Source of the DNA: Sulfurimonas sp. HSL3-1
Lineage (GTDB): Bacteria > Campylobacterota > Campylobacteria > Campylobacterales > Sulfurimonadaceae
DNA length: 64,000 nt
Assembly (NCBI RefSeq): GCF_039645995.1
Contig: NZ_CP147920.1
Coordinates: 2,232,001 to 2,296,000, forward strand
Direction of reading: 5' to 3'
Shown: piece after piece, positions 1-64,000 of the stretch
Numbering within the stretch: position 1 is the stretch's first letter
Layout of the letters: every line of letters starts with the position of its first letter
Notes under the pieces: generated by a model
Told to the model about the DNA's origin: nothing
The model's input: only the letters and a program-made list of their open reading frames with translations
Database searches by the model: none
Translations under genes and position numbers: made by a program

Positions 1-272
1 ACTTCCCCACCTAACGTTTTGAACAATTCTCGCTTTGTTTGCCAAAAATCTTTTTTAATTTCACGTTCGGTATACCCATCGTACGAAGAGTCTTTTATAA
101 TAATGCTGCCGTTGCTCGAAACGTTCCAAAAAGCGTACTTAATAGCCCAACGAAGAACACCTTGTTTTTTTATCTTGGCTTTATCGATAACAACTTTATC
201 AAAAGGTGCAAATTGAAGATATCTAAATCGTAAATTTTCGATATCTTCAATGGACTTGATTGTGAAGGTCAT
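1..272 (-). CDS. Partial unidentified gene at the left edge (N-terminal 90 residues)
   Basis: An open frame starts at an ATG at 272 and stays open to the window edge, so only the N-terminal 90 residues are visible (beginning MTFTIKSIEDIENLRF). Its ATG overlaps the stop codon of the upstream nucleotidyltransferase gene as ATGA, which points to translational coupling and supports it as a real, last-visible member of the polysaccharide operon. I do not recognise the family. The segment rich in W, Y and K around residues 35-60 has no motif I can name. It could be a methyltransferase or another tailoring enzyme, but that is a guess from position only. Confidence 0.6.
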   Translation of the reverse strand, partial: MTFTIKSIEDIENLRFRYLQFAPFDKVVIDKAKIKKQGVLRWAIKYAFWNVSSNGSIIIKDSSYDGYTEREIKKDFWQTKRELFKTLGGE

Positions 273-1003
273 CTCACCCTACTTTGATAATTTATTTCAA
301 AATCATTCAGTTCTTCCGGAGTTCCCAAAACCCAATGTTCCTCAGCCATGTTGATAATAAACTTCTTGCCTTCGCTTATCAAATCGTTATACATAGGGGC
401 AATATAGAACTCTCCTTTTGTCAATACTTCGCTTTCTATATGTTTTTTCGCAACATCTACAAAATCCGAAGCCCTTTTGAAATGATACAAACCAGTCAGT
501 GCATAATTTGAAATTGCAACCTTCTCAGCAGTTTCCACTACATAGCCATTCTCATCCAGTTTTGCAAAACTAAACCTGTCTTCGTTACTATGAAAAGCGC
601 CCAACACACCATCGCAATCTTCTCGTAATAGATCGTATTTCAGACTCGGGGCATAAACATGGGTATCAATATTGAAAATAACCAGATCTTTGTCTGGCTC
701 AAAGAACTCTTCACCCATCATAACTGTTTCAGCCTGTCCTCTAGTCACTTTATCCAGAAAAAGTATTTCTAGTTTTTTTACTCTGTCTGCATAAAGCTTT
801 TTTATAACACTATCTATGGAATATTTTTCTTTGTGCTCTTTCAAACCTATAAAAATAAGTGAATCACATATTTCCAATGGCAAAGAGTCAACTGACCATT
901 CAAGGAGTGTCTTGCCGTGAGCTTCAATTAACATCTTCGGCATCTCATAACCAGCTTTTTGAAAGCGGGAGCCTTTCCCGGCCATTGGAATCACAAAAGT
1001 CAC
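269..1003 (-). CDS. Sugar/small-molecule nucleotidyltransferase (NTP_transferase family)
   Basis: The 244-residue protein begins MTFVIPMAGKGSRF, the glycine-rich nucleotide-binding loop of NTP-transferase enzymes, followed by a KMLIE segment at residues 23-27 (usual KPML-type position) and a DTHVY metal-binding region near residue 112. Such enzymes join a sugar phosphate or other phosphorylated small molecule to a nucleotide for glycan assembly. It overlaps the preceding HAD phosphatase gene by 4 bp and the following partial gene by 4 bp. The trio nucleotidyltransferase, HAD phosphatase and kinase-type protein resembles capsule-modification clusters of Campylobacter that activate a phosphorylated substituent. 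The actual substrate cannot be read from the sequence. Confidence 0.8.
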   Translation of the reverse strand: MTFVIPMAGKGSRFQKAGYEMPKMLIEAHGKTLLEWSVDSLPLEICDSLIFIGLKEHKEKYSIDSVIKKLYADRVKKLEILFLDKVTRGQAETVMMGEEFFEPDKDLVIFNIDTHVYAPSLKYDLLREDCDGVLGAFHSNEDRFSFAKLDENGYVVETAEKVAISNYALTGLYHFKRASDFVDVAKKHIESEVLTKGEFYIAPMYNDLISEGKKFIINMAEEHWVLGTPEELNDFEINYQSRVR

Positions 1004-1392
1004 TCGTCACCCCTTACACTTTTTTCATGAGACTGCGGAAGGTTCTGCCCATCTCCATCAATTTCTGTCCAGTTATTAAAGCGGTATGCATTATCATCGA
1101 TGTAGATATCAGCCCAAGGTTTTCCGAAGTGTATTTCGTCGTACTCTACACCATGTTTTTCAAGCCATTCTAAAGTGACCTGAGCAACGCGCTGCTGCAC
1201 AAGTCCTACATTACCCTGACATGTTTTCATATGCCGTGCCGTCAAAATAATGATGTAATGACCAAAACTTTTTAGTTCGTTAATTCTTTCAATTGCACCT
1301 GCTATAGGCTCTACATCTGCATATGTCTGGCCTGGCTGTTTGAGCTGACAGATTACACCATCCAAATCGATACATATTCGTTTTATTTTCAT
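1000..1392 (-). CDS. HAD-family phosphatase of capsule/O-antigen type
   Basis: The 130-residue protein carries the HAD nucleophile motif DLDGVI at residues 8-13, a TAR segment (motif II region) near residue 51 and a C-terminal GKPWADIYIDDNA stretch that supplies the motif III lysine and motif IV aspartates. It is small and capless, like the capsule-biosynthesis phosphatases found in polysaccharide clusters. It overlaps its neighbours by 4 bp on both sides, so it is probably translated as part of a coupled unit with the kinase-type fusion upstream and the nucleotidyltransferase downstream. Its likely job is to dephosphorylate, or recycle, the intermediate that those two proteins handle. Substrate unknown. 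Confidence 0.75.
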   Translation of the reverse strand: MKIKRICIDLDGVICQLKQPGQTYADVEPIAGAIERINELKSFGHYIIILTARHMKTCQGNVGLVQQRVAQVTLEWLEKHGVEYDEIHFGKPWADIYIDDNAYRFNNWTEIDGDGQNLPQSHEKSVRGDE

Positions 1393-3032
1393 GTGTTTAT
1401 CCCCAATGACTGATTTAAAAGTACAATGCCGTGCACATAGAATGCGACTTGCCTATCTGGGTCCTCATTATGAAGCGGTGGCATTGAAAGGAATAGGAGT
1501 GCAGTTAAAAACAGAATGTCATTTACGCTATAGCCAAGTTCTTCTATCAGTTTTTTGTTCAAATGCTCAAGCAGCTCATGAGTCTCCCGCTTATGCACAC
1601 TGAAATTGACAGTGTTATCATCCTCAATATCAAGGGTGAAAAGTTTGGCGATAAAATAGTCATAACGCCCAATAATCGAATGCGTCAGTTTGGCCAAGTC
1701 ATATTTGCTGTCGCCGTAAATTCCAACACATTCTGATCCAAAGCTTCCTCGTGCATCGATCAGCCGGATGATGCCACTTTTATGATCATAAAGAATATTA
1801 TTAAAACAATAATCACCGTGCATAATACAAAAATCATTTTCATCATAGAGTTCTTCAAGACGTTTGGAAATAGTCTCTTTGAGTACAGGAAAATTTTTGT
1901 AGCGAACGTTGTTAATTGTCAACTCATCATTCTGAAGTATAAATCTACGATTGTCTGACAGTTGATGCATAAATTTGTCAACTCTGTCTAGTAGTTTACC
2001 CTCATAAAATCTTTTATAGGCCTTCATCCCAATCGAAAACGAGTGCTTTTTAAACTGTTTCAACGGCTGTGTTAACGCCTTAAAGGCTTTTTCCCACATC
2101 CCGTTGGAAAGATTCCAGTAAAGCATGTACTCAGCCATGGTCGGATAGCCGTAATACTCGATTTTAGCACTGGCACGCTCTTCAAAAAAAGAACTCCCGA
2201 TAATCCGAGGGAAAAACACCTGAATCTCATGTGGTAAAAGATGCATAAATTCAATTTCATCTTTAAACTTCTTATTATTTGTGGAATGTTTTTCCAAAAT
2301 ACCTTTATCTGAATGAATTTGAATTGCATTAAATGACCTGGATGCAATCAATTTTGCCTTTGACTCATAAAAGTTTATTTCATGACCACAGTCGATCCAA
2401 TCGACTGTTTGATATGTGAGTCCGTGTTTGCCTTCAATCATTCTGACTACTTCTAGCAGATCTGTCATAGTTGTAGAACGACTCAATGCATCAACCATCC
2501 ATGCCTTTGAGGTTCTTAAGACCCCTGTAAATGCATGAGACTTTTCAAGTGGCAGCGTCCCTTTAACAAAAAATTCAATCGTATCACTACGAGGCGTGAC
2601 CAATGAAAAGTCCGCATTTTCATAAGTTGCAATAGACAAAAACACTTCATTTTGTTCAGGAATTTTGGTCGGTATTGTCGTCACTGGGTTGATAATAAGA
2701 TCTTCACTCATACTATTTTCATTGAGTACAATAGCAATTGTCTCATTTATACCGCTAGACTCTCCTATCTTCACCAATGAAACATTTTGAAGGTAATACT
2801 TTAAATGTGTTCTTACCTCATCTTCATCGTATTCATTTATCACTAGATAAATTCTACTTTCAGGAAGAAATTCTTGATAAAATTCAATGATATTAGATGC
2901 TGCTGTTCTAGTATTCACTGGGACAAGGGCTGGGGAACTAAATGCATAATCAAGAAAATGATTCTTATTTTTCAGACTCCCTGCAGCCAAAATAATTACT
3001 GATATATCCTTATAATTTTTGGTATGTTTCAT
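1389..3032 (-). CDS. Fusion of a nucleotidyltransferase-like domain and an APH/choline-kinase-like phosphotransferase
   Basis: The N-terminal ~230 residues start with KDISVIILAAGS, a degenerate NTP-transferase loop. The C-terminal half has HGDYCFNNILYD and IRLIDARG, the catalytic loop and metal-binding motif of aminoglycoside-phosphotransferase/choline-kinase-like enzymes. The N-terminal domain lacks the usual arginine and lysine after the glycine loop (LAAGSLKNKN), so it may bind rather than transfer. I chose the ATG at 3032: it overlaps the upstream stop as ATGA and has a GGAAG ribosome site about 8 bp before it. An ATG at 3044 has no such site. With the adjacent HAD and nucleotidyltransferase it may phosphorylate and activate a small substituent. 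Confidence 0.75.
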   Translation of the reverse strand: MKHTKNYKDISVIILAAGSLKNKNHFLDYAFSSPALVPVNTRTAASNIIEFYQEFLPESRIYLVINEYDEDEVRTHLKYYLQNVSLVKIGESSGINETIAIVLNENSMSEDLIINPVTTIPTKIPEQNEVFLSIATYENADFSLVTPRSDTIEFFVKGTLPLEKSHAFTGVLRTSKAWMVDALSRSTTMTDLLEVVRMIEGKHGLTYQTVDWIDCGHEINFYESKAKLIASRSFNAIQIHSDKGILEKHSTNNKKFKDEIEFMHLLPHEIQVFFPRIIGSSFFEERASAKIEYYGYPTMAEYMLYWNLSNGMWEKAFKALTQPLKQFKKHSFSIGMKAYKRFYEGKLLDRVDKFMHQLSDNRRFILQNDELTINNVRYKNFPVLKETISKRLEELYDENDFCIMHGDYCFNNILYDHKSGIIRLIDARGSFGSECVGIYGDSKYDLAKLTHSIIGRYDYFIAKLFTLDIEDDNTVNFSVHKRETHELLEHLNKKLIEELGYSVNDILFLTALLFLSMPPLHNEDPDRQVAFYVHGIVLLNQSLGINT

Positions 3033-3976
3033 ACTATCTTCCATGTTGACAGATCCCTATCTATCATCTTTTCCAAATGCTCTATATCTTCTTTGAAATA
3101 GGGAAAGAATTTTATTTTATCGCTTGAAGACAGCATCGGTATATTGTGTGTCAACAAAAATTTTTCTTTTATCAGCTCTTTTAAATTAATAGGTATAACA
3201 CCAAGTATTTTTTTATAAAATTTATTTTTTCTTGCTTTTGCAAATATCGAATATCTCATTACACTTTTTGTCTCATTATATTTTTTTTCAGTATCAATAC
3301 TCATTCTTTCAACTTGCAAAAAATCAAAAATCTCATCCAATATTTGTTGCGTGTTTCTTTTTACATCATCAAACAAAATTATTTTGATTTGATCTTTTGG
3401 AAACAATTCAAAATATTTCGCAAGTTGTCGAGAATACAGTCCAAGTTCCAAATATAAAAAAGAATTTCCCCATTGTCTCTTTGCCACCTCTTGGTCTTGT
3501 TTTACAGCTTCAGAAAATGTTGCTCTCATGGCCCTACCATCTCTGAAATCCATTAACCAATGAGAAAAAGCCCTCTCAACAGGGTTTCTCAAAAAAAATA
3601 CTAATTTTGCGTCAGGATTAAACTTAAAAATTTCTTCTGCGGCATCATGACTCCATAAATAAAATACACTACTTTCTCCTATAATTTTTTCAGAAGAAAC
3701 TCCTTTAAACAAAGCCAAATAATCTTCTTCCTCTTCTATACAAAAAGCAGCGTGCTTTGATGGCAAAGGATCGTGTGATAAATACTCTTTAATATCAAAA
3801 CAATCTTGAATCTTAAATCTTGAATCAAAATTTTTGCATCTAATATCTTTACTAAAATAGTGAGGTTCCTTGATAGGAGACATAAATATGGAGGGATGCT
3901 GGTCTAAATAATTATGAAATGAAGTTGTACCTGTTTTTGGTGCTCCACCAATGAAAAAGTTTGGTAATGAATTCAT
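3029..3976 (-). CDS. PAPS-dependent sulfotransferase
   Basis: The 315-residue protein begins MNSLPNFFIGGAPKTGTTS. The GAPKTGTTS segment is the 5'-phosphosulfate-binding loop of sulfotransferases, and KLVFFLRNPVERAFSHW near residue 125 is the 3'-phosphate-binding motif with its Arg and Ser. It should transfer sulfate from PAPS to a hydroxyl on a carbohydrate. It overlaps the flippase gene by 4 bp and lies in the same directional block as cysDNC and cysQ, which make PAPS and clear PAP, so a glycan acceptor is the reasonable inference. The gene is very AT-rich compared with the rest of the window, suggesting transfer. Confidence 0.88.
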   Translation of the reverse strand: MNSLPNFFIGGAPKTGTTSFHNYLDQHPSIFMSPIKEPHYFSKDIRCKNFDSRFKIQDCFDIKEYLSHDPLPSKHAAFCIEEEEDYLALFKGVSSEKIIGESSVFYLWSHDAAEEIFKFNPDAKLVFFLRNPVERAFSHWLMDFRDGRAMRATFSEAVKQDQEVAKRQWGNSFLYLELGLYSRQLAKYFELFPKDQIKIILFDDVKRNTQQILDEIFDFLQVERMSIDTEKKYNETKSVMRYSIFAKARKNKFYKKILGVIPINLKELIKEKFLLTHNIPMLSSSDKIKFFPYFKEDIEHLEKMIDRDLSTWKIV

Positions 3977-5313
3977 TTTCTTCCCCTTAAGCTTGGTATG
4001 TAAGAAATATAAAAGCCATGTTTTCTTTTAATATATACAGATGCAAGAATATTCCAAAATATCATACTGGTCATACTTGCAAAAGCAGCACCCTCTATTC
4101 CATGTGAAGGGATTAAAAGAAAATTCAGAATGATATTGAGTGCAGCAGCAAAAATTACAATATTTTGAAAGATTTTTTGATCACCAGTCATATCCAAAAA
4201 GTAGCCCACTGATCCTGCAGCAGCGTTAATAAACTGACCAATTGAAAGGAAAATAAGTGCATAATAACCTCTGCTAAAGGATTCTCCAAAAATTGACAAT
4301 ACATAATGCCCAGCAAATATGTAAACAAGAATTAAAGGTAACGTCATCCAAAAAATTAGTTTAGAAGACTTCTGTGCTACTTCTTTTAAATCTTCTAAAT
4401 TATTTGAGTGATAGAGCTGTGAGAACTTGGGTGCTGCCATTGAATTGATGGCATTTAATATGAAGCTTGTAAGTAAAGCCATCTTTAATGTAATAGCATA
4501 GATACCTACATCAGTTTCATTCCTCATAATTCCAAGCATAATTATGTCTGTTTGAGAAATGACTAAATGCATCACAGCAGTTAAAAACATAGGAAAAGAA
4601 AGTGAAAAAATTTCAGCTTTCTTGATCTGGGGCACTGTGCTATGATTCTTAGAAACTCTGCCTTTAAAGGTTGACCGGATTATATAGAAGAGGATGAGTG
4701 CAGTTATTAGACTAGTTGCAAAAATAATGTATACAGGATTATCTCGATTATAAAACACTACCGTAGTCACAATCAATAAAATAAGGGTAATAATGGAAGG
4801 GATCAATTGCATTAAAGCGAATAGATCTATTTTTTGTATAGCTCTCAATGTATCCGTATTCAATATATTTAATGTTGAAATTACAATGAAAGGTGCTGCT
4901 ATTAAAAAATATTCCTGCAAATAGTCTTTATGAAAAATATATTCGGCTATAAAAGAAGAGGATATAAACAATACTATCCCAGCACAAATAGAAATCATAA
5001 ATACAATCAATCTTGTCTTATTGTAAATAATGTATGCTGCGGTCTCAGAATGCTTTTCTGTATATTCAGGAATCAATCGCAAAATTGATGTATTATGACC
5101 CATTAAGCCAACAATTCCAAAAATAAGTAAAATAGAATTAATTATTGCAACAATTCCCACTACATCTGGGCCGTAGTATCTCGCTATTATCAAACTTGAT
5201 ATCAAGCCAAAACCTGTTGCAAGTACTTTCGCAGAAAAGGCCAGAATACTTCCTCTGATTATTTCTTTAAAATGCTTGTTGAAGTTAAATCGGTTTCTCA
5301 ATTTTAAATTCAT
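3973..5313 (-). CDS. Wzx-like polysaccharide flippase (MATE/PST superfamily)
   Basis: The 446-residue protein is almost entirely hydrophobic segments, consistent with 12 or more membrane helices. It opens with a basic stretch followed by GSILAFSAKVLATGFGL and LIIARYYGP, the typical start of Wzx/RfbX-type lipid-linked oligosaccharide flippases. It probably moves the undecaprenyl-linked repeat unit across the inner membrane. I chose the ATG at 5313 because GGGAAA lies upstream. A GTG at 5331 in the same frame is possible but has no clear ribosome site. The sequence is markedly AT-rich. No Wzy polymerase or glycosyltransferase is visible, so they are presumably further left. Confidence 0.8.
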   Translation of the reverse strand: MNLKLRNRFNFNKHFKEIIRGSILAFSAKVLATGFGLISSLIIARYYGPDVVGIVAIINSILLIFGIVGLMGHNTSILRLIPEYTEKHSETAAYIIYNKTRLIVFMISICAGIVLFISSSFIAEYIFHKDYLQEYFLIAAPFIVISTLNILNTDTLRAIQKIDLFALMQLIPSIITLILLIVTTVVFYNRDNPVYIIFATSLITALILFYIIRSTFKGRVSKNHSTVPQIKKAEIFSLSFPMFLTAVMHLVISQTDIIMLGIMRNETDVGIYAITLKMALLTSFILNAINSMAAPKFSQLYHSNNLEDLKEVAQKSSKLIFWMTLPLILVYIFAGHYVLSIFGESFSRGYYALIFLSIGQFINAAAGSVGYFLDMTGDQKIFQNIVIFAAALNIILNFLLIPSHGIEGAAFASMTSMIFWNILASVYIKRKHGFYISYIPSLRGRK

Positions 5314-5351
5314 AAAAATTCTATTTCCCACATTTTTGACAGCTAACTTCG

Positions 5352-6407
5352 TTAGACAATCCCATTACCAGGGTTGTTTATTTTTTTCTTACATTCATTT
5401 CGATATTTCTTTAAATACCATTCAACCGTCTTGATGATCCCACTTTCAAAGTCTTCATCTGCCCTCCAGCCCAATTCTGTTTCAATTTTTGTCGCATCGA
5501 TGGCATAACGGCGGTCATGCCCGGCGCGGTCCTCGACGTAGCGGATCAGCTCCTTGTAGCTCCCTGCTGCTGTCGGCTTTAATTCATCCAGGATCTCGCA
5601 CACCTTGTCGGCGATGTAATTATTGGTCCGTTCGTTTCGTCCGCCGATGTTGTAGACCTCACCATTTTTGCCCATATGGTAGACAAGGTCGATCCCCTTG
5701 CAGTGGTCCAGCACGTAGAGCCAGTCGCGGATGTTCTTGCCGTCACCGTAGATGGGGATTTCATCCCCTGCAAGTGCTTTGCGGATGATTGTCGGAATGA
5801 GCTTCTCGTCATGCTGCTTCGGACCGTAGTTGTTAGAGCAGTTTGTAATGACCGTGTTCATCCCGTAGGTGTGGTGGTAGCTGCGAACGACCATATCGCT
5901 GCCTGCTTTGGAAGCACTGTAGGGAGAGTTAGGCGCGTAAGGGGTCTCTTCGGTAAAGAGCCCCTCTGCCCCAAGTGTACCGTAGACTTCATCGGTTGAG
6001 ATGTGGTGGAAACGGCACCCCTCATACCCCTCCTTATAAACAAAAGGTTTTTCCATCCACTGCTTGTAGGCGACATCGATAAGAGTGAAGGTTCCGTTAA
6101 CGTTCGTTTGGACAAAGACGCCCGGGTTCTTGATGGAGTTGTCCACGTGGCTCTCAGCCGCAAAATGGATAACGCCACGGATATCGTAGGTAGTGAAGAT
6201 GTATTCGACTAGTTCACGGTTGCAAATGTCGCCTTTGACAAAGGTGTGACGCTCGTCGCCCTCAACCTCTTTGAGATTGTCCAGGTTCCCGGCATAGGTC
6301 AGCAGGTCCAGGTTGACAATGTGGTAGTCGGGGTATTTATCCAGGAAATAGGGAACGAAATTTGAACCAATAAAACCGGCGCAGCCGGTCACCAAAATTG
6401 ATTTCAT
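5352..6407 (-). CDS. rmlB: dTDP-glucose 4,6-dehydratase
   Basis: The 351-residue extended short-chain dehydrogenase has the NAD-binding GCAGFIG loop at residues 8-14, STDEVYG with the catalytic Asp-Glu pair near residue 138, and YSASK for the catalytic Tyr/Lys near residue 163. It converts dTDP-glucose to dTDP-4-keto-6-deoxyglucose, the second step of dTDP-L-rhamnose synthesis. The start codon overlaps the rmlD stop by one base. Base composition is uneven: roughly 5495-6380 is GC-rich like the core genome, while the 3' end (5352-5490) is AT-rich like the downstream flippase, which may mark a recombination joint inside the gene. Confidence 0.95.
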   Translation of the reverse strand: MKSILVTGCAGFIGSNFVPYFLDKYPDYHIVNLDLLTYAGNLDNLKEVEGDERHTFVKGDICNRELVEYIFTTYDIRGVIHFAAESHVDNSIKNPGVFVQTNVNGTFTLIDVAYKQWMEKPFVYKEGYEGCRFHHISTDEVYGTLGAEGLFTEETPYAPNSPYSASKAGSDMVVRSYHHTYGMNTVITNCSNNYGPKQHDEKLIPTIIRKALAGDEIPIYGDGKNIRDWLYVLDHCKGIDLVYHMGKNGEVYNIGGRNERTNNYIADKVCEILDELKPTAAGSYKELIRYVEDRAGHDRRYAIDATKIETELGWRADEDFESGIIKTVEWYLKKYRNECKKKINNPGNGIV

Positions 6408-7279
6408 TAATTTATACCTCTAGCTTTAATTTCATCAATACACTCTCTCAGTGAATCACGCCAATAGGGCAATTCAATATTGAAATCACGTTGTATTTTT
6501 GTCTTATCCATTACGCTATATGCAGGTCTCATAACGTTTGACGGGTATTCATCAGAGAGAATCGGAATGATATTACAGTCAATGCCCATCATTGCGACGG
6601 CTTCATGGGCCAGGTCATACCAACTGGCAACACCTAAATCACTTAAGTGATAAATTTCTGGTGTTGTATTGTCGAGTTTTGGAAGCATCTTTAAGACAGT
6701 ATCTGCAATTGTTTCAGCATAAGTAGGTGTACCTACCTGATCATAGACGACGCGAAGCTCTTTTTTGTTCTGAGCATGGTGCAAGATCGTTTTCACAAAA
6801 TTTTTGGCAAAACTGGAATAGATCCAGGCCACTCTCAGAACAACCCCGTTAGCTGTATGGTTGAGCACGGCATTCTCTCCGGCTACTTTTGATTGACCAT
6901 ATACGTTCAAAGGCTCTGTCAAGGTATTCTCCAGATACGGAGTGTTTTGCTTACCGTCAAAGACATAATCACTTGAAAAAGTAATCAAACGGAAAGAATT
7001 TTCTTGGCTCAGTAATGCAAGCTGTTTGACTGCATCAGCATTAATACGATGTGCCCGTTCACTCTCTTCTTCCGCTTTATCAGAAGCCGTATATGCCGCA
7101 CAATTAATCAAGAAGTCAATTGGATTATTTTTTATAAAATCCGATATTTGCTGATTATTTTCAATATCAAAGGTACTTCGGTCAACAAAGAGAAACTCAA
7201 ATTCTGAATATCGGCCAGCCACTTTTTGGAATGCTTGTCCCAATTGACCCGTGGCACCCGTTATAAGCACTTTGCTCAT
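6407..7279 (-). CDS. rmlD: dTDP-4-dehydrorhamnose reductase
   Basis: The 290-residue protein begins MSKVLITGATGQLGQAF, a Rossmann GxxGxxG NAD(P)H-binding motif, and has YVFDGKQ near residue 119 and VYGQSK near residue 142 for the catalytic Tyr and Lys, all hallmarks of RmlD. It reduces dTDP-4-dehydrorhamnose to dTDP-L-rhamnose, the last step of the pathway. It overlaps rmlC by 4 bp and rmlB by 1 bp, so the four rml genes form a tightly packed unit in the order A, C, D, B. Confidence 0.94.
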   Translation of the reverse strand: MSKVLITGATGQLGQAFQKVAGRYSEFEFLFVDRSTFDIENNQQISDFIKNNPIDFLINCAAYTASDKAEEESERAHRINADAVKQLALLSQENSFRLITFSSDYVFDGKQNTPYLENTLTEPLNVYGQSKVAGENAVLNHTANGVVLRVAWIYSSFAKNFVKTILHHAQNKKELRVVYDQVGTPTYAETIADTVLKMLPKLDNTTPEIYHLSDLGVASWYDLAHEAVAMMGIDCNIIPILSDEYPSNVMRPAYSVMDKTKIQRDFNIELPYWRDSLRECIDEIKARGIN

Positions 7280-7851
7280 TGGTAATAATCCTTACTGTAA
7301 TCGAACAAATAGGCATTACCAGATGCTATCGTCGGCAGCCCAGCATCTTTCTCCGATACGATGATCTCTTCGTAAGGCATATGCCAATCAATATTCAACG
7401 CGTCATCTTGAAATGATACCCCTCTCTCATGTTCGAAAGAGTAAAAATTGTCAACCTTATACTGAAAAATTGCTTCGTCACTCAGAGTGATGACTGCATG
7501 GGCGAAGCCCCGTGGTATAAACAGTTGTCTCTTGTTTTCTGCACTGAGTACAACAGCAACATGTTGACCGAATGTCGGGGACCCTTTACGTATATCTACA
7601 GCCACATCAAGGGCTGAACCTTGTACTACACGTGCAAGTTTACTTTGGCAAAAAGGAGGGATTTGATAGTGGAGACCTCGTAAAACACCCCGCCTGGATT
7701 TTGACTCATTATCTTGTACAAATTTTGTTTCGACCACACTTTCACAAAACTTATTATTGTTAAAGCTCTCAAAAAAATAACCGCGCTCGTCGCCAATCAC
7801 TCTAGGCTCGATAATGACAACTTCCGGTATAGCCGTTTCAATAATATGCAT
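7276..7851 (-). CDS. rmlC: dTDP-4-dehydrorhamnose 3,5-epimerase
   Basis: The 191-residue cupin has the family signatures RGYFFESFNN and RGVLRGLHYQIPP, where the His of GLHYQ is the catalytic base, and FIPRGFAHA later on. It epimerises C3 and C5 of dTDP-4-keto-6-deoxyglucose. I chose the ATG at 7851, directly after the rmlA stop. The GGAAG inside the last rmlA codons serves as ribosome site. A longer frame starting at 7869 lies wholly inside rmlA's end and would lose that site. Confidence 0.94.
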   Translation of the reverse strand: MHIIETAIPEVVIIEPRVIGDERGYFFESFNNNKFCESVVETKFVQDNESKSRRGVLRGLHYQIPPFCQSKLARVVQGSALDVAVDIRKGSPTFGQHVAVVLSAENKRQLFIPRGFAHAVITLSDEAIFQYKVDNFYSFEHERGVSFQDDALNIDWHMPYEEIIVSEKDAGLPTIASGNAYLFDYSKDYYQ

Positions 7852-7852
7852 A

Positions 7853-8731
7853 CTATCTTCCTTCAACAATACGCATCAAATACTGCCCATACTGATTTTT
7901 CAGTAGAGGTTCGGCAAGTTTTTTCAGTTGGGCAACATCAATATAACCCTTGTGAAATGCAATCTCCTCCAAACAAGCCACTTTTAGCCCCTGCCGTTTT
8001 TCAATCACCTCAATAAAATTGCTGGCCTCCAGCAAACTTTCATGCGTGCCGGTATCGAGCCATGCAAACCCGCGTCCCATGACCTCGACTTTTAAAGCTT
8101 TTCTACCTAAAAACTCTGTATTCACAGACGTAATTTCAAGCTCGCCTCTCTCTGAAGGCTGAATGTTTTTGGCAATCTTCACTACCTCATTCGTATAAAA
8201 ATATAAACCGATTACAGCATGATTACTCTTGGGTGATTTCGGCTTTTCTTCCAGGCTTAATACGTTTCCGTTATTGTCGAATTCCACAACGCCGTAGCGT
8301 TCGGGGTCATTTACATAGTAGCCAAAGACCACAGACTTTCTTTCTTCTTGAACGGTTTTAACACTGTTCCCCAAAAGTTCTGTCAGCCCTTGTCCGTAAA
8401 AAATATTGTCCCCGAGAACCAGACACACATCATCATCGCCGATGAACTCCTCGCCAAGGATAAATGCCTGTGCCAATCCGTCTGGAGAAGGCTGTTCAAT
8501 ATATTCGAAACGCATTCCTATCTCACTGCCGTCTCCGAGGAGCTCCTCGAAGCGGGGCAGATCTTTTGGAGTAGAAATAATCAGTACTTCGCGTATCCCA
8601 GCTAGCATCAATACAGAAAGCGGATAATAGATCATCGGTTTGTCATAAATGGGCGTCAACTGCTTACTAACCCCCCGTGTAATCGGGTAGAGACGCGTCC
8701 CGCTTCCGCCGGCTAAAATGATGCCCTTCAT
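7853..8731 (-). CDS. rmlA: Glucose-1-phosphate thymidylyltransferase
   Basis: The 292-residue protein starts [18 protein letters not shown], the dTTP-binding loop of RmlA, followed by [18 protein letters not shown] and later [19 protein letters not shown], both diagnostic. It makes dTDP-glucose, the committed precursor for dTDP-rhamnose. It is the first gene of the rml cluster. The 69-bp gap to cysQ is AT-rich and could hold a promoter, so the rml-wzx-sulfotransferase block may be transcribed independently of the cys genes as well as by read-through. Confidence 0.96.
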
Positions 8732-8800
8732 AGTGATCCTTTTCGCGAAGTGTATTGCAAATAGTTTTCCAAACGATTACAATCTATTTTAAAATTAACT

Positions 8801-9574
8801 TTATTTAACAACGAACCAGGGGTTAAGCAGGTTCTCTTTGTTGTAGACCATCGGCACTTCTACTTCAGAATCTGGCTGATACTGATAGGTCATCTTCCCG
8901 CTTTCGCGTACGACGGCATCCGCCGCGGCCGTATCCCACTCCATCGTCGGGGCAAGACGCGGGTAGACGTCGGCCTCGCCCTCGGCGACCATGCAGAGTT
9001 TGAGCGAGCTTCCCTTGGAGACCTGGTGGATCTCCTCCGTCGTCTTCGCCAACGCATCGATAAACGCCTGGGTCTCTTCCGAGAGGTGAGACTTGCTCGC
9101 GACGACATTGAGGTACATCTCCGGGGTCAGGTTGCGTTTCAGCGGCAGGCTCTGGCCGTTTTTAAACGCACCCTCCCCCTTTTTCGCCTTGTACATATCG
9201 CCCAGGGCCGGAGCGTAGACGACGCCGAGGACCGGGCTGTCTTTGTGGATGAGAGCAATATTGACGGTGAACTCGCCGTTTTTCTTGATAAACTCTTTGG
9301 TCCCGTCAATGGGGTCGATACACCAGTAGTACTCCCACCCTTTACGCTCCTCGAAAGGCACTTCCTTGTTCTCTTCCGACATCAAAGGGATCTGCGGATA
9401 AAGCGCGGTCAAGGCACTGCAGATAATCTCGTTGGAGAGCGTGTCGGCCTCGGTCAGCGGCGACTTGTCGTCTTTGTATTCAACGCCGAAATCTTTTTCG
9501 TAAACGTCCATAATGGCGTCTCCTGCCTTCTGGGCGATGGCGACAACGGCATCGAGATCAATCGTTTCAAGCAT
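8801..9574 (-). CDS. cysQ: 3'(2'),5'-bisphosphate nucleotidase (PAP phosphatase)
   Basis: The 257-residue inositol-monophosphatase-fold protein has [25 protein letters not shown] and [19 protein letters not shown], the metal-binding motifs of CysQ, plus the C-terminal [10 protein letters not shown] motif. It hydrolyses PAP, the by-product of sulfotransferases and PAPS reductases, to AMP. It overlaps cysC by 8 bp. Its presence in a locus with a sulfotransferase and no visible PAPS reductase fits a role in pulling sulfation forward by removing the inhibitory product. Confidence 0.93.
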
Positions 9575-10181
9575 TCAGATGTCCTTTGGTTTCAAGATAG
9601 TCGATGACCTGCATCGCGGCCTCTTCGACGGGGATATTGTCATTGCGGATATGCACTTCCGGCATTTCCGGCGCTTCGTAGGGAGAGTCTATGCCCGTAA
9701 AGTTGGGGATCTCGCCGGCCCGGGCTTTTTTATAGAGTCCCTTCGGATCCCTGGTTTCGCAGACCGCCAGCGGCGTATCGATAAAGACTTCGATAAACTC
9801 CCCCGCCCCGACGAGGGAACGTACCTGTTCCCGGTCGCTTCGAAAAGGCGAGATAAAGGCCGTCAGCACGATCTCGCCGGCGTCGACAAACAGTTTCGCT
9901 ACTTCGCCGATGCGGCGGATGTTCTCGATGCGGTCTTCGTCGGAAAACCCGAGCCCTTTGTTCAACCCGTGGCGGATATTGTCCCCGTCGAGCAGGTAGG
10001 TGTGTTTGCCCATCTCCAGCAGTTTTGCCTCGACGGCATTGGCAATCGTGCTTTTGCCCGATCCGCTCAGTCCCGTGAACCACAATACACAGGGCTTCTG
10101 CTCTTTGAGTGCCGCACGCTCGTTCATCGTAACATGGTGATCATGCCAAACAATGTTCTCCATTAACTCTCCTTGATTCAA
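9567..10181 (-). CDS. cysC: Adenylylsulfate (APS) kinase
   Basis: The 204-residue protein has the P-loop [14 protein letters not shown] near residue 35, [12 protein letters not shown], the [13 protein letters not shown] segment and [11 protein letters not shown], the standard motif series of APS kinase. It phosphorylates APS to PAPS. Here it is a separate protein instead of a fusion to CysN, and it overlaps both the permease gene (4 bp) and cysQ (8 bp). A dedicated APS kinase is only needed where PAPS is the required product. Confidence 0.95.
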
Positions 10182-11911
10182 CTGCCGAACGGAAAAAATA
10201 TCGGTACCAATGCCAGCACAAGCGCGCTGTAAAGTACCGAAACCGGCAATCCGATCCTGACAAAGTCCGCGAACTTATACCCGCCGGGACCGTAGACCAT
10301 CAGGTTCGTCTGGTAACCGTAGGGGCTCATAAAGCTCGCACTTGCGCCGTAGGCGACCGCCATGATAAAAGGCATAGGGTCGGTGCCCAGCGCCGTTGCC
10401 GTTGCGTAGGCGACGGGGAAGCTGAGGGCAGCCGCGGCATTGTTCGTGATGATCTCCGTCAACAGGAACGTCATCAGGTAGACGGCGGCGAATGTGCCGT
10501 ATATTCCTATGCTCCCTGTCGCCTCTTTAATCCCGTTGCCCAACATTTCCGCGACGCCGCTGTTCATCAGCACCTGGGCGATTCCCAGCGCCGAGCCGAT
10601 GATCAGCACCAGTTCGAAGGGGAACGTCAATTTTACATCGCGCAGCGACAAGAACTTGAATATGATGAAGAGCCCCAGCAGGACAAAAAGGCCTTTCAAA
10701 AAGGGGAACACACCCGTCGCGCTTAAAACGATCACGCCGAGGAAAAGGCCCAGAATAAGCAGGCTCGTCCTCGTATCGAACTTATGGTTGAGCGACAGGT
10801 TCGATACGAAATAGAAATTCTTTTTCAAATTCTCGCGTTTGGAGAAGTCCTCTCCCGCCGTCAGCAGGAGGGTATCCCCCGCCTGCAACTCAATATTGCC
10901 CAGCTTGCCGGAGAGCTTCTCGCTCCCCCGCCGTACCGCAACGACCGCCGCATCGAACTTCGTGCGAAACTCTGCCGTCTTGATGGTTCGGCCCACCAGC
11001 GCCGATTCATGGGAAACGACGACTTCCGTCAGATTGTCCTGCAGTGGGCAGCGCTTGTTGTCGAAAATCGCCAGCCCTTTGAAACGGTTCAGCTCCTGAA
11101 CGTCGCGCATATTGCCCGTAAAGATCAGGACATCCCCCGCCTGCAGCACCTCCCGCGGCGTGACGGGAGAGATCAGGCGATCGCCGCGCATGACTTCCGC
11201 CAAAAAGAGCTGCTCCATGCTGCGAAGACCGTTTTCCTGGATCGTCTTTCCGGCAAGCGGCGAATCGGAACCGACGCGTGCCTCCAGAAAATAGCGTTCC
11301 TCCTGGGCACGTCCCTTTGTCGCATAGGTCGGCAGCAGCTTTGAGCCGAACAGGCTCAAAAATAGCCCCCCGGCCACGGCCAGCGGGAGTCCGACATAGA
11401 TAAAATCAAACAGAGACAGCGGCGTGAGGCCCGCATCGACAACGAAGCCGTTGACGATCAGATTGGTCGACGTACCGATGAGCGTCATCGTCCCGCCGAA
11501 GATCGCCGCATACGAAAGGGGGATCATCGCTTTGGAGGGGGCAACGTGTTTGTTGTTTTTGACCATGCTCATCATCGATGCGACAACGGCCGTATTGTTC
11601 AAAAAAGCGGAAAAAAGCGATGTCAGCCCCGTCAGTCGCAGCATCGATGCGAAACGGTTCGGCGAGAAGACCGCATGCGACAGCCACTCCACGACGGCCG
11701 TGCGCTCGATCACGCTTGAAATGACGATCAGCAGTACCAGCACGATCAGCGACGGATTGACAAAGTTGTGCAGCATCGCTTTGGTCTCGATAAGCCCGGT
11801 AAGGTAATAGAGCATCAACAAACCGAAAAAAAGCACTCCCGGACGGATGGTGCCGCGGATGAGCAGCACGATCAACCCTCCAAGCGAAAACAGGACCAGC
11901 ATGACACTCAT
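10178..11911 (-). CDS. SLC13/DASS-type permease with two TrkA-C (RCK_C) domains, probable sulfate importer
   Basis: The 577-residue protein has clustered hydrophobic helices at residues 1-190, then a soluble stretch of about 190 residues with two RCK_C-like repeats ([16 protein letters not shown] and [16 protein letters not shown] mark their starts), then a second block of membrane helices that includes [17 protein letters not shown]. This layout is that of SLC13-family anion transporters such as the SAC1-like sulfate permeases. Its position between cysN and cysC, overlapping cysC by 4 bp, makes sulfate the likely substrate. Other anions such as dicarboxylates cannot be excluded from sequence alone. 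Confidence 0.82.
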
Positions 11912-11921
11912 GGCGTTTTAC

Positions 11922-13397
11922 TTAATTGTTCTCAAATACGGAAACGTCACGGGCACCCCACTCGGGGAAGTGTTCACGGATGTAGGCGTTGAGCGCCTTT
12001 TCGGCCTCGGTATATTCACGTACCGACGCGACTTTCTCATGCTCCCGCGCGGCGACGTCGACGATCATCCCCGCCCCGACGGTATTGTTCGTCACGCGGT
12101 CAACCACGATAAAACTGCCGGTCTGACGGTTGTCGCTGTAGTGGTCCGCCGCGATGGGACGGTTGAGCACCAGTTTGCACGAGGCGATGTCGTTGAGCGC
12201 CAGCGTATCGACCTGTTCACGCTCGTAGGTGTTGACATCGATCTTGTAGTTGATGTCTTCAAAGCGCCCGGTCGCGTCTGACGTCGCCCGCTTGATGTAA
12301 TAGCTCTGCTCCGGCTGCATCGGCGTCTCGTCCATCCAGACGAGCATCACTTTCAATGCATTGGAGACGCGGGGAACGTCATCCGTGTGTACCAGCATGT
12401 CACCGCGGCTGATGTCAACCTCATCCTCCGTCGTGATCGTCACGGCCATCGGGGCATAGGCTGCATCCGCTGTTGCATGACGGTCCGCCTCGGTGACGTC
12501 ACCGGAATTGATAATGCTTTTGACCGTCGTTGTCTTGCCAGAAGGTAGCACGGTGATGGCATCACCAACGCGGACGCTGCCCGAAGCGATCGTCCCGCAG
12601 AATCCGCGGAAATCGAGATTCGGACGGTTGACGTACTGCACCGGGAAGCGGAAAGAGGCCTTGTCACCGGCGATCTGTTCGGCATTGCGGTAGTCGATCG
12701 TGTCGAGCAGTTCGAGCAGCGGTTTGTCTTTGAACCAAGGCATACGGTCACTCTTGTCAACAACGTTGTCGCCATCCAGGGCGCTCATCGGAATATAAAT
12801 CGTTTCCGGACGCGCCGCACCGTGCATCGGCAGCTGGTCAAGCACCTCTTTCTCATAGGAGTGCTTGATCTCCTCAAAGCGCTCTTCGGAAAAGTCTACA
12901 AGGTCCATTTTGTTCACCGCCACGACAATGTGACGGATCCCCAGCAGGTTGACGATGTAGGTATGGCGTCTCGTCTGGGTCAGAATCCCTTTGCGCGCAT
13001 CGATGAGGATGATTGCTACGTCCGCCGTCGAGGCGCCGGTGACCATGTTGCGCGTGTACTGCTCGTGGCCCGGGGTGTCGGCGATGATGTATTTGCGCTT
13101 GTCCGTCGCGAAGAAGCGGTAAGCGACGTCGATGGTGATCCCCTGCTCGCGTTCGCTCTGCAGCCCGTCGACGAGCAGTGCCATATCGATCTTCTCGCCG
13201 GTCGTACCGTACTTTTTGCTTTCGCTCTCCGCGGCGGCGAGCTGATCTTCGAAGATCATTTTAGAATCGTACAGCAGGCGCCCGATCAGGGTGCTTTTGC
13301 CGTCATCGACGCTTCCGCAGGTCAAAAAGCGGAGCATATCTTTGTTCTCATGCTCCTTGAGATAAGCTTCGATGTTTTCTGCCGGTGTATGCGCCAT
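11922..13397 (-). CDS. cysN: Sulfate adenylyltransferase subunit 1 (GTPase)
   Basis: The 491-residue translation-factor-like GTPase has the P-loop LTCGSVDDGKSTLIG near residue 25, DTPGHEQY for the G3 motif and NKMDLVDF for G4. With CysD it forms ATP sulfurylase, making APS from sulfate and ATP with GTP hydrolysis. The protein ends after the EF-Tu-like domains, with no C-terminal APS kinase domain, consistent with the separate cysC downstream. The start codon overlaps the cysD stop by one base. Confidence 0.96.
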   Translation of the reverse strand: MAHTPAENIEAYLKEHENKDMLRFLTCGSVDDGKSTLIGRLLYDSKMIFEDQLAAAESESKKYGTTGEKIDMALLVDGLQSEREQGITIDVAYRFFATDKRKYIIADTPGHEQYTRNMVTGASTADVAIILIDARKGILTQTRRHTYIVNLLGIRHIVVAVNKMDLVDFSEERFEEIKHSYEKEVLDQLPMHGAARPETIYIPMSALDGDNVVDKSDRMPWFKDKPLLELLDTIDYRNAEQIAGDKASFRFPVQYVNRPNLDFRGFCGTIASGSVRVGDAITVLPSGKTTTVKSIINSGDVTEADRHATADAAYAPMAVTITTEDEVDISRGDMLVHTDDVPRVSNALKVMLVWMDETPMQPEQSYYIKRATSDATGRFEDINYKIDVNTYEREQVDTLALNDIASCKLVLNRPIAADHYSDNRQTGSFIVVDRVTNNTVGAGMIVDVAAREHEKVASVREYTEAEKALNAYIREHFPEWGARDVSVFENN

Positions 13398-14308
13398 TAA
13401 AAGTACCCCTCGATTTTTTTCTTTTCCATTGCCCCTTCCTGATCCTTGTCGATCAGACGGCCTTCACGTTCACTGCTTTTGGAGAGCAGCATCTCCTTGA
13501 TAATCTCCGGCAGGGTTGCGGCTGAAGAGTTGATTGCCCCCGTCAGCGGGTAGCATCCCAGTGTCCGGAAACGGACCATCTCGTTTTTCGCCTTGGCCTT
13601 CAGCTCCTCGGGCACCCGTTCGTCATCGACCATGATCTTGGTCCCTTCGTACTCGACGACCGGGCGCTCCTTGGCAAAATAGAGCGACGGGATGGGGATC
13701 TGCTCAAGGTAGATGTACTGCCAGATATCCAGCTCCGTCCAGTTGGAAATCGGGAAGACCCGGACGCTTTCGCCCTTCTGGATCGCCGTGTTATAGACGT
13801 TCCACAGCTCCGGACGCTGGTTCTTAGGATCCCAGCGGTGCTGCTTGTCGCGGAAAGAGAAGATACGCTCCTTGGCCCGCGATTTCTCCTCGTCCCGGCG
13901 CGCCCCGCCGATGACGGCATCGTAACCGCCCATATTAAGCGCCTGTTTCAGCCCCTCTGTTTTCATAATGTCCGTATGAACTTTGCTGCCGTGTTCAAAA
14001 GGCGAGATATTCATACGCTCCCCCTCGGGGTTCGAATGAACGACCAGGTCAAACCCCAATTCCTTGGCACGGCGGTCGCGGAATTCGATCATCTCTCCGA
14101 ACTTCCACTGGGTATCGACATGCAACATTGGAAAAGGCACTTTGCCGGGGGCAAAGGCTTTCATCGCCAGATGCAGCATGACTGAGGAGTCCTTGCCGAC
14201 GGAGTACATCATCACCGGGTTTGAAAAGGCTGCGGCGACTTCGCGCAATATGTGCACCGATTCGGCCTCAAGCTGTTTGAGGTGTGTCAGGCGTTTCTCA
14301 TCTAGCAT
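13397..14308 (-). CDS. cysD: Sulfate adenylyltransferase subunit 2
   Basis: The 303-residue protein has the PP-loop [14 protein letters not shown] near residue 36, [15 protein letters not shown] and a C-terminal region with GCYPLTGA, all typical of CysD. It is the catalytic subunit of ATP sulfurylase. It is the first gene of the minus-strand locus. The ATG at 14308 is preceded by AGGAAGG about 10-12 bp upstream. The operon promoter should lie in the AT-rich 313 bp between this gene and the tRNA. Confidence 0.96.
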
Positions 14309-14621
14309 CTATGTTTATCCTTCCTTGTGAATATATGGGTGTTTTTTCGATTGAAGAGCCACGATGCCCTTGTGCAGGAACCTCTCCAGGCTATAGCAGT
14401 ACGATACTCACTTTAATCATCCAAGCAGCTGTCGGTGAAAACGTACTCGTATTCTCATTGCTGCTCTCTATAAAATCTTCGGATTCTACCTTTTCTCATA
14501 TAAATAGTGCATTAACTAGTGGTTTAGTGTTACAAAATGCTAACAAATTTTTAGGGTGAAAGTGTACTCAAATAGCTTATTTTTTAAACAATATCGGTCA
14601 ACATTGGTCACGAAAAGTCAG
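14309..14621 (-). other. 313-bp leader region of the cys operon
   Basis: No gene is seen here. The part near 14480-14600 is AT-rich and is the likely promoter region of the cysD operon. I could not find a convincing -35/-10 pair or a riboswitch fold I recognise. The segment nearer cysD (14340-14420) is GC-richer and has short complementary stretches. It may be a structured leader, but I cannot name it. Confidence 0.35.
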
Positions 14622-14697
14622 TGGTGTCCCCACGAGGACTCGAACCTCGAGCTAGGCCTTAGGAGGGCCCTGCTTTATCCTGTTAAGCGATGAGGAC
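14622..14697 (-). tRNA. tRNA-Arg (anticodon CCT)
   Basis: Read on the minus strand the 76 nt fold into a full cloverleaf. The acceptor stem GTCCTCA pairs with TGGGGAC (one G-U), the D-stem is GCTT/AAGC, the anticodon stem is GGGCC/GGCCT around the loop CTCCTAA, and the T-arm CGAGG-TTCGAGT-CCTCG is perfect. ACCA is encoded at the 3' end. The anticodon CCT reads the arginine codon AGG. The 3' end faces the cys/polysaccharide locus, a typical position for an integration hot spot, although I see no duplicated tRNA end within this window. Confidence 0.94.
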
Positions 14698-14741
14698 GTA
14701 TCGGATGGAAAAGAAGATAGGTATTGTATCGAACGGAGCTT

Positions 14742-15101
14742 TCAATACTGGTAGACGCACTCTTTGTAGATGATGTTGACGACGGGCTGGACATTATTGA
14801 CGCGCCACTGCTCCTCGATGACGCTCTGGCGCAACCCGCTGCGTTCACGGTCCGCCGCACAGAGCTTGCGCACGATTTCCGTATAGCTGTAGTTGCGCGG
14901 ATCGTTGCGGCACCAGGCCATCAGTTCGGCTCCCTTGGCAATGTAGCGGTAATAGTAGTCGTAGCGCGACGTCGGGGATTGGATACGTTTCGCGGCGCGG
15001 TACTGCTTGTCGAGAGCGGTAAAATCGCTTTCAAGTTTTTCGCACGACAGCGCGCCAAGCAGCACCGGGAGGACAATCACTGCGATGATGGATATTTTCA
15101 T
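14742..15101 (-). CDS. Small secreted cysteine-containing protein (paralogue of its upstream neighbour)
   Basis: The 119-residue product starts MKISIIAVIVLPVLLGALSCEKL, a signal peptide with a Cys right after it. The site is a poor lipobox, so lipidation is uncertain. I chose the ATG at 15101 over an in-frame GTG at 15110, because the upstream gene's stop and a GAAGTG stretch give it a ribosome site. The pattern C-x-F-x-K-Y-x-SP-x-S, then C and a late PVV-x-C, is shared with the protein encoded just upstream, pointing to an old tandem duplication. Function unknown. Probably periplasmic. Confidence 0.6.
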   Translation of the reverse strand: MKISIIAVIVLPVLLGALSCEKLESDFTALDKQYRAAKRIQSPTSRYDYYYRYIAKGAELMAWCRNDPRNYSYTEIVRKLCAADRERSGLRQSVIEEQWRVNNVQPVVNIIYKECVYQY

Positions 15102-15106
15102 GACAT

Positions 15107-15490
15107 TCACTTCGGCAAGGGGTGAATACCCTGCTGAATCGTGCCGCAGCGTACTTCGGTCACCACCGGCGGATGGGTAATGGCGTAGCGTTTCAGCTCC
15201 GCAACGTTCTCCAGGTGGTATGAGGCGATGTCGGCCTGTTCGGAGTCGATCTTCTTACCCAGCATGTACCACTGCGTCGTGCTCATTCTGTCTTTGCAGA
15301 CTTTATAGATCTTCCCGCCCTCGCTCCTGAACTGCCGTATCACCTTTTCGCTTGCCGGAGAGGGTATCTCGGCCTCTATCACCGCGTCATACGCCTTTTC
15401 AATTGGTGCGAAGGCTTCGACCATCCGGGCACACTCCTGCCGTGTCGCAGCAATGAGCAGCATGGGGACGATCAGGAAAAAAAGTTTCAT
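15107..15490 (-). CDS. Small secreted cysteine-containing protein
   Basis: The 127-residue product begins MKLFFLIVPMLLIAATRQECARM, a signal peptide followed by a Cys. Later there is another Cys in KVCKDR and one in VRCGT near the C-terminus. These align by eye with those of the following gene, as do the SPAS and PPVV segments, so the two form a divergent tandem pair about 5 bp apart and are probably co-transcribed. I recognise no domain. Confidence 0.62.
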   Translation of the reverse strand: MKLFFLIVPMLLIAATRQECARMVEAFAPIEKAYDAVIEAEIPSPASEKVIRQFRSEGGKIYKVCKDRMSTTQWYMLGKKIDSEQADIASYHLENVAELKRYAITHPPVVTEVRCGTIQQGIHPLPK

Positions 15491-15573
15491 GCGAAGCCTT
15501 CTTGAGTGCGCAGCATAAAGCTGGCAGCGGGTGTCACTCCTTGGCCCTATCTACTACGCGTTATAATGCCGCT

Positions 15574-15864
15574 ATGTGGTACACCTTCGATAACGACGAT
15601 CTCATCCTTCATCTGCGTATCCAGCCCAAAGCGAGTTCGAACGAACTGGCCGAAATCATGGGCGAGGAGCGCAAACTGCGCATCACCGCCCCGCCCGTGG
15701 ACGGCAAGGCCAATAAACACATCATAGCACTGCTGGCGAAAATGTGCAAGGTTGCCAAGGGGGACGTCACGATAGAGTCGGGTGAGCTGGGAAGGAATAA
15801 ACGGGTACGGATCAAAAGCCCTCGGTTGTTGCCCGAGGGCGTCGAACCGCCGGTGTCAGCGTAA
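15574..15864 (+). CDS. DUF167/YggU-family protein
   Basis: The 96-residue product begins MWYTFDNDDLILHLRI and has QPKASSNELAEI and APPVDGKANKHIIALLAK, the two conserved blocks of the YggU (DUF167) family. The biochemical role of this family is not established. I chose the ATG at 15574 because the family starts at this point. An upstream in-frame ATG at 15502 would add 24 residues that look like non-coding sequence. It converges on argS with repeat A between them. Confidence 0.85.
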   Translation: MWYTFDNDDLILHLRIQPKASSNELAEIMGEERKLRITAPPVDGKANKHIIALLAKMCKVAKGDVTIESGELGRNKRVRIKSPRLLPEGVEPPVSA

Positions 15865-15883
15865 CTCGCGCTACATCTCACAA

Positions 15884-16198
15884 GAGCTTCGGCACACCGA
15901 AGCGCATCCAATAAAATTGGAGAACTGGCCTTGAGCGCTCCTTGTAAGCCGCCCTGGAGGCATAAAGCCAGGAAGGGCGAGCGATTCGCGAAAGGCCGCT
16001 TTTTGCGCTACTTTTTCTAAAAAAGTGGCATACATGTATTCTTCTCTATCTTTTCTTTTTCATAAGAAAAGAAACAAAAGAAAATCGTCGTTGCGCGAAT
16101 CGCTCGCTGCTCCCGGCTTTATGCCTCCGCAGCGGCTTTCATGGCACGCTTAACGACCGTTTGCCTATTGATAGATGCGCTTCGACGTATCGAAGCTT
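15884..16198. repeat. Repeat A, copy 1: ~314-bp imperfect fold-back element
   Basis: The segment is nearly a full-length inverted repeat: the left arm (from GAGCTTCGG at 15884 through GGAAGGGCGAGCGATTCGCG) matches the reverse complement of the right arm (CGCGAATCGCTCGCTGCTCC through GATGCGCTTCGA...GAAGC). A second copy lies at 25276-25589 in the same orientation. Each end also carries its own small hairpin: here GCTTCGG/CCGAAGC on the left and GCTTCGA/TCGAAGC on the right, while in the other copy the G-C and A-T pairs are swapped. It contains no credible gene and sits between convergent yggU and argS. It is probably a small non-autonomous mobile or structured repeat. Confidence 0.85.
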
Positions 16199-16248
16199 TT
16201 CTTGTACATGAAGAAAGAAGGTAGTGAGTGGCGGAGTGAGCCCGAGGC

Positions 16249-17844
16249 CTACTTCTCGTCGGCGACCATCCGGTCTTTGGCCGTGATCCCCATCAGGGAG
16301 AGGCCGGTGCGGATGGAGAGGGCAACCATCAAGAAGAGTTTGAGCAGTTTCGCTTCTTCCTCGGTCCCCAGTACGCGGTAGTCGTAGTAGAACTTGTGCA
16401 GACGGGCCGCGAGGGACTTGAGGTACTCCGGCAGCTTCTGCACCTGGCGCGATGCGAAGGCGTCCTCGATCACCTCGGGCAGCAGCAGCGCTTCAAAGAG
16501 CAGTGCGTCGGCGTCGGCATTGAGCCCTATGAGCTCCGCCGCCATGATCTGCTCCTCCGTCAGCTCGCTCTTGGAGAGGATCGTCTGGATCCGCGCATGG
16601 GCGTAGTTGATGTAGTAGACCGGATTCGAGTTGTCCTGCTTCTTGAGCGTCTCGACGTCGAACTCCAAGGCCGTATCGCTCTTCTTGCTCGCGAAGATAA
16701 AGCGCAGGGCGTCCGCCCCGATCTCCTCGACGATGTCGCTCATCAAGATGACGTTCCCGGCCCGCTTGCTCATCTTGTACGGTTCGCCGTCTTTGAGCAG
16801 ACTGACCATCTGCGACAGCAGAATCTCCAGCTTGTCGGCATCATACCCCAGGAAGCGGGCCGCCGCTTTCACGCGGGCGATGTAGCCGTGGTGGTCCGCA
16901 CCCCAGATGTTGATATAGTGGTCAAATCCCTGTTCGAACTTACGGTTGTGGTAGACGATGTCGCCGGCCAGGTAGGTCGGGCGGCCGTCTTCGCGCACGA
17001 CGACCCGGTCTTTCTCGTCCCCGTGCTCCGTCGAACGGAGCCAGAGCTTCTCTTCGCCCTCGTAAACGCCCTCGCCGAGCTTCTTCATCACCCGGTCCCA
17101 GTCGTCGTAAAGCGACGCTTCGCTGACGAAGGTGTCGAAGTGGATATTCGCGTCGCCCAGGTCGGAGACGATCAGAGCCATCACCTTGTCCTTCGCCCAG
17201 AGCGCGAGCTCTTTCTGGCGGTCAACGTTGGTGAGGATGTCGCTGCCGAATGCGCCGAGTGCCTCTTCGGCAAGGATCGTCATGTATTCGCCGCGGTAGT
17301 ACTTCTCCGGCCACTCGACTTCCATGTTGAGGACACTGTGCTGCCCTTCGAGTTGCAAGGAAAGGCCCAGCAGGTCGATCTGGTTCCCGGCGTCGTTGAC
17401 GTAGTACTCGGCCGTGATGTCATAGCCCAGGCGGCGTCCGAGGCGCAGCAGCGTGTCGCCGTAGACCGCGCCGCGGGCGTGGCCGATGTGCAGCGGGCCC
17501 GTCGGGTTCGCGCTGACGAACTCGAGCAGGATCTTGCCTTCGCGGTCGGCATGGCCGAACTGCTCCGGATTGGCAAGCGCCCAGCCGGCGTACTCGTCCA
17601 TAAAGGCTTCGGAGAGTCGGAAGTTGATGTACCCCTTCGTCGCTTCGACCGCGGAGAACATCGCATGTTCGCCGAAGGAGGAAGCCAGTTCGTCGGCGAT
17701 CACCATCGGTGATTTGCGCAGCTCTTTGGCCAGGGAGAAGGCAATGGGGGTGGCGTAATGCCCGAAAGAGCGGTCTTTGGGCTTTTCGAGCACGACCTCG
17801 CGCTCAAATTGCGCTTTGAGAAGCGCCGATACACGCTGTTTCAA
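16249..17844 (-). CDS. argS: Arginyl-tRNA synthetase
   Basis: The 531-residue class I synthetase has the HIGH-type motif FVSANPTGPLHIGHARGA near residue 115, the KMSKR-type segment YKMSKRAGN near residue 355, and the C-terminal anticodon-binding domain ending near the stop. It charges tRNA-Arg. It is followed 5 bp upstream in the genome order by tatA and then gmk and an acidic protein, an order I recall from Helicobacter pylori. Translation probably begins at the ATG at 17844. Confidence 0.96.
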   Translation of the reverse strand: MKQRVSALLKAQFEREVVLEKPKDRSFGHYATPIAFSLAKELRKSPMVIADELASSFGEHAMFSAVEATKGYINFRLSEAFMDEYAGWALANPEQFGHADREGKILLEFVSANPTGPLHIGHARGAVYGDTLLRLGRRLGYDITAEYYVNDAGNQIDLLGLSLQLEGQHSVLNMEVEWPEKYYRGEYMTILAEEALGAFGSDILTNVDRQKELALWAKDKVMALIVSDLGDANIHFDTFVSEASLYDDWDRVMKKLGEGVYEGEEKLWLRSTEHGDEKDRVVVREDGRPTYLAGDIVYHNRKFEQGFDHYINIWGADHHGYIARVKAAARFLGYDADKLEILLSQMVSLLKDGEPYKMSKRAGNVILMSDIVEEIGADALRFIFASKKSDTALEFDVETLKKQDNSNPVYYINYAHARIQTILSKSELTEEQIMAAELIGLNADADALLFEALLLPEVIEDAFASRQVQKLPEYLKSLAARLHKFYYDYRVLGTEEEAKLLKLFLMVALSIRTGLSLMGITAKDRMVADEK

Positions 17845-17849
17845 ATCGG

Positions 17850-18086
17850 TTACGCCTGTTTTTCGGATTCTTTGGGTGCTTCGGAAGCCGCCGTTGCGTC
17901 ACCGCCCTCGACTTTTTTGGGGGCCTCGTTGCTTGCAACCTCTTCCGGTTCGTCTTTCATCTCATTCTTGAAGTTCTTGATTCCCTTGCCGATACCCTTG
18001 GCAAGATCCGGAATTTTTTTCGCACCGAAGAGCAGGACGATGATCCCGAAAATCAACAGCAGTTCAGTTCCGCTTGGCATACCCAT
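17850..18086 (-). CDS. tatA: Sec-independent translocase subunit TatA
   Basis: The 78-residue protein has one N-terminal membrane helix ([19 protein letters not shown]), then the [20 protein letters not shown] amphipathic helix with the FG hinge, and an acidic/polar tail, the standard layout of TatA. It forms the pore of the twin-arginine export system. A clear AAGGA ribosome site precedes the ATG at 18086. A TATTAT box at 18120-18125 on the same strand is a plausible -10 element for a tatA-argS transcript. Confidence 0.95.
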
Positions 18087-18181
18087 AGTAAATCCTTAGG
18101 TGGTTTTTTTGGAAATGTAATAATAGCGAAAAAATGCAGGGATATTGGTTAGTAAAAACGTTTGCGGCGGCGGGAGGGGCG

Positions 18182-18802
18182 CTAGTGCGCTTCCCACGCC
18201 TGTACGAATGCGTTGATCTTGAGGGTCGGGACTTTCAGGCGGGCGGCCCTGGCGACGGAGACAAGCACCTCCGCCGCCTCGTCGAGGTCGTCGTTGATGA
18301 TGATGTAGTCGTACTCGCTCATGCGCTGAACCTCGCGTTTGGCCATATCGATCCGGCGTTCGATCACCTCCGCCGCATCGGTTGCCCGCGCCCGCAGACG
18401 CTGTTCAAGTTCGCTCAGCGTCGGGGTCGTGATGAACGCGGAAGTCGTAATGTCGCCCATGCGGTTCTGAACGGCGTCGTGCCCCTGGACGTCGATGTCA
18501 AAGATGACCAGCTTCCCCTCGGCGAGGGCCGCCTTGACGGGCTTGAGCGAAGTACCGTAGTAGTTGCCGTGGACGACGGCATACTCCAGGAAGTTCTCCT
18601 CGTCGATATCGCGCTTGAAACTCTCCTCGTCGACGAAGTGGTAATGCACACCGTCCACTTCCCCCTCGCGCATCGGACGTGTCGTCGTCGAGATCGAGAA
18701 GTAGTAGGGTCCGATCGCCTCGGCCACTTTTTTGATCAGGGAACTCTTCCCCGCACCGCTTGGGCCCGACAGGACCAGGATCGCTCCGCCGTTTTTGTTC
18801 AT
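18182..18802 (-). CDS. gmk: Guanylate kinase
   Basis: The 206-residue protein has the P-loop LVLSGPSGAGKSSLIK near residue 10, STTTRPMREGEVDGVHYHF (the GMP-binding region) and the lid region RLRARATDAAEVIERR, all typical of Gmk. It phosphorylates GMP to GDP. The start codon overlaps the stop of the acidic protein gene by 4 bp, so the two are translated together. Confidence 0.96.
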   Translation of the reverse strand: MNKNGGAILVLSGPSGAGKSSLIKKVAEAIGPYYFSISTTTRPMREGEVDGVHYHFVDEESFKRDIDEENFLEYAVVHGNYYGTSLKPVKAALAEGKLVIFDIDVQGHDAVQNRMGDITTSAFITTPTLSELEQRLRARATDAAEVIERRIDMAKREVQRMSEYDYIIINDDLDEAAEVLVSVARAARLKVPTLKINAFVQAWEAH

Positions 18803-19512
18803 GCCTTCTCCCCGAATGAAATATCAATGCGCACACCCATCGCCTTGAGCGCCTGCGCGACCGATTCGTCGCTGAGGATCGCCATCAGATCCTGCAGAGC
18901 TTCGACACCACGCGCATGCAGGTCGATGTCGCTGAAATCCGTCTCTTCCGGCGTGCGTTCCGGTGCATCGGCGTCATAGAGCACCTCCTCGATCGGCTGT
19001 TCCCACTCCCGCCGGTCGATGTGCTCCATCGCCGCTTCGATCTGATCGCCGTACGTCGGTTCTTCGGCCTCTTCGCCCTCCACGGCATCGAGCAGCTCTT
19101 TGAGCTCATCGATCTCCGCGCTGTCAAAGAGCGGTGCCGCCGACTCCTCCTCCCACGCTTCCGCCGCTTCATCGGCGTCAAAGACGTCGCTGCGTTCAAC
19201 CAGGGCGCTTACGGCCATCTCGGCATCATCAAGGGCCCGCGCCAGCTCTTCGGGCAGGAACGGTTTCCCCAACGACGCGTCATACCCCTGGGGCATGGCG
19301 TCGAAGCGTGAGCCGATGAAAATGGCATAGTGTCCCTGCGTTTTCGCGGCCGCTGCGTCGTAGCGCGCGGCGACACTGTCATCGACAATGGCGACGTCCG
19401 CCCGCCGCCCGCCGGCGGCACCCGGTTGTAATAATGAATCCCCGCGTTTTTGTGCCAGACGTTCGACCAATTTAGCGACAATGGGAGTGGTGTTAAACAG
19501 CGCGATGGTCAT
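18799..19512 (-). CDS. Acidic (poly-Glu-rich type) protein of the tatA-gmk cluster
   Basis: The 237-residue product has an N-terminal third (MTIALFNTTPIVAKLVERLA, then GKPFLPEELARALDDAE) that looks like a receiver-type fold: a beta strand with Asp residues (VAIVDDS) and a later KPF. The rest is strongly acidic and Glu/Asp-rich, ending in a short ordered segment (ALKAMGVRIDISFGEKA). It occupies the position of the poly-E-rich protein next to gmk in Helicobacter. An AAGGGA ribosome site precedes the ATG at 19512. Function unknown. The receiver-like resemblance is my own impression. Confidence 0.7.
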   Translation of the reverse strand: MTIALFNTTPIVAKLVERLAQKRGDSLLQPGAAGGRRADVAIVDDSVAARYDAAAAKTQGHYAIFIGSRFDAMPQGYDASLGKPFLPEELARALDDAEMAVSALVERSDVFDADEAAEAWEEESAAPLFDSAEIDELKELLDAVEGEEAEEPTYGDQIEAAMEHIDRREWEQPIEEVLYDADAPERTPEETDFSDIDLHARGVEALQDLMAILSDESVAQALKAMGVRIDISFGEKA

Positions 19513-19587
19513 AACGTCCCTTGAATGCGGTATGAAAATACCCGTAAAAGTGTGTTAACATTGTAACAAAAAAGCATCTCAATTCGA

Positions 19588-20055
19588 ATGAAACCCCTCC
19601 TGATCGCCGGCCTGATCCTCACGGCCCTCTCTGCCGACAACGCGCTTTTGCTTCCGCACCGCTGGCAGGATGCCAGGCACACCCTCGGGGTCATGATTCG
19701 CAGCGGCGGCACCCCATTGGTCCTCGTAACAGAACGTCTTGATGACTCCTATCTCCGCCAGGCCCTTCGCCAAGCGCTCGAAAACGATAAGAATATGACG
19801 CTCATCACCTCCTCGCGGGAGACTGCATCAGAGTGGGCCATGTACCGTTCCCTTCACGCCTGTCTCCTGTCCCCCGAAACGGCCATGACCTTCAGCCTCC
19901 TCTGTACGTCCGAAACAGGCTGCGTCGTGAGCGGTACGCTCGAGACCGAGACGCTCCGAAGCGCTTTAGGTCTGATGCTCTGCAAAGAGCGCAAGGCATT
20001 CGATGAAACGGTTCAGCTGCTGCGGCAGGAGTGCAAAGCGTACTTCGAACGCTGA
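19588..20055 (+). CDS. Secreted protein, possibly a degenerate phospholipase-D-like remnant
   Basis: The 155-residue product begins MKPLLIAGLILTALSADNA, a signal peptide. The segment PLVLVTERLDDSYLRQALRQALEN followed by NMTLITSS resembles the start of a PLD-like domain (a beta strand, then helix, then strand), but no HKD motif is present. In Helicobacter a membrane-bound PLD-type nuclease follows the poly-E-rich gene, as I recall, so this may be an eroded or shortened relative. It is divergent from the acidic protein gene. No ribosome site is evident before the ATG. Confidence 0.55.
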   Translation: MKPLLIAGLILTALSADNALLLPHRWQDARHTLGVMIRSGGTPLVLVTERLDDSYLRQALRQALENDKNMTLITSSRETASEWAMYRSLHACLLSPETAMTFSLLCTSETGCVVSGTLETETLRSALGLMLCKERKAFDETVQLLRQECKAYFER

Positions 20056-20059
20056 GGCG

Positions 20060-20704
20060 CTATTTCACGCGGACCAGCTGATGCTCTTCGAGCTTGTACA
20101 CCCGCTGACAGCGGTCCGCTAGCTGCAGTTCGTGAGTGACGAGCAGGAGCCCGGCGTCGTGTTTCGCGATATAGCTGTCAAAGAGGTCCATCACTTCGCA
20201 GGCCGTCTCCAGGTCCAGGTTCCCCGTCGGCTCATCGGCATAGATAAGCCGCGGCTTCTTCGTCAGCACCCGGGCGACGGAGAGGCGTTGCTGCTGGCCG
20301 CCGGAAAGCTCTGTCACCTTCTGGTTGACGACATGCTCGATCTTGAGGGCTCGGAGCAGTTCGGGTTCAACCGGCTCGTTCGAGAGGATGGATGCGACCT
20401 CGAGGTTCTCCGCACCCGTAAATCCTTTGAAAAGATAGTGCGACTGGAAAATGATCCCCAGCTGCTTCCGACGCAGCTCCACCAGACCGCGGTTGGAGAG
20501 CCCTTCCATCGATTCGCCCATCAGCGTCACTTCCCCGCTGTCGGGAGTGAGCAGGGTTGAGAGAATGTGAAGCAGGGTCGACTTTCCGCTGCCGCTGACC
20601 CCGATGATGGCAACGGACTCATGGCTGTCGATCGAGAGATCCACACCGGAAAAGAGCGGGTAATCGAAATGGTGGGCAATGCCGCTGGCTTCTAGCAGTT
20701 TCAT
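20060..20704 (-). CDS. ABC transporter ATPase, LolD/MacB type
   Basis: The 214-residue ATPase has the Walker A motif GVSGSGKSTLL, the signature LSGGQQQRLSVARV and Walker B LIYADEPTGNLDLE, whose GNLD ending is characteristic of the LolD/FtsE/MacB group. It is likely the ATPase of a lipoprotein-releasing or related exporter, but no permease gene lies beside it. A TATTAT box ends only 7 bp before the ATG (20712-20717), so the transcript may be leaderless. No ribosome site is seen. Confidence 0.88.
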   Translation of the reverse strand: MKLLEASGIAHHFDYPLFSGVDLSIDSHESVAIIGVSGSGKSTLLHILSTLLTPDSGEVTLMGESMEGLSNRGLVELRRKQLGIIFQSHYLFKGFTGAENLEVASILSNEPVEPELLRALKIEHVVNQKVTELSGGQQQRLSVARVLTKKPRLIYADEPTGNLDLETACEVMDLFDSYIAKHDAGLLLVTHELQLADRCQRVYKLEEHQLVRVK

Positions 20705-20711
20705 ACGTGCA

Positions 20712-20717
20712 ATAATA
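20712..20717 (-). promoter_or_regulatory. Possible -10 box of a leaderless transcript (ABC ATPase gene)
   Basis: TATTAT lies 7 bp upstream of the ATG at 20704, so transcription would start at about the A of the start codon. There is no Shine-Dalgarno sequence in between and no good -35 hexamer, as is common for Campylobacterota sigma-70 promoters. Confidence 0.35.
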
Positions 20718-20761
20718 GTGCGTTTTGCGTTAGTTCTGGGTTAGTTTTGGATAGTGGGGGA

Positions 20762-20786
20762 GAAAAGCGGGCGACAGTGTCACCCG
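20762..20786 (-). terminator. Rho-independent terminator of rpsB-tsf
   Basis: On the minus strand an 8-bp stem CGGGTGAC/GTCGCCCG (one G-U pair) with a 3-nt loop is followed by CTTTTCT, 20 bp after the tsf stop codon. Confidence 0.75.
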
Positions 20787-20805
20787 GAAGGGAGCAGCAG
20801 AGGGC

Positions 20806-21873
20806 TTACGCCATCTGTGCAGCGACTTCGGCAGCGAAGTCGTCTTGTTTCTTCTCGATGCCTTCGCCGACTTCGAGACGGACGAATGCGACGACTTCAG
20901 CGCTGCCGCCGACAGCTTTTGCCGCTTCGGCAACTGCGGCAGCTACCGTTTTCTTGTCGTCGAGAACATAGTTCTGATCCAGGAGGCACTGCTCTTTGTC
21001 GAGCGTCGTGTTATCCTCGATGTAGCGCGCGATTTTACCCGGCAGGATGTTCGGGATGATCTTCTCAGGCTTGCCTTCGGCGATCAGTTCCTCTTTCATC
21101 TTCGCTTCGGCCGCTGCCAGGACATCCTCTGTCAGTTGAGACATGGAGATGTACTCCGGCACGTTTTTGAGCGGCTTTTTCAGACGCGCGAGCTCTTCGT
21201 TCTCTTTCTTGATCGCTTCGATGCGGCCTTTGGTTTCGGCAGCAACGAAATCAGCGTCGAAATCTTTGTAGCTCAGTGTCGTCGGTTTCATCGCGGATGC
21301 ATGCATCGCGACCTGCTTCGCCACGGCAACCATGGCGTCAGCCGTTTTCGCAGAGTCACACTCGATCGCAACGATAACGCCGATGCGCGTGTTGGAGTGG
21401 ATATAACCGTTGACAGCGACGTTTTCGCTTCCGCTCAGTGCCGCGATGCGGCGGAGTTCGATCTTCTCGCCGATCTTTGCGACCGCTTCGTCGAAGTAGA
21501 CGCTGAACGCTTTGCCTTCATACTCGGTTTCGCGCAGCGCTTCCGCACTGTCCGCTTCCGTCGTGAACGCCTGCTCTACCGTAGTAGAAACGAGGTTCTG
21601 GAAGCCTTCGTTTTTCGCAACGAAGTCTGTCTCGGAGTTGATCTCGACCAGTGTCGCACGCTTGTTGTCTGCAGAGATTTTCAGACCGATAGAGCCTTCA
21701 GCAGCAACGCGGTCCGCTTTTTTAGCGGCCTGAGCAATCCCGCGTTCACGCAGCCATTCTTTGGCTTTGTCCATGTCGCCGTTTGACTCGGTGAGCGCCT
21801 TTTTACAGTCCATCATCGGTGCGTCAGTCGCCTGACGCAGCTCTTTTACCATTGCTGCTGAAATTGCTGCCAT
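20806..21873 (-). CDS. tsf: Elongation factor Ts
   Basis: The 355-residue protein has the N-terminal UBA-like domain with [16 protein letters not shown] and the [14 protein letters not shown] core signature of EF-Ts, which recharges EF-Tu with GTP. It is long for the family because of a C-terminal dimerisation region like those of other epsilonproteobacteria. It follows rpsB by 2 bp and ends before a clear terminator, so rpsB-tsf is a discrete operon. Confidence 0.97.
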
Positions 21874-21875
21874 GC

Positions 21876-22646
21876 TTATGCTTCCTCTGTCGTTGTTTCT
21901 TCTGCTGTTGCTTCCGCAGCTTCTGCAGCCGCTTCTACCTCTTCGCCTTCCGCTTCCGCGTTGTCGGCGATCATCGCTTTACCTTCGTTGACCGCTGCCG
22001 CCATCTCTTTACAGAAAAGCTGGATGGAACGGATCGCGTCGTCGTTGCCCGGGATCGGAAAGTCGATCACGTCCGGATCACAGTTCGTATCGAGCGGTGC
22101 GATAACCGGGATACCGAGGTTGCGCGCTTCTTTAACGGCGATGTGCTCTTTGACGGCGTCAACGACGAACATCATATCCGGCAGTTTTTTCATGTCGCGG
22201 ATACCGCCGAGGTAAGACTCGAGCTTCTCTTTCGTACGTGCCATCATCAGCGCTTCTTTTTTGGTCAGCAGGTTGATCTGGCCGCTCTCTTGCATCTGCT
22301 CGATCACTTCGAGCTTGCGAAGGGATTTCTGAATCGTCGGGAAGTTGGTCAGCATACCGCCGAGCCAACGGTTATCGACGTAAGGCATGCCGCAGCTCTC
22401 TGCCGCTTCTTTGACGGCAACGCGTGCCTGCTTCTTCGTACCGACGAACATGATCGTCTTGCCTTCGGCTGTTGCGTCAACGACGATCTGGTACGTGTTG
22501 CGGAAGTAGCGCAGCGTCTTCTGCAGGTCGATGATGTAAATGTTCTTGCGGACACCGAAGATGTATTTTTTCATTTTCGGGTTCCAGCGGCGTGTCTGGT
22601 GGCCGAAGTGGACACCGCACTCGAGAAGGTCTTTCATAGTTACCAT
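21876..22646 (-). CDS. rpsB: Ribosomal protein S2
   Basis: The 256-residue protein begins [20 protein letters not shown], the exact family start, and contains [11 protein letters not shown] and the [18 protein letters not shown]-type region. The C-terminal ~25 residues are a Glu/Ala/Thr-rich tail. I chose the ATG at 22646, preceded by AAAGGACC. A longer frame opening at 22682 runs through the leader hairpin and is unlikely. Leader structure upstream suggests control. Confidence 0.97.
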
Positions 22647-22664
22647 AATTATGGTCCTTTCTGC

Positions 22665-22685
22665 ATCGTGCCTCCGGGGCACGAT
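22665..22685 (-). promoter_or_regulatory. Perfect 8-bp hairpin in the rpsB leader
   Basis: ATCGTGCC and GGCACGAT pair around a 5-nt loop, ending about 20 nt before the rpsB start and just before its ribosome site. S2 leaders in many bacteria carry autoregulatory structures, so this could be an S2-binding element. The assignment is inferred from position. Confidence 0.45.
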
Positions 22686-22932
22686 TAAATTAAAAAATAC
22701 CGGTTCGCTTCAATGCCCCCGGCAGTCCTGCTCTATTTTTTCAGAAAAGGCTGCACCGGTTTTTGGGTTTGGCACCTGAGATCTTGTTCCCCGGCAATTC
22801 GGTCAGAACGCATGGAGAAAATCGCGGAATTTTACCTTATATAGCCTTAAGAAAGTGTTAAGCAATATCGCCTCCTCCTCCCTTTCACGGCCGTTAATTT
22901 CAATTTCTATTTATATTACTTCTGGTAGGCTG

Positions 22933-22938
22933 TATGAT
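22933..22938 (+). promoter_or_regulatory. Probable -10 box of the DUF3373 gene
   Basis: TATGAT lies in an AT-rich stretch about 78 bp before the start codon. No -35 hexamer is convincing. Confidence 0.35.
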
Positions 22939-23015
22939 ACATTTGTGATTAATTTGTTTTTCTTATGTTAAGGATTAGTTGTCCGGAAAAACAGACACAG
23001 ATACAAGGAGTTAAA

Positions 23016-24629
23016 ATGAAAAAACAGTTGATCCTTTCCGTTGCCGCCGCGGCCATGCTCAGTATCGGCCTCCAGGCTGATGAAACCACCGACCGCATGG
23101 AGGCGATGGAGGCGCAGATCGAGGCCCTCCAGGAGCAGCTTTCCGCGATGAAAGACGCCAAATCCGATGAGGAAGCAGCAACGGAAAACGATGAAGAAGG
23201 CAGCGAAGAGGAAGGCGATGAAACAGATGAGCGTCTGACCGACCTTGAAGAGCAGATCAGTACCATCAACCGCAACACCTCCGGAAGCCACCTCAAGTTC
23301 GGCGTCGATTTCCGTACGGCCGTCGACAACCTGAACTACAAGATGGCCGGGAACGCCTACAACCCCGATACGATGGCCTTCGACGGCGACGATACCCAGA
23401 GCAATGACGCCTTTCTCACCAACCGCCTCTGGCTCAACATGGAGTGGCTGGCGACGGAAAATATGAGCTTTACGGCCCAGCTCGCCTATAACAAGGCCTA
23501 TGGATACCGCAGCGGGTTTAATGGGGGCTACCCGGGCTTCGAGACCTTCGACTGGATCACGAACGAAAACGCCTATGACGACGTTGTCCGCGTCCGCTCC
23601 GCCTACTTCTTCTACCGCAACGATACCTTCCTCGGCGCGGAGATCCCCTGGACCTTCAGCATCGGCCGCCGCCCCTCCACCAACGGCCACCTGATCAACC
23701 TGCGCGACGACGACCGTCCCGCGTCACCGATGGGGCACAACATCAACGTCGAATTTGACGGTATGAGCTCCAAGTTCAGCTTTGAGGATCTCACCGGCAT
23801 CGACGGAATGTACATCAAATTCTGCGCCGGACGCGGGGGCACGAATGCCAACGCGAAGTTCTTTACGATCAATATGGATAGCAACAATACCCTGGGTATC
23901 GCCGCTCCCTACGCCAAGAATGACGCCGACCTCCCGGACATCGATCTCGGCGGCCTGATCTTCGTTCCTTACGATGACGGCCAGTACAGCCTCGGCGCGC
24001 AGTACTACTATGCCGCCCACCTCATCGACGCTTCCGTCACCCCGACGCCAAGCGGATACGTCTTCCACAACATGCAGGATGTCGGGAACATGCACGCGGT
24101 CACGGCGAACTTCATGATCAACGGTATCGGCAACGGCTGGAGCGATTTCCTCGATGACACGATCTTCTTCGCCAGCGGTGCCGTGAGTATCACCGATCCG
24201 AAAAAGGGTGCGGCCGATCAGGGGATGCTTGGTTCGAAAGAGAGCAAAACCGGTTCGTCTTACTGGGTCGGTCTCCAGGTCCCGACACTGTTCACCGATA
24301 TGGGACGCATCGGCTTTGAATACAACCACGGCGACAAGTACTGGCGTTCAATTACCTACGCCGAGGATACGAACATCGGTTCCAAAGTCGCGGCGCGCGG
24401 TAGTGCTTACGAAGCCTACTACACAGACTACCTGATCGAGGATGTCTTCAGCTTCCAGATCCGCTATACGTACATCGATTACGACTACACCGGTTCCAAC
24501 GGATTCTTTGGCTCCACGACGGGTACGCCGTATAAGATCGATGATCTCGCCGCCACCAATCCGGGACTGGCAAGCGCGACCGTCGACAAAGCACAGGACA
24601 TCCGCTTCTACCTGCGCTACCGCTACTAA
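23016..24629 (+). CDS. DUF3373-family outer-membrane beta-barrel protein
   Basis: The 537-residue product begins MKKQLILSVAAAAMLSIGLQ, a signal peptide cleaved near ADE. It then has a coiled coil (residues ~22-50), a strongly acidic linker (residues ~55-75), a second short coiled coil (ERLTDLEEQISTI) and a long barrel region with alternating hydrophobic strands, ending in RFYLRYRY with an aromatic last residue. This is the layout of the DUF3373 porin-like proteins common in Campylobacterota. The start at 23016 has a perfect AAGGAG site. A frame opening at 22965 is upstream leader. Substrate unknown. Confidence 0.88.
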   Translation: MKKQLILSVAAAAMLSIGLQADETTDRMEAMEAQIEALQEQLSAMKDAKSDEEAATENDEEGSEEEGDETDERLTDLEEQISTINRNTSGSHLKFGVDFRTAVDNLNYKMAGNAYNPDTMAFDGDDTQSNDAFLTNRLWLNMEWLATENMSFTAQLAYNKAYGYRSGFNGGYPGFETFDWITNENAYDDVVRVRSAYFFYRNDTFLGAEIPWTFSIGRRPSTNGHLINLRDDDRPASPMGHNINVEFDGMSSKFSFEDLTGIDGMYIKFCAGRGGTNANAKFFTINMDSNNTLGIAAPYAKNDADLPDIDLGGLIFVPYDDGQYSLGAQYYYAAHLIDASVTPTPSGYVFHNMQDVGNMHAVTANFMINGIGNGWSDFLDDTIFFASGAVSITDPKKGAADQGMLGSKESKTGSSYWVGLQVPTLFTDMGRIGFEYNHGDKYWRSITYAEDTNIGSKVAARGSAYEAYYTDYLIEDVFSFQIRYTYIDYDYTGSNGFFGSTTGTPYKIDDLAATNPGLASATVDKAQDIRFYLRYRY

Positions 24630-24651
24630 GCGCCTCCCCTTCGGGCGGTGC
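24630..24651. terminator. Hairpin between convergent genes, possible bidirectional terminator
   Basis: GCGCCTCCC pairs with GGGCGGTGC (two G-U pairs) around a CTTC loop directly after the DUF3373 stop. The plus side is followed by TAGTAACCTTTT, only a weak T-run. Confidence 0.45.
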
Positions 24652-24685
24652 TAGTAACCTTTTACTTCAGCAACAGAAAATTCCT

Positions 24686-25192
24686 TTAGCCGTTCTGCAA
24701 TTCCGCCAGTTTCTTTTTCACCTCTTCGACATGTACGATCTCGTATTTGACCCCCTGCTTTGAACGCTTCTGGCGTACTTTGACGTTCCCCCATGCAGCG
24801 GCAACCTTGCCCTCCGGGTCGATGATGTAGGTCGTGCGGACGATGCCCATATACTCTTTACCGTAGTTCTTCTTCAGGGCCCATACGCCGTAATCTTCCA
24901 TCATCGTATGCTCCGGGTCGCTGAGCAGCGTGATCTTTAGCGACTGCTTCTCAATAAAGCCGCGGTGGACCTTCGGCGAATCCGCGCTGACACCGAAAAT
25001 GGCCGCTTTGAGCCCCTGGAATTCCGGCAGCTGCTCGGTAAAGTCGCACGCTTCGGTCGTACAGCCGGGCGTATTGTCCTTGGGATAGAAGTAGAGCACG
25101 ATCCATTTCCCTTTGAGATCGCGCGAACAGATCTCCACCTTGTCCTGGTTCTCCAGGCAAAAATCCGGTGCAACGGTTCCGATTTCAAGCAT
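24686..25192 (-). CDS. bcp: Thioredoxin-dependent peroxiredoxin (Bcp type)
   Basis: The 168-residue protein has PKDNTPGCTTEACDF, where Cys44 is the peroxidatic and Cys49 the resolving cysteine, the atypical two-Cys arrangement of Bcp/PrxQ. It reduces hydroperoxides with electrons from thioredoxin. The trxA and trxB genes for that pathway also lie in this window. Confidence 0.93.
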   Translation of the reverse strand: MLEIGTVAPDFCLENQDKVEICSRDLKGKWIVLYFYPKDNTPGCTTEACDFTEQLPEFQGLKAAIFGVSADSPKVHRGFIEKQSLKITLLSDPEHTMMEDYGVWALKKNYGKEYMGIVRTTYIIDPEGKVAAAWGNVKVRQKRSKQGVKYEIVHVEEVKKKLAELQNG

Positions 25193-25275
25193 TATTTTGT
25201 CCTTTTCATTTTTGGGGAATCATAGCATAGGTACCAAGTGCAGCAACCATTCTTTCCCCGCAAGACCAATCGAAA

Positions 25276-25589
25276 GAGCTTCGACACGTCGAAGCGCATT
25301 CAATCAAATAGGCCCTTGGCCTTGAGCGTTCCTTGAAAGCCATCCCGGAGGCCCAAAGCCGGGAGGGATGAGCGATTCGCGAAAGGCCGCTTTTTGCGCT
25401 ACTTTTTTTAAAAAAGTGGCAAAGAAATACTCTGCTCATTCTTTTCTTTTTCATAAGAAAAGAACCAAAAGAAAATCGTCGTTGCGCGAATCGCACGCTG
25501 CTCCCGGCTTTATGCCTCCGCAACGGCTTTCAAGGCACGCTTAACGACCGTTTGCCTATTGATTAATGCGCTTCGGTGAACCGAAGCTC
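25276..25589. repeat. Repeat A, copy 2: ~314-bp imperfect fold-back element
   Basis: Same orientation and almost the same length as the copy at 15884. The arms pair over most of the element: left GGCCTTGAGCGTTCCTTGAA against right TTCAAGGCACGCTTAACG, and left AGCGATTCGCG against right CGCGAATCGC. The centre is a low-complexity stretch (TTTTCTTTTTCATAAGAAAA). The end hairpins are GCTTCGA/TCGAAGC on the left and GCTTCGG/CCGAAGC on the right, the opposite of copy 1. The surrounding 460 bp between bcp and the DUF523 gene holds no other feature. Confidence 0.85.
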
Positions 25590-25652
25590 TCTTTTTCCAT
25601 TGTCTTTTGGTTGCGTTTCTTTGTAAAAAGATAAGGAAAAGAAGAAGTAGCC

Positions 25653-26096
25653 CTAAAAAGTATTCTCATCCGAAATATCAATGTCTGGAAACGCATACAG
25701 CAACAGGTCTGCAGCCACCCCGTTTCCCTTGGCGATCTCGTTGCCCGCTTCATCCAGAATTGGCGTCGTCCCGATCCCGCAGCTGGGAGATTTCGATTTG
25801 AGGATGATCTTCGTCGCATCCGGGTGCGCCTTGATCAGCGTCTCGGTCTGTTCGACGAGCACATCGGTGACGTCGGTACCGTCCGCATCTTTTTTCACCC
25901 GCAGGCCGTGATCCTCCGTCGCGATGATACTGATCCGTCCGCGGGGTGTCCCCAGGACCGGAGCTTCCGGGCAGAAGGGGACGACCTCTTTGTCTGCGAG
26001 AAAGGCGAGAACACCGTCATCTTTTTTAGTGGCTCCATCATATCGGCATTTTTCGCCCAGTAGACATGCAGAAACTATTACCTTTTCCTTTCCCAT
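25653..26096 (-). CDS. DUF523-family protein
   Basis: The 147-residue protein starts MGKEKVIVSACLLGEKCRYD and has FCPEAPVLGTPRGRISI and KSKSPSCGIG, the conserved blocks of DUF523 with its Cys residues. The family's function is unknown. I chose the ATG at 26096, which has GGGATGG just upstream. An ATG at 26108 overlaps the stop of a truncated copy of the same gene directly upstream (26108-26224), so the first part of this gene has been duplicated. Confidence 0.85.
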   Translation of the reverse strand: MGKEKVIVSACLLGEKCRYDGATKKDDGVLAFLADKEVVPFCPEAPVLGTPRGRISIIATEDHGLRVKKDADGTDVTDVLVEQTETLIKAHPDATKIILKSKSPSCGIGTTPILDEAGNEIAKGNGVAADLLLYAFPDIDISDENTF

Positions 26097-26107
26097 ATTC
26101 CATCCCA

Positions 26108-26224
26108 TTAAACTATCTTACTCAGAACAATCGTGAGGTCGCTCACGATTTTTCCCGAGATATCGTCATACCGGCACGCTTCTCCCCGCAGACAGGCGGA
26201 GACGATCACCTTCTCTTTTTTCAT
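26108..26224 (-). pseudogene. Truncated duplicate of the DUF523 gene (first ~20 codons)
   Basis: A 38-codon frame reads MKKEKVIVSACLRGEACRYD and then diverges to a stop. The first 20 residues match the start of the intact DUF523 protein next door (MGKEKVIVSACLLGEKCRYD) at 16 positions. It lies just after the aldehyde dehydrogenase stop and ends at the next gene's upstream ATG. It is too short to fold like the family, so it is best read as a leftover of a tandem duplication or of a replaced 5' end, though a short leader peptide cannot be ruled out. Confidence 0.75.
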
Positions 26225-26228
26225 GATG

Positions 26229-27644
26229 CTACGCGATGACAACGGACTTGAGTTCCGTCATCTCCTCGATGGCGAACCGCGGCCCCTCGCGACCGACGCC
26301 GCTGAGCTTGACCCCGCCGTAGGGCTGGATGTCGAAACGCAGAGTCGGCATATCGTTGATGACGACCCCGCCTGCTTCAAGCTCGCTGATTGCGCGCTGC
26401 GTCAATGCCAGGTCGTTGGTAAAGATGGAGAACTGCAGCCCGTAGGGCGAATCGTTCATGCGGGGGGCAGCGTCGTCAAACCCCTCGACCTTCACCAGGG
26501 AGACGATCGGCGCGAAGACTTCCTCGCAGACGATCGCCATATCATCGGTGACGTCCGCCATCACCGTCGGGTAGAACATCGTGCCTTCGCACTTCACCTC
26601 CGTCATCGGACGCGCCCCTTCGTCAATGGCGCTTTGCACCCATGAAAGCGCCCTTTCAGCCGACTCTTCGTTGATGAGCGGTCCCATAAAGGTATCGTCT
26701 TCGTAGGGCGATCCGACAACGAGCTTCTGCGTCGCTTCGGCCATTTTCTGCGCAAACACGTCGTAGACGTCGGCATGGACATAGATGCGCTGCAGCGAGA
26801 TGCAGACCTGACCGGAGTTGACGAAGGCCCCGAGCGCACAGCGCTGCGCGGCGAGATCGAGGTCGGCGCTCTTGTCGACGAAGGTCGCCGCGTTGCCGCC
26901 CAGCTCCAGGCTCACCTTTTTGATCCCCGCACTCTTGGTGATGATGTTACCGACGGGAACGGAACCGGTGAAGCTGATCTTGCGCGGGATATCGCTGCCG
27001 ACCAGGGTGCTGCCGACTTCGGCATCGCCGTAGACGACGCTCAGCGCGTCTTTGACCGCATGGGGGCTCTCGATGAAAAGTTTGGCGAACTTGTAGGCCG
27101 TCAGCGGCGCCTCCGGCGTCGGTTTCAGCACAACCGTATTGCCCGCGACGAGGGCCGGGGCAAGCTTGTGCGCCACCAGGTTCAGCGGGAAGTTGAAGGG
27201 GGTGATTGCACCGATAACGCCGACGGGTTCACGGATATAGAAGGCCGTCGTTTTGCGGCCGCTAGGCATCGCATCGGTATTGATCGTTTCGCCGTGCATG
27301 GTGCGCATCGTCTCGGCGGCGAGGGTGACCGTCTCGATGCAGCGCTCCACCTCGACCCGTGAAAAAGCGATCGGTTTGCCGACCTCGTCCGTGATCGTTT
27401 TGGCCAGATCCTCTTTCTGCTCCCGCAGCTTTGCCGCCACGTCGTGCAGCCAGTCGCAACGCTGCGACAACGTCGACGCTTTGGCCGCTTTGGTGGCCGC
27501 TTTGGCGATCTTCAGCGCCCGCAGCGTCTCCTCTGCACCGCAGACTGGGGCCTTCGACACGACCCTGTTGTCATAGGGGCTGAGGCGTTCCGTCCAGCTC
27601 CCCGTCACCGCTTCGTTTGAGCCGAAAAATACCTTTGCTTCCAC
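26229..27644 (-). CDS. Aldehyde dehydrogenase (lactaldehyde/GapN-like)
   Basis: The 471-residue NAD(P)-dependent enzyme has ITPFNFPLNLVAHKLAPALV, the LELGGN motif with the general-base Glu near residue 254, and FVNSGQVCISLQR with the catalytic Cys near residue 288. The sequence style (SGQVCIS, EEVFAPIV, PYGGVKLSGVGREGP) is that of the lactaldehyde and non-phosphorylating glyceraldehyde-3-phosphate dehydrogenase group. Substrate cannot be fixed. Translation starts at a GTG at 27644, with GAGAGGA before it. A hairpin at 27670-27688 lies in the leader. Confidence 0.85.
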   Translation of the reverse strand: MEAKVFFGSNEAVTGSWTERLSPYDNRVVSKAPVCGAEETLRALKIAKAATKAAKASTLSQRCDWLHDVAAKLREQKEDLAKTITDEVGKPIAFSRVEVERCIETVTLAAETMRTMHGETINTDAMPSGRKTTAFYIREPVGVIGAITPFNFPLNLVAHKLAPALVAGNTVVLKPTPEAPLTAYKFAKLFIESPHAVKDALSVVYGDAEVGSTLVGSDIPRKISFTGSVPVGNIITKSAGIKKVSLELGGNAATFVDKSADLDLAAQRCALGAFVNSGQVCISLQRIYVHADVYDVFAQKMAEATQKLVVGSPYEDDTFMGPLINEESAERALSWVQSAIDEGARPMTEVKCEGTMFYPTVMADVTDDMAIVCEEVFAPIVSLVKVEGFDDAAPRMNDSPYGLQFSIFTNDLALTQRAISELEAGGVVINDMPTLRFDIQPYGGVKLSGVGREGPRFAIEEMTELKSVVIA

Positions 27645-27669
27645 TACTATTCCTCTCTTCTTTCACGTT

Positions 27670-27688
27670 ATCCGGGCAAAGCCCGGAT
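27670..27688. other. Perfect 8-bp hairpin upstream of the aldehyde dehydrogenase gene
   Basis: ATCCGGGC and GCCCGGAT pair around AAA, about 25 bp before the GTG start. There is no T-run, so it may be a leader structure and not a terminator. Confidence 0.5.
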
Positions 27689-27920
27689 ACCTACGTTAAC
27701 ACTTGGTTCGCCTCGGCGGCAGGCCCACGCGCAGCGACCCGCGCTCTGCCCCAAGGCAATGCCGGTGCTCACAAAAATCCTGCAAAAAAGTGTATCTATT
27801 ATACAAAGCGGGCCGTTAAGCCGCCGTTTGCCGCCCGCCATTAACACTGCTTTTAGAAAAAACCTTTTACAATCGAAACAAAAAATGCGGCATCCCCCGG
27901 GTGCCGCCGATAGGAAAATG

Positions 27921-28370
27921 ATGCTTAACCTTGAAATCATCCCCGGCCAGCTCGGCGTCCGTCCCCCGGTGACAAAACCCCATCCCGGCTTCTACCAGCA
28001 GGTCGGCGAAGCGCGCTTCCGCAAACTTGTCGACGACCACTACGAACTGATCCGTGACAGCGATATCGCCTTCCTCTTCCCCGTCAACGACGAAGACGAT
28101 TTCCAGCAGGCAAAAACCAATGCCGCCGACTTCTTCATCCAGATCTGCGGCGGTCCTGACTACTTCAACCAGCACCGCGGCGAACCCCGCATGGTCGGCC
28201 GCCACGCCCCCTTCCGCATCGACGAAGCGGCCCGCCGCCGCTGGCTGGAATTCTACGCCCAGCTGTTGCCCCAGCTCGTCGAAGAGGGCATAGACGAAGC
28301 GTACGTCCAGTCATTCTGGGACTACATCAACGTCTTCTCCACCTGGATGATTAACACACCGTCCGCATAA
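27921..28370 (+). CDS. Group II truncated hemoglobin
   Basis: The 149-residue globin has the group II pattern: ICGGPDYFNQHRGEPRMVGR, then HAPF with the proximal heme His, then the RRRWLEFY segment with the Trp at the G8 position. It is likely involved in oxygen or nitric-oxide chemistry. The first ~35 residues (GQLGVRPPVTKPHPGFYQQV) form a longer leader than in most of the family. The ATG at 27921 has AGGA five bases before it. An in-frame upstream ATG at 27759 would add residues that look non-coding. Confidence 0.86.
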   Translation: MLNLEIIPGQLGVRPPVTKPHPGFYQQVGEARFRKLVDDHYELIRDSDIAFLFPVNDEDDFQQAKTNAADFFIQICGGPDYFNQHRGEPRMVGRHAPFRIDEAARRRWLEFYAQLLPQLVEEGIDEAYVQSFWDYINVFSTWMINTPSA

Positions 28371-28440
28371 CTGAATTTTGCGCACACCCTATCCCTGAGG
28401 GAACTTCCTCCGGGGCGAGTGATAAAAAAGCTTATCAATA

Positions 28441-28587
28441 TCTATCTTCTTTCGTCTGGTCAGAAACGGTATTTAGCGTATCAGCCGGATCGCCTGGGAA
28501 TGGAATATCCCGAAAGCAACAGCCTTTCGCACTTTCTTCTTTCGGGTTCGGTTTCTTCTTTGTGCGAGCAAAGAAGAAAGGGAACAG
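28441..28587. repeat. Repeat B, copy 1 (~147 bp)
   Basis: Matches 38457-38602 over its whole length, with blocks such as GTCAGAAACGGTA, TATTTAGCGT versus TAATTAGCGT, AGCAAAGAAGAA and GGGAACA. It contains an 11-bp hairpin TTTCTTCTTTG/CAAAGAAGAAA. It occupies most of the gap between the globin and adenine deaminase genes and carries no gene. Confidence 0.78.
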
Positions 28588-28678
28588 CACACCAACTAGA
28601 AAACAGCAACTTTCCAAGTAATCCCCCCTTTATCCCATCTATGCAAAAATGTATTCGATTGAAAAGAGGTGCAAAACC

Positions 28679-30307
28679 ATGGTCATCGAATCCAACTATG
28701 TTGATATCCGCCGCCGCGAGATCTACCCCGCCAAAGTCATCATTGAAAACGGCGTTATCGATTCCGTCACCAAAATCGGCACCCCCTGCTCCACCTACCT
28801 CCTCCCCGGTTTCATCGACGCCCATATCCACATCGAAAGCTCCATGCTCCCGCCGAGCGAATTCGCCCGCCTCGCCACGCTCCACGGCACCGTGGCGACC
28901 GTCTCCGACCCCCACGAGATCGCCAACGTCCTCGGGATCAAAGGGGTCGAGTTCATGCTGGAGAATGCCCAGAAGGTTCCCTTCCACTTCGCCTTCGGGG
29001 CCTCCCCCTGCGTCCCGGCGACCCCCTTTGAAACGAGCGGCGCGACCCTCGGCGTCGATGAAGTGAAAACACTGCTGACCAAGCCGCAGATCGGCTATCT
29101 CAGCGAGGTGATGAACTTCCCCGGGGTCATTGCCGGCGACGCGGAAATGCTCGCAAAGATTGCAGCTGCAAAGGCGCTGGGTAAACCCGTCGACGGCCAC
29201 GCCCCCGGCCTGCGCGGCGACGACCTGAAACGCTACATCGCTGCGGGCATCACGACCGACCATGAGGCCTTCAGCTACGAAGAGGGGCTGGAGAAGGTGC
29301 AGGCGGGGATGAAGATCCTGATCCGCGAAGGCTCCGCCGCGAAAAACTTCGAAGCCCTTGCCCCATTGATAGGCAAATACCCAGAAATGCTGATGTTCTG
29401 CAGCGACGACCGCCACCCCGACGACCTCCGCCGCGAACACATCGACGCCCTCGTACGGCGTGCCGTCGCAAAAGGGTATGACCTTTTCGACGTGCTGCGC
29501 ATCGCCTGCCTCAACCCCATTGAGCACTATGGCCTCGGTGTCGGGACGCTGCAGCCGGGGGAGAGCGCCGACCTCATCGAAGTCGACACCCTGGAGGATT
29601 TTACCGTCCTACGGACCGTTATCGGGGGCCGTACGGTGGCCGAAAAAGGCAGCAGCCTGATCCCCTCCGTACCGCTGCCGGAGCTCAACAACTTCCATGC
29701 CTCACTTAAGCGGCCGGAGGATTTTGCCCTCCCGCCCTGCGACACCGCGGAGGTGATCGAGGCCGTCGACGGCGAACTGGTGACCCACGAGATGGTCGCC
29801 TCGCTGAAAAACGTCCCCGCCCACCGCATCGGTGACCCCGAGCACGACATCCTCAAAATCGCCGTCGTCAACCGTTACGAAGATGCCCCGCCCGCCGTCG
29901 CCTATGTCAGCGGTTTCGGGCTGAAAGAGGGGGCCATCGCCTCCAGTGTCGCCCACGATTCGCACAACATCATCGCTGTCGGCTGCAGCGACGAAGCCAT
30001 TGCCAGGGCGGTCAACCTTGTGGTCGACGCGCAAGGAGGTGTCTGTGCCCTCAACGAAGCAGCTGAGCGTCTGCTTCCGCTGCGCATTGGCGGGATCATG
30101 AGCGGGGAGGACGGCTTCAAGGTCGCCGAGCAGTACGAAGCGCTGGATCGCTTCGTTAAAACGGCGCTGGGTTCGAAATTGCACGCACCCTTTATGACGC
30201 TTTCGTTTATGGCGCTGCTCGTCATCCCCGAGCTCAAGCTCAGCGACAAAGGGCTCTTCGACGGGCGGAGCTTCCACTTCATCAAAGGGTGCAAATTAGA
30301 ACCATGA
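28679..30307 (+). CDS. ade: Adenine deaminase
   Basis: The 542-residue amidohydrolase has FIDAHIHIESSMLPPSEFA near residue 42 (metal-binding His pair), SDPHEIANVLG, GHAPGLRG and DDRHPDDL, the AdeC signatures. It deaminates adenine to hypoxanthine. I chose the ATG at 28679, which has AGAGGTG upstream, over one at 28649. It overlaps the purine permease gene by 4 bp (ATGA), tying uptake and first step together. Hypoxanthine would then feed the xanthine-dehydrogenase operon that converges from the other side. Confidence 0.92.
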   Translation: MVIESNYVDIRRREIYPAKVIIENGVIDSVTKIGTPCSTYLLPGFIDAHIHIESSMLPPSEFARLATLHGTVATVSDPHEIANVLGIKGVEFMLENAQKVPFHFAFGASPCVPATPFETSGATLGVDEVKTLLTKPQIGYLSEVMNFPGVIAGDAEMLAKIAAAKALGKPVDGHAPGLRGDDLKRYIAAGITTDHEAFSYEEGLEKVQAGMKILIREGSAAKNFEALAPLIGKYPEMLMFCSDDRHPDDLRREHIDALVRRAVAKGYDLFDVLRIACLNPIEHYGLGVGTLQPGESADLIEVDTLEDFTVLRTVIGGRTVAEKGSSLIPSVPLPELNNFHASLKRPEDFALPPCDTAEVIEAVDGELVTHEMVASLKNVPAHRIGDPEHDILKIAVVNRYEDAPPAVAYVSGFGLKEGAIASSVAHDSHNIIAVGCSDEAIARAVNLVVDAQGGVCALNEAAERLLPLRIGGIMSGEDGFKVAEQYEALDRFVKTALGSKLHAPFMTLSFMALLVIPELKLSDKGLFDGRSFHFIKGCKLEP

Positions 30308-31587
30308 ACCTCTTTCAACTCCGCGACCACGGCACGGACATCCGCACCGAGATGACCGCCGGCTTTACGACCTTCCTCGCCATGCTCTACATCATCCCCG
30401 TCAACGCCGCGATCCTCAGCGCGGCGGGTCTTCCCTTCGATGCCGTCATTACCGCAACGGCGGTTATGACCATCATCGCCTCTATCCTCAACGGCCTCTG
30501 GGCCAACACCCCGATTGCCATGAGCGTCGGCATGGGGCTCAACGCCTACTTCAGCTTCGGGCTCGTCAAAGGGATGGGGCTGGCGTGGCAAACGGCCCTG
30601 GGGATCGTCTTCCTTTCCGGCATCCTCTACATCCTTATCAGCATCACTCCGCTGCGGCGCTGGATGATCGCAACGATCCCCATCGATGTCAAACGCGCCG
30701 TCAGCGCGGGGATAGGCGCCTTCATCGCTTTTATCGGGATGGAACAGCTTCACCTCATCACGGACAGCCCGGCAACCCTGGTCACCCTGGGCAACCTCAA
30801 AGACCCCCACCTGCTCATCGGCCTCTTCGGCCTCGCCCTGGCGATCTTGCTTGTCATCAAGAAGGTCCGCGGGGCCTTTATCCTCTCCATCATACTGACC
30901 GCCCTGCTCGCCTGGGCGACGGGGGTGGAGCCGATGCCCGGGGCCTTTTTCTCCCTGCCCGCTTCCATGGCGCCGATCGCCTTCGAGCTCGACATCGCCT
31001 CTGCCCTGAGCCTCTCGATGGCGCCGCTCATTCTCATCTTTCTCATCACCGACCTCTTCGACACCCTGGGTACTCTGACCGGAGTCGGCATGCGTGCGAA
31101 CCTCTTTCACGGCAGGGATTCCGTCCCCCTGCAGCGCACCATCGAGGCCGACGCCGCGGCGACGATGCTCAGCGGCCTCGCCGGGGTGACCAGCACGACC
31201 GCGTTCATCGAGAGTGCTGCAGGCGTCGAAGCGGGCGGACGAACGGGACTGACCGCCGTCGTTACCGGGCTGCTCTTCATTCTGCCGCTCTTCTGGCTCC
31301 CCTTTTTCCAGGCGATCCCCTCCAATGCCATCTATCCGGTGCTTATCGTTATCGGCGTCATGATGTTCGGGGAACTGCAGCATATCGACTATTCGGACGC
31401 GGCGGTCAAGTACAGTAGCTTCCTCATCGTCCTGGGGATGCCGCTCACCTACTCCATTACCGACGGGCTGCTGCTGGGATCACTCGCCTACGTCTTTATC
31501 CGCCTCATCCAGGGGCGTTTCAGGCAGATCGATATCGCGATGGGCGTCCTCGCCGCCGTCGCCCTACTCGTCTTTTTCGTTCTTTGA
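30304..31587 (+). CDS. NCS2-family purine permease (AzgA/PbuG type)
   Basis: The 427-residue membrane protein has TAGFTTFLAMLYIIPVNA near the N-terminus, AMSVGMGLNAYFSFG and FDTLGTLTGVG, the conserved motifs of adenine/hypoxanthine/guanine permeases. About 12 membrane helices are visible. Start ATG at 30304 is coupled to the ade stop. The pairing with adenine deaminase makes adenine or hypoxanthine the likely substrate. Confidence 0.88.
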   Translation: MNLFQLRDHGTDIRTEMTAGFTTFLAMLYIIPVNAAILSAAGLPFDAVITATAVMTIIASILNGLWANTPIAMSVGMGLNAYFSFGLVKGMGLAWQTALGIVFLSGILYILISITPLRRWMIATIPIDVKRAVSAGIGAFIAFIGMEQLHLITDSPATLVTLGNLKDPHLLIGLFGLALAILLVIKKVRGAFILSIILTALLAWATGVEPMPGAFFSLPASMAPIAFELDIASALSLSMAPLILIFLITDLFDTLGTLTGVGMRANLFHGRDSVPLQRTIEADAAATMLSGLAGVTSTTAFIESAAGVEAGGRTGLTAVVTGLLFILPLFWLPFFQAIPSNAIYPVLIVIGVMMFGELQHIDYSDAAVKYSSFLIVLGMPLTYSITDGLLLGSLAYVFIRLIQGRFRQIDIAMGVLAAVALLVFFVL

Positions 31588-31589
31588 GC

Positions 31590-32135
31590 TCAGCCGAAAA
31601 TGCGTCTGAGTTCCTCGTCCGTATTGGCGTTGAGCGCCACCTTCGGATCGTCGACGGCAACGGCCTCTGCGATGCCGGTAGCCTCGATCCATGCATCAAG
31701 GCGTCCCACGTCCGAGGCGAGCAGATCGCTTTTCATAACGGCGCTGATGCGCTGCGGCGGGGCGCGGTGTCCCTCGAAAAAAGCCGTCGCCACGGGGCTT
31801 TTGCTTCTTGAGAGTGCCTCGAAGACACCCTTGTCCGGTACAGGGCGGTCCACTTGGCAGAAGTAGAGTTCCGGTGCATCGAGCGTCTCGAATGCCTTCT
31901 TCACGGAGGAGAACATCCCCTCCCCGTACGCTTCGTTGCGGATGACGCGCACCCCCTCTGGAAGGGCGGCGCTGATCTGATCAAAGGCATGCCCCAGGAC
32001 GACGGCGACGTCGTACCCGTAGCTGCGCAGCTGCCGGATCTGCCGGTTGATCAGGTACTCACCGTCCACCCTGTAGAGCGGTTTCATCACGGAACTGCGG
32101 GAGGATTTCCCCGCGGCGAGCAGGACGACCGTCAT
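31590..32135 (-). CDS. MocA-like molybdenum-cofactor cytidylyltransferase
   Basis: The 181-residue NTP-transferase begins MTVVLLAAGKSSRSSVMKPL and contains QVDRPVPDKGVFEAL, the layout of MocA/MobA-like proteins. The family adds CMP to molybdopterin to make the MCD cofactor used by xanthine dehydrogenase-type enzymes. It is the last gene of the operon and overlaps the FAD subunit gene by 4 bp, so it probably matures the cofactor for that enzyme. No XdhC/CoxI-type sulfuration chaperone is seen in the window. Confidence 0.78.
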   Translation of the reverse strand: MTVVLLAAGKSSRSSVMKPLYRVDGEYLINRQIRQLRSYGYDVAVVLGHAFDQISAALPEGVRVIRNEAYGEGMFSSVKKAFETLDAPELYFCQVDRPVPDKGVFEALSRSKSPVATAFFEGHRAPPQRISAVMKSDLLASDVGRLDAWIEATGIAEAVAVDDPKVALNANTDEELRRIFG

Positions 32136-32938
32136 CTCTCCTCCGGCTGCGAGAGGGCTTCTTTGATCATGTTGAACGCCACCCGGAGGCGGTACGCCTT
32201 CGTCGAACGGTACCCGCCGGAGGGGTCCGCATCGTTCTCAAGGGCCGCTTTGATCGCAGCGTCGTCGTACACGCCCCCGTCCAGCAGAGCCTCGAGGGTT
32301 CGGAAGCGGACGGGAGAGGGACCCAGTGACGCCCCGCTGATGCGGAAACCCCCGCTGCCGTGCGTTAGGGCGATGCTCACCTTCGCGATGTTGAGCCGCT
32401 CCCTCATCCCCGCCTTTCGGTAGTACCAGCTCCCTGTCTGCAGCGGGACGGTGACGGCGGTAATGAGCTCATGGTCGAGTTTCGTGCATTTGTAGCCGCA
32501 GAAGAGCGTTTCCAGCGGCACGCTCCGCTCCCCGTCCTGCGACGCCAGCGTCACCGAAGCCTCCAGCGCCACCAGCGCGGCCGTCAGGTCCGCGGCGGGC
32601 GAGGCGTTGGCGATGTTGCCGCCGACGGTGGCGAGGTTGCGGATCTGGTGTGAGCCGAAGGTGTCAGCGCACGCGGCCAGCAGCGGCAGAGACTCCCGGA
32701 CCGCATCGCTGTAAAGCAGTTCATTGAGCGTCACAAGCGTACCGATCCGCATGCGGTCGCCCTCCGCACTGACGCCTTTCAGCTCCTCCAGGGCGTGGAT
32801 GTCGATGAGGGTGGCCGTTTCAGGTCGATGCCGTAACTGCAGCGCCGCGTCGGTGCTGCCGCAGAGCAGCAGTGCCTCCGGATACTCTTCCAGCAGTGCC
32901 GTCACCTCGCCGAGATTCGTCGCGCGCAGATAGTTCAT
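32132..32938 (-). CDS. Xanthine dehydrogenase-type FAD-binding subunit
   Basis: The 268-residue protein has LLCGSTDAALQLRHRPETATLIDI, then ATVGGNIANASPAADLTAAL, the FAD-binding PCMH-type motifs, and a C-terminal CO-dehydrogenase flavoprotein domain. It passes electrons from the Fe-S subunit to FAD and on to the acceptor. It overlaps the Fe-S subunit gene by 4 bp. Confidence 0.9.
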   Translation of the reverse strand: MNYLRATNLGEVTALLEEYPEALLLCGSTDAALQLRHRPETATLIDIHALEELKGVSAEGDRMRIGTLVTLNELLYSDAVRESLPLLAACADTFGSHQIRNLATVGGNIANASPAADLTAALVALEASVTLASQDGERSVPLETLFCGYKCTKLDHELITAVTVPLQTGSWYYRKAGMRERLNIAKVSIALTHGSGGFRISGASLGPSPVRFRTLEALLDGGVYDDAAIKAALENDADPSGGYRSTKAYRLRVAFNMIKEALSQPEER

Positions 32939-33378
32939 GACTTCACCTTCGTGATCGCCTCGACGATCTTCTTGTATCCGGTACAGCGGCAGAGGTTGCC
33001 GTCCAGGGCCGCCCTGATCGCCTCTTCACTGCGTTCACCGCCATGGCTCAGGTAGTCGTAGGCGCGCAGGACGAAGCCCGGCGTGCAGAAGCCGCACTGC
33101 ACCGCTCCGTGTTCGGCGAAGCTTTCGCGGATTGCAGCCGTCTCCTCCTGCAGTCCCTCCAGCGTCACAATCTCCGCGTCGTGTATCTGCGGGGCGAGCA
33201 GCAGGCAGGCGTTGACGAGTCTGCCGTTGACGAAGAGGCTGCAGGCGCCGCACTCCCCTTCGCCGCAGCCCGCCTTGACCGACGTCATTCCCGCGTCGCG
33301 CACCAGGTCAAGCACCCGGGTCTCCGGGGCGCAGTCGAAACGGTGGATTTTGCCGTTGATCGTACACGTTATCTGCAT
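32935..33378 (-). CDS. Xanthine dehydrogenase-type [2Fe-2S] subunit
   Basis: The 147-residue protein has GCGEGECGACSLFVNG for the plant-type cluster (with its fourth Cys further on, ACLLL), then CGFCTPG and CRCTGY for the second [2Fe-2S] cluster, the complete eight-cysteine set of this family. It links the molybdenum site to FAD. It overlaps the molybdenum subunit gene by 10 bp. Confidence 0.94.
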   Translation of the reverse strand: MQITCTINGKIHRFDCAPETRVLDLVRDAGMTSVKAGCGEGECGACSLFVNGRLVNACLLLAPQIHDAEIVTLEGLQEETAAIRESFAEHGAVQCGFCTPGFVLRAYDYLSHGGERSEEAIRAALDGNLCRCTGYKKIVEAITKVKS

Positions 33379-35504
33379 GCTTCCTCCACGGCTTCCGGGG
33401 TAATCGGCAAGGCGTCGAACGCGCTCCCAAGGGCATGGACCAGTGCGTTGGCGACGGCGGCGGACGGACCGTCCATCGGCAGCTCCCCCAGCCCCAGCGA
33501 AGGGCCGTCTGTGCCGAGGAAACGCACTGCAATTTCCGGTAGATCGGGGGCCATCGGCAGTGTATAATCGCTCAAATGCGGGGAGTAAACCCGCCCCGCT
33601 TCATACACCAGGCGCTCGCACAGGGCGTACCCGATCCCCTGGGCTACGCCCCCTTCGACCTGCCCCTCCGCCATCACCGGGTTAACGACCTGCCCGACGT
33701 CGTTGTAGGCGTCGAAACGGACGACCCGGACGCGGTAGTCGACGGGGTCGACTTCCACTTCGGCGATGTAGCATCCCAGCCCGTACGCCTCGTAGCCGTT
33801 GCCGTAAAAGAGGTCTTCATCCCAGAGAATGTCGGCGGGCTGTTCATAGGAGGCCCCGAACTGCAGCGGACCGCCGCTTTTGCAATAGCGCGCTACCGCC
33901 GCCCGGTACGCATCGGGAGTACCGTAATCGCCGAGCGCCGTTTTCAGCTTACCCGCCGCCTGCGCGAGCAGACGCCCGACGATCATCACGGTCCGCGAGG
34001 CGACCGTCGGCCCGCTGTCGGCAACTTCGGCGGTATTCGGGGTACGGCAGGAGACCATCCCGACGGGGAGGTCCAGTGCATCGGCAACGATCTGCGGCAG
34101 CGCCGTCAGCGTCCCCTGCCCCATCTCCACGCTTCCGACACGGATCTCGACGCTGCCGTCCGCCTCCAGGGCGATCGAGACGCTGGAAGCCAGCATGCTC
34201 TCCCCGACGCCCGTGTAGCCCGCCCCGTGCATGAAGAGCGCCATTCCAATCCCACGGTTCGGCGCCGGGGCGTCATAAATGGCATCAAAACCGCTCTCAC
34301 GCCTTGCGGTCTCGAACAGATCACGCAGCCGGGCGTATTCAGCGATCGGCACCCCCGAAACGCCAACCGAACCCGCACCGGGAAGATTGCCCTCGCGGAC
34401 CGCCGCCGGCGAGAGGCCGAGATGACGGGCGATATCGTCCATATGGCGCTCGATCCCGAAAAGGACCTGCGGGGCACCGAAACCGCGGAATGCCCCGTTG
34501 GGCGGCGTATTCGTCGCCACGGCGCGGGCATCGACCCTGATATAGCCGCAGTCGTAGAAGCCCGCCGCATGCAGAACGCAACGCGCAAGGACGACGGGCG
34601 AGAGCGTTACATACGCCCCGCCGTCGATCGTGACATCCACTTCAAGCGCATGCAGTTTTCCCGTGGCGTCGAAACGGCTCCTGTAGCGCAGTTTTGAGGG
34701 GTGCCGCTTGGTCGTGTAGGCGATATCTTCTTCACGGTCATAGACGATCTTGACATCCTGCCCCGCCTTCTTGCACAGCAGGTAGGCGTAGCCCGCAATG
34801 AGGGAGGGGTAGTCCTCCTTGCCGCCGAAGCCGCCACCGGTGGGGGCCTGCTCCACCTCGATCTTCTCGCCGGCAAGTCCCTCCAGCGCCGCCTCGACGA
34901 AGAAGGGGCACTGCATCGAACCGATGATCTTGACCCGCCCGCCGTCGTAGCGCGCCAGCATGCTCTGCGGTTCCAGGTAGGCCTGCTCCTGGTGCGGGGT
35001 CGTGTAGGTCTTCTCCAGACTGAATAGACCCGTCTTCTGCGGAGGGCTCCCTTTGACCGTATGGATGGCTTTGAAGACGTTATCCTCGCCGTAGAGCCGC
35101 TGCTTGAGCGCCAGGGACTCCTCCATGCTCAGTACCGGCTCCTGCGCGTCGTAGTCGATCGTGATATGGGCCATTGCCTCGCGGAGCCGCCGTTTGGAAC
35201 GGTGCGCCAGCAGGAGGATCGGCTCCCCGATATGCCGGACCCTCGCCTCCGCAAGGAAGGGCTGGTCGTCGGTCAGAACGACGTTGGCGTTGCGACCCTC
35301 GATGTCTCTGTGGTCGACAATGATGATATCGGAGAAATCAAAGGAGGCGTCAAAGGTGATCGCACGGATCTTTCCATACGCGATCTCGGAGCGGACAACC
35401 GCCCCGTACAACCCCTCAAAAGGCAGATCATCCGTATAGCGCAACGTCCCGTCCGCTTTCGACGCGGCATCGACACGAACGACACTCTCGCCTACGACTC
35501 CCAT
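33369..35504 (-). CDS. Xanthine dehydrogenase-type molybdopterin-binding subunit
   Basis: The 711-residue protein has PTGGGFGGKED, PNGAFRGFGAPQ, GSVEMGQGT and GLGELPMDGPSAA, where the Glu of GLGELP is the expected active-site base. The family is that of xanthine dehydrogenase and relatives. Together with ade and the purine permease next door, oxidation of hypoxanthine to xanthine and urate is the best reading. Nicotinate or other N-heterocycle hydroxylation is possible. An unusually strong GAGGAGGAG ribosome site precedes the ATG at 35504. A perfect GGCTCC/GGAGCC hairpin lies at 35525-35540. Confidence 0.88.
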   Translation of the reverse strand: MGVVGESVVRVDAASKADGTLRYTDDLPFEGLYGAVVRSEIAYGKIRAITFDASFDFSDIIIVDHRDIEGRNANVVLTDDQPFLAEARVRHIGEPILLLAHRSKRRLREAMAHITIDYDAQEPVLSMEESLALKQRLYGEDNVFKAIHTVKGSPPQKTGLFSLEKTYTTPHQEQAYLEPQSMLARYDGGRVKIIGSMQCPFFVEAALEGLAGEKIEVEQAPTGGGFGGKEDYPSLIAGYAYLLCKKAGQDVKIVYDREEDIAYTTKRHPSKLRYRSRFDATGKLHALEVDVTIDGGAYVTLSPVVLARCVLHAAGFYDCGYIRVDARAVATNTPPNGAFRGFGAPQVLFGIERHMDDIARHLGLSPAAVREGNLPGAGSVGVSGVPIAEYARLRDLFETARRESGFDAIYDAPAPNRGIGMALFMHGAGYTGVGESMLASSVSIALEADGSVEIRVGSVEMGQGTLTALPQIVADALDLPVGMVSCRTPNTAEVADSGPTVASRTVMIVGRLLAQAAGKLKTALGDYGTPDAYRAAVARYCKSGGPLQFGASYEQPADILWDEDLFYGNGYEAYGLGCYIAEVEVDPVDYRVRVVRFDAYNDVGQVVNPVMAEGQVEGGVAQGIGYALCERLVYEAGRVYSPHLSDYTLPMAPDLPEIAVRFLGTDGPSLGLGELPMDGPSAAVANALVHALGSAFDALPITPEAVEEACR

Positions 35505-35651
35505 CGCCTCCTCCTCGCACGAACGGCTCCCTCCGGAGCCACCTTAAACCATTATGCCCAAACATTCGCGAAAGCCCCATTAACGCAGCCTTAAACACCA
35601 CTTGGATAAAATATCCGACTTTCGTAGAATTACCGATAATTTGGAGAACCA

Positions 35652-36569
35652 ATGAACGAAGCCAAGTACATTTGGATGAACGGCGAATTCCTTCCCTGGC
35701 AGGAATCAAAAGTCCACGTACTGTCACATACGCTGCACTACGGCAACGGCGTCATCGAGGGGACCAAGGCGTACAAAACCGACAAGGGGTACGCCATCTT
35801 CCGCCTCAACGACCACACCGAGCGTCTGATCCAGTCGGGCAAGATGGTCCTGCTGAACATCCCCTACAGCGTCGAGGAGCTCAACAACGCGCAGATCGAA
35901 CTGATCCGCAAGAATGACTTTACGGGCGACAACGTCTACCTGCGCCCCTTTGCCTTCCTGGGCTACGGCGTTATGGGCCTCTACCACAAGGATGCCCCTG
36001 TCGAGACGGCCGTCGCCGCATGGGAGTGGGGCGCCTACCTCGGCGAAGAGGGAATGCGCAAGGGTATCCGCCTCAAGATCTCCTCGTTCACCCGCCCGGC
36101 CAACACCTCCAACATGGGTAAGGCCAAGGCGGTCGCAAACTACCTGAACTCGCAGATGGCCAAGTTCGAAGCGGTCGAGTGCGGCTACGACGAAGCCCTG
36201 CTCCTCGACGACCAGGGGTACGTCGCCGAAGCGAGCGGCGCGGGCTTCTTCATGGTTCGCGACGGCAAACTCATCTCGCCGCCGAACGACAACTCCCTCG
36301 AATCGATCACCCAAAAGACGATCATCGAGCTGGCCCAGGATATGGGCTATGAAGTTGTCCGCCGCCGCGTCACTCGGGAAGAGGCCTACATCGCCGATGA
36401 AGCCTTCCTGACCGGCACGGCCGCGGAGATCACCCCGGTCCGCGAGATCGATGCCCGCGTGCTTGGCAACGGCGCCCGCGGTCCGATCACGGAAAAACTG
36501 CAGAGCGCCTACTTCGACGTCGTCTTCGGACGCAACCCGAACTACACGCACTACCTGACCTACGTCTAA
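35652..36569 (+). CDS. ilvE: Branched-chain amino acid aminotransferase
   Basis: The 305-residue fold-type IV aminotransferase begins NEAKYIWMNGEFLPWQ and has HTLHYGNGVIEGTKAY, ANYLNSQMAKFEA and GYDEALLLDDQG, standard for IlvE; the PLP lysine should be the one in SNMGKAKAVANY. It makes valine, leucine and isoleucine from their keto acids. A GGAG ribosome site precedes the ATG at 35652. It is followed by an SPFH gene 13 bp downstream. Confidence 0.95.
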   Translation: MNEAKYIWMNGEFLPWQESKVHVLSHTLHYGNGVIEGTKAYKTDKGYAIFRLNDHTERLIQSGKMVLLNIPYSVEELNNAQIELIRKNDFTGDNVYLRPFAFLGYGVMGLYHKDAPVETAVAAWEWGAYLGEEGMRKGIRLKISSFTRPANTSNMGKAKAVANYLNSQMAKFEAVECGYDEALLLDDQGYVAEASGAGFFMVRDGKLISPPNDNSLESITQKTIIELAQDMGYEVVRRRVTREEAYIADEAFLTGTAAEITPVREIDARVLGNGARGPITEKLQSAYFDVVFGRNPNYTHYLTYV

Positions 36570-36582
36570 AAGGAAAGCAAGC

Positions 36583-37650
36583 ATGGCAACAGACATGAAC
36601 GACTACTTCAACAAGAAAAAAAGCAGCTCCGGCGGCAGCGGCGGCGGGTTCACCCCGCCCAAGCCCCCCAAGATGGAGTTCAACATGGGCAAAGGCAAAT
36701 CGGCACTGCTCCTTCTCGGCGTCGTCATCGTTGTCTTCCTGCTCCTCGCCAAACCCTTCGTTATCATTACCGAAGGCGAACGCGGTATCCTCGCGACCAA
36801 CGGGAAGTATGAACCCAACGCCCTCCTGCCGGGCCTGCACTTCATCATCCCCGTGATCCAGAAGGTCTACCTCGTCGATACGAAGGTGAGGATCATCAAC
36901 TACGCCAGCCGCATCGAGCGTGCCGGGGCCGAAGGCGAAGGCCTTGAAGTCCGTCCGGCGATCACCGTCTTGGATAAACGCGGTCTGCCCGTCTCCATCG
37001 AACTGACGGTCCAGTACCGCCTCAATGCGCAGTACGCGGCACAGACGATCTCCAACTGGGGCTTCAGCTGGGAAGAGAAGATCATCAACCCCGTCGTGCG
37101 CGACATTGTCCGCAACGTCGTCGGCCAGTACGAAGCGGAATCCCTGCCGACGAACCGCAATACCATCGCGAACCAGATCGAACAGGGCATCCGCCAAAGC
37201 ATCGAGGGGCAGGAGAACTCTCCTGCCATCTTCCAGTCGGTGCAGCTGCGTGAAATCGTCCTGCCGCAGAAGGTCAAGGACCAGATCGAAAGCGTCCAGA
37301 TCGCCAAGCAGCAGGTCCAGAAAGCCGAGCAGGATGTCCAGCGCGCCAAGCAGGAAGCCCTCAAACGGGCCGCCGAGGCCCAGGGTAAAGCCAATGCCGT
37401 CCGCATCGAGGCGGAGGGTAAAGCCAACGCGATCAAGATCGAAGCCGACGCGACCGCCCAGGCCAACAAGGCCATCAGCGCCTCACTCACGGACAAGCTT
37501 CTCCAGATGGAGCAGATCAAGGTCCAGGGACAGTTCAACGACGCCCTGCGCGAGAACAAAGATGCGAAGATATTCCTGACCCCGGGAGGCTCCACCCCGA
37601 ACATCTGGGTCGACATGAAGAACCCGCAGCGCCAGAGCGCCATCAAGTAA
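36583..37650 (+). CDS. SPFH/prohibitin-family membrane protein
   Basis: The 355-residue protein has a Gly/Ser-rich N-terminus, a single membrane helix (ALLLLGVVIVVFLLL at residues ~41-55), a band-7/SPFH domain (from FVIITEGERGILA onward) and a long coiled coil rich in AEGKANAIKIEADA repeats near residues 230-300. It is a prohibitin/HflK-like scaffold of the inner membrane, perhaps modulating FtsH protease as in other bacteria, an inference from the family. A hairpin terminator follows. Confidence 0.85.
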   Translation: MATDMNDYFNKKKSSSGGSGGGFTPPKPPKMEFNMGKGKSALLLLGVVIVVFLLLAKPFVIITEGERGILATNGKYEPNALLPGLHFIIPVIQKVYLVDTKVRIINYASRIERAGAEGEGLEVRPAITVLDKRGLPVSIELTVQYRLNAQYAAQTISNWGFSWEEKIINPVVRDIVRNVVGQYEAESLPTNRNTIANQIEQGIRQSIEGQENSPAIFQSVQLREIVLPQKVKDQIESVQIAKQQVQKAEQDVQRAKQEALKRAAEAQGKANAVRIEAEGKANAIKIEADATAQANKAISASLTDKLLQMEQIKVQGQFNDALRENKDAKIFLTPGGSTPNIWVDMKNPQRQSAIK

Positions 37651-37667
37651 CCCCCTCCCTCTCGGAG

Positions 37668-37712
37668 GGTTGAATCAAGCCGGCATACAGCCGCTTTGAT
37701 TCAATCCTTTTT
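37668..37712 (+). terminator. Rho-independent terminator after the SPFH gene
   Basis: A long stem (GGTTGAATCAAGCCGGC against GCCGCTTTGATTCAATCC) with a 5-nt loop is followed by TTTTT at 37708-37712, about 18 bp after the stop codon. A small CCCTCC/GGAGGG hairpin lies just before it. Confidence 0.85.
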
Positions 37713-37724
37713 CCTGGAAGAAAC

Positions 37725-38405
37725 ATGCAAGAAATACTCAATCGGGTCGATTGGCAAAAACAGGAACTGCTTCCCGTCATCGTGCAGGACGTCCATACGA
37801 ACGAAGTCCTGATGATGGCCTATATGAACCGTGAAGCCCTCCAGCTCTCCCTGGAGACGAAACTCGCCCACTACTACTCCCGTTCCAAGCAGCGGCTGTG
37901 GAAAAAGGGCGAAAGCAGCGGCCACCTGCAGCACATCAAGCAGTTCCTCATCGACTGCGACGACGACACCCTGCTGCTCAAAGTGGAGCAGGAGGGTGTC
38001 GCCTGCCACACCGGCCGCAAATCCTGCTTCTTCACCGAGCTCGACAGCGGCAGCGAAACAATGCAGGTCGAGGTCGATACGACGGCAGCCTACGGCGTTA
38101 TCGACACCCTCTACCACACGATCCTCGAACGCAAGAACGCCAACCCGGAAACCTCCTGGACGGCCAAGCTACTGAGTAAAGGGGAAAACACGATCCTCAA
38201 AAAGGTCGTCGAAGAGGCAGGAGAGTTCAGTTTCGCCGTCAAGGACGACGACGAGGAGGAGATCGTCTACGAAGCGGCGGACCTCACCTACCACGTCCTC
38301 GTCGCCCTGGGCTACAAGAACATCTCCCCCGACCGCATCAAGCAGGAGCTCGCCCGCCGCTTCGGCATAAGCGGCATTGCGGAAAAGGCCTCACGCCCTT
38401 CATAA
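37725..38405 (+). CDS. hisIE: Bifunctional phosphoribosyl-AMP cyclohydrolase / phosphoribosyl-ATP pyrophosphatase
   Basis: The 226-residue fusion has the HisI domain (VIVQDVHTNEVLMMAYMNRE, then SRSKQRLWKKGESSGH and the DCDDDTLL metal site) followed by the HisE domain (TILERKNANPETSWTAKLL, KVVEEAGEF). It performs steps two and three of histidine synthesis. GGAAG precedes the ATG. It is isolated from other his genes here. Confidence 0.95.
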   Translation: MQEILNRVDWQKQELLPVIVQDVHTNEVLMMAYMNREALQLSLETKLAHYYSRSKQRLWKKGESSGHLQHIKQFLIDCDDDTLLLKVEQEGVACHTGRKSCFFTELDSGSETMQVEVDTTAAYGVIDTLYHTILERKNANPETSWTAKLLSKGENTILKKVVEEAGEFSFAVKDDDEEEIVYEAADLTYHVLVALGYKNISPDRIKQELARRFGISGIAEKASRPS

Positions 38406-38456
38406 ACCAAGGGCTATTCTTCTTCTAAAGTGCATACTGCAGAATTCTGCGACAGT

Positions 38457-38602
38457 ATCTACATCTTCTATAAAGTCAGAAACGGTAATTAGCGTGTCGA
38501 GCGGATAAATAGAGAATGGGATGTCCCGAAGGCGTCAGCCCTTTGTGCTTTCTTCTTCCCGGTTCGGCTTCTGCTTTGCACAAGCAAAGAAGAAGGGGAA
38601 CA
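38457..38602. repeat. Repeat B, copy 2 (~146 bp)
   Basis: Second copy of the repeat at 28441-28587, same orientation. It has a CTTTGC/GCAAAG hairpin at its 3' end and sits between hisIE and the radical SAM gene, filling most of the 200-bp gap. A perfect 12-bp palindrome GCAGAATTCTGC lies just before it at 38439-38450. Confidence 0.78.
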
Positions 38603-38608
38603 AACCCC

Positions 38609-39574
38609 TTAGTATTTCATCCCGATTGTCTTCAGCGCCGCATTGATATGCCGTACCTGCGTATTGCGGTCCCGGCACCACGCCGGCGCGATGAGGGTGT
38701 CGTTGTCGATCCCGGCGGTAATGCGCTGCACGGAGACACGCTCGGGCTTCATCTCGATCGCCTTGAGCAGGGTATCAAGGTACTCCTCCTCCGTAATCGG
38801 CGTAAACTCCCCCCGGGCGTACTCGTTGGCCAGTGCCGTGCGCGTCACGACGTAGAGGGGGTGGTACTTCACCGAATCGATCCCCCACTCGTACGCCCTC
38901 GCCGCCGTCTCCAGCATCATTTCCTGCGTTTCGCCTGGCAGCCCGAAAATGAGGTGGCCGCAGACATGCAGGCCCGCCGCTTTGCTCTTCTTGATCCAGT
39001 GCTCGACATTGGCGCTGTCATGGCCGCGGTTGATCCGCTCGAGGGTCTCGTCGTAGACGGACTGGATGCCGTACTCGACCCAGATCTCTTTCGTTTTGGC
39101 CAGTTCGGAGAGGTAGTCGAGGGTCTCGTCGGTGATACTGTCCGAGCGCGTCCCGATACTGAGCCCCACGACGTCATCAAAGGAGAGCGCCTTGTCATAG
39201 AGCGCCTTGAGCGTCTCGAAGGGGGCATAGGTATTCGTAAAGGACTGGAAATAGACAAGGAACTTCGTCGCCCCGTATTCGCGACGTAGTCTCGCCGAGA
39301 GGACGTCGAACTGCTTTTCAAGCTGCTCGAGCTGCTTGGGGAGGTAGGGGTTCTCTTTGCTCTGCAGGTTCAGGTGGAAACCCTTGAGCGGCTGGACTTT
39401 GTCGAGGCTCGGACTGAAGGAGTCGTTCTCGCAGAAGGTACAGCCGCCCCGGGCAACGGTGCCGTCGATATTGGGGCAGGTGAAGCCGGAGATGGAGATG
39501 GAGACTTTGAAGACCTTCTCGCCGAATTTCTCCTGGAGATAGGTCCCGAAAGTATAGATCTGCTTCGGCTGCAA
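38609..39574 (-). CDS. Radical SAM protein, TIGR01212/YhcC family
   Basis: The 321-residue protein has GFTCPNIDGTVARGGCTFC, the long-spaced cysteine motif (C then CxxC) of this radical SAM subgroup, followed by SPSLDKVQP and GLSIGTRSDSI. The role of the family is not established. It appears to start at a TTG at 39574, since AGGGA lies five bases before it and no ATG is suitable. That ribosome site overlaps the purF stop, so it is probably translated after purF. Confidence 0.85.
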   Translation of the reverse strand: MQPKQIYTFGTYLQEKFGEKVFKVSISISGFTCPNIDGTVARGGCTFCENDSFSPSLDKVQPLKGFHLNLQSKENPYLPKQLEQLEKQFDVLSARLRREYGATKFLVYFQSFTNTYAPFETLKALYDKALSFDDVVGLSIGTRSDSITDETLDYLSELAKTKEIWVEYGIQSVYDETLERINRGHDSANVEHWIKKSKAAGLHVCGHLIFGLPGETQEMMLETAARAYEWGIDSVKYHPLYVVTRTALANEYARGEFTPITEEEYLDTLLKAIEMKPERVSVQRITAGIDNDTLIAPAWCRDRNTQVRHINAALKTIGMKY

Positions 39575-39582
39575 ACGCGTCC

Positions 39583-40935
39583 CTAGACGATGTACTCGCC
39601 GGTAAAGCAGGCGGTACAGTATTCGCTGCCCTCGGCCCGGACCGAACGCATCAGCGCCTCGGTGCTCAGAAACGCCAGAGAGTCCGCCTCAATGTAGTGG
39701 CAGATCTCGTCGATGCTCATATTGGCCGCGATCAGCTTCTCTTTGTTCGGCGTGTCCACACCGTAGAAGCAGGGGTCCGTCGTCGGCGGGCTGGAGATGC
39801 GCATATGCACCTCAGCCGCGCCCGCCTCTTTGAGCATACGCACGATGCGGCGGCTCGTCGTCCCGCGAACGATGGAGTCGTCGATGACGATGAGGCGTTT
39901 CCCCTCGATCAGTTCGCGGATCGGGGAGAGCTTCATCTTGACTTTCAGGTCGCGCATCTCCTGCGTCGGCTCGATGAAGGTACGGCCGATGTAGTGGTTA
40001 CGCATGATCCCCATCTCGTAAGGGATCCCGCTCTCCTGCGAATAGCCGATGGCTGCCGGAACGCCCCCGTCGGGGACGGGCACGACCATATCCGCCTCGA
40101 TCGGCTGCTCTTTGGCCAGCTGCACGCCCATGTTCTTGCGTTTCTGGTAGACATTTTTGCCGAAGACTTCGGAATCGGGACGAGCAAAGTAGACGTATTC
40201 GAAAATACAGTGTTTCGGCATCGCATCGAAGATCTTGAGCGACTGTGGTGCCTTCCCCTTTTCAAAGATAAGCATTTCGCCCGGTTCAACGTCCCGGATA
40301 TAGGTCGCCCCGATCAGATCAAAAGCACAGGTCTCGGAGGCGACAACGTATCCTTCACCGATACGTCCCAGCGCCAGCGGACGGAAACCGAAGCGGTCAC
40401 GGACAGCGAACATCTTGCTGCGGCTCAGGAAAACGAGGGAGAACGCCCCCTCGATCTGCTTGACGGCATCGATGATACGGTCTTTGAGTTTGCCCTGGTT
40501 ACTTCTGGCGATCAGGTGGATCAGGTTCTCCGTATCCATGGAGCTCTGGAAGATCGCCCCCTCTTTAATGAGCTTGTTGCGGACTTCCTGGGCATTGGTC
40601 AGGTTTCCGTTGTGGACGATGGAGATCTGCCCAAGGTCGTAATTGGCATGGACAGGCTGGGCATCGAGGATGGAATCGTCTCCCGCCGTCGAATAACGGG
40701 TATGTCCGATGGCCATATGCCCTTTGAGCGTCGCCAGCTTCTGCTCGTCGAATACCTGGGTAACGAGCCCCCGGTCTTTGATGGTGTGCAGGCGCTCCCC
40801 GTCCCCGGAACTGATCCCCGCCGCCTCTTGGCCGCGGTGCTGCAGCGAATGCAGGGAGAAATAGGCGAGCTTGGAAGCTTCGACATGGTTGAAGATGCCG
40901 ACGACGGCACATTTTTCATTCAATGATTGACGCAT
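39583..40935 (-). CDS. purF: Amidophosphoribosyltransferase
   Basis: The 450-residue Ntn-hydrolase begins MRQSLNEKCAVVGIF. The Cys at residue 9 is the glutaminase nucleophile after removal of an eight-residue propeptide. VIDDSIVRGTTSRR is the PRPP-binding loop and TRYSTAG a glutaminase motif. It commits PRPP to purine synthesis. I chose the ATG at 40935 with a clear AAGGAG site. The frame opens at 41025 but that part overlaps dapB. Confidence 0.95.
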   Translation of the reverse strand: MRQSLNEKCAVVGIFNHVEASKLAYFSLHSLQHRGQEAAGISSGDGERLHTIKDRGLVTQVFDEQKLATLKGHMAIGHTRYSTAGDDSILDAQPVHANYDLGQISIVHNGNLTNAQEVRNKLIKEGAIFQSSMDTENLIHLIARSNQGKLKDRIIDAVKQIEGAFSLVFLSRSKMFAVRDRFGFRPLALGRIGEGYVVASETCAFDLIGATYIRDVEPGEMLIFEKGKAPQSLKIFDAMPKHCIFEYVYFARPDSEVFGKNVYQKRKNMGVQLAKEQPIEADMVVPVPDGGVPAAIGYSQESGIPYEMGIMRNHYIGRTFIEPTQEMRDLKVKMKLSPIRELIEGKRLIVIDDSIVRGTTSRRIVRMLKEAGAAEVHMRISSPPTTDPCFYGVDTPNKEKLIAANMSIDEICHYIEADSLAFLSTEALMRSVRAEGSEYCTACFTGEYIV

Positions 40936-40948
40936 ATGACTCCTTTTA

Positions 40949-41716
40949 TTACAGTCCGAGGCAGTCGGCGATGGAATAGAGGCCGCTGGGTTGCGTATGC
41001 AGCCACTTCGCCGCACGAATAGCACCTTTTGAGAAGGTGTTGCGGCTGGTGGCGGTGTGGTTCAGTTCGATAAACTCGCCGTCGTTGTAAAAACCGACGG
41101 TATGGCGCCCGACGATGTCGCCGCCGCGCAGCGCCATCACGGCGATCTCGTCACCGGTGCGTTCGCCGATATTGCCGTTACGGCCGCTGACGCGGACCTT
41201 GTCGAGGTCAAGTTCACGGCCCGCTGCCGCCGATTCGGCGAGTGTCAGCGCCGTGCCGCTGGGGGCATCTTTCTTGTGGCGGTGGTGCATCTCGACGATC
41301 TCGATGTCGAACCCGTCGAGGGTCTTGGAGGCGAGGTTGACGAGCTTGTTCAGCAGCGCCACGCCCAGGGACATGTTCGTCGCATACAGCACCGGCGCCA
41401 CGCCGCTCAGCTCTTTGAGCAGGTTGAGCTGGTGGACATTCAGGCCCGTCGTCCCGCTGACCAGCGGTTTCGGGGTTTTTAGCAGGGTTTCGAGCAGCGG
41501 CTGGGCCGCTTCGGGCAGGGAAAAATCGATAATGATGTCCGACGCCGCGACAAAGGCCTCCACGTCATTGGTCACCAGTGTCCCCTCCGGCAGGGAAGCC
41601 TCCAGGCTGTTACGGACATAGACCGCGGAGAGCTTCAGCGTCTCCTCCGGGCCCAGATCCTCGATCAGCAGTTTGCCTACACGGCCGGTCGCCCCGTAAA
41701 TTCCGACGTTTACCAT
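40949..41716 (-). CDS. dapB: 4-hydroxy-tetrahydrodipicolinate reductase
   Basis: The 255-residue enzyme starts [17 protein letters not shown] with the NAD(P)-binding GxxGRVG loop, and has SGTTGLN and [16 protein letters not shown], the DapB active-site motif. It works in lysine and diaminopimelate synthesis. I chose the ATG at 41716: AGAGG lies six bases before it, whereas it would touch the ATG at 41722. purF follows 13 bp downstream. Confidence 0.95.
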
Positions 41717-41725
41717 TCTCATCCT

Positions 41726-42670
41726 CTAAGCGTTTTGTTTTTCATCGACGTACGTGATCACCTGAAGCGCCGCCGTCGCACCGTCGCCTGCGGCGCAAAC
41801 GACCTGTTTCGGTGCCTCGATGCGCAGGTCGCCCGCGGCGAAAACGCCCGGCGTACTGGTACGCATACTGAGGTCCACGATGACCTGTCCCCAGTCGTTG
41901 ACGTCGCAGAGCCAACTGCCGTCTTCCTGTTTCAGCACGGCGTTGTTGACGTTATGGCCGACGAAAACGAAGACGCCCGGGATCTCCAGATCGCGGGTCG
42001 TACCGTCGCGGAAAGCGACCCGCAGCCCGGTCACGCCCATCGCGTCCCCGTAGACCTCGTCGGGGACGGCATCAAGCACCTGCTCGATATTGGCGGTGTT
42101 GCTGACACGCTCGATCGTACTCGGTGCGGCCCGGAAACGGTCCCGGCGGTGCACCAGGTAGACCTTGGAGCAGATCTTGGAGAGATAGAGCGCCTCTTCG
42201 AGCGCCGTGTCTCCGCCGCCGATCACGGCGACCTCCTTGCCTTTGTAGAAGAAACCGTCACAGGTGGCGCAGGTGCTCACGCCGCGTCCGAAGAGGAGAT
42301 CCTCGCCTTTGAAGCCTGCACGCTTCGGCGTCGAACCGGTACAGACGATGACGCTGAGCGCTTCGTCGATTTTGCCGTCTTCGCGCGTGATGCGGAAAGT
42401 CCCCTCCGGTGTCCGCGCAACGTTGGTCACTGCGACCATCTCATGCTTAAGTCCGAAACGCATGCACTGCTCCGGCCACGGCATCATCAGGTCCATACCG
42501 GAGATCTCGCCGGTGACCCCGGGATAGTTCTCAATCTCGCTGCTGCCCGTGATCTGGCCCCCGGGCATGCCCTGTTCATACATCACGACGTTTTTCAAGC
42601 CGCCGCGCGTCGCATAAAGCCCCGCCGTCAGTCCGGCCGGACCGCCTCCGATAATGGCACAATCGAGCAT
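41726..42670 (-). CDS. trxB: Thioredoxin reductase
   Basis: The 314-residue flavoprotein has the FAD loop [15 protein letters not shown] at its N-terminus, the redox motif CATCDGFF near residue 135 and the NADPH loop [15 protein letters not shown]. It keeps TrxA reduced with NADPH. It lies 9 bp before dapB. Confidence 0.95.
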
Positions 42671-42774
42671 GGAAAACCCTTTATTCCCTTACGGTAATTA
42701 ATGGAGAAATAATATCGCTAACATACTAAAGATGGACTTTGACACAGAAGCAGTGAGAAGTTTAAAGTTGGGGT

Positions 42775-42790
42775 GCAGGCGAGCGCCTGC
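42775..42790. terminator. Small hairpin after trxA
   Basis: GCAGGCG and CGCCTGC face each other with only AG between them, just past the trxA stop codon at 42797. The flanking sequence lacks a strong T-run, so termination is plausible but weak. Confidence 0.4.
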
Positions 42791-42796
42791 AAAGTA

Positions 42797-43114
42797 TTAG
42801 AGGTGTGCGTTGATTTTCTCTTCAAACGCCTGCTTGGAAGCAGCACCGATCATCTGATCAACGACTTCGCCGTTCTTGAAGATCATGACCGTCGGGATGG
42901 AGCGGATACCGAATTTTACGGCGATGTCCTGCTCTTCATCCGTGTTCACTTTCGCGATGGTCGCTTTGCCTTCGTAATCTTCAGCCAGCTCTTCGATTAC
43001 CGGTGCGATCATGCGGCACGGTCCACACCACGGTGCCCAGAAGTCAACCAGTGTAACACCTTCTTTTACAGTGTCCTCAAATGTAGCAGCCGTCAGTTCA
43101 ACATATTTTCCCAT
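42797..43114 (-). CDS. trxA: Thioredoxin
   Basis: The 105-residue protein has VDFWAPWCGPCRMIAP with the CGPC redox pair, plus KVNTDEEQDIAVKFGIRSIP, the classic thioredoxin fold. It supplies electrons to peroxiredoxin, methionine sulfoxide reductase and others. It has its own strong promoter at 43146-43173, a GAAAGGAA ribosome site, and is followed 126 bp later by trxB. Confidence 0.96.
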   Translation of the reverse strand: MGKYVELTAATFEDTVKEGVTLVDFWAPWCGPCRMIAPVIEELAEDYEGKATIAKVNTDEEQDIAVKFGIRSIPTVMIFKNGEVVDQMIGAASKQAFEEKINAHL

Positions 43115-43145
43115 TTTGAATTCCTTTCATGAATATCGTGTCTTC

Positions 43146-43173
43146 ATTATACCTGCAAAATTTATAAAGTAAA
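43146..43173 (-). promoter_or_regulatory. Sigma-70 promoter of trxA
   Basis: TTTACT (-35, at 43168-43173) and TATAAT (-10, at 43146-43151) are separated by 16 bp, and the start would be near 43139, 25 bp before the ATG. Confidence 0.8.
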
Positions 43174-43205
43174 CTTCGCATGATAATTTTTATTAAGAAG
43201 CTTTG

Positions 43206-43230
43206 TCTCCGATATTTTTTAAATCGGAGA
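43206..43230. other. Perfect 8-bp hairpin between yraN and trxA
   Basis: TCTCCGAT and ATCGGAGA pair around an AT-rich 9-nt loop. It could end the yraN transcript or be neutral. No clear T-run follows on the minus strand. Confidence 0.4.
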
Positions 43231-43270
43231 AATATTATCCTATTTAAAATAAGTGTATTCTGAAACATCC

Positions 43271-43600
43271 CTACAAGGTGATATTTTCAAGCAATTCGCA
43301 CTCCCCGCCGCTGACAATCACGGCGTCAAGCACGTAGTCAAGCTCCAGGCGGTGCTTTTTCATATAGCTTTCCGCCGTCATCAGGATCTTGCGTATTTTC
43401 GCCGGTGTGACGTTGTTCGCCGCCTGTTCAAAGGTCGGGGAACTTTTCACCTCGATGATGTGCAGCACCTCATCCCGCATGGCCAGGATATCGATCTCGC
43501 CGAAACGGCTGCTGACGTTCCTGTCGATGATCCTGAACCCGCGTACGCGCAAGAAATCGACGGCCTGCTGTTCGGCGACGTCCCCTGCAGCCCGGCTCAT
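43271..43600 (-). CDS. yraN: YraN/UPF0102 endonuclease-like protein
   Basis: The 109-residue protein has GDVAEQQAVDFLRVRGF, RFGEIDILAMRD and IIEVKSS, the PD-(D/E)XK-type core of the YraN (UPF0102) family. The role is not established. It may be a DNA-related nuclease. The start overlaps the formate dehydrogenase stop by 4 bp. Confidence 0.86.
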   Translation of the reverse strand: MSRAAGDVAEQQAVDFLRVRGFRIIDRNVSSRFGEIDILAMRDEVLHIIEVKSSPTFEQAANNVTPAKIRKILMTAESYMKKHRLELDYVLDAVIVSGGECELLENITL

Positions 43601-45669
43601 ACCGCTTCGGCCCGGACCTTGATCGATTTGAACGCCGCCGTCAGGATCAGTTCGTCCCGCTTGTCCCCGAAAAGCGCATTGATGCGCGAGCCCGCATGGT
43701 GGAACGTTGCAAAGAGCGTGCCAGGCTGTACCTTGTCGGTGATCTTGACCCGCAGCGGGGCCGAAGAGCCGTATTCGGTATGCAAGACCGCCTTTTCCGT
43801 CGGGAAGGCCGCCGCATCCGTTTCGCTCACCAGCAGAATATCTTCGTCATAACGCTTGTTCAGGCGCTCGGAAGCCTTCGTCTGGGCGGCGTTGTTGTAA
43901 TGGGCCAACGTTCGCCCCGTCGTCAGATAGTAGCCGTCTTCAACCCGTTTTTTCGCGATGAGCTCGGGGACCATGCCGCGGGGCGCGTACTGGTGGTAGT
44001 GGAACTGCCCCAGACCGTCGGGCGTCCGGAAGTCGAGCAGGTGCAGTACCGGGGTATCTTCGGTGTAGACCGGCCACTGGAGCCCCCGCTTTCGGTGGCG
44101 CTCTAGGCGCATGTAGGAGGCGCCGCTGAAGCGGCGGTGGGCGACTTCGCGTACCTCGTCCCACACCTCGGAACTCTCTTTGTAATCGTAGCTGCCGCCC
44201 ATCTTGTTATCGAGCATCTGGATCACTTCCCAGTCATCAGGCAGGTCCGATTGCACCAGCGGCTGGGAGAGGTGCAGACGGCGCATCGCGTTGACGTAGA
44301 CGCCTGTCTTCTCGTAGGCGGACTTGACCCCGACGACGATATCGGCGCGCTTGGCGACGTCGTTCATCATGATCTCCTGGACCATCAGCAGCTCCAGCTG
44401 CTCGAACGCCCTGTCGATCTTGTTGAGGTTGGGATGGATATGAGTGATATCCTCGCCCATGTTGAGCACCGCCTTGATCTTGCCCTCAAGCATCGCGTCG
44501 ACGAGCTGCGGCGTCATGAGCCCCTCTTCCTTGGGCTTTTGGTAATCGGGGTCGTAGTAGGGCAGACACCCCATGTCGCAGGCGCCCTGGACGTTGTTCT
44601 GGCCGCGCAGCGGCATCAGCCCCGCCCCGGTCTGGCCGATGTTCCCCGTCAGCAGTGCGAGGTGGGTGATCGCCATGACCGCGTAGGAGCCGTCGAGGTG
44701 TTCGGTAATCCCCAGCCCCCAGAAGATCATCGACTTCTTCACGGCGTATTCGCGGGCGATGTTCGGGATCAGCTTGGCGAGGTGCTCGAAACCGCTGACC
44801 TGCTTGAAATAGTCCGGGTCCGTATAGGGGTCACCCAGAATCTTCTCTTTGTACTCCTCGAACCACTTCGTGCGTGTTCCGATGAATGCTTTGTTGTAGA
44901 GCTCCTCTTCGATGATGACCCGGGCCATCATGTTGAGAATGAGCAGGTTCGCCTCGTGGGGGATAATCGCCTTGTGCTTGGCGAACTTCATCAGCTTGAT
45001 GTCACGCACGTCGATGACGGCGAGGTTGTGGTGCTTCTGCGCCGCCTCGACGATGCGGTTGGCGACGATGGGGTGCGCCTCGGTCGTATTCGAACCGATG
45101 ACGACCATAAACTCCGTTTCGTAGATGTCGTTATAGGGGTTCGTCGCCGCCCCCTCGCCGATCGTCGTACGCATCCCCTTAAGACTGGGGCTGTGGCAGA
45201 CGCGGGCACAGTTGTCGACATGGGGGGAGTTCATCGTATGGCGGGTGAACTTCTGGAAAAGGTAGGCGCTCTCGCAGCTGGTACGCGCCCCGCCGATCGC
45301 GCAGAAGCTCTTTTCGCCGTGTTTCGACTGGATCTCCCGCAGCTTCATCGCCGCCGCACTCACCGCGGTATCGACATCGCACTCGAACCAGGTCTCGTCG
45401 AAGTCGCGCAGTTTTCCGCCGAACGCCTCGGCAATCGCCGGGTTCTTCGCCAAGAAGCTTTTGCGGATCCGCGGAGTGCGGAGACGGTTGGCGTCACTGA
45501 CAAAATCAAAACCGTATTTGCCCTTGATGCAGAGCTTGCCCTGCGAAACATAGCCGTCCGCCGAGGCGCCGATCTTGACGATCTGGTTGTCCTCGACATG
45601 CCCTTCGATATCACAGCCGACGCCGCAGTAGGTACAGACGCTGTCGATCACTTTGACCGAATTGCCCAT
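43597..45669 (-). CDS. Formate dehydrogenase-type molybdopterin oxidoreductase (cysteine form)
   Basis: The 690-residue protein has the [4Fe-4S] motif Cys12, Cys15, Cys19, Cys47 and CARVCHSPSLKGM, the position where E. coli FdhF has selenocysteine followed by His. Cys replaces Sec here. Nitrate reductases have a different residue after this Cys, which favours formate dehydrogenase. It is single-subunit, unlike membrane FDH complexes, and no electron-transfer partner is adjacent. I chose the ATG at 45669 with AGGA 8 bases upstream. A GTG at 45705 is possible. A perfect palindrome lies just upstream. Confidence 0.85.
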   Translation of the reverse strand: MGNSVKVIDSVCTYCGVGCDIEGHVEDNQIVKIGASADGYVSQGKLCIKGKYGFDFVSDANRLRTPRIRKSFLAKNPAIAEAFGGKLRDFDETWFECDVDTAVSAAAMKLREIQSKHGEKSFCAIGGARTSCESAYLFQKFTRHTMNSPHVDNCARVCHSPSLKGMRTTIGEGAATNPYNDIYETEFMVVIGSNTTEAHPIVANRIVEAAQKHHNLAVIDVRDIKLMKFAKHKAIIPHEANLLILNMMARVIIEEELYNKAFIGTRTKWFEEYKEKILGDPYTDPDYFKQVSGFEHLAKLIPNIAREYAVKKSMIFWGLGITEHLDGSYAVMAITHLALLTGNIGQTGAGLMPLRGQNNVQGACDMGCLPYYDPDYQKPKEEGLMTPQLVDAMLEGKIKAVLNMGEDITHIHPNLNKIDRAFEQLELLMVQEIMMNDVAKRADIVVGVKSAYEKTGVYVNAMRRLHLSQPLVQSDLPDDWEVIQMLDNKMGGSYDYKESSEVWDEVREVAHRRFSGASYMRLERHRKRGLQWPVYTEDTPVLHLLDFRTPDGLGQFHYHQYAPRGMVPELIAKKRVEDGYYLTTGRTLAHYNNAAQTKASERLNKRYDEDILLVSETDAAAFPTEKAVLHTEYGSSAPLRVKITDKVQPGTLFATFHHAGSRINALFGDKRDELILTAAFKSIKVRAEAV

Positions 45670-45687
45670 GTTCAATCCTGGTAAGCA

Positions 45688-45702
45688 CACGTCGCTGACG
45701 TG
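45688..45702 (-). promoter_or_regulatory. Inverted repeat upstream of the formate dehydrogenase gene
   Basis: CACGTC, then GCT, then GACGTG forms a perfect 6-bp arm palindrome 19 bp before the ATG. It could be an operator or an mRNA leader hairpin. Confidence 0.35.
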
Positions 45703-45764
45703 CACCTGAAATTTTTAAAAAAGTCTAGCGGTTGGGGGCTTAATCTGCTGTACCCTGACCTCAT

Positions 45765-45792
45765 ATGACATATTGTTTCAACATAGTATAAT
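45765..45792 (+). promoter_or_regulatory. Sigma-70 promoter of the membrane-protein gene
   Basis: ATGACA at 45765-45770 and TATAAT at 45787-45792, spaced 16 bp, 25 bp before the start codon. On the opposite strand TATACT overlaps the same place and may drive the formate dehydrogenase gene. Confidence 0.65.
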
Positions 45793-45817
45793 AAATCCAA
45801 AAAGAGAGATACATTAG

Positions 45818-46531
45818 ATGAATAACAGTCTGCAGGAACGTCAAAAACTTCTGGAGATGGGGGCCTTCGCCTACGCCGTCGGTATCGCCAGCCTCGCCGT
45901 GGTCCATCTCCCCCTGATACGCTACGGCGCCCTGCCGCTTCTCGCCATTTCACTGCTGGGAATAGGGTACGCTATGCTCTTCATCGCACGGCAATCAAGC
46001 CGGCAGGCAACGCTCTTCCAGGGGATCGCCCTGGTCGCTCTGGTCGCCCTCAGCGGTATCCTCTACACCTTCGGAGCCGAATTCGCCCACTACAAGACAC
46101 TGAAACTGCATCACGCCCTGACCGGGGCGGACAAGGCGTCCCATATCAAAACCGTCTGGATGCTTGTCACAGTGCACACCGCCGGCGCCCTGCTCTTCGT
46201 GGCGGCACTCTGGGCGCGTACCCGTTCATTCACGCGGACACTCATCCCGCTCTTTGCCATTGCCTGGCTGAGCCTCCCTGTCGTCTACCTGCTTATCCAG
46301 CTCTTTGAGCGTCTCCTGCCCCTGATGGAGCAGAGCAGTACCCTCTTCCTCTTTCTCGCCTGGCTCGCCCTCACCGCCGGCGTCGGCTACGGCAGCTACC
46401 TTATGACGGGCGGCAAAAAGCTCTATACCGGCCTGCTGGCGCTGCTGACCTTCGTACTGCCGCCCGTCGGCGCGGTTGCCTTCGTCCTTTTTCTATTCGT
46501 TCGGGGACTGATGCTGCTTAAAGAGTCGTAA
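45818..46531 (+). CDS. Unidentified membrane protein
   Basis: The 237-residue protein has about seven hydrophobic helices (around residues 15-35, 38-57, 66-86, 110-130, 139-161, 171-189 and 200-228) and few charged residues between them. A mid-protein HYKTLKLHHALTGADK stretch is polar and His-rich (two His pairs), and may be a loop. I recognise no family. It diverges from the formate dehydrogenase gene, and its strong promoter suggests steady expression. Confidence 0.65.
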   Translation: MNNSLQERQKLLEMGAFAYAVGIASLAVVHLPLIRYGALPLLAISLLGIGYAMLFIARQSSRQATLFQGIALVALVALSGILYTFGAEFAHYKTLKLHHALTGADKASHIKTVWMLVTVHTAGALLFVAALWARTRSFTRTLIPLFAIAWLSLPVVYLLIQLFERLLPLMEQSSTLFLFLAWLALTAGVGYGSYLMTGGKKLYTGLLALLTFVLPPVGAVAFVLFLFVRGLMLLKES

Positions 46532-46596
46532 AGCGCACAAAGAGTGACGAGGGGCCACTTCGTGTTGAAAGCGGCTGAAAAGCAGATGGTAAAGGT

Positions 46597-47859
46597 TTAG
46601 ACGATCCGGATCATGACCGGCTTCGCCATGACGAAGGAGAGCCCTTCGATCTGGGAGAGGACCTCTTTCATATTGCCTTCGACCGCGCAGTGCGTCGAGA
46701 AGAGCAGGTTCGCATAGCCGCCGGAAGCGGGACGCTGCAGCATCGTCTCAATGGAGATCTCAAACTCGCCGAAGAGCTGGGTGATCTTGGCCAGGACACC
46801 CGGACGGTCCTCAACGCGGATACGCAGGTAATACTTGGTCTCGATCTCGTCGCTCGGGCGCAGTCTCAGCCCATGTTCCAGCGGAGTGTTGTAGCCGAGC
46901 ATCGGCGAACGTTTTCCCCCGGCCCGGGCGATGTCGATGATATTGGCGACAACGGCGCTCGCCGTCGCGTCTCCGCCGGCACCCGGTCCGTAATAGAGGG
47001 TTTCACCGACGCGGTCGCCGATGACGCTGACGCCGTTCATCACGCCGTCGATCTTCGCGATCATCTGCTCCTTGCTGATCAGGGCCGCATGCACCCGCAG
47101 TTCGACGGCATCGCCGTCGCGCTTGGCGATGCCCAGCAGTTTAACCGCGTATCCGAACTCCTTGGCAAAAGCGATGTCCTCCTGGGTGACGGACTCGATC
47201 CCCTCGATCAGGATATCCTCGGGTTTGACATCGATCCCGTAGGCAATGGAGGCGAGGATCAGCAGCTTGTGCGCCGCATCGAAGCCGCCGATGTCGAAGG
47301 TCGGGTCCGCCTCGGCATAGCCGAGCTCCTGCGACTCTTTGAGGATGGCGTCAAAGGCGACACCCTCCTCCGTCATTTTCGTGAGCATGTAGTTGCAGGT
47401 ACCGTTCATAATCCCCTTGATGCTCTCGATGTGATTCGCCGAAAGGCCGTCGCGCAGGGCGTTGATGATGGGGATACCGCCGGCAACGCTCGCTTCGTAC
47501 TCGAAGGCAAGATCCCCGGCCAGCTCCTGGAGCTCATAGCGGTGGTACGCCAACAGGGCCTTGTTCGCCGTGACGACCGCCTTGCCGTTCTCCAACGCCT
47601 TTTTGACGACATCAAAGGGGCCTTCAACGCCCCCCATTAATTCCACGACGATATCGATCTCCGGGTCGTTGACGACCTCGTAGGGGTCACTGGTGAGCGC
47701 AATATCGATCCCGCGCTCTTTGTTCAGGGTACGGACGACACCCGTTTTGACGACAACTTCCGTCCCGGCCCGCGCCGTGATCATCTCCTTGTTGTCTTCG
47801 AGGATCTGAACCACCGCAGTGCCGACGGTCCCGACACCGATCACGCCGACTTTAAGCAT
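46597..47859 (-). CDS. hom: Homoserine dehydrogenase
   Basis: The 420-residue enzyme begins MLKVGVIGVGTVGTAVVQ (NAD(P) loop), has NGTCNYMLTKM and GYAEADPTFDIGGFDAAHK, the homoserine dehydrogenase catalytic motifs, and ends with an ACT domain (residues ~345-420), where threonine feedback would bind. It is coupled by an 8-bp overlap to the upstream aminotransferase gene. Confidence 0.95.
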   Translation of the reverse strand: MLKVGVIGVGTVGTAVVQILEDNKEMITARAGTEVVVKTGVVRTLNKERGIDIALTSDPYEVVNDPEIDIVVELMGGVEGPFDVVKKALENGKAVVTANKALLAYHRYELQELAGDLAFEYEASVAGGIPIINALRDGLSANHIESIKGIMNGTCNYMLTKMTEEGVAFDAILKESQELGYAEADPTFDIGGFDAAHKLLILASIAYGIDVKPEDILIEGIESVTQEDIAFAKEFGYAVKLLGIAKRDGDAVELRVHAALISKEQMIAKIDGVMNGVSVIGDRVGETLYYGPGAGGDATASAVVANIIDIARAGGKRSPMLGYNTPLEHGLRLRPSDEIETKYYLRIRVEDRPGVLAKITQLFGEFEISIETMLQRPASGGYANLLFSTHCAVEGNMKEVLSQIEGLSFVMAKPVMIRIV

Positions 47860-49075
47860 CGGCCTTCTCCTCGAACTGCTTCAAGAACTGCTTGATGTTC
47901 TTTGCCGCCTGGCGGATGCGCTTGTCATTCTCGATCAGCGCGATACGGACATACCCTTCGCCGTATTCGCCGAAACCGATGCCCGGTGCGACCGCGACCT
48001 GCGCCTCGACCAGGAGGCGTTTGGCGAATTCGAGCGACCCCAGGTGCGCCGCGCAGTCGGGGATCTTCGCCCAGACGAACATGGAAGCGCGGTTGCGGCG
48101 GACCGGCCACCCCGCCCGGTTAAAGGCATCGATCAGCACATCCTGGCGGATGTCGTACTTATGGGTGATCTCGTCCACGCAGCTCTGATCGCCGTTCAAT
48201 GCGACGGTCGCCGCGACCTGGATCGGGGTAAACATCCCGTAGTCCAGCCAGCTTTTGATCTTCTGCAGGGCGCCGATCAGTTTCTTGTTCCCGACAAAGA
48301 ACCCGACGCGCCATCCCGCCATATTGTAACTCTTGGAGAGCGTGAACGACTCGACCGCCACGTCCTTGGCCCCTTCAACGCTCATGATGGAAGGGGTTTT
48401 GTAGCCGTCAAAAGTGATGTCGCCGTAGGCGATATCGGAAATGACGTAGAAGCGTTCGCGCTTCGCCATCGCGACAATGCGCTCGTAGAACGCCGGCGTC
48501 ACCGTTGCCGTGGAGGGGTTGTGCGGGAAGTTGACAACCACGTATTTCGGTTTCGGGAAGGCATCTTTGAAGGCCGTCTCGAGGTGTTCGAAAAAGGCGT
48601 CTTCGTCCACGTTGTAATCCTCGTCGAAGATCAACGGCATCTTCTGCACGCTGCCGCCGGCAAGGATGAAGGCGTAGGAGTGGATCGGATAGGTCGGGTC
48701 CGGGACGACGGCGACGTCGCCGGGGTTGGTGATGGCATAAGCCAAGTGGGCGTACCCCTCTTTGGAGCCCATCGTGGCAACCGCTTCGGTCTCCGGATCG
48801 AGCTCGACGTCATAGCGGCGCTTGTACCAGTCGCAGATCGCCAGGCGGAGCTTATAGATCCCTTTGGACTGGGAATAACCCTGGGTTTTCGTCTTCATGA
48901 CCGATTCGACCATCTTGTCGCGGATATGTTCCGGCGTGTCGCCGTCAGGATTGCCCATACTGAAATCGATGACATCCGCCCCGGCACGGCGTTCGGCCAT
49001 TTTCAGGTCGTTCACTTCAGCAAAAACGTACTTCGGGAGACGGCGGATGCGGTCAAACTGGATTTCGTCAAACAT
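47852..49075 (-). CDS. Class I/II PLP aminotransferase (alanine/aspartate type)
   Basis: The 407-residue enzyme has SFTLSKSYNMAGWRVGF with the PLP-binding Lys, VVNFPHNPSTATV and a C-terminal APGIGFGEYGEGYVRIAL segment. Campylobacterota keep a homologue next to hom. It is variously annotated as aspartate, alanine or LL-diaminopimelate aminotransferase, and I cannot choose among them. It overlaps hom by 8 bp. Confidence 0.85.
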   Translation of the reverse strand: MFDEIQFDRIRRLPKYVFAEVNDLKMAERRAGADVIDFSMGNPDGDTPEHIRDKMVESVMKTKTQGYSQSKGIYKLRLAICDWYKRRYDVELDPETEAVATMGSKEGYAHLAYAITNPGDVAVVPDPTYPIHSYAFILAGGSVQKMPLIFDEDYNVDEDAFFEHLETAFKDAFPKPKYVVVNFPHNPSTATVTPAFYERIVAMAKRERFYVISDIAYGDITFDGYKTPSIMSVEGAKDVAVESFTLSKSYNMAGWRVGFFVGNKKLIGALQKIKSWLDYGMFTPIQVAATVALNGDQSCVDEITHKYDIRQDVLIDAFNRAGWPVRRNRASMFVWAKIPDCAAHLGSLEFAKRLLVEAQVAVAPGIGFGEYGEGYVRIALIENDKRIRQAAKNIKQFLKQFEEKADA

Positions 49076-49097
49076 TGTTTTTTTATCCTAAATGCGA

Positions 49098-49910
49098 CTA
49101 TTGCGCTTTCACACTCAGGCCTGCATTCATGTTCTTCCGGCTGTAAAGATCCGCAATCTTCACGTAGGCGCAGCCTCGGGGAAGGTTGATGGTGATCTGC
49201 CGGGTTCGCTTGTCCCTTTTGTAGAGCTTGAGCAGGCGCAAATCGTCGTCGTAAAATGCAATGTAAGGATACCAGTTATTTCCTGACAGGCTCCAAAGGG
49301 TGAGGCTGCCCGCTTTGGAAACATCCAGCCAGCGCGGGTAGACCAGCCGCTTCATCCGGATCTTCTTTCCCACTTCCAGCGGTGTCAGTTCCAAATGCGC
49401 GGCACTCATATCGATAAAATAGCGCCACTGCGTATCACTGTTGCGTTCGATATCGAGGATGCCGCACCCTCTGCGCGACAGCGCCTGCTGCAGGGCGGTC
49501 GGATCGGTAGCGTATTCGGACTGCATCTTGATACGCCAGCTGTAGCCGGCGTTGGTCAGCATCGCCGAATCCGTCAGGTAGTGGGTATACCCCATGCCCC
49601 GGAGCGTCTCGTTCATCAGCATCATAAAGAACTGCGGGCTTCCGTTCGTTTCGAAGGTCAGCTCCAGCGTTTTGGGCCGCTTGTAAAAGAGCGAAAGCAG
49701 GCCGTTTTCCTTGAGGGTATCCACGACTTTGACGACATCGATCCGATCCCCCTGCACAAAGCGGCTGCGGTCGGCGAAGATGATCTTGACAAAGGCCTCG
49801 TTCCGGCTGTACGTCTGCTCTCCGATCAGCGAGCTCACCTTCTCAAGCAGCGGTGTCTGTGCCCACGCCGACAGGGCGATGCCCAGCAGAAAAACGATCT
49901 TTTTTACCAC
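49098..49910 (-). CDS. Unidentified secreted protein
   Basis: The 270-residue product begins MVKKIVFLLGIALSAWAQTP, a signal peptide with an A-x-A-type cleavage site. The rest is mixed alpha/beta with a single Cys near residue 150 and one near residue 250. No domain is recognised. It overlaps the upstream helix-turn-helix/membrane protein gene by 7 bp, so the two likely act together. Confidence 0.6.
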   Translation of the reverse strand: MVKKIVFLLGIALSAWAQTPLLEKVSSLIGEQTYSRNEAFVKIIFADRSRFVQGDRIDVVKVVDTLKENGLLSLFYKRPKTLELTFETNGSPQFFMMLMNETLRGMGYTHYLTDSAMLTNAGYSWRIKMQSEYATDPTALQQALSRRGCGILDIERNSDTQWRYFIDMSAAHLELTPLEVGKKIRMKRLVYPRWLDVSKAGSLTLWSLSGNNWYPYIAFYDDDLRLLKLYKRDKRTRQITINLPRGCAYVKIADLYSRKNMNAGLSVKAQ

Positions 49911-50767
49911 ACCTGTCCCTTGTTGCGCGCCCTGAATTCCGTTTCGTCAAGCTCGCGGCATACACCCTCGTTATACTCCAGCAGGACCCGCTCGCTTTGC
50001 TTAAAGTGCAGCTCTTTCCCTCCGCAGTCGAGGGAAAAGTATCCGTGGCCCGTCACGATCAGCCACGCTTTCGTTCCGTCAAGCCGAACGGGCTCTTCGG
50101 TCGTATAAACGCTTCGCTTATGGGTTTGTGCGTCAATGACGCCAAGCCATATCGATGTACTGATAGGCCGAAGAATCACGTCTTCATAGACGCTGCTTTC
50201 AACCGGGAGCGCCTCCGCCGCTGCCACTGAAGCATTCTCCTCCGCAACGGTGGCATTCGGCTCCGCCGCGATGTTCTGGTGCGCCTCCTGGATCGCATCG
50301 GCTTCGGCGAGCGTACTCGGCGCCGTTGTCGTATTCATGGCGGCCATAGTCGCCCGCGCCTGATCAATCGCCGTATTGTTCAGTTCGAACTTTTCCGTTT
50401 TCCCGCCGGTGCCGAGAACAAGATAGGTCACGACGATCACGGCCAGCAGTGCCGCGACCAGTGCCGCGACCGTCAGACGATGACGTTTTTTGGACTTGGC
50501 CACGTTGGCAAAAGGGTCCTCTTCAGATGCCGCTAGAGGCTCCAATGGGGCTGGGCCGGAAGCGGCGAACTGCTGCCGCCACTCGGTCAGGTCAACATCA
50601 AACTCCCGTTCGATGATTGTGACGAACCCGTTAAACTGAATGGCCGAAAAAGCGTCGAAATCCCCCTCCAACAGCTTTTGCATATTGTCGGTCGAAATGT
50701 GGGTCCGCATGCTGAGATCGGCAATCCCGATCTGTTTTAGCGTTTCGATCACCGATACCGTATTCAT
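49904..50767 (-). CDS. RodZ-like protein: N-terminal helical domain, one membrane helix, periplasmic part
   Basis: The 287-residue product has a small helical domain (residues ~1-70, ETLKQIGIADLSMRTHISTD) like a degenerate Xre-type HTH, a basic stretch KSKKRHR, one membrane helix (LTVAALVAALLAVIVVTYLVL at ~96-116), a low-complexity Ala/Thr/Glu linker and a C-terminal beta-rich domain ending near CRELDETEF. This order is that of RodZ/MreB-associated proteins, although the HTH is weak. It may be a structural envelope protein. It precedes the secreted-protein gene. Confidence 0.5.
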   Translation of the reverse strand: MNTVSVIETLKQIGIADLSMRTHISTDNMQKLLEGDFDAFSAIQFNGFVTIIEREFDVDLTEWRQQFAASGPAPLEPLAASEEDPFANVAKSKKRHRLTVAALVAALLAVIVVTYLVLGTGGKTEKFELNNTAIDQARATMAAMNTTTAPSTLAEADAIQEAHQNIAAEPNATVAEENASVAAAEALPVESSVYEDVILRPISTSIWLGVIDAQTHKRSVYTTEEPVRLDGTKAWLIVTGHGYFSLDCGGKELHFKQSERVLLEYNEGVCRELDETEFRARNKGQVW

Positions 50768-51447
50768 GCCGTACGCATCCTCTCCATTAAAATTGCACCC
50801 GCCGCGCTGACGTTGAGCGAATCGAACCCGTGCGCCATGGCGATGCGCACCCCCTGGTCCAGCCGGCGGACGGCCCGGGCCGGGATACCCTCGCCCTCGT
50901 TGCCAAGCAGCAGCGCCCTTTTGCCCTCAAAGGCAAGGGTACGCACGTCTTCGCCCTCCATAACGGCGCCGTAAAGACGGTGCCCTCTGTTCTTGAGTTC
51001 GGTCAAAGCATCATACAGGTTCGTGGTCACGTTAAAGGGGAGGTCGAAAAGCGCGCCGGTCGAACTGCGCACGACCGGTTCCAGGGCGAGGGATTTGATC
51101 CCGGTGACGACGAGGCCGTCCGCACCGAGGGCATAGGCACTGCGGGCGATGGCACCGATGTTGCCGACATCGGTGATCCCGCAGAGCACGACAACGAACT
51201 CCTTTCCCGCCAGCGTGTTCAATGGCGTCGGCTCCAATGCAGCCGTTTCCGCCAGGAAGCCCTGATGGTTGCCGCTGCGGCTCATCTTTTGCGCCGCATC
51301 CGGGGGGATGCGCTTCACCGCAAACCCCATACGCATCAGACGGTTATACTCTTTCGCCTCCAGCTCTTTGGCGAGATAAAGCGTCTCGATCTTCTCGGGG
51401 TGCCGGGAGATCAGATAGTAAACCGGTTGCTTTCCATATATCAACAT
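50764..51447 (-). CDS. SpoU/TrmH-family RNA ribose methyltransferase
   Basis: The 227-residue protein has VVLCGITDVGNIGAIARSAY, ALLLGNEGEGI and the C-terminal SLNVSAAGAILM, the SPOUT knot motifs. It methylates a ribose 2'-OH in rRNA or tRNA; RlmB is the nearest type, but the target base cannot be fixed. A TACAAT -10 box (51455-51460) ends 7 bp before the ATG, so the transcript may be leaderless. Confidence 0.88.
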   Translation of the reverse strand: MLIYGKQPVYYLISRHPEKIETLYLAKELEAKEYNRLMRMGFAVKRIPPDAAQKMSRSGNHQGFLAETAALEPTPLNTLAGKEFVVVLCGITDVGNIGAIARSAYALGADGLVVTGIKSLALEPVVRSSTGALFDLPFNVTTNLYDALTELKNRGHRLYGAVMEGEDVRTLAFEGKRALLLGNEGEGIPARAVRRLDQGVRIAMAHGFDSLNVSAAGAILMERMRTA

Positions 51448-51454
51448 GCATGGA

Positions 51455-51460
51455 TTGTAA
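51455..51460 (-). promoter_or_regulatory. Possible -10 box of a leaderless transcript (SpoU methyltransferase gene)
   Basis: TACAAT lies 7 bp upstream of the start codon with no ribosome site in between, so the RNA would begin at or next to the A of ATG. Confidence 0.35.
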
Positions 51461-51521
51461 CCAATTTTCTGTTAGAAATGGATTGTTATCTGCGCAGAAA
51501 TTAGCTTCGGGAAAGTGTGTG

Positions 51522-52340
51522 TTATTTACCGGTATCCAGTAACCTTTGATAACAGCTTTTGGGAGTTTCACCCGTCAGTTTCGCGATCAGCTTCGCCGCT
51601 GCTTTCTTCGGAAGGTCAAGAGCAAGAATCTCTTTTTCCGTAAAGGTCGCGTCACGGAGTTCCCCCGCCTCGATCACGACGACCCACTCCCCTTTGTAGT
51701 GACCGCCAAGGGTTTCGAGGAGTTCCGCCGCCGTCCCGTGCAGGTAGCGCTGATGCATTTTCGTCAACTCTTTGGCGGCAAAAATCCGGCGCGACGGCTC
51801 AGTGTCGGCGATTTCGTTCAAAAGCTTTTCCAAACGGTGCGGGGATTCGTACAGGACCGTCGTATAGCCGTTGTAGAGCGCCCGCGCGAGCGCCCCGGAC
51901 CTGTCGCTGCCTTTGTGGGGGAGAAAGCCGAAAAAGAGCATCTGCGTTTCGGCAAAACCGCTGGCGGCGAATGCCGTCAAGACGGCATTGGCCCCCGGGA
52001 GCACGTCATAGGCGATGCCGTGGTCAATGCAGTAGCGCACCAGCATCTGCCCCGGGTCGCTCACCCCCGGCATCCCCGCATCGCTGGCATACACAACGTT
52101 CTGTTCAAAAAACGACGGGTCGGTTTTCTCAAGAAAACGGTGCTCGCTGTGGGAGTGGACGGATATGAACGACTGTTCTTTTCCTGCCTCCTTGCCGTAA
52201 CGCTCTTTGAGCAGGTGCAGCAGCTTCTTCGTGACACGGGTATCTTCGCAGAGCAAGACGTCCGCAGTGACCAGCGCATCCATCGCACGCAGTGAAATGT
52301 CAGCAATATTTCCGATCGGTGTGGGAACAAGGGTAAGCAT
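51522..52340 (-). CDS. rsmI: 16S rRNA (cytidine-1402 2'-O) methyltransferase
   Basis: The 272-residue protein begins MLTLVPTPIGNIADISLRA and has LLCEDTRVTKKLL, YASDAGMPGVSDPG and LPGANAV, the tetrapyrrole-methylase-type motifs of RsmI. It modifies C1402 of 16S rRNA. The ATG at 52340 is preferred: AAAGG is 9-12 bases upstream. A TTG at 52346 in frame is nearer but less usual. Confidence 0.92.
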   Translation of the reverse strand: MLTLVPTPIGNIADISLRAMDALVTADVLLCEDTRVTKKLLHLLKERYGKEAGKEQSFISVHSHSEHRFLEKTDPSFFEQNVVYASDAGMPGVSDPGQMLVRYCIDHGIAYDVLPGANAVLTAFAASGFAETQMLFFGFLPHKGSDRSGALARALYNGYTTVLYESPHRLEKLLNEIADTEPSRRIFAAKELTKMHQRYLHGTAAELLETLGGHYKGEWVVVIEAGELRDATFTEKEILALDLPKKAAAKLIAKLTGETPKSCYQRLLDTGK

Positions 52341-52381
52341 ATTCAAGGACCTTTATCAGGTAAACAAAAGAGGGAAAAGCG

Positions 52382-52405
52382 CCCGAAGGAAGTTCCCTCC
52401 GGGGT
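52382..52405 (-). terminator. Terminator downstream of rpmE
   Basis: CCCGGAGG and CCTTCGGG pair with one mismatch around a 6-nt loop and are followed on the minus strand by GCGCTTTTCCCTCTTTTG. A stem-loop, CGTTGCAAGGCG/CGCCTGCAACG, also lies closer to rpmE at 52437-52463. Confidence 0.55.
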
Positions 52406-52465
52406 ACGGGGCCTGCTGTGCCAGCGGACCCGCTGACGTTGCAAGGCGTTGACGCCTGCAACGTT

Positions 52466-52666
52466 TTATTTCATATTGTAACGCTGCTTGAACTTCTCGA
52501 TACGTCCGGCAGTGTCTACCTGGCGCTCGGAACCGGTGAAGAACGGGTGGCACTCGTTACAGATGTCGATACGCATCGCATCTTTCGTGCTTTTTGTCTC
52601 AAATGTGTTGCCGCAGGCGCAAGTGACCGTGCAAGCCATGTATTCCGGGTGAATCCCTTTTTTCAT
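52466..52666 (-). CDS. rpmE: Ribosomal protein L31
   Basis: The 66-residue protein has [11 protein letters not shown] and [11 protein letters not shown], the zinc-binding Cys-containing type of L31. It has its own strong promoter (52747-52775) and a structured leader. Confidence 0.96.
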
Positions 52667-52714
52667 CTTAAAGCCTTTTGATACACGCTCTGTACGTATA
52701 TCGGTATATTTTTT

Positions 52715-52736
52715 AAATCCGTACGGGTGCGGATTT
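52715..52736 (-). promoter_or_regulatory. Hairpin in the rpmE leader
   Basis: AAATCCG and CGGATTT form a 7-bp stem about 50 nt before the start codon in a ~75-nt leader, followed by an A/T-rich stretch. It could be an autoregulatory site for L31 or another ribosomal control; that is inference from position. Confidence 0.4.
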
Positions 52737-52746
52737 TAAGACCGCA

Positions 52747-52775
52747 ATTATACCGAATAAAGCCGGACGCTTCAA
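52747..52775 (-). promoter_or_regulatory. Sigma-70 promoter of rpmE
   Basis: TTGAAG (-35, 52770-52775) and TATAAT (-10, 52747-52752) are spaced 17 bp. Transcription would start near 52740. Confidence 0.82.
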
Positions 52776-52884
52776 GTCCCGCTCCATACGCGCGCCCTTA
52801 TAATTGTAAAATATGTATTTTTTAGTTAAAAAATAGTTTTATCAGGTATTATTGTGATAGATATCACTCCATAGAGGTAACCAC

Positions 52885-53679
52885 GTGAAATTTGTCGCCT
52901 TTGCATTGATGTTCCTCCTCTCCGTTATCCTGACAGGATGTTTTACCAAACCCGTCCCGCGTGAGAAACTCGTGAAGCAGACGCGTCTTGCCGTTATCCC
53001 CCTTTTTGAGGAAACGCTTGTGTCCGAGTATTTCGGGGTAACGGTTTTCGAGAACACCTCCTTTGAATATGACATTTCATCCTGGGACCTCTATGACCTC
53101 GTCTATAAGAACGTCGCAAAGAAAATCGATCTGTACTCCCCGATGACGGTCGTTGACCTGCATCTCTCCAAGGGCAAGATATTGGACATGGCAAAGCGCA
53201 AATCGATCGTGGCCGAAAAAGGGTACTTCATCAACGCCGATATGCTCATGGAGAAGATTCAAAAGACCCTGTTGCAGAAGAAGATTGATTACGTGCTGAT
53301 CATCAAAGGCTGGATGAACCCAAATTTCAGAGTCAGACAGATTCTACGATTTAAAGAGAATGATCTGTTCCTGCTCGACGGGCTTAACTTCGGGCTCTAT
53401 GACACCAAAACACTGGAAGCGGTCAGAATCACCGATAACAACCAGGACCCCGATGCCATTTCAGGCTGTGTCAAATATTCGGAGGTCGCTTCTTCACCCT
53501 TGTGGCGGGACAAAAATCTTCCGCTGAGCTCCGGTGAACTCGGGCAGGTTCAGACAATATTGCGGGACTTTTTAACACAACTGATACCGGTTATGCTGAC
53601 CAAAATGCATCTGCTTCAGGGAAGCGGCTACAATGAACTGCCGCAAAAGTACAACTATATGGGGGCCTGTTACATCTAG
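52885..53679 (+). CDS. Unidentified lipoprotein
   Basis: The 264-residue product begins MKFVAFALMFLLSVILTGCF with lipobox LTGC, so it should be lipidated at Cys19. The rest is mixed with few Cys. No domain is recognised. A TATTAT -10 box at 52847-52852 may drive it. It converges on rsmE with a 12-bp gap. Confidence 0.75.
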   Translation: MKFVAFALMFLLSVILTGCFTKPVPREKLVKQTRLAVIPLFEETLVSEYFGVTVFENTSFEYDISSWDLYDLVYKNVAKKIDLYSPMTVVDLHLSKGKILDMAKRKSIVAEKGYFINADMLMEKIQKTLLQKKIDYVLIIKGWMNPNFRVRQILRFKENDLFLLDGLNFGLYDTKTLEAVRITDNNQDPDAISGCVKYSEVASSPLWRDKNLPLSSGELGQVQTILRDFLTQLIPVMLTKMHLLQGSGYNELPQKYNYMGACYI

Positions 53680-53691
53680 GGGGTTCCCCCC

Positions 53692-54363
53692 TTAAAGCAG
53701 GACCTTGGCCGCCACGGCGACGGCGGCGCTCTCCGAACGGAGGATGAACGGCGTATCAAAACGGAGTGTCCGGCATGACGCCAGCAGGGCCCGTTCCGCC
53801 TCGCTGAAGCCCCCTTCGCAGCCGATCAGCACCGTATCAATGCCCGCCGTATCCACCAGTCGCTCTTCGGTGAAATCCATGACGGCCGTCTGGGGGTTCG
53901 CCGCTATGAAACTTTCGAGCGAATCCGTCGTCTCCAGCGCCATCCACTCGCTGCGTCCGCACTGCTGCATGGAAGCCTCAAGGATGCGGTTTAAGCGCTC
54001 GAAATCGGGCCGGAACTGCCGCTGGCTGCGGTCGCAGGCGATAAAGGTAATCTTCCCCACCCCCATCTCGTTGAGCTGCGGCAACACCTTCTCGACGGAT
54101 TTCGGGTCGATAGTACACCATCCGATATGCAGCGGACGCGCCGCCGCAATCACACGGGACGCTTTCGATACCAGCAGCAGCTCCGCCCGCCGGCCGTCGC
54201 TCTGTTCGAGACGGTAGGTGTACAGCGTCCCGCTCTTTTCGGGGTGGCGCAGAGCAACGCTGTCGCCGATGCCGTGGCGTCTGACTTTGACAATGTATTT
54301 GTAGGCCTCCCCCTTGAGGGTGAGCTGCCTCGCCCCCGCCTCGTCGTGGAAGAGGAATCTCAC
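53692..54363 (-). CDS. rsmE: 16S rRNA (uridine-1498 N3) methyltransferase
   Basis: The 223-residue SPOUT enzyme has the PUA-like N-terminal part (YKYIVKVRRHGIGDSVALR) and the C-terminal TVLIGCEGGFSEAERALL and RSESAAVAVAAKVLL knot motifs of RsmE. It methylates U1498 of 16S rRNA. The start overlaps the membrane-protein gene by 4 bp. Confidence 0.93.
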   Translation of the reverse strand: MRFLFHDEAGARQLTLKGEAYKYIVKVRRHGIGDSVALRHPEKSGTLYTYRLEQSDGRRAELLLVSKASRVIAAARPLHIGWCTIDPKSVEKVLPQLNEMGVGKITFIACDRSQRQFRPDFERLNRILEASMQQCGRSEWMALETTDSLESFIAANPQTAVMDFTEERLVDTAGIDTVLIGCEGGFSEAERALLASCRTLRFDTPFILRSESAAVAVAAKVLL

Positions 54364-54770
54364 AGAAGGGACATCCAGAGCGTCATCAGCATCGTCAGGA
54401 CGAACTCCGCCCCCAGCAGCTTCAGGGCGAATGGCCGGTAGAGTAAGAGCGCCTCGGGCAGTTTCGTCCGCAGCCGCCGGACGGTTTTGTAACGACGTGC
54501 TTCGAGCACGATCAGAACGACGGTGATCATGATCATCGCGATGTTCTCGAGGCTGAAAGCCAGATGCTTCGCCGCCATCATGACGACACCGGTGAACGCC
54601 ATCGCCGCGATCGCCATCACCGAAAAAGGCATGACGATCCGTGCACGCCGGACGTAATCAGGGGCCTGCACCGCGAACTGGAGCATGGCGGCGTTGAAGA
54701 CGATTATGCCGAGCCACACCAGGACAAACCCGAAATGAAGCTGCAGACTCATGCTGTACATTGTTTCCAT
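54360..54770 (-). CDS. Small unidentified membrane protein
   Basis: The 136-residue protein has about four hydrophobic helices and a basic cytoplasmic loop (EARRYKTVRRLRTKL near residue 90). Several ATGs (54770, 54761, 54752) could begin it; none has a clear ribosome site. It is translationally linked to rsmE by a 4-bp overlap. Function unknown. Confidence 0.6.
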   Translation of the reverse strand: METMYSMSLQLHFGFVLVWLGIIVFNAAMLQFAVQAPDYVRRARIVMPFSVMAIAAMAFTGVVMMAAKHLAFSLENIAMIMITVVLIVLEARRYKTVRRLRTKLPEALLLYRPFALKLLGAEFVLTMLMTLWMSLL

Positions 54771-54823
54771 AATCCGGATTTTACCCCACTTTATCTATAA
54801 TCGAACCAAAAAAGAGTCTATCC

Positions 54824-56050
54824 ATGCCCGTTACCGTCGAAGAAGCCCTCGCGCGCATTCACGCCCACCGTCCGAAGCTGCGCCGCGAATTCATTCCCAT
54901 CGAGGAGGCCATCGGTCGGGTGCTGGCCCAGGACGTCACGGCCCGCTACAACCTTCCACCCTTCGACAACTCCGCCATGGACGGGTACGCCGTTATCTGC
55001 TCCGATGCGGGCAAACGCGTGCTCGCCGAGCATACGATCTTTGCGGGAGACCGGGAACAGATCCGTATCGCGGAGGGCCAGGCCGCACGGATTATGACCG
55101 GGGCGCGTATTCCCGAAGGAACCGAGTGCATCGTCCCCATCGAGGAGGTCACCGTCGAAGGCGAACACGTCACCCTCCCCTCGCCTTTGAGAGCGGGCCA
55201 GCACATCCGGCTCTGCGGCGAGGATATCCAGACCGACGACACACTGCTAACAACGGGCGATACCCTCTCGGCCTACCACATCACCCTGCTTGCATCCCAG
55301 GGGATCACCCACGTCTGCGTCTACCACCGTCCGAGGGTCGCCATTTTCGCCTCGGGGAGTGAATTGAAGATGCATCACGAGCAGGTCGCCCCCTACCAGC
55401 TCTACAACACCAACTCCCCGACCTTTGCGGCCCGGGCGGCGGAGCTGGAGTGCGACGTCCATTTCGTCGGGACGGCGGCCGATACGCTCGACGCCCTGCT
55501 CGAACATATCGACAGTGCTTTGCAGAGTGACCTCATCATTACCAGCGGCGGCGTCAGTGTCGGGGACGCGGACTACACCAAGGAGGCGTTCACCCACTTC
55601 AGCTTCATACCGCTTTTTGAAAAGGTCGACCTCAAGCCGGGGAAACCGACGACGGTCGGCACCATCGGCGACACGCTGGTGCTCAACCTGCCGGGTAACC
55701 CGATGGCGGCCGCACTCTGTTTTGAACTGTTCGGACAGGCCCTGATCGCCTCGCTCAGCGGGACAAACGCCCCCTTCCACAACAGCATCACGGCCAGGAT
55801 GAAACACGCCTACAACGTCCGCCCGGGCCGCCGGACGCTGCTGCCGGGCTATTATGACGGAAACCACTTCACCGTCTGCGAGAAGTTCGCACCGGGGATG
55901 ATCACGCCCCTGGCCCTCTCGAACGGCTTTATCATGCTTGACGAAGCCTGCAGTGCCGTCGCCCAAGAGGCCGAGGTACGCTTTATCCCGACACGCTTCG
56001 TCTGGCGGAGCGGCAGCGCCGTCTCCCTGGTGAGTACGTCGGAGGCGTAA
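54824..56050 (+). CDS. moeA: Molybdopterin molybdenumtransferase
   Basis: The 408-residue protein has LPPFDNSAMDGYAV near the N-terminus, GARIPEGTECIVPIEEV and TSGGVSVGDADYT in the central domain, and NLPGNPMAAALCF, typical of MoeA. It inserts Mo into the pterin. This supports the molybdoenzymes present in the window (formate dehydrogenase and the xanthine dehydrogenase-type enzyme). It diverges from the small membrane protein. Confidence 0.95.
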   Translation: MPVTVEEALARIHAHRPKLRREFIPIEEAIGRVLAQDVTARYNLPPFDNSAMDGYAVICSDAGKRVLAEHTIFAGDREQIRIAEGQAARIMTGARIPEGTECIVPIEEVTVEGEHVTLPSPLRAGQHIRLCGEDIQTDDTLLTTGDTLSAYHITLLASQGITHVCVYHRPRVAIFASGSELKMHHEQVAPYQLYNTNSPTFAARAAELECDVHFVGTAADTLDALLEHIDSALQSDLIITSGGVSVGDADYTKEAFTHFSFIPLFEKVDLKPGKPTTVGTIGDTLVLNLPGNPMAAALCFELFGQALIASLSGTNAPFHNSITARMKHAYNVRPGRRTLLPGYYDGNHFTVCEKFAPGMITPLALSNGFIMLDEACSAVAQEAEVRFIPTRFVWRSGSAVSLVSTSEA

Positions 56051-56055
56051 TCACT

Positions 56056-57246
56056 TCAGCCCTCCCGCGTCTCCTCCCGCTTCGTCTTTTTCAAAACCGC
56101 CGACAGGTAAAGCGCCCCCACGACGCCCGAAACCAGCGACCCCATCAAAATCCCGATCCGCTCGTCGACCAGCGAAAAGCAGACCCCTTCGCTGCATTCG
56201 AACGCCAGCGAACCGATAAAAAGACTCATCGTGAAACCGATCCCGCCGAGAATGGCGACTCCGAAAAGCTGTGCGTTCGTCACCCCCTCGGGGAGTTTAC
56301 CAAGCCGCAGCGCCACGGCCAGACGGCTGAAGAGAAAGATGCCGATGCTTTTGCCGAAAAAGAGCCCCGCCGCAATACCGACGGTGACGGAGTGCGCAAA
56401 GTCGCTTGCGGAAACGCTGCCGAAACTGACCCCCGTGTTGACGAACGCGAAAAGGGGAAGGATGATGTAATTGACCGGCGCATGCAGGGAGTGCTCCAGA
56501 TCGTGGAAACTCTCCCGGTTGCCGCGCAGGGGGATCAGCAGCCCCAGCACGACCCCCGCAATGGTGGCATGCACCCCTGATTTCAGCACGGCGGCCCACA
56601 TGATCAGCCCGATCAGAATGTAAAACGTATTGTTCGTCACACCGCGGAGGTTCATAAACAGCAGGATCAGCGCCATCGTCATCGCGGTGCCGAGTGCGGC
56701 CAGGGAGAGTCCGTGCCCGTAAAAGAGCGCGATCACGATGATAGCCCCAAGGTCGTCGATAATCGCCAGGGCCAGCAAAAAGACCTTCAGTGCCGGCGGT
56801 ACCCGGCTGCCCAGCAGCGACAAGATCCCCAGGGCAAACGCGATGTCCGTCGCCATCGGAATCGCCCACCCCTTCATCGCCCCTTCATCGCCGGCATTCA
56901 ACATGCCGTAGATCAGGGCTGGGACAAGCATCCCGCCGAGGGCGGCGAAGGCCGGCAGCGCGACCTTGGAGCGTTCCTGTAGACTCCCCTCCAGCACCTC
57001 GCGTTTGATCTCGAGTCCCACCATGAAAAAGAAGACCGCCATCAGACCGTCGTTGATCCAGAGCAGCAGCGGCTTGGCGATCGCGAATTCGTCGAAACTG
57101 ATCACGACGGGGATACTGAGAAAATAGCTGTAAAAACTGTGCAGCGGGGAGTTGGCCATCGCCAGCGCCATCACCGTCGAAACGATCAGCAGCACGCCGA
57201 TCGCGGATTCGCGCTTCAAAAACTGAAGCAGTGTCTCATTTCGCAT
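56056..57246 (-). CDS. nhaA: Na+/H+ antiporter NhaA
   Basis: The 396-residue membrane protein has GLEIKREVLEGSL, PMATDIAFALGIL and ALAIIDDLGAIIVIA, including the paired Asp residues of the ion-binding site. It exports Na+ in exchange for protons. I chose the ATG at 57246 with AAGGAG upstream. The start overlaps the last codons of the histidine kinase gene by 11 bp, so it is translated from that transcript. Confidence 0.95.
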   Translation of the reverse strand: MRNETLLQFLKRESAIGVLLIVSTVMALAMANSPLHSFYSYFLSIPVVISFDEFAIAKPLLLWINDGLMAVFFFMVGLEIKREVLEGSLQERSKVALPAFAALGGMLVPALIYGMLNAGDEGAMKGWAIPMATDIAFALGILSLLGSRVPPALKVFLLALAIIDDLGAIIVIALFYGHGLSLAALGTAMTMALILLFMNLRGVTNNTFYILIGLIMWAAVLKSGVHATIAGVVLGLLIPLRGNRESFHDLEHSLHAPVNYIILPLFAFVNTGVSFGSVSASDFAHSVTVGIAAGLFFGKSIGIFLFSRLAVALRLGKLPEGVTNAQLFGVAILGGIGFTMSLFIGSLAFECSEGVCFSLVDERIGILMGSLVSGVVGALYLSAVLKKTKREETREG

Positions 57247-59188
57247 CATGCTCCTTTTGCGGCAGTTCGAGTATAAAGCAAGCTCCGGCACCGCGGTTCT
57301 GGACGCTGACGCCCCCGTTCATGCTCTTCTCCATAATCGTCTTGACCATGTAGAGCCCTATCCCCGTTCCCTGGGACTTGAACTTTGTCGTGAAGTAGGG
57401 ATCGAAGACGCGGTCGATGATATCATCTGCCACCCCGCCCCCGTTGTCGCAGACAGCCACCATGATCATCGTCCCGCCCGTCTGTACGCGGATGGTGACC
57501 TGCGGCTTTTTCGTCCCGTGTTCGAGCATAGCGTCTTTCGCATTGTTCAGAAGATTGAGCATCACCTGGGAGAATTCATTCTCATGCCCCAGTGCCCCCG
57601 GCCGTCCGTCGCATTTGAGATCGATGCCGATATTGTAGCGGTTCAATGTCGGTCTGAAGAGCTCCAGCACCTTTTCGATGGCACCGCAGATGCAGAAATT
57701 TTCCCGCGCCCGGTTCGGCATGAAGAAGTTGCGGAAATCGTCAATCGTATGCGTCATATACTCCATCAGCGTCTCGGACTGCTCCTGGTAGGTCTGCATC
57801 TTCTTCTCGCTGAGGTTCCCCAACTGGTATTCAAAGAAGATATTGCTCTGGATCAGGGAGAGCTGGTTGAGGGGCTGCCGCCACTGGTGGGCGATATTCT
57901 CGATCATCTCCCCCATAGCCGCCTGCCGCGACTGCAGGATCATGATCCGGTCCTTCTCGCGGAGTTCATCGACCTTGAGGGCGATCTTCGCCTGGAGCTG
58001 TTCGTTGAACTCCCGCAGTTTCGCCAGGTGCTCATGTTTCATCATATTGATGCGATCCGCCAGGGCGAAGGAGAGCAGGATCATCTGGATCAGCGAACCG
58101 GCCTGCTGCGTATAGAGCATCACCGGGTGCGTCGGCACCACGCCGAGCTGGTTCAGCGCGACGAGGATGGTCGCCAGCAGAAACACGATCCAGCCGGCGA
58201 GGTAGTAGCGGGCGGCGTGGTAGTTGGGAAGTACTTTAATCCCGGCGTAGATCAACACCCAGGGAATGATCGCGCTCCACACCGCCGCCGCCGTAACCGC
58301 CGTGTGGTAATCGAGCAGCAAGACGGAGAGCACCCCCAGGAAGGAGAGGAACTCCGCAAACGCGATAATGCGTTCCGCCTGCGGGGCATAACGTTTCAGC
58401 ACCAGGAAGTAGCGGGCGAAGCGGAACCCGAACATCGCCGAGAAAAAGATGAAAAATGCCAGGCCGCTGTTCGCCATCCAGACATTGCCCGGCCAGAGCC
58501 ACTCCGGCCCCAATCCGTCGAAATTGAGCTGGAAGAGCATGTAACTGGCCAAAAAGGCGAGATAGTTAAAATAGTGGATCTCGCGGACGAAGATGTACAG
58601 CACCATGTTGTAGACAAGCAGCAGCAGCATGACCCCGTAAAAGAGCCCGAAAAGCAGGTTGGAAAAGGACTCGTCCCGATACGCTCCCGAAAGCTGCTCA
58701 ACCGTCAGGGGAATCTGCAGGGCCCCCTGTGTCTTGACCTGAAGAAGGTAGGAGGTCGTTCCCTCCGTTAGGGGCAGTTTTTCCCAGAACAAACGGCTGG
58801 CATAGGCGCGCGGCGCATTGACCGTATCGCCGTCTCGGCTCAGCCGCGTCAAGCCGTCCGCATCAATGCGGTAGAGGGTATATTCGTCAATGTGGGAGTT
58901 CCCGATGCTGAGGATCCACTCGGTTTGGTCCTCCACGGGACGGGTGAGCGCGAACTGTATCCAGATGGGCTTCTCGACGAAACCGAAGTTGTAGATGGCG
59001 TTCCCTGCCGGTTTGAACCGCGCCGTCTGCTTCAGGATCGTTTCGGGCGAAAACGACGTGTTGGTTTCGATCAGGTACGTGCTGTGGGGAACAATATTGA
59101 TCGCGCCGCGCTGCGAGGCATCCAATACGATACCGCCTGCAACGGCATGCAACGACAGCAGCAATGCGATGAAGATTGTACGGAGCAT
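57236..59188 (-). CDS. 7TMR-DISM sensor histidine kinase
   Basis: The 650-residue protein has a signal peptide, an extracytoplasmic 7TMR-DISMED2-like domain (residues ~25-175), seven membrane helices (about residues 180-380), a coiled-coil linker and the kinase core: IENIAHQWRQPLNQ with the phospho-His, NLLNNAKDAML, VCDNGGGV and GTGIGLYMVK. It probably senses an extracellular ligand, likely a carbohydrate or small solute by family precedent. No response regulator is adjacent. A TATAAT box at 59218-59223 may drive it. Confidence 0.88.
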   Translation of the reverse strand: MLRTIFIALLLSLHAVAGGIVLDASQRGAINIVPHSTYLIETNTSFSPETILKQTARFKPAGNAIYNFGFVEKPIWIQFALTRPVEDQTEWILSIGNSHIDEYTLYRIDADGLTRLSRDGDTVNAPRAYASRLFWEKLPLTEGTTSYLLQVKTQGALQIPLTVEQLSGAYRDESFSNLLFGLFYGVMLLLLVYNMVLYIFVREIHYFNYLAFLASYMLFQLNFDGLGPEWLWPGNVWMANSGLAFFIFFSAMFGFRFARYFLVLKRYAPQAERIIAFAEFLSFLGVLSVLLLDYHTAVTAAAVWSAIIPWVLIYAGIKVLPNYHAARYYLAGWIVFLLATILVALNQLGVVPTHPVMLYTQQAGSLIQMILLSFALADRINMMKHEHLAKLREFNEQLQAKIALKVDELREKDRIMILQSRQAAMGEMIENIAHQWRQPLNQLSLIQSNIFFEYQLGNLSEKKMQTYQEQSETLMEYMTHTIDDFRNFFMPNRARENFCICGAIEKVLELFRPTLNRYNIGIDLKCDGRPGALGHENEFSQVMLNLLNNAKDAMLEHGTKKPQVTIRVQTGGTMIMVAVCDNGGGVADDIIDRVFDPYFTTKFKSQGTGIGLYMVKTIMEKSMNGGVSVQNRGAGACFILELPQKEHDAK

Positions 59189-59250
59189 GCGTCCCTTCCC
59201 ACGTGATAATAGGGGTTATTATAAGACGAAATGTTAAAAAGGGGGGTAAA

Positions 59251-59264
59251 GCGCCCGCAGGCGC
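59251..59264. terminator. Small hairpin after the transketolase gene
   Basis: GCGCC and GGCGC pair around a 4-nt loop just past the tkt stop codon. On the minus strand a TTTACCCCCCTTTTT run follows, which is only moderately T-rich. Confidence 0.4.
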
Positions 59265-59270
59265 CGGAAG

Positions 59271-61193
59271 TTATGAGAGCTGCGCGGTGACCGCGTCTGC
59301 GGTAAAGCCGAACTTCTTGAAAAGTTCGCCGGCCGGTGCGCTGGCGCCGAAAGAGTCCATGCCGATCACCGTATCGGCGAAGCGGTACCACTCCATGCCC
59401 CGGGCCGCTTCGATGGCAACGCGCTTCGTCCCCGGCTTGATGATACCGTCGATATAGGCGGCATCCTGCTCGAGGAGAAGGTCGAAACACGGGACGCTGA
59501 CCACGTTGGCTTTGACACCCTTCGCCGCCAGTTGCGCTTTGACCTCAACGGCCAGCCCGACTTCCGAACCTGACGCCATCAGCGTCATCGTCGCATCGGC
59601 CTCCTCGCTCAGCAGGTAACCGCCCTGCGCCGCGCTCCCCTTTGCCGGGGCGTCGAGCAGCGGAAGGTTCTGACGTGAACAGACGAAGGCGGACGGCGCG
59701 TCCGTTTTGGCCAACGCCCACTTCCAGGCCTCGACGTTCTCGTTGCCGTCCGCCGGGCGCCAGACATAGAAGTTTGGCAGCGCGCGGAACTGTCCCAGGT
59801 GTTCGATCGGCTGGTGGGTCGGGCCGTCTTCGCCGACGCCGATGCTGTCGTGGGTCCAGATAAAGAACTGCTGGATGCCGCTCAGCGCCGCGATACGCGC
59901 CGCCGGCTTCATGTAATCGCTGAAGACGAAGAAGGTCGCGCTGAAGGGCATCAGCGGGCCGTAGAGCGCCATCGCGTTCGTGATCGCTCCCATCGCGTGT
60001 TCGCGGATACCGAAGTGAATGTTCTTGCCGCGGGGGAACTCGCCGAGGTCTTTGAGCTCCGTCTTGTTGGACGGTCCGAGGTCCGCCGAACCGCCGAGGA
60101 AACCGGGGATCGCCTTTGCCACGGCATTGAGGATCTTCCCGTTCGTGCTGCGCGTTGCGTCGGCCTTGTCGAATTCGGGCCACTGGATGCGGGTAAAGTC
60201 AGGGTTGCTCAGGGCGCTCAGCGCTTCGTTCTGCTCGACCAGCGGCAGAGTCGCGAGGCGGTGTTTCCACTCGCGCTCGGCCAGGTCGCCTGCTTCGACG
60301 GCACAACGGAAACGGGCCAGAACGTCTTCGTCGACCTGGAAGGCTTCATTGGGGTTGAATCCGCAGTTCGTTTTCGCCTCGCAGATAATCTCCTCGCCCA
60401 GTGGCGCGCCGTGGGAGTGGTGGGAGCCTTCCATCTCACACGCCCCTTTGGCGATCGTCGTATCGGCAATGACGAGCACAGGCTTCGTGCGCGTTTTCGC
60501 CTCGGTGATCACCGCATCGATCGCCTCGTAGTCGTGCCCGTCCACTTCAAGCACATCCCACCCCTGCGATTCGAAACGCTGCGCGACGTTCTCGCTGAGG
60601 CTGAGCTCCGTAGAACCCTCGATCGTGATACGGTTGGAGTCGTAGATGAGGATCAGGTTATCGAGCTGGTTGTGGCCTGCGATGGAACACGCCTCGTAGC
60701 TGATCCCCTCTTCCAGGTCACCGTCGCCGCAGAGACAGTAGACATGGTGGTCAATCACTTTGGCCGTCTCGGAGTTCACCTGCGCGCCGACGTATTTGGA
60801 GGCCATCGCGAAACCGACGGCGTTCGCGACACCCTGCCCCAGAGGGCCGGTCGTGATCTCGATCCCCTCCGTATGGCCGTACTCCGGGTGGCCCGGCGTT
60901 TTGGAATCAAGCTGGCGGAACTGTTTAAGGTCCTCGATCTCGAGCCCGTATCCCCAGAGGTAATAGAGCGAATAGATCAGGCCCGTCGCATGGCCGCCGG
61001 AGAAGACGAGGCGGTCACGGTTGAGCCACTTCGGGTTCTTGGGGTTGTGGTTGAGGTGCTCGGAAAGCACGACGGCGATGTCCGCAAGACCCATCGGGGC
61101 ACCCGGGTGGCCGGAGTTCGCCTTCTGGACCATATCGGCCGCAAGGAAACGGATCGTATTCGCCATTTTGGCGCGCATCGTATTGTCGCTCAT
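59271..61193 (-). CDS. tkt: Transketolase
   Basis: The 640-residue enzyme has GHPGAPMGLADIAVVL at the N-terminus, CGDGDLEEGISYEA for ThDP/Mg binding near residue 155, and HDSIGVGEDGPTHQPIEHL, the transketolase motif. It acts in the pentose-phosphate and, in autotrophs, carbon-rearrangement pathways. I chose the ATG at 61193, with AAGGA five bases upstream, over ATGs at 61199 and 61214. Confidence 0.96.
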   Translation of the reverse strand: MSDNTMRAKMANTIRFLAADMVQKANSGHPGAPMGLADIAVVLSEHLNHNPKNPKWLNRDRLVFSGGHATGLIYSLYYLWGYGLEIEDLKQFRQLDSKTPGHPEYGHTEGIEITTGPLGQGVANAVGFAMASKYVGAQVNSETAKVIDHHVYCLCGDGDLEEGISYEACSIAGHNQLDNLILIYDSNRITIEGSTELSLSENVAQRFESQGWDVLEVDGHDYEAIDAVITEAKTRTKPVLVIADTTIAKGACEMEGSHHSHGAPLGEEIICEAKTNCGFNPNEAFQVDEDVLARFRCAVEAGDLAEREWKHRLATLPLVEQNEALSALSNPDFTRIQWPEFDKADATRSTNGKILNAVAKAIPGFLGGSADLGPSNKTELKDLGEFPRGKNIHFGIREHAMGAITNAMALYGPLMPFSATFFVFSDYMKPAARIAALSGIQQFFIWTHDSIGVGEDGPTHQPIEHLGQFRALPNFYVWRPADGNENVEAWKWALAKTDAPSAFVCSRQNLPLLDAPAKGSAAQGGYLLSEEADATMTLMASGSEVGLAVEVKAQLAAKGVKANVVSVPCFDLLLEQDAAYIDGIIKPGTKRVAIEAARGMEWYRFADTVIGMDSFGASAPAGELFKKFGFTADAVTAQLS

Positions 61194-61210
61194 TGTCATC
61201 CTTGTTGAAT

Positions 61211-61381
61211 TCATTTATGTCGATTGATATAGCTCAACGTTAATCTACTGTACACGTCACCGAAGCGAAACAAGGGTACCGCTCGCAAAGCGATGTTTCC
61301 TTGAAAGCCCCGGCAACCACGCTGACGCTGTGTCCGCTTCGGCAGCGGCCCTCGCGCAGATAAACCGCGCTCACTTTGCAT
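61211..61381 (-). CDS. Short basic open frame after ispA ending in the same YINRHK tail
   Basis: A 56-codon frame starts at an ATG 4 bp after the ispA stop and ends SYINRHK, just as IspA ends HYINRHK. Over the last 21 bp the two copies differ at three bases, all of which leave the encoded amino acid unchanged. Upstream of that the frames diverge. It is very Arg-rich and no family is recognised. It may be a leftover of a duplicated ispA 3' end, or an insertion flanked by a direct repeat. A functional peptide is unlikely but not excluded. Confidence 0.35.
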   Translation of the reverse strand: MQSERGLSARGPLPKRTQRQRGCRGFQGNIALRAVPLFRFGDVYSRLTLSYINRHK

Positions 61382-61384
61382 ATG

Positions 61385-62230
61385 TCACTTATGCCGATTG
61401 ATGTAATGCAAAAGCATCGGTGAGAGTTCGTTATACAAACGCTCATCGAAGCTTTTGAGCCGTTCGGTCAGGTCGTCGGCCAGCTTGTCGGCCTCCGCCA
61501 TGGCGCCGTCAAGGCCCAGGAGGGTCACGAAGCTGTTCTTCGCCTCGTCGTTGTTCGTCGTTTTGCCCGCCTCTTCGCTCGTTTGGGTCACGTCGAGGAT
61601 GTCGTCCTGGATCTGGAAGAGCAGTCCCAGGTCGATCCCGAAACCGTACAGCGGCGCTTCGAGCGCCTTCTGGCCGGCAATGACCGCTCCCATCTGCAGG
61701 GCGCACGCGATCAGCTTCGCCGTTTTGTTCGTATGCAGGAACTTCACCTCATCCAGGGCGAGCTTCGTATGCTCGAAGGTGCAGTCGATCGCCTGCCCGA
61801 GCACCATCCCGTCGCTGCCGCCGTTCTTGGCGAGCAGGTTGATCAGTTTCACCCGTGTCCGGTCCGAAAAAGGCGCCTCGGAAAGCACTTCGAACGCATG
61901 GGTGTTGAGGGCGTCGCCGACGAGGATCGCCGTCACCTCGTCATAGCGGGTATGCAGGGTCGGGAAACCGCGGCGCAGGTCCGCGTCGTCCATCGCCGGC
62001 AGGTCGTCGTGGATCAGCGAATAGGTGTGCAGCATCTCGATGGCCAGCGCCGCATGGTTGGCCGCATCGATCAGCAGCGGGTTGAACGAGCGCACCACCC
62101 CCAGCAGCAGCGCCGGGCGGAAGCGCTTGCCTCCGGCGGTCAGCATCAGCGAGAGGGCGGTGTCATAGTGGGGGTGAAAACTCTCCGCGCGGGGCAGATT
62201 GTCCTGTAAAAAGCGTTCAAACTCTTCCAT
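61385..62230 (-). CDS. ispA: Polyprenyl (geranyl/farnesyl) diphosphate synthase
   Basis: The 281-residue enzyme has LIHDDLPAMDDADLRRG, the first Asp-rich motif, and FQIQDDILDVTQ, the second, with GGKRFRPALLLGV before them. It builds farnesyl diphosphate. Its ATG is preceded by GGAAG. A TATAAA box at 62271-62276 may start the transcript. The stop is followed 152 bp later by an imperfect repeat of its own last 21 bp. Confidence 0.94.
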   Translation of the reverse strand: MEEFERFLQDNLPRAESFHPHYDTALSLMLTAGGKRFRPALLLGVVRSFNPLLIDAANHAALAIEMLHTYSLIHDDLPAMDDADLRRGFPTLHTRYDEVTAILVGDALNTHAFEVLSEAPFSDRTRVKLINLLAKNGGSDGMVLGQAIDCTFEHTKLALDEVKFLHTNKTAKLIACALQMGAVIAGQKALEAPLYGFGIDLGLLFQIQDDILDVTQTSEEAGKTTNNDEAKNSFVTLLGLDGAMAEADKLADDLTERLKSFDERLYNELSPMLLHYINRHK

Positions 62231-62296
62231 ACGTCTTCCGTGCGGTTTAATAGCGAAATGGTAACATGATTTTATACAAAGGGAGGTTATGCCGGG

Positions 62297-62611
62297 TCAG
62301 TTGCCGGCATAGGGGTTTATGCCGCCGAGCATCCCCATAGCGGAGTGTTTTTTGTTGTCTTCGACCATCTTGACCGCGTCGTTGATCGCCGCGATTAGCA
62401 GGATCTGCAGCGAGGCTTTGTCCTCGAGCAGCGAATCGTCGATCTCAAGGTCGACGGCTTCGCCCTTGCCGTTCATCTCGAGCCGTACCATGCCCCCGCC
62501 CGTTTTGACGGTGAAGGTACGTTCGGCAAGTTCCGCTTCGAATTCGGCGGCCTTCGCCTGCATCTCTTCGAGCATTTTGCCCATCTCGCCGAAGTTCATT
62601 TTGTCAAACAT
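62297..62611 (-). CDS. YbaB/EbfC-family nucleoid-associated protein
   Basis: The 104-residue protein begins [20 protein letters not shown] and has MVRLEMNGKGEAVDLEID, the YbaB core. Members of this family bind DNA. It overlaps panD by one base and lies before ispA, grouped as in Campylobacter. Confidence 0.92.
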   Translation of the reverse strand: MFDKMNFGEMGKMLEEMQAKAAEFEAELAERTFTVKTGGGMVRLEMNGKGEAVDLEIDDSLLEDKASLQILLIAAINDAVKMVEDNKKHSAMGMLGGINPYAGN

Positions 62612-62976
62612 TAGATCTCGTGCAGTACATCCGTGATGCCGTTGTCGTCGTCAACGAGGACGACAGTCGGCTTGTAGGTTTCCAACTCACGCTCTTCATA
62701 CGTCGCATAGGCGACGATGATGACCTTATCCCCTTTGTGCACCTTGCGCGCCGCCGCCCCGTTGAGGCAGATGTCGCGTTTGCCGCGTTCACCGAGGATA
62801 ATGTAGGTTGAGAAACGCTCACCGTTGTTGATATTGAGGATCTCCACTTTCTGGCCGACCCGCATGGCGGAGGCCTCAAGGAGTTCCTCGTCAATCGTGA
62901 TGGAACCGACGTAGTTGAGGTTCGCATCCGTGACGGTGGCACGGTGAATTTTGCTGTAAAGCATTTCGATCGTCAT
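62611..62976 (-). CDS. panD: Aspartate 1-decarboxylase
   Basis: The 121-residue proenzyme begins [20 protein letters not shown] and has NYVGSITID, where cleavage at Gly-Ser makes the pyruvoyl group. It makes beta-alanine for coenzyme A. I chose the ATG at 62976, matching the family start. A longer frame from 63090 runs through the neighbouring gene. Confidence 0.95.
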
Positions 62977-62983
62977 GTATGTT

Positions 62984-63358
62984 TTATCTTCCCATCTGCT
63001 GCTGCATTGCTTCCGGCGAGATCGGTGCGTCCCACAGTTCGTCCGGAATAATGTATTCTGCGACCGGCGTCCCTCCGATGATGTGTTCATCGATGATGCG
63101 GTCGATCTTGTCTTTGGTCAAACCGTAATACATAAAGTGTCCCGGTTCGACCAGCATGACCGGCCCGGCATTACAGCGGTTCAGACACGCTGTACGTACC
63201 GGTTGTACAGTCGCAATTATACCCTTTTGCATCAAAGTCCCTGCTAAATGCTGGAAAAGGTCCTGTGTCTGCGGGTTCACGCATGACGGTTTCGGCATTC
63301 CCGGGGGAGAGGATTGCTCGCATTTGAAAATATAAAAAGCCGGCTGTGGTACACCCAT
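62984..63358 (-). CDS. Thioredoxin-like [2Fe-2S] ferredoxin
   Basis: The 124-residue protein has the cysteine set [17 protein letters not shown], then [14 protein letters not shown], as in thioredoxin-like [2Fe-2S] proteins. Its partner is unknown. I chose the ATG at 63358 with GGAG upstream. It is preceded by a TATAAT box at 63399-63404. Confidence 0.88.
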
Positions 63359-63398
63359 GGTATTCTCCGTTTCGAATAGAATTTGAAAAAACTCGCGT

Positions 63399-63404
63399 AT
63401 TATA
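63399..63404 (-). promoter_or_regulatory. Probable -10 box of the ferredoxin gene
   Basis: TATAAT lies 40 bp before the start codon. No good -35 hexamer is seen, but Campylobacterota promoters often lack one. Confidence 0.5.
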
Positions 63405-63476
63405 GCCAACGGTCAAGCCGGCCGAATTTAGCGAAAAAGTTAGTGGGAAGGCTTAAGACAACGCCATTGGCGCTGC

Positions 63477-64000
63477 TTACGGCGTGACGGTGACCGTCAG
63501 CGATGCGTTGACGTCGTAGCGCGTCACGTTGATATCGAGGGTGCCGTTGGCATCCCCCGTGTAGAGGGTACCGTTCTGCTCCAGGGTCGCGTTGCTCTCC
63601 CCGGCGTTGCCCAGAATCCATGTCATGCTCTCGGTCACATCCAGCGTCGTGTTATCATCAAAAGTTCCCAGCGCCTTGAGTTGCAACGTCTGTTCCTGCG
63701 AAAGGTTCGTATCGTTATTCTCGATGGAGAGGGTGACCGATGCGAGGGCATGGACATGGACGACGGCCGTGTCGAAGAACTGCTTGTAGCTGCCGGTGAT
63801 CTCCACGTCTCCGCCGAATTCGCCGCCGCTCAGCAGCCCCGGGCTGCTCGCCGCATCTGTTGTACTGAAAAAGGCGATGGAGCTGTTTGATTCACTCCAC
63901 TCGACGAACTCCGTCGCGTTGCTGTCAGGTACGCCGTTCGTATAGGACGCTACGGCGCTCATCTGCACTTTCTGTGTGGCATAAAACGTCGTGGCATTCG
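63477..64000 (-). CDS. C-terminal part of an Ig-like (Big_2-type) surface protein, cut by the window edge
   Basis: The frame is open from the right edge, so only the C-terminal 173 residues are visible. They contain two repeats of bacterial Ig-like character: one around NATEFVEWSESNSSIAFFSTT and one around TFDDNTTLDVTESMTWILGN, each ending in a beta strand such as LTVTVTP. Many Asn, Ser and Thr residues and no Cys suggest an exported adhesin or surface protein. The start and full domain order lie outside. Confidence 0.75.
   Translation of the reverse strand, partial: NATTFYATQKVQMSAVASYTNGVPDSNATEFVEWSESNSSIAFFSTTDAASSPGLLSGGEFGGDVEITGSYKQFFDTAVVHVHALASVTLSIENNDTNLSQEQTLQLKALGTFDDNTTLDVTESMTWILGNAGESNATLEQNGTLYTGDANGTLDINVTRYDVNASLTVTVTP

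Follow-up and report, generated by a model that had tools for sequence, protein, structure and literature searches.

The window analysed here is a stretch of 64,000 nucleotides, at 2232001-2296000 of the one closed contig (2.50 Mb) that makes up the Sulfurimonas sp. HSL3-1 genome, and it carries two copies of an intergenic fold-back element, Repeat A. Copy 1 lies between convergent genes: a left neighbour on the plus strand (15502..15864), which by eye we take to be DUF167/YggU-like and whose stop codon is 20 bp from the element, and a right neighbour on the minus strand (16249..17844), presumably argS-like, again by eye. The copy consists of a half unit L (15884..16030, plus strand, outer end to inner hairpin) opposite a half unit R (16049..16198, minus strand). 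L begins with an end hairpin P1 (15886..15903, plus; GCTTCGGCACACCGAAGC), continues with a closing stem P2 (GGCCTT/AAGGCC; 15927..15997, plus) around a hairpin P3 (15948-15955 with 15974-15982) and finishes with an inner hairpin P4 (16007..16029, plus; the GCTACTTTTTCTAAAAAAGTGGC region). R has the same order on the minus strand, with P1 at 16179..16196 (GCTTCGACGTATCGAAGC), P2 (GTCGTT/AACGAC) around P3 at 16087..16157, and an A/T-rich P4 at 16049..16073. Copy 2 is made of L (25276..25421, plus) and R (25440..25589, minus), with P1 hairpins at 25278-25295 (GCTTCGACACGTCGAAGC) and 25570-25587 (GCTTCGGTGAACCGAAGC). The two fold-back copies that the original prediction placed at 15884-16198 and 25276-25589 are hence both there, as are the hairpins of the form GCTTCGR-N4-YCGAAGC at each of their ends. 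The reciprocal change described between them is exact: in copies 1 and 2, respectively, the innermost P1 pair reads G-C and A-T on the left, and A-T and G-C on the right. Almost complete dyad symmetry, in turn, was a somewhat strong wording, because the arms are symmetric along their length but only 68-71% alike as inverted repeats within one copy. As in MITEs, terminal inverted repeats are present and, as had been stated, no conserved gene lies inside. The fold energy of the 315-nt strand of copy 1 is -158 kcal/mol (z -12.8), and other copies match the window copy at E values down to 5e-117, which is not chance.

Across the family, the building block is a half unit of about 100-150 nt in which P2 encloses P3 and P4 follows, with an outer P1 in the window's genus. 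The halves of Repeat A measure about 146-150 nt (L, 147 nt; R, about 150 nt, read on the opposite strand), and facing L and R units are separated by a spacer of about 18 bp, which BLAST boundaries put at 9 to 20 bp. Units occur singly or in arrays of the form L>R<, R<L>, L>R<L> and so on, in which 10-27 bp link the outer end of R to that of L, and the orientation of full halves alternates without exception throughout the arrays of the HSL3-1 genome. Each type has its own P2 sequence, as given above for copy 1, and P2 is followed by GCTTTTT or GATTTTCTTTT; P1 loops are found in both directions (GGTTCCC and GGGAACC). A single half is predicted to fold alone into P1-P4, with P4 A/T-rich in L as in R, whereas in a transcript of the whole element L would rather pair with R in one long hairpin. 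One R-half variant of P4 carries a G-G mismatch (GTTTCGTTTC...GAAAGGA, by eye), and we therefore do not claim P4 as conserved in every R half. The original prediction missed that Repeat A is built of two alternating half units whose conserved structure lies mostly inside (P2, P3 and P4), that it flips in place, and that it spans several genera.

How far does this family extend? DNA searches of the seven other genomes of the genus gave matches in five, with weak ones in a few others, whereas G002, a 99% complete genome of the same genus, had no DNA-level match. With a model built from the window's genus, members were also recovered from one further genus of the order. An exact pattern run against a collection of 84,980 species hit only Campylobacterota records (Sulfurovum, Sulfuricurvum, Sulfurovaceae, and MAGs of Helicobacteraceae and Campylobacterales) and one Heliophilum sequence, and the latter looks like a chance match, being absent with the covariance model. 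A second, cross-genus model has matches in 30 of 397 Campylobacterota genomes, the 367 unmatched genomes serving as background; these belong to seven of 68 genera and to three families, and presence among genera is patchy. There are up to 33 matches per genome, often as inverted pairs, and in one genome with 33 matches many pairs are divergent, their cores about 17-52 bp apart and their P4 hairpins on the outside. Distant members share the loop CCUUGAAAGC...GCGAUUCG, and their P2 stems are unrelated in sequence yet paired. Rfam covariance models at a lenient E value gave no credible match for the window or for distant members, plasmid, phage and viral contigs that were searched gave none at all, and literature searches of incomplete coverage turned up no description of such a family in Campylobacterota. 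Repeat A appears to be an undescribed, many-copy intergenic family that is Campylobacterota-wide. As a separate observation, Sulfurovum-type genomes (L092, L099, about 1440-1720) have short CCCGCCTTCGCGAGGATGACG-type palindromes beside half units, which by eye resemble CGTC-tagged REPs.

In the HSL3-1 genome, all 33 half-unit matches at the threshold used fall in about 13 array loci; together with the further copies in relatives, this goes well beyond the two copies originally seen. All loci are intergenic and they are strongly clustered, with eight of 12 neighbouring distances below 25 kb against 1.5 expected at random. With gene direction judged from third-codon-position substitution, about four loci lie between convergent genes, about five or six between co-directional ones and two (1077 kb and 1480 kb) between divergent ones, with a few uncertain, and we find no consistent rule in the orientation of the neighbours among the loci of this genome. 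It is conceivable that the elements serve the host as RNA, and the main rival to our preferred reading is a two-way terminator or an mRNA 3'-end processing signal such as an RNase III site, with a T run behind the P2/P3 stem. The distance from the preceding stop codon is 15-60 bp at several loci, terminator-like sites occur in and at the ends of elements, GCTTTTT or GATTTTCTTTT does follow P2, and the sense strand of each half is directed inward; moreover, read-through of a whole element would yield a long double strand for RNase III. As the sole explanation, however, termination is opposed by the loci between divergent genes, at least two in number, and we reject it in that form. Arrays of the R<L> form point outward, the genus member G002 does without a recognisable copy, and the patchy presence among genera also argues against a host function of this kind, which we regard as unlikely on balance.

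Whatever their function, the structure of the half units is under strong constraint. Over 120 halves and 23 pairs, 98.6% of paired cells hold standard pairs, compared with 87% in shuffles and 32-46% in slid versions of the alignment. Both sides have changed at 15 of the 23 pairs, giving 393 double-change cells against 145 in shuffles of the same 120 halves. In the end hairpin P1, 99.3% of the cells of these halves are paired, so that the end stems are maintained in the further copies and the proposal that structure is being kept is strongly supported by both controls. The cross-genus alignment is 93.5% paired, with 115 double-change cells against 34 in shuffles, and P2 of distant members shows nearly every pair type. 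The changes are also biased with respect to strand: by parsimony on a tree of halves, stem changes into G-U outnumber those into A-C by 43:12, although copies recombine and the half-unit tree is therefore approximate and the wobble events not fully independent. In unpaired columns of the same alignment C>U and G>A are balanced (56 and 62; Fisher p about 2e-4 against the stem bias), and the wobble excess is therefore no mutation bias. Counted as cells, wobble against A-C is equal in both types (L, 27:6; R, 27:6) and stands at 12:1 in P1, 11:6 in P2 and 31:5 in P3. Since the excess is found in stems and not in loops, one strand of each half must be constrained, most simply as RNA. We infer that this is the inward (outside-to-inside) strand of each half, which fits RNA, with strand-specific single-stranded DNA as a less simple alternative. 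Covariation with strand-specific wobble is a feature of structured RNA classes, the transcript itself being a prediction here.

Could the compensated changes be purely mutational, with template switching in imperfect palindromes copying one arm to the other and no selection on structure? Arm-to-arm exchange is shown by the in-place flips described below, and P1 loops in both directions fit such a process. The P3 form GCCCU, present in 15 L and 14 R halves, implies that exchange also occurs between the types. Mutation of this sort, however, predicts as many changes into G-U as into A-C, at odds with the ratio in stems and with the balanced loop control. Furthermore, the arms of P2, about 60 nt apart, are always of one type per half, mixed L/R stems not being seen, whereas the P3 between them has been exchanged freely; and distant genera keep the pairing with wholly different stems. 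A purely mutational origin is thus improbable.

Comparison between species reveals that Repeat A is remodelled where it stands. Three further species of the genus, each with a closed genome, carry the element at the same intergenic loci, with flanking DNA that is mostly 84-97% identical. At four loci (2213144, 2257276, 2247884 and 1099350 in HSL3-1 coordinates) the flanks remain collinear, but the element between them reads either L>R< or R>L<, depending on the species. At 2213144 the interior is inverted and the P1 hairpins and flanks have not moved; at 2257276 the outer flank of P1 is unmoved and the P1 loop is changed, and the switch points of the inversions lie in or next to P1. Given the flank-based relationship ((G000,G007),(G004,G006)), parsimony counts at least six inversions at these four loci. 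Half units are also gained and lost, with 1, 1.5 or 2 pairs at one locus. Paralogues, at 84-86%, come close to the 87% similarity of orthologues from non-sister species, which is the expectation under sequence exchange among copies. At the window locus 25276-25588, L-half identity is 99% for the pair G000/G004 and 97% for G006/G007. These groupings conflict with the flank relationship and look like the outcome of exchange between species limited to the element, or of the sorting of old alleles.

Might a dedicated recombinase acting on the P1 palindromes flip the element as an invertible switch and so alter the expression of its neighbours? The flip points, a palindrome with a short variable centre and the number of flips are all compatible with this. 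The two P1 centres of one element differ, however, and strand-exchange recombinases normally do not tolerate differing site centres. No recombinase gene is linked to the element and ordinary exchange between inverted repeats would suffice, which makes a switch very improbable.

Elements have nevertheless reached new places. A three-half block L>R<L>, the last L of which carries a foreign insert of 275 bp, is found at different loci in HSL3-1 and G006, before an ABC-F-like gene in the former and a MATE-like gene in the latter (names by eye). The two blocks match over 761 bp at 89%, and because the match ends at the element edges, blocks can evidently reach new loci. Solo L units are present in G004 and G007 at sites that are empty in G000 and G006. 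Two of these empty/filled comparisons gave no clean target duplication and none is evident at a third, the sites being old and eroded. Three solo L units (G004:C1:529776; G007:C1:569131 and 591497) have an R-like P2 and about 20 bp in common beyond P1 and P4, and they possibly form a separate sub-family with its own ends. The insert belongs to a second repeat family of about 275 bp with ends TAAGGGTATAT..TATACCCT, which is inserted in the P3 hairpin tip of L and R halves (L031:11278-11553, genome 1481278-1481553; G006:C1:1526219-1526494; G007:C1:1709757-1710048). Another R half (L031, about 10765-10790) carries a short end-to-end remnant at the same position, and further copies lie elsewhere; this family may favour hairpin tips. 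As the copies of Repeat A are mostly ancestral, its own mobility must be rare or past. That it is moved by other machinery, as first suggested, is unproven, because neither a target-site duplication nor a partner transposase was found. In the four closed genomes the P1 pattern occurs only in the known arrays, with no autonomous element that has the same ends.

Several known repeat systems invite comparison. Like REP/BIME sequences and their RAYT REPtrons, Repeat A consists of two related palindromic units in alternating inverted orientation, single or in arrays, between genes (PMC3733652). REPs, for which roles in termination and mRNA stability have been proposed, are single hairpins of 20-40 bp, most with a GTAG or CGTC tag (PMC3733652), whereas the halves of Repeat A are 146-150 nt long with three or four helices and untagged, their ends reading GAGCTTCG or TTAGCTTCG and the L halves having no CGTC at the base of P2. 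That Repeat A is REP/BIME proper, mobilised by a RAYT tyrosine transposase, is scarcely credible despite its alternating, multi-copy, intergenic units and the single Y1_Tnp (RAYT-like) match in the genome, given halves several times REP length with internal structure, no tag beside P1, visible in-place inversion, and a Y1 gene (L087, genome 2318571-2318783) that is flanked by its own unrelated palindrome GCATTCCCACCGAGACGGTGGGAAC and was rejected as a partner. CIR repeats of Caulobacter and Brucella resemble Repeat A in having two long inverted arms with a linker, a conserved predicted RNA structure and intergenic sites (PMC2229807), but Repeat A is from a different phylum, has no GANTC-centred design that we noticed, and alternates between two distinct kinds of half that differ in P2 and P4. 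ERIC, Correia/NEMIS, YPAL, RUP, RPE and other MITE-like repeats are likewise short, non-autonomous and foldable as RNA, and effects on mRNA processing or stability have been reported for NEMIS and ERIC transcripts (PMC2229807); most of these repeats have target duplications and short terminal repeats, whereas the arms of Repeat A are long and a duplication was not seen. The BRE repeat of Betaproteobacteria, an intergenic repeat of about 90 bp with overlapping transcripts reported, also varies in copy number at conserved loci between species (PMC3110155), but it is described as tandem and is by that description set apart from alternating inverted halves. An integron attC array was rejected as well, because orientation alternates and the neighbours are conserved syntenic genes rather than mobile cassettes.

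We consider it probable that Repeat A is an undescribed, Campylobacterota-wide, non-autonomous intergenic family of BIME/MITE-like repeats with RNA-type structure, the copies of which are long resident and are remodelled in place; the original choice between a MITE-like and a structured-RNA repeat was essentially right, in view of the many intergenic copies, the covariation and the strand bias of wobble. We envision a scenario whereby half-unit RNA is made when neighbouring transcription reads in, and selection against mispaired P2 would keep the fold. Inversion and conversion in place might result from recombination or template switching between the inverted P1 or arm repeats, and copies might on rare occasions colonise new loci, through a mobility activity supplied in trans or through recombination with one another. 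More tentatively, Repeat A may belong to a phylum-wide class of structured RNA which comes in convergent or divergent pairs that invert where they stand, and in which a specific function resides in the conserved internal loop CCUUGAAAGC...GCGAUUCG, set between stems of variable sequence. Candidate functions of the loop are protein binding or a part in the element's own mobility.

In the literature and databases searched, we found no description of multi-copy structured repeats as complex as these from Campylobacterota. Their compensated variants across several genera form a natural series and permit a strand-resolved test for selection at the RNA level, and orthologous copies exist in both orientations. 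With this material one can ask what maintains bacterial palindromic repeats: mutation acting on junk, selection acting on RNA elements, or the two together.

Follow-up and report, generated by a model that had tools for sequence, protein, structure and literature searches.

A candidate adenine uptake and oxidation module in Sulfurimonas sp. HSL3-1, with a xanthine dehydrogenase-like enzyme and no detected XdhC

Introduction

Xanthine dehydrogenases (XDHs) normally carry the oxidation of xanthine through to urate. Classical members, such as the bovine enzyme and XdhAB of R. capsulatus, are built from Mo, [2Fe-2S] and FAD domains, and passages of PMC2671166 tie Glu232 and Arg310 of the R. capsulatus enzyme to purine binding and transition-state stabilization. 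According to passages of two papers (PMC2997495, PMC10609526), XdhC binds the cofactor, sees to its sulfuration and then passes it on; the enzyme is stated there to be inactive without XdhC. A second system, PucABCDE of B. subtilis, has separate subunits and a MocA homologue, PucB, according to a section of PMC2997495, and in this it is like the operon described below.

We have analysed a stretch of 64,000 nucleotides (the window) of the complete 2.5 Mb genome of Sulfurimonas sp. HSL3-1 (contig NZ_CP147920.1, positions 2,232,001 to 2,296,000), which encodes a hydroxylase related to these enzymes. With classical XDH, its best-placed neighbour in a tree, the window enzyme shares the three sets of domains and residues of the Glu232/Arg310 type. 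It differs in being made of three separate subunits encoded together with a MocA-like gene, in having Tyr at the position of Phe459, in coming from a genome without a detected XdhC, and in a Mo subunit that scores far below the NCBIfam XDH cut-offs. Among NCBIfam models the Mo subunit matches PucD best (345.3 bits), at under half of the cut-off, while for PucA, the XdhC homologue of B. subtilis, no counterpart was found in the window genome. The nicotinate dehydrogenase of Eubacterium barkeri (3HRD) is near in sequence to the N-terminal half of the Mo subunit (192 bits), but it has Leu in place of the Glu found in XDH and in the window protein, and its Mo subunit is split into two chains. A hydroxylase encoded on an A. 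caldus megaplasmid (WP_014003649.1) is 43% identical to the window protein, belongs to the same clade and has the same substrate residues; its operon, however, includes XdhC, an AtzD-family (cyanuric acid hydrolase) gene, AtzE and HpxZ.

Our preferred reading, to which we assign a probability of roughly 0.58 from sequence comparison, is that the locus encodes an adenine uptake and oxidation module whose XDH-like enzyme is matured without an XdhC-family chaperone.

Results

An open reading frame check of the window found six intact genes in 28649-35504 (Table 1), in agreement with a preliminary description of genes for adenine deaminase (Ade) and a purine permease converging on a molybdenum hydroxylase operon. 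On the plus strand the permease gene overlaps ade by 19 bases. On the minus strand the genes for the Mo, 2Fe-2S and FAD subunits and the MocA-like protein follow in that order, consecutive genes overlapping by a few bases, which is an operon arrangement. Since the two sets of genes end 2 bases apart, the pair and the operon are convergent. The ATG at 28679 is better supported as the start of ade than position 28649, and is its likely start, because the TIGR01178 alignment begins at residue 11.

Table 1. Genes of the locus, in window coordinates.
Product	Position	Strand	Basis
Adenine deaminase (Ade)	28649..30307	+	TIGR01178; 39% identity to E. coli AdeD
AzgA/NCS2-type nucleobase permease, adenine type most likely	30289..31587	+	PF00860; AdeQ/AdeP best E. 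coli matches
Diverged MocA-like nucleotidyltransferase (operon gene 4)	31590..32135	-	PF12804; predicted fold
FAD-binding subunit	32132..32938	-	PF00941, PF03450
2 x [2Fe-2S] subunit	32935..33378	-	PF00111, PF01799; both four-cysteine motifs
Mo-binding catalytic subunit, XDH-like	33369..35504	-	PF01315, PF02738, PF20256; residues; tree

All six genes are open in all four genomes of the genus. In the genus comparison dN/dS across the locus ranges from 0.03 to 0.20 (operon 0.10-0.20, ade about 0.16, permease 0.03-0.07), indicating purifying selection, and a decaying remnant is therefore unlikely. No purine riboswitch or other Rfam element reached its gathering score in 26000-37000. Base composition gave no sign of a recent foreign origin, the GC3 of the six genes (0.78-0.84) resembling that of the neighbouring ilvE (0.85) and aldehyde dehydrogenase (0.81) genes. 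The window as a whole has a lower mean because GC3 is low in a stretch at the left end.

In the NCBIfam search Ade passed the TIGR01178 equivalog cut-off (607.6 versus 472.5 bits), and its identity to E. coli AdeD (Table 1) extends over 508 columns. Compared with E. coli transporters, the permease scored 280 bits with AdeQ and 277 with AdeP, 214 with GhxP and 197 with GhxQ, and had no match at 1e-3 to XanQ or UacT. This closeness to AdeP and AdeQ over GhxP/GhxQ, XanQ and UacT predicts that it is most likely an adenine-type permease. The genes for adenine uptake and deamination proposed earlier are borne out by these scores, and the step from adenine to hypoxanthine appears well supported.

The Mo subunit is the sole PF02738 match in the window genome. 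The Mo, [2Fe-2S] and FAD domains of the enzyme all score over cut-off (PF01315, PF02738, PF20256, PF00111, PF01799, PF00941); the FAD subunit reaches 156.7 bits with NF043083, below its cut-off of 310. The best NCBIfam models for the Mo subunit are those of XDH, all of them below cut-off: PucD comes first (cut-off 783.65 bits), and XdhA gives 341.4 versus 780 bits and an XdhB-type model 288.5 versus 849.5. Such a wide shortfall from every XDH equivalog cut-off (345 versus 784 bits at best) argues against the module reading.

The substrate residues are of the XDH type. Residues Q198, E230, R308 and F342 of the Mo subunit align with Q197, E232, R310 and F344 of R. capsulatus XDH, and the catalytic Glu is E674 as placed by the GxGE motif only. 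The position of Phe459 is taken by Tyr430 in all four genus genomes and by Phe in five more distant clade members. The Glu/Arg pair is absent from the aligned E. coli XdhA, XdhD and PaoC, from an S. medicae protein and from the XdhA-like Campylobacterota proteins L034, L035 and L038; at the Glu position, where the window protein has Glu230, nicotinate dehydrogenase (3HRD_A) has Leu and the Mop-like protein of genome G206 has Phe. On the other hand, the XdhD-like protein of genome G222 (L033) has the pair, yet lies outside both the clade and classical XDH, which counts against a simple reading of these residues. The AlphaFold model of the Mo subunit has a mean pLDDT of 64, with poor loops.

The Mo-subunit tree comprised 26 rows, B. 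subtilis PucD not being among them and nicotinate dehydrogenase being represented by 408 residues only. The window protein falls in a nine-row clade (support 100/99) with its three genus relatives, two proteins from Sulfurimonas MAGs, and proteins of a Planctomycetota MAG, A. caldus and Peribacillus simplex. The best position of the clade is beside the bovine, R. capsulatus and G254 XDHs (88/92), where it stays when five active-site columns are removed (79/90). A constraint joining nicotinate dehydrogenase to the clade is not rejected (p-AU 0.142), and the neighbour of the clade may be either classical XDH or nicotinate dehydrogenase; Glu230 argues against a nicotinate dehydrogenase identity for the window enzyme. 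Phylogeny thus gives a best place beside proven XDHs while allowing kinship with nicotinate dehydrogenase. An identity of the E. coli XdhA type is ruled out by the tree (p-AU 3.7e-6) and by the residues. The route from adenine through hypoxanthine and xanthine to urate put forward in the preliminary description is sustained for the deamination; for the oxidations, hypoxanthine to xanthine to urate, the XDH-type residues make catalysis by the Mo hydroxylase likely, though unproven.

Matches to the Mo protein at E values up to 1e-30 occur in 24 of 397 Campylobacterota genomes. Four of these belong to the genus (the window genome itself, and three relatives at 89-92%); in the remaining 20 the figure does not exceed 32%, so that only the genus genomes reach at least 89%. 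Matches to ade are found in 15 of the 397, and the two occur together in five, the four of the genus and G254. The combination is therefore rare, as had been proposed when the module was called complete and unusual in the phylum, but the module seems to stop at urate.

The six-gene order is kept in the three genus relatives, which makes the locus linked in 4/4 genus genomes. This linkage is uninformative, because unrelated neighbours (aldehyde dehydrogenase, globin and ilvE) are equally conserved there. The two Sulfurimonas MAG copies (59%) retain the Mo, 2Fe-2S, FAD and MocA-like genes in the same order; ade and the permease gene were not seen beside them on contigs of only 4953 and 6761 bases. 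In the DNA available around the Planctomycetota and Sulfurimonas copies, no adjoining purine genes were recognized.

These observations bear on whether the hydroxylase acts on purines at all. The A. caldus operon, with a ring-opening amidohydrolase of the AtzD family (372.3 bits, cut-off 360) as well as AtzE and HpxZ, suggests that this relative acts on another N-heterocyclic substrate. The window enzyme could likewise use, for example, a uracil-, pteridine- or triazine-like ring and lie beside ade and the permease gene by a chance arrangement inherited in one genus; convergent genes are not co-transcribed, and both the conserved neighbours and the short MAG contigs fit such an account. We consider it unlikely, as the XDH residue set of the Mo subunit is complete, Glu230 and Arg308 included, and ade and an adenine-type permease gene directly adjoin the operon. 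What is more, the AtzD family (TIGR02714) was found in one of nine genomes or records, the A. caldus plasmid alone, and in none of the six Campylobacterota carriers of the enzyme. A barbiturate/cyanurate route in the carrier genomes was rejected because this family was not found there.

Profile searches of the complete window genome found neither XdhC domain (PF13478, PF02625). PF13478 was also not found in any of the four genus genomes or in the two Sulfurimonas MAGs (completeness unstated), that is, in 0/6 Campylobacterota carriers. It is present in the Planctomycetota MAG carrying a related enzyme, and the P. simplex relative has XdhC together with a MocA-like gene. Among Campylobacterota, PF13478 scores over cut-off in 40 of 397 genomes (46 at E up to 0.001), including all 20 of these genomes outside the genus in which the search above matched a Mo subunit of the XO family. 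With 0/6 versus 20/20, the six carriers therefore stand apart. Markers of a selenium-dependent Mo hydroxylase cluster were likewise not found in the window genome, TIGR03315 (YgfK) reaching 241.6 versus 835.3 bits at best and PF02625 and PF13478 giving nothing.

An XdhC too diverged for PF13478 and PF02625 would make maturation ordinary. Very diverged members do escape profile searches, and six weak, below-cut-off PF13478 matches were seen in other Campylobacterota. Such a protein seems improbable, however, given that the domain scores over cut-off in the 20/20 other Campylobacterota and in the Planctomycetota MAG, that both domains are negative in a complete genome and that the operon contains no gene beyond the four. 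The XDH-like enzyme is probably matured by an XdhC-independent route, judging from these profile searches. Searches of open-licence papers yielded no report of an XDH without XdhC or of such a module in Campylobacterota, which is a weak negative.

The operon had been credited with its own MocA. It does encode a MocA-like protein, but one below the MocA cut-off (TIGR03310, 50.7 versus 186.45 bits) and also below that of NF045665 (84.5 bits). The protein retains LAAG, and where three other MocA-like proteins have DIDT/DVDT, the four aligned members of this group have NANT. MobA has an NxNT motif, so the nucleotide used by the MocA-like protein may be that of MocA or that of MobA. Its predicted model (mean pLDDT 86.5) matched E. 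coli MobA and Rv0371c over the whole length in a fold search. The window also contains a MoeA gene, which supports cofactor synthesis. One scenario is an active, sulfurated XDH-type enzyme without any XdhC-family protein, in which the diverged MocA-like protein would be the carrier of a nucleotide-modified cofactor and a cysteine desulfurase would add the sulfur; we put it forward tentatively.

Searches for genes acting on urate found uricase (PF01014) in 0/7 genomes and OHCU decarboxylase (PF09349) in 0/8. YgfK (TIGR03315) was over cut-off in one of eight genomes, G222, which had been added as a positive control; the weaker matches, seen in all eight, are to the oxidoreductase part of YgfK. 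With the AtzD-type hydrolase also not found, none of the tested urate-breakdown families was detected over cut-off in the carriers. For this reason a nitrogen role, suggested earlier for purines in general, rests on the adenine amino group released by deamination, and the case for a wider use of purine nitrogen is weak.

The same result would suit salvage rather than catabolism, in which GMP would be synthesized from xanthine derived from adenine, and urate would not be a significant product. The window genome encodes a small Gpt-like phosphoribosyltransferase, which is a possible salvage outlet for xanthine. Its score with the xanthine phosphoribosyltransferase model, 65.8 bits, is below the cut-off of 138, and XDH enzymes do not normally stop at xanthine; we regard salvage as rather doubtful.

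Discussion

In the module that we favour, the permease would import adenine, which Ade would convert to hypoxanthine and ammonia. The hydroxylase would oxidize hypoxanthine to xanthine, and probably on to urate; the electrons would reach NAD or the respiratory chain via the 2Fe-2S clusters and FAD. Any urate formed would probably be excreted, or xanthine might be diverted to guanine nucleotides by the Gpt-like phosphoribosyltransferase. The MocA-like protein encoded in the operon would most likely make the cofactor, whose sulfur would come from a cysteine desulfurase, either directly or by way of a chaperone not yet recognized.

This corrects the first reading of the locus: the module looks capable of taking purines toward urate, while use of urate was not found among the families tested. 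What seems worth following up at this locus is the absence of XdhC. A lineage that keeps such an enzyme under purifying selection without a detected XdhC would offer a handle on whether the chaperone is essential, and a way to ask what replaces it.

Related gene sets in other genomes

A cluster resembling the yge/ygf cluster of E. coli was found in G222, a low-GC Campylobacterota genome from a family other than that of the window. Its genes were named mostly by eye, YgfK being assigned by profile search, and on these names its purine/urate gene set is fuller than the window's. A classical xanthine dehydrogenase (XDH) and its maturation chaperone XdhC are present in G254, which belongs to the same family as the window; ORFs judged by eye to be transposase-like lie near these XDH genes, at the start of the contig. 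In G221, another Campylobacterota genome, the adenine deaminase match contains one in-frame TAA and is possibly a pseudogene.

Locations and contents of the features discussed
Feature	Location	Contents
Yge/ygf-like cluster, G222	L033 (XdhD-type locus), L034 (XdhA-type locus)	XdhA-type and XdhD-type hydroxylases, YgfK, further hydrolases, MocA, XdhC, purine-type permeases
Classical XDH, G254	L036:3791-8291	Two subunits, with XdhC
Adenine deaminase match, G221	G221:C1:1520376-1521989	
A. caldus megaplasmid operon	L040:9986-20373	XDH-like hydroxylase, AtzD-family ring-opening hydrolase, AtzE, DUF4089 protein, HpxZ, XdhC
Low-GC3 stretch	window 272-7279	Polysaccharide synthesis genes, sulfotransferase-family protein
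Formate dehydrogenase alpha-like gene	window 43597-45705	
MoeA gene	window 54824-56047	

Other genes in the window

The formate dehydrogenase alpha-like protein scored 542.6 bits against TIGR01591, below the cut-off of 666.25, and no partner subunit was recognized among the neighbours scanned. In the low-GC3 stretch, third-codon-position GC is 0.24-0.35, with a single gene at 0.63; the stretch looks like a surface-sugar island.

Possible substrate of the A. caldus operon

Judging from its genes, the A. caldus operon may serve to oxidize a pyrimidine- or triazine-like ring.
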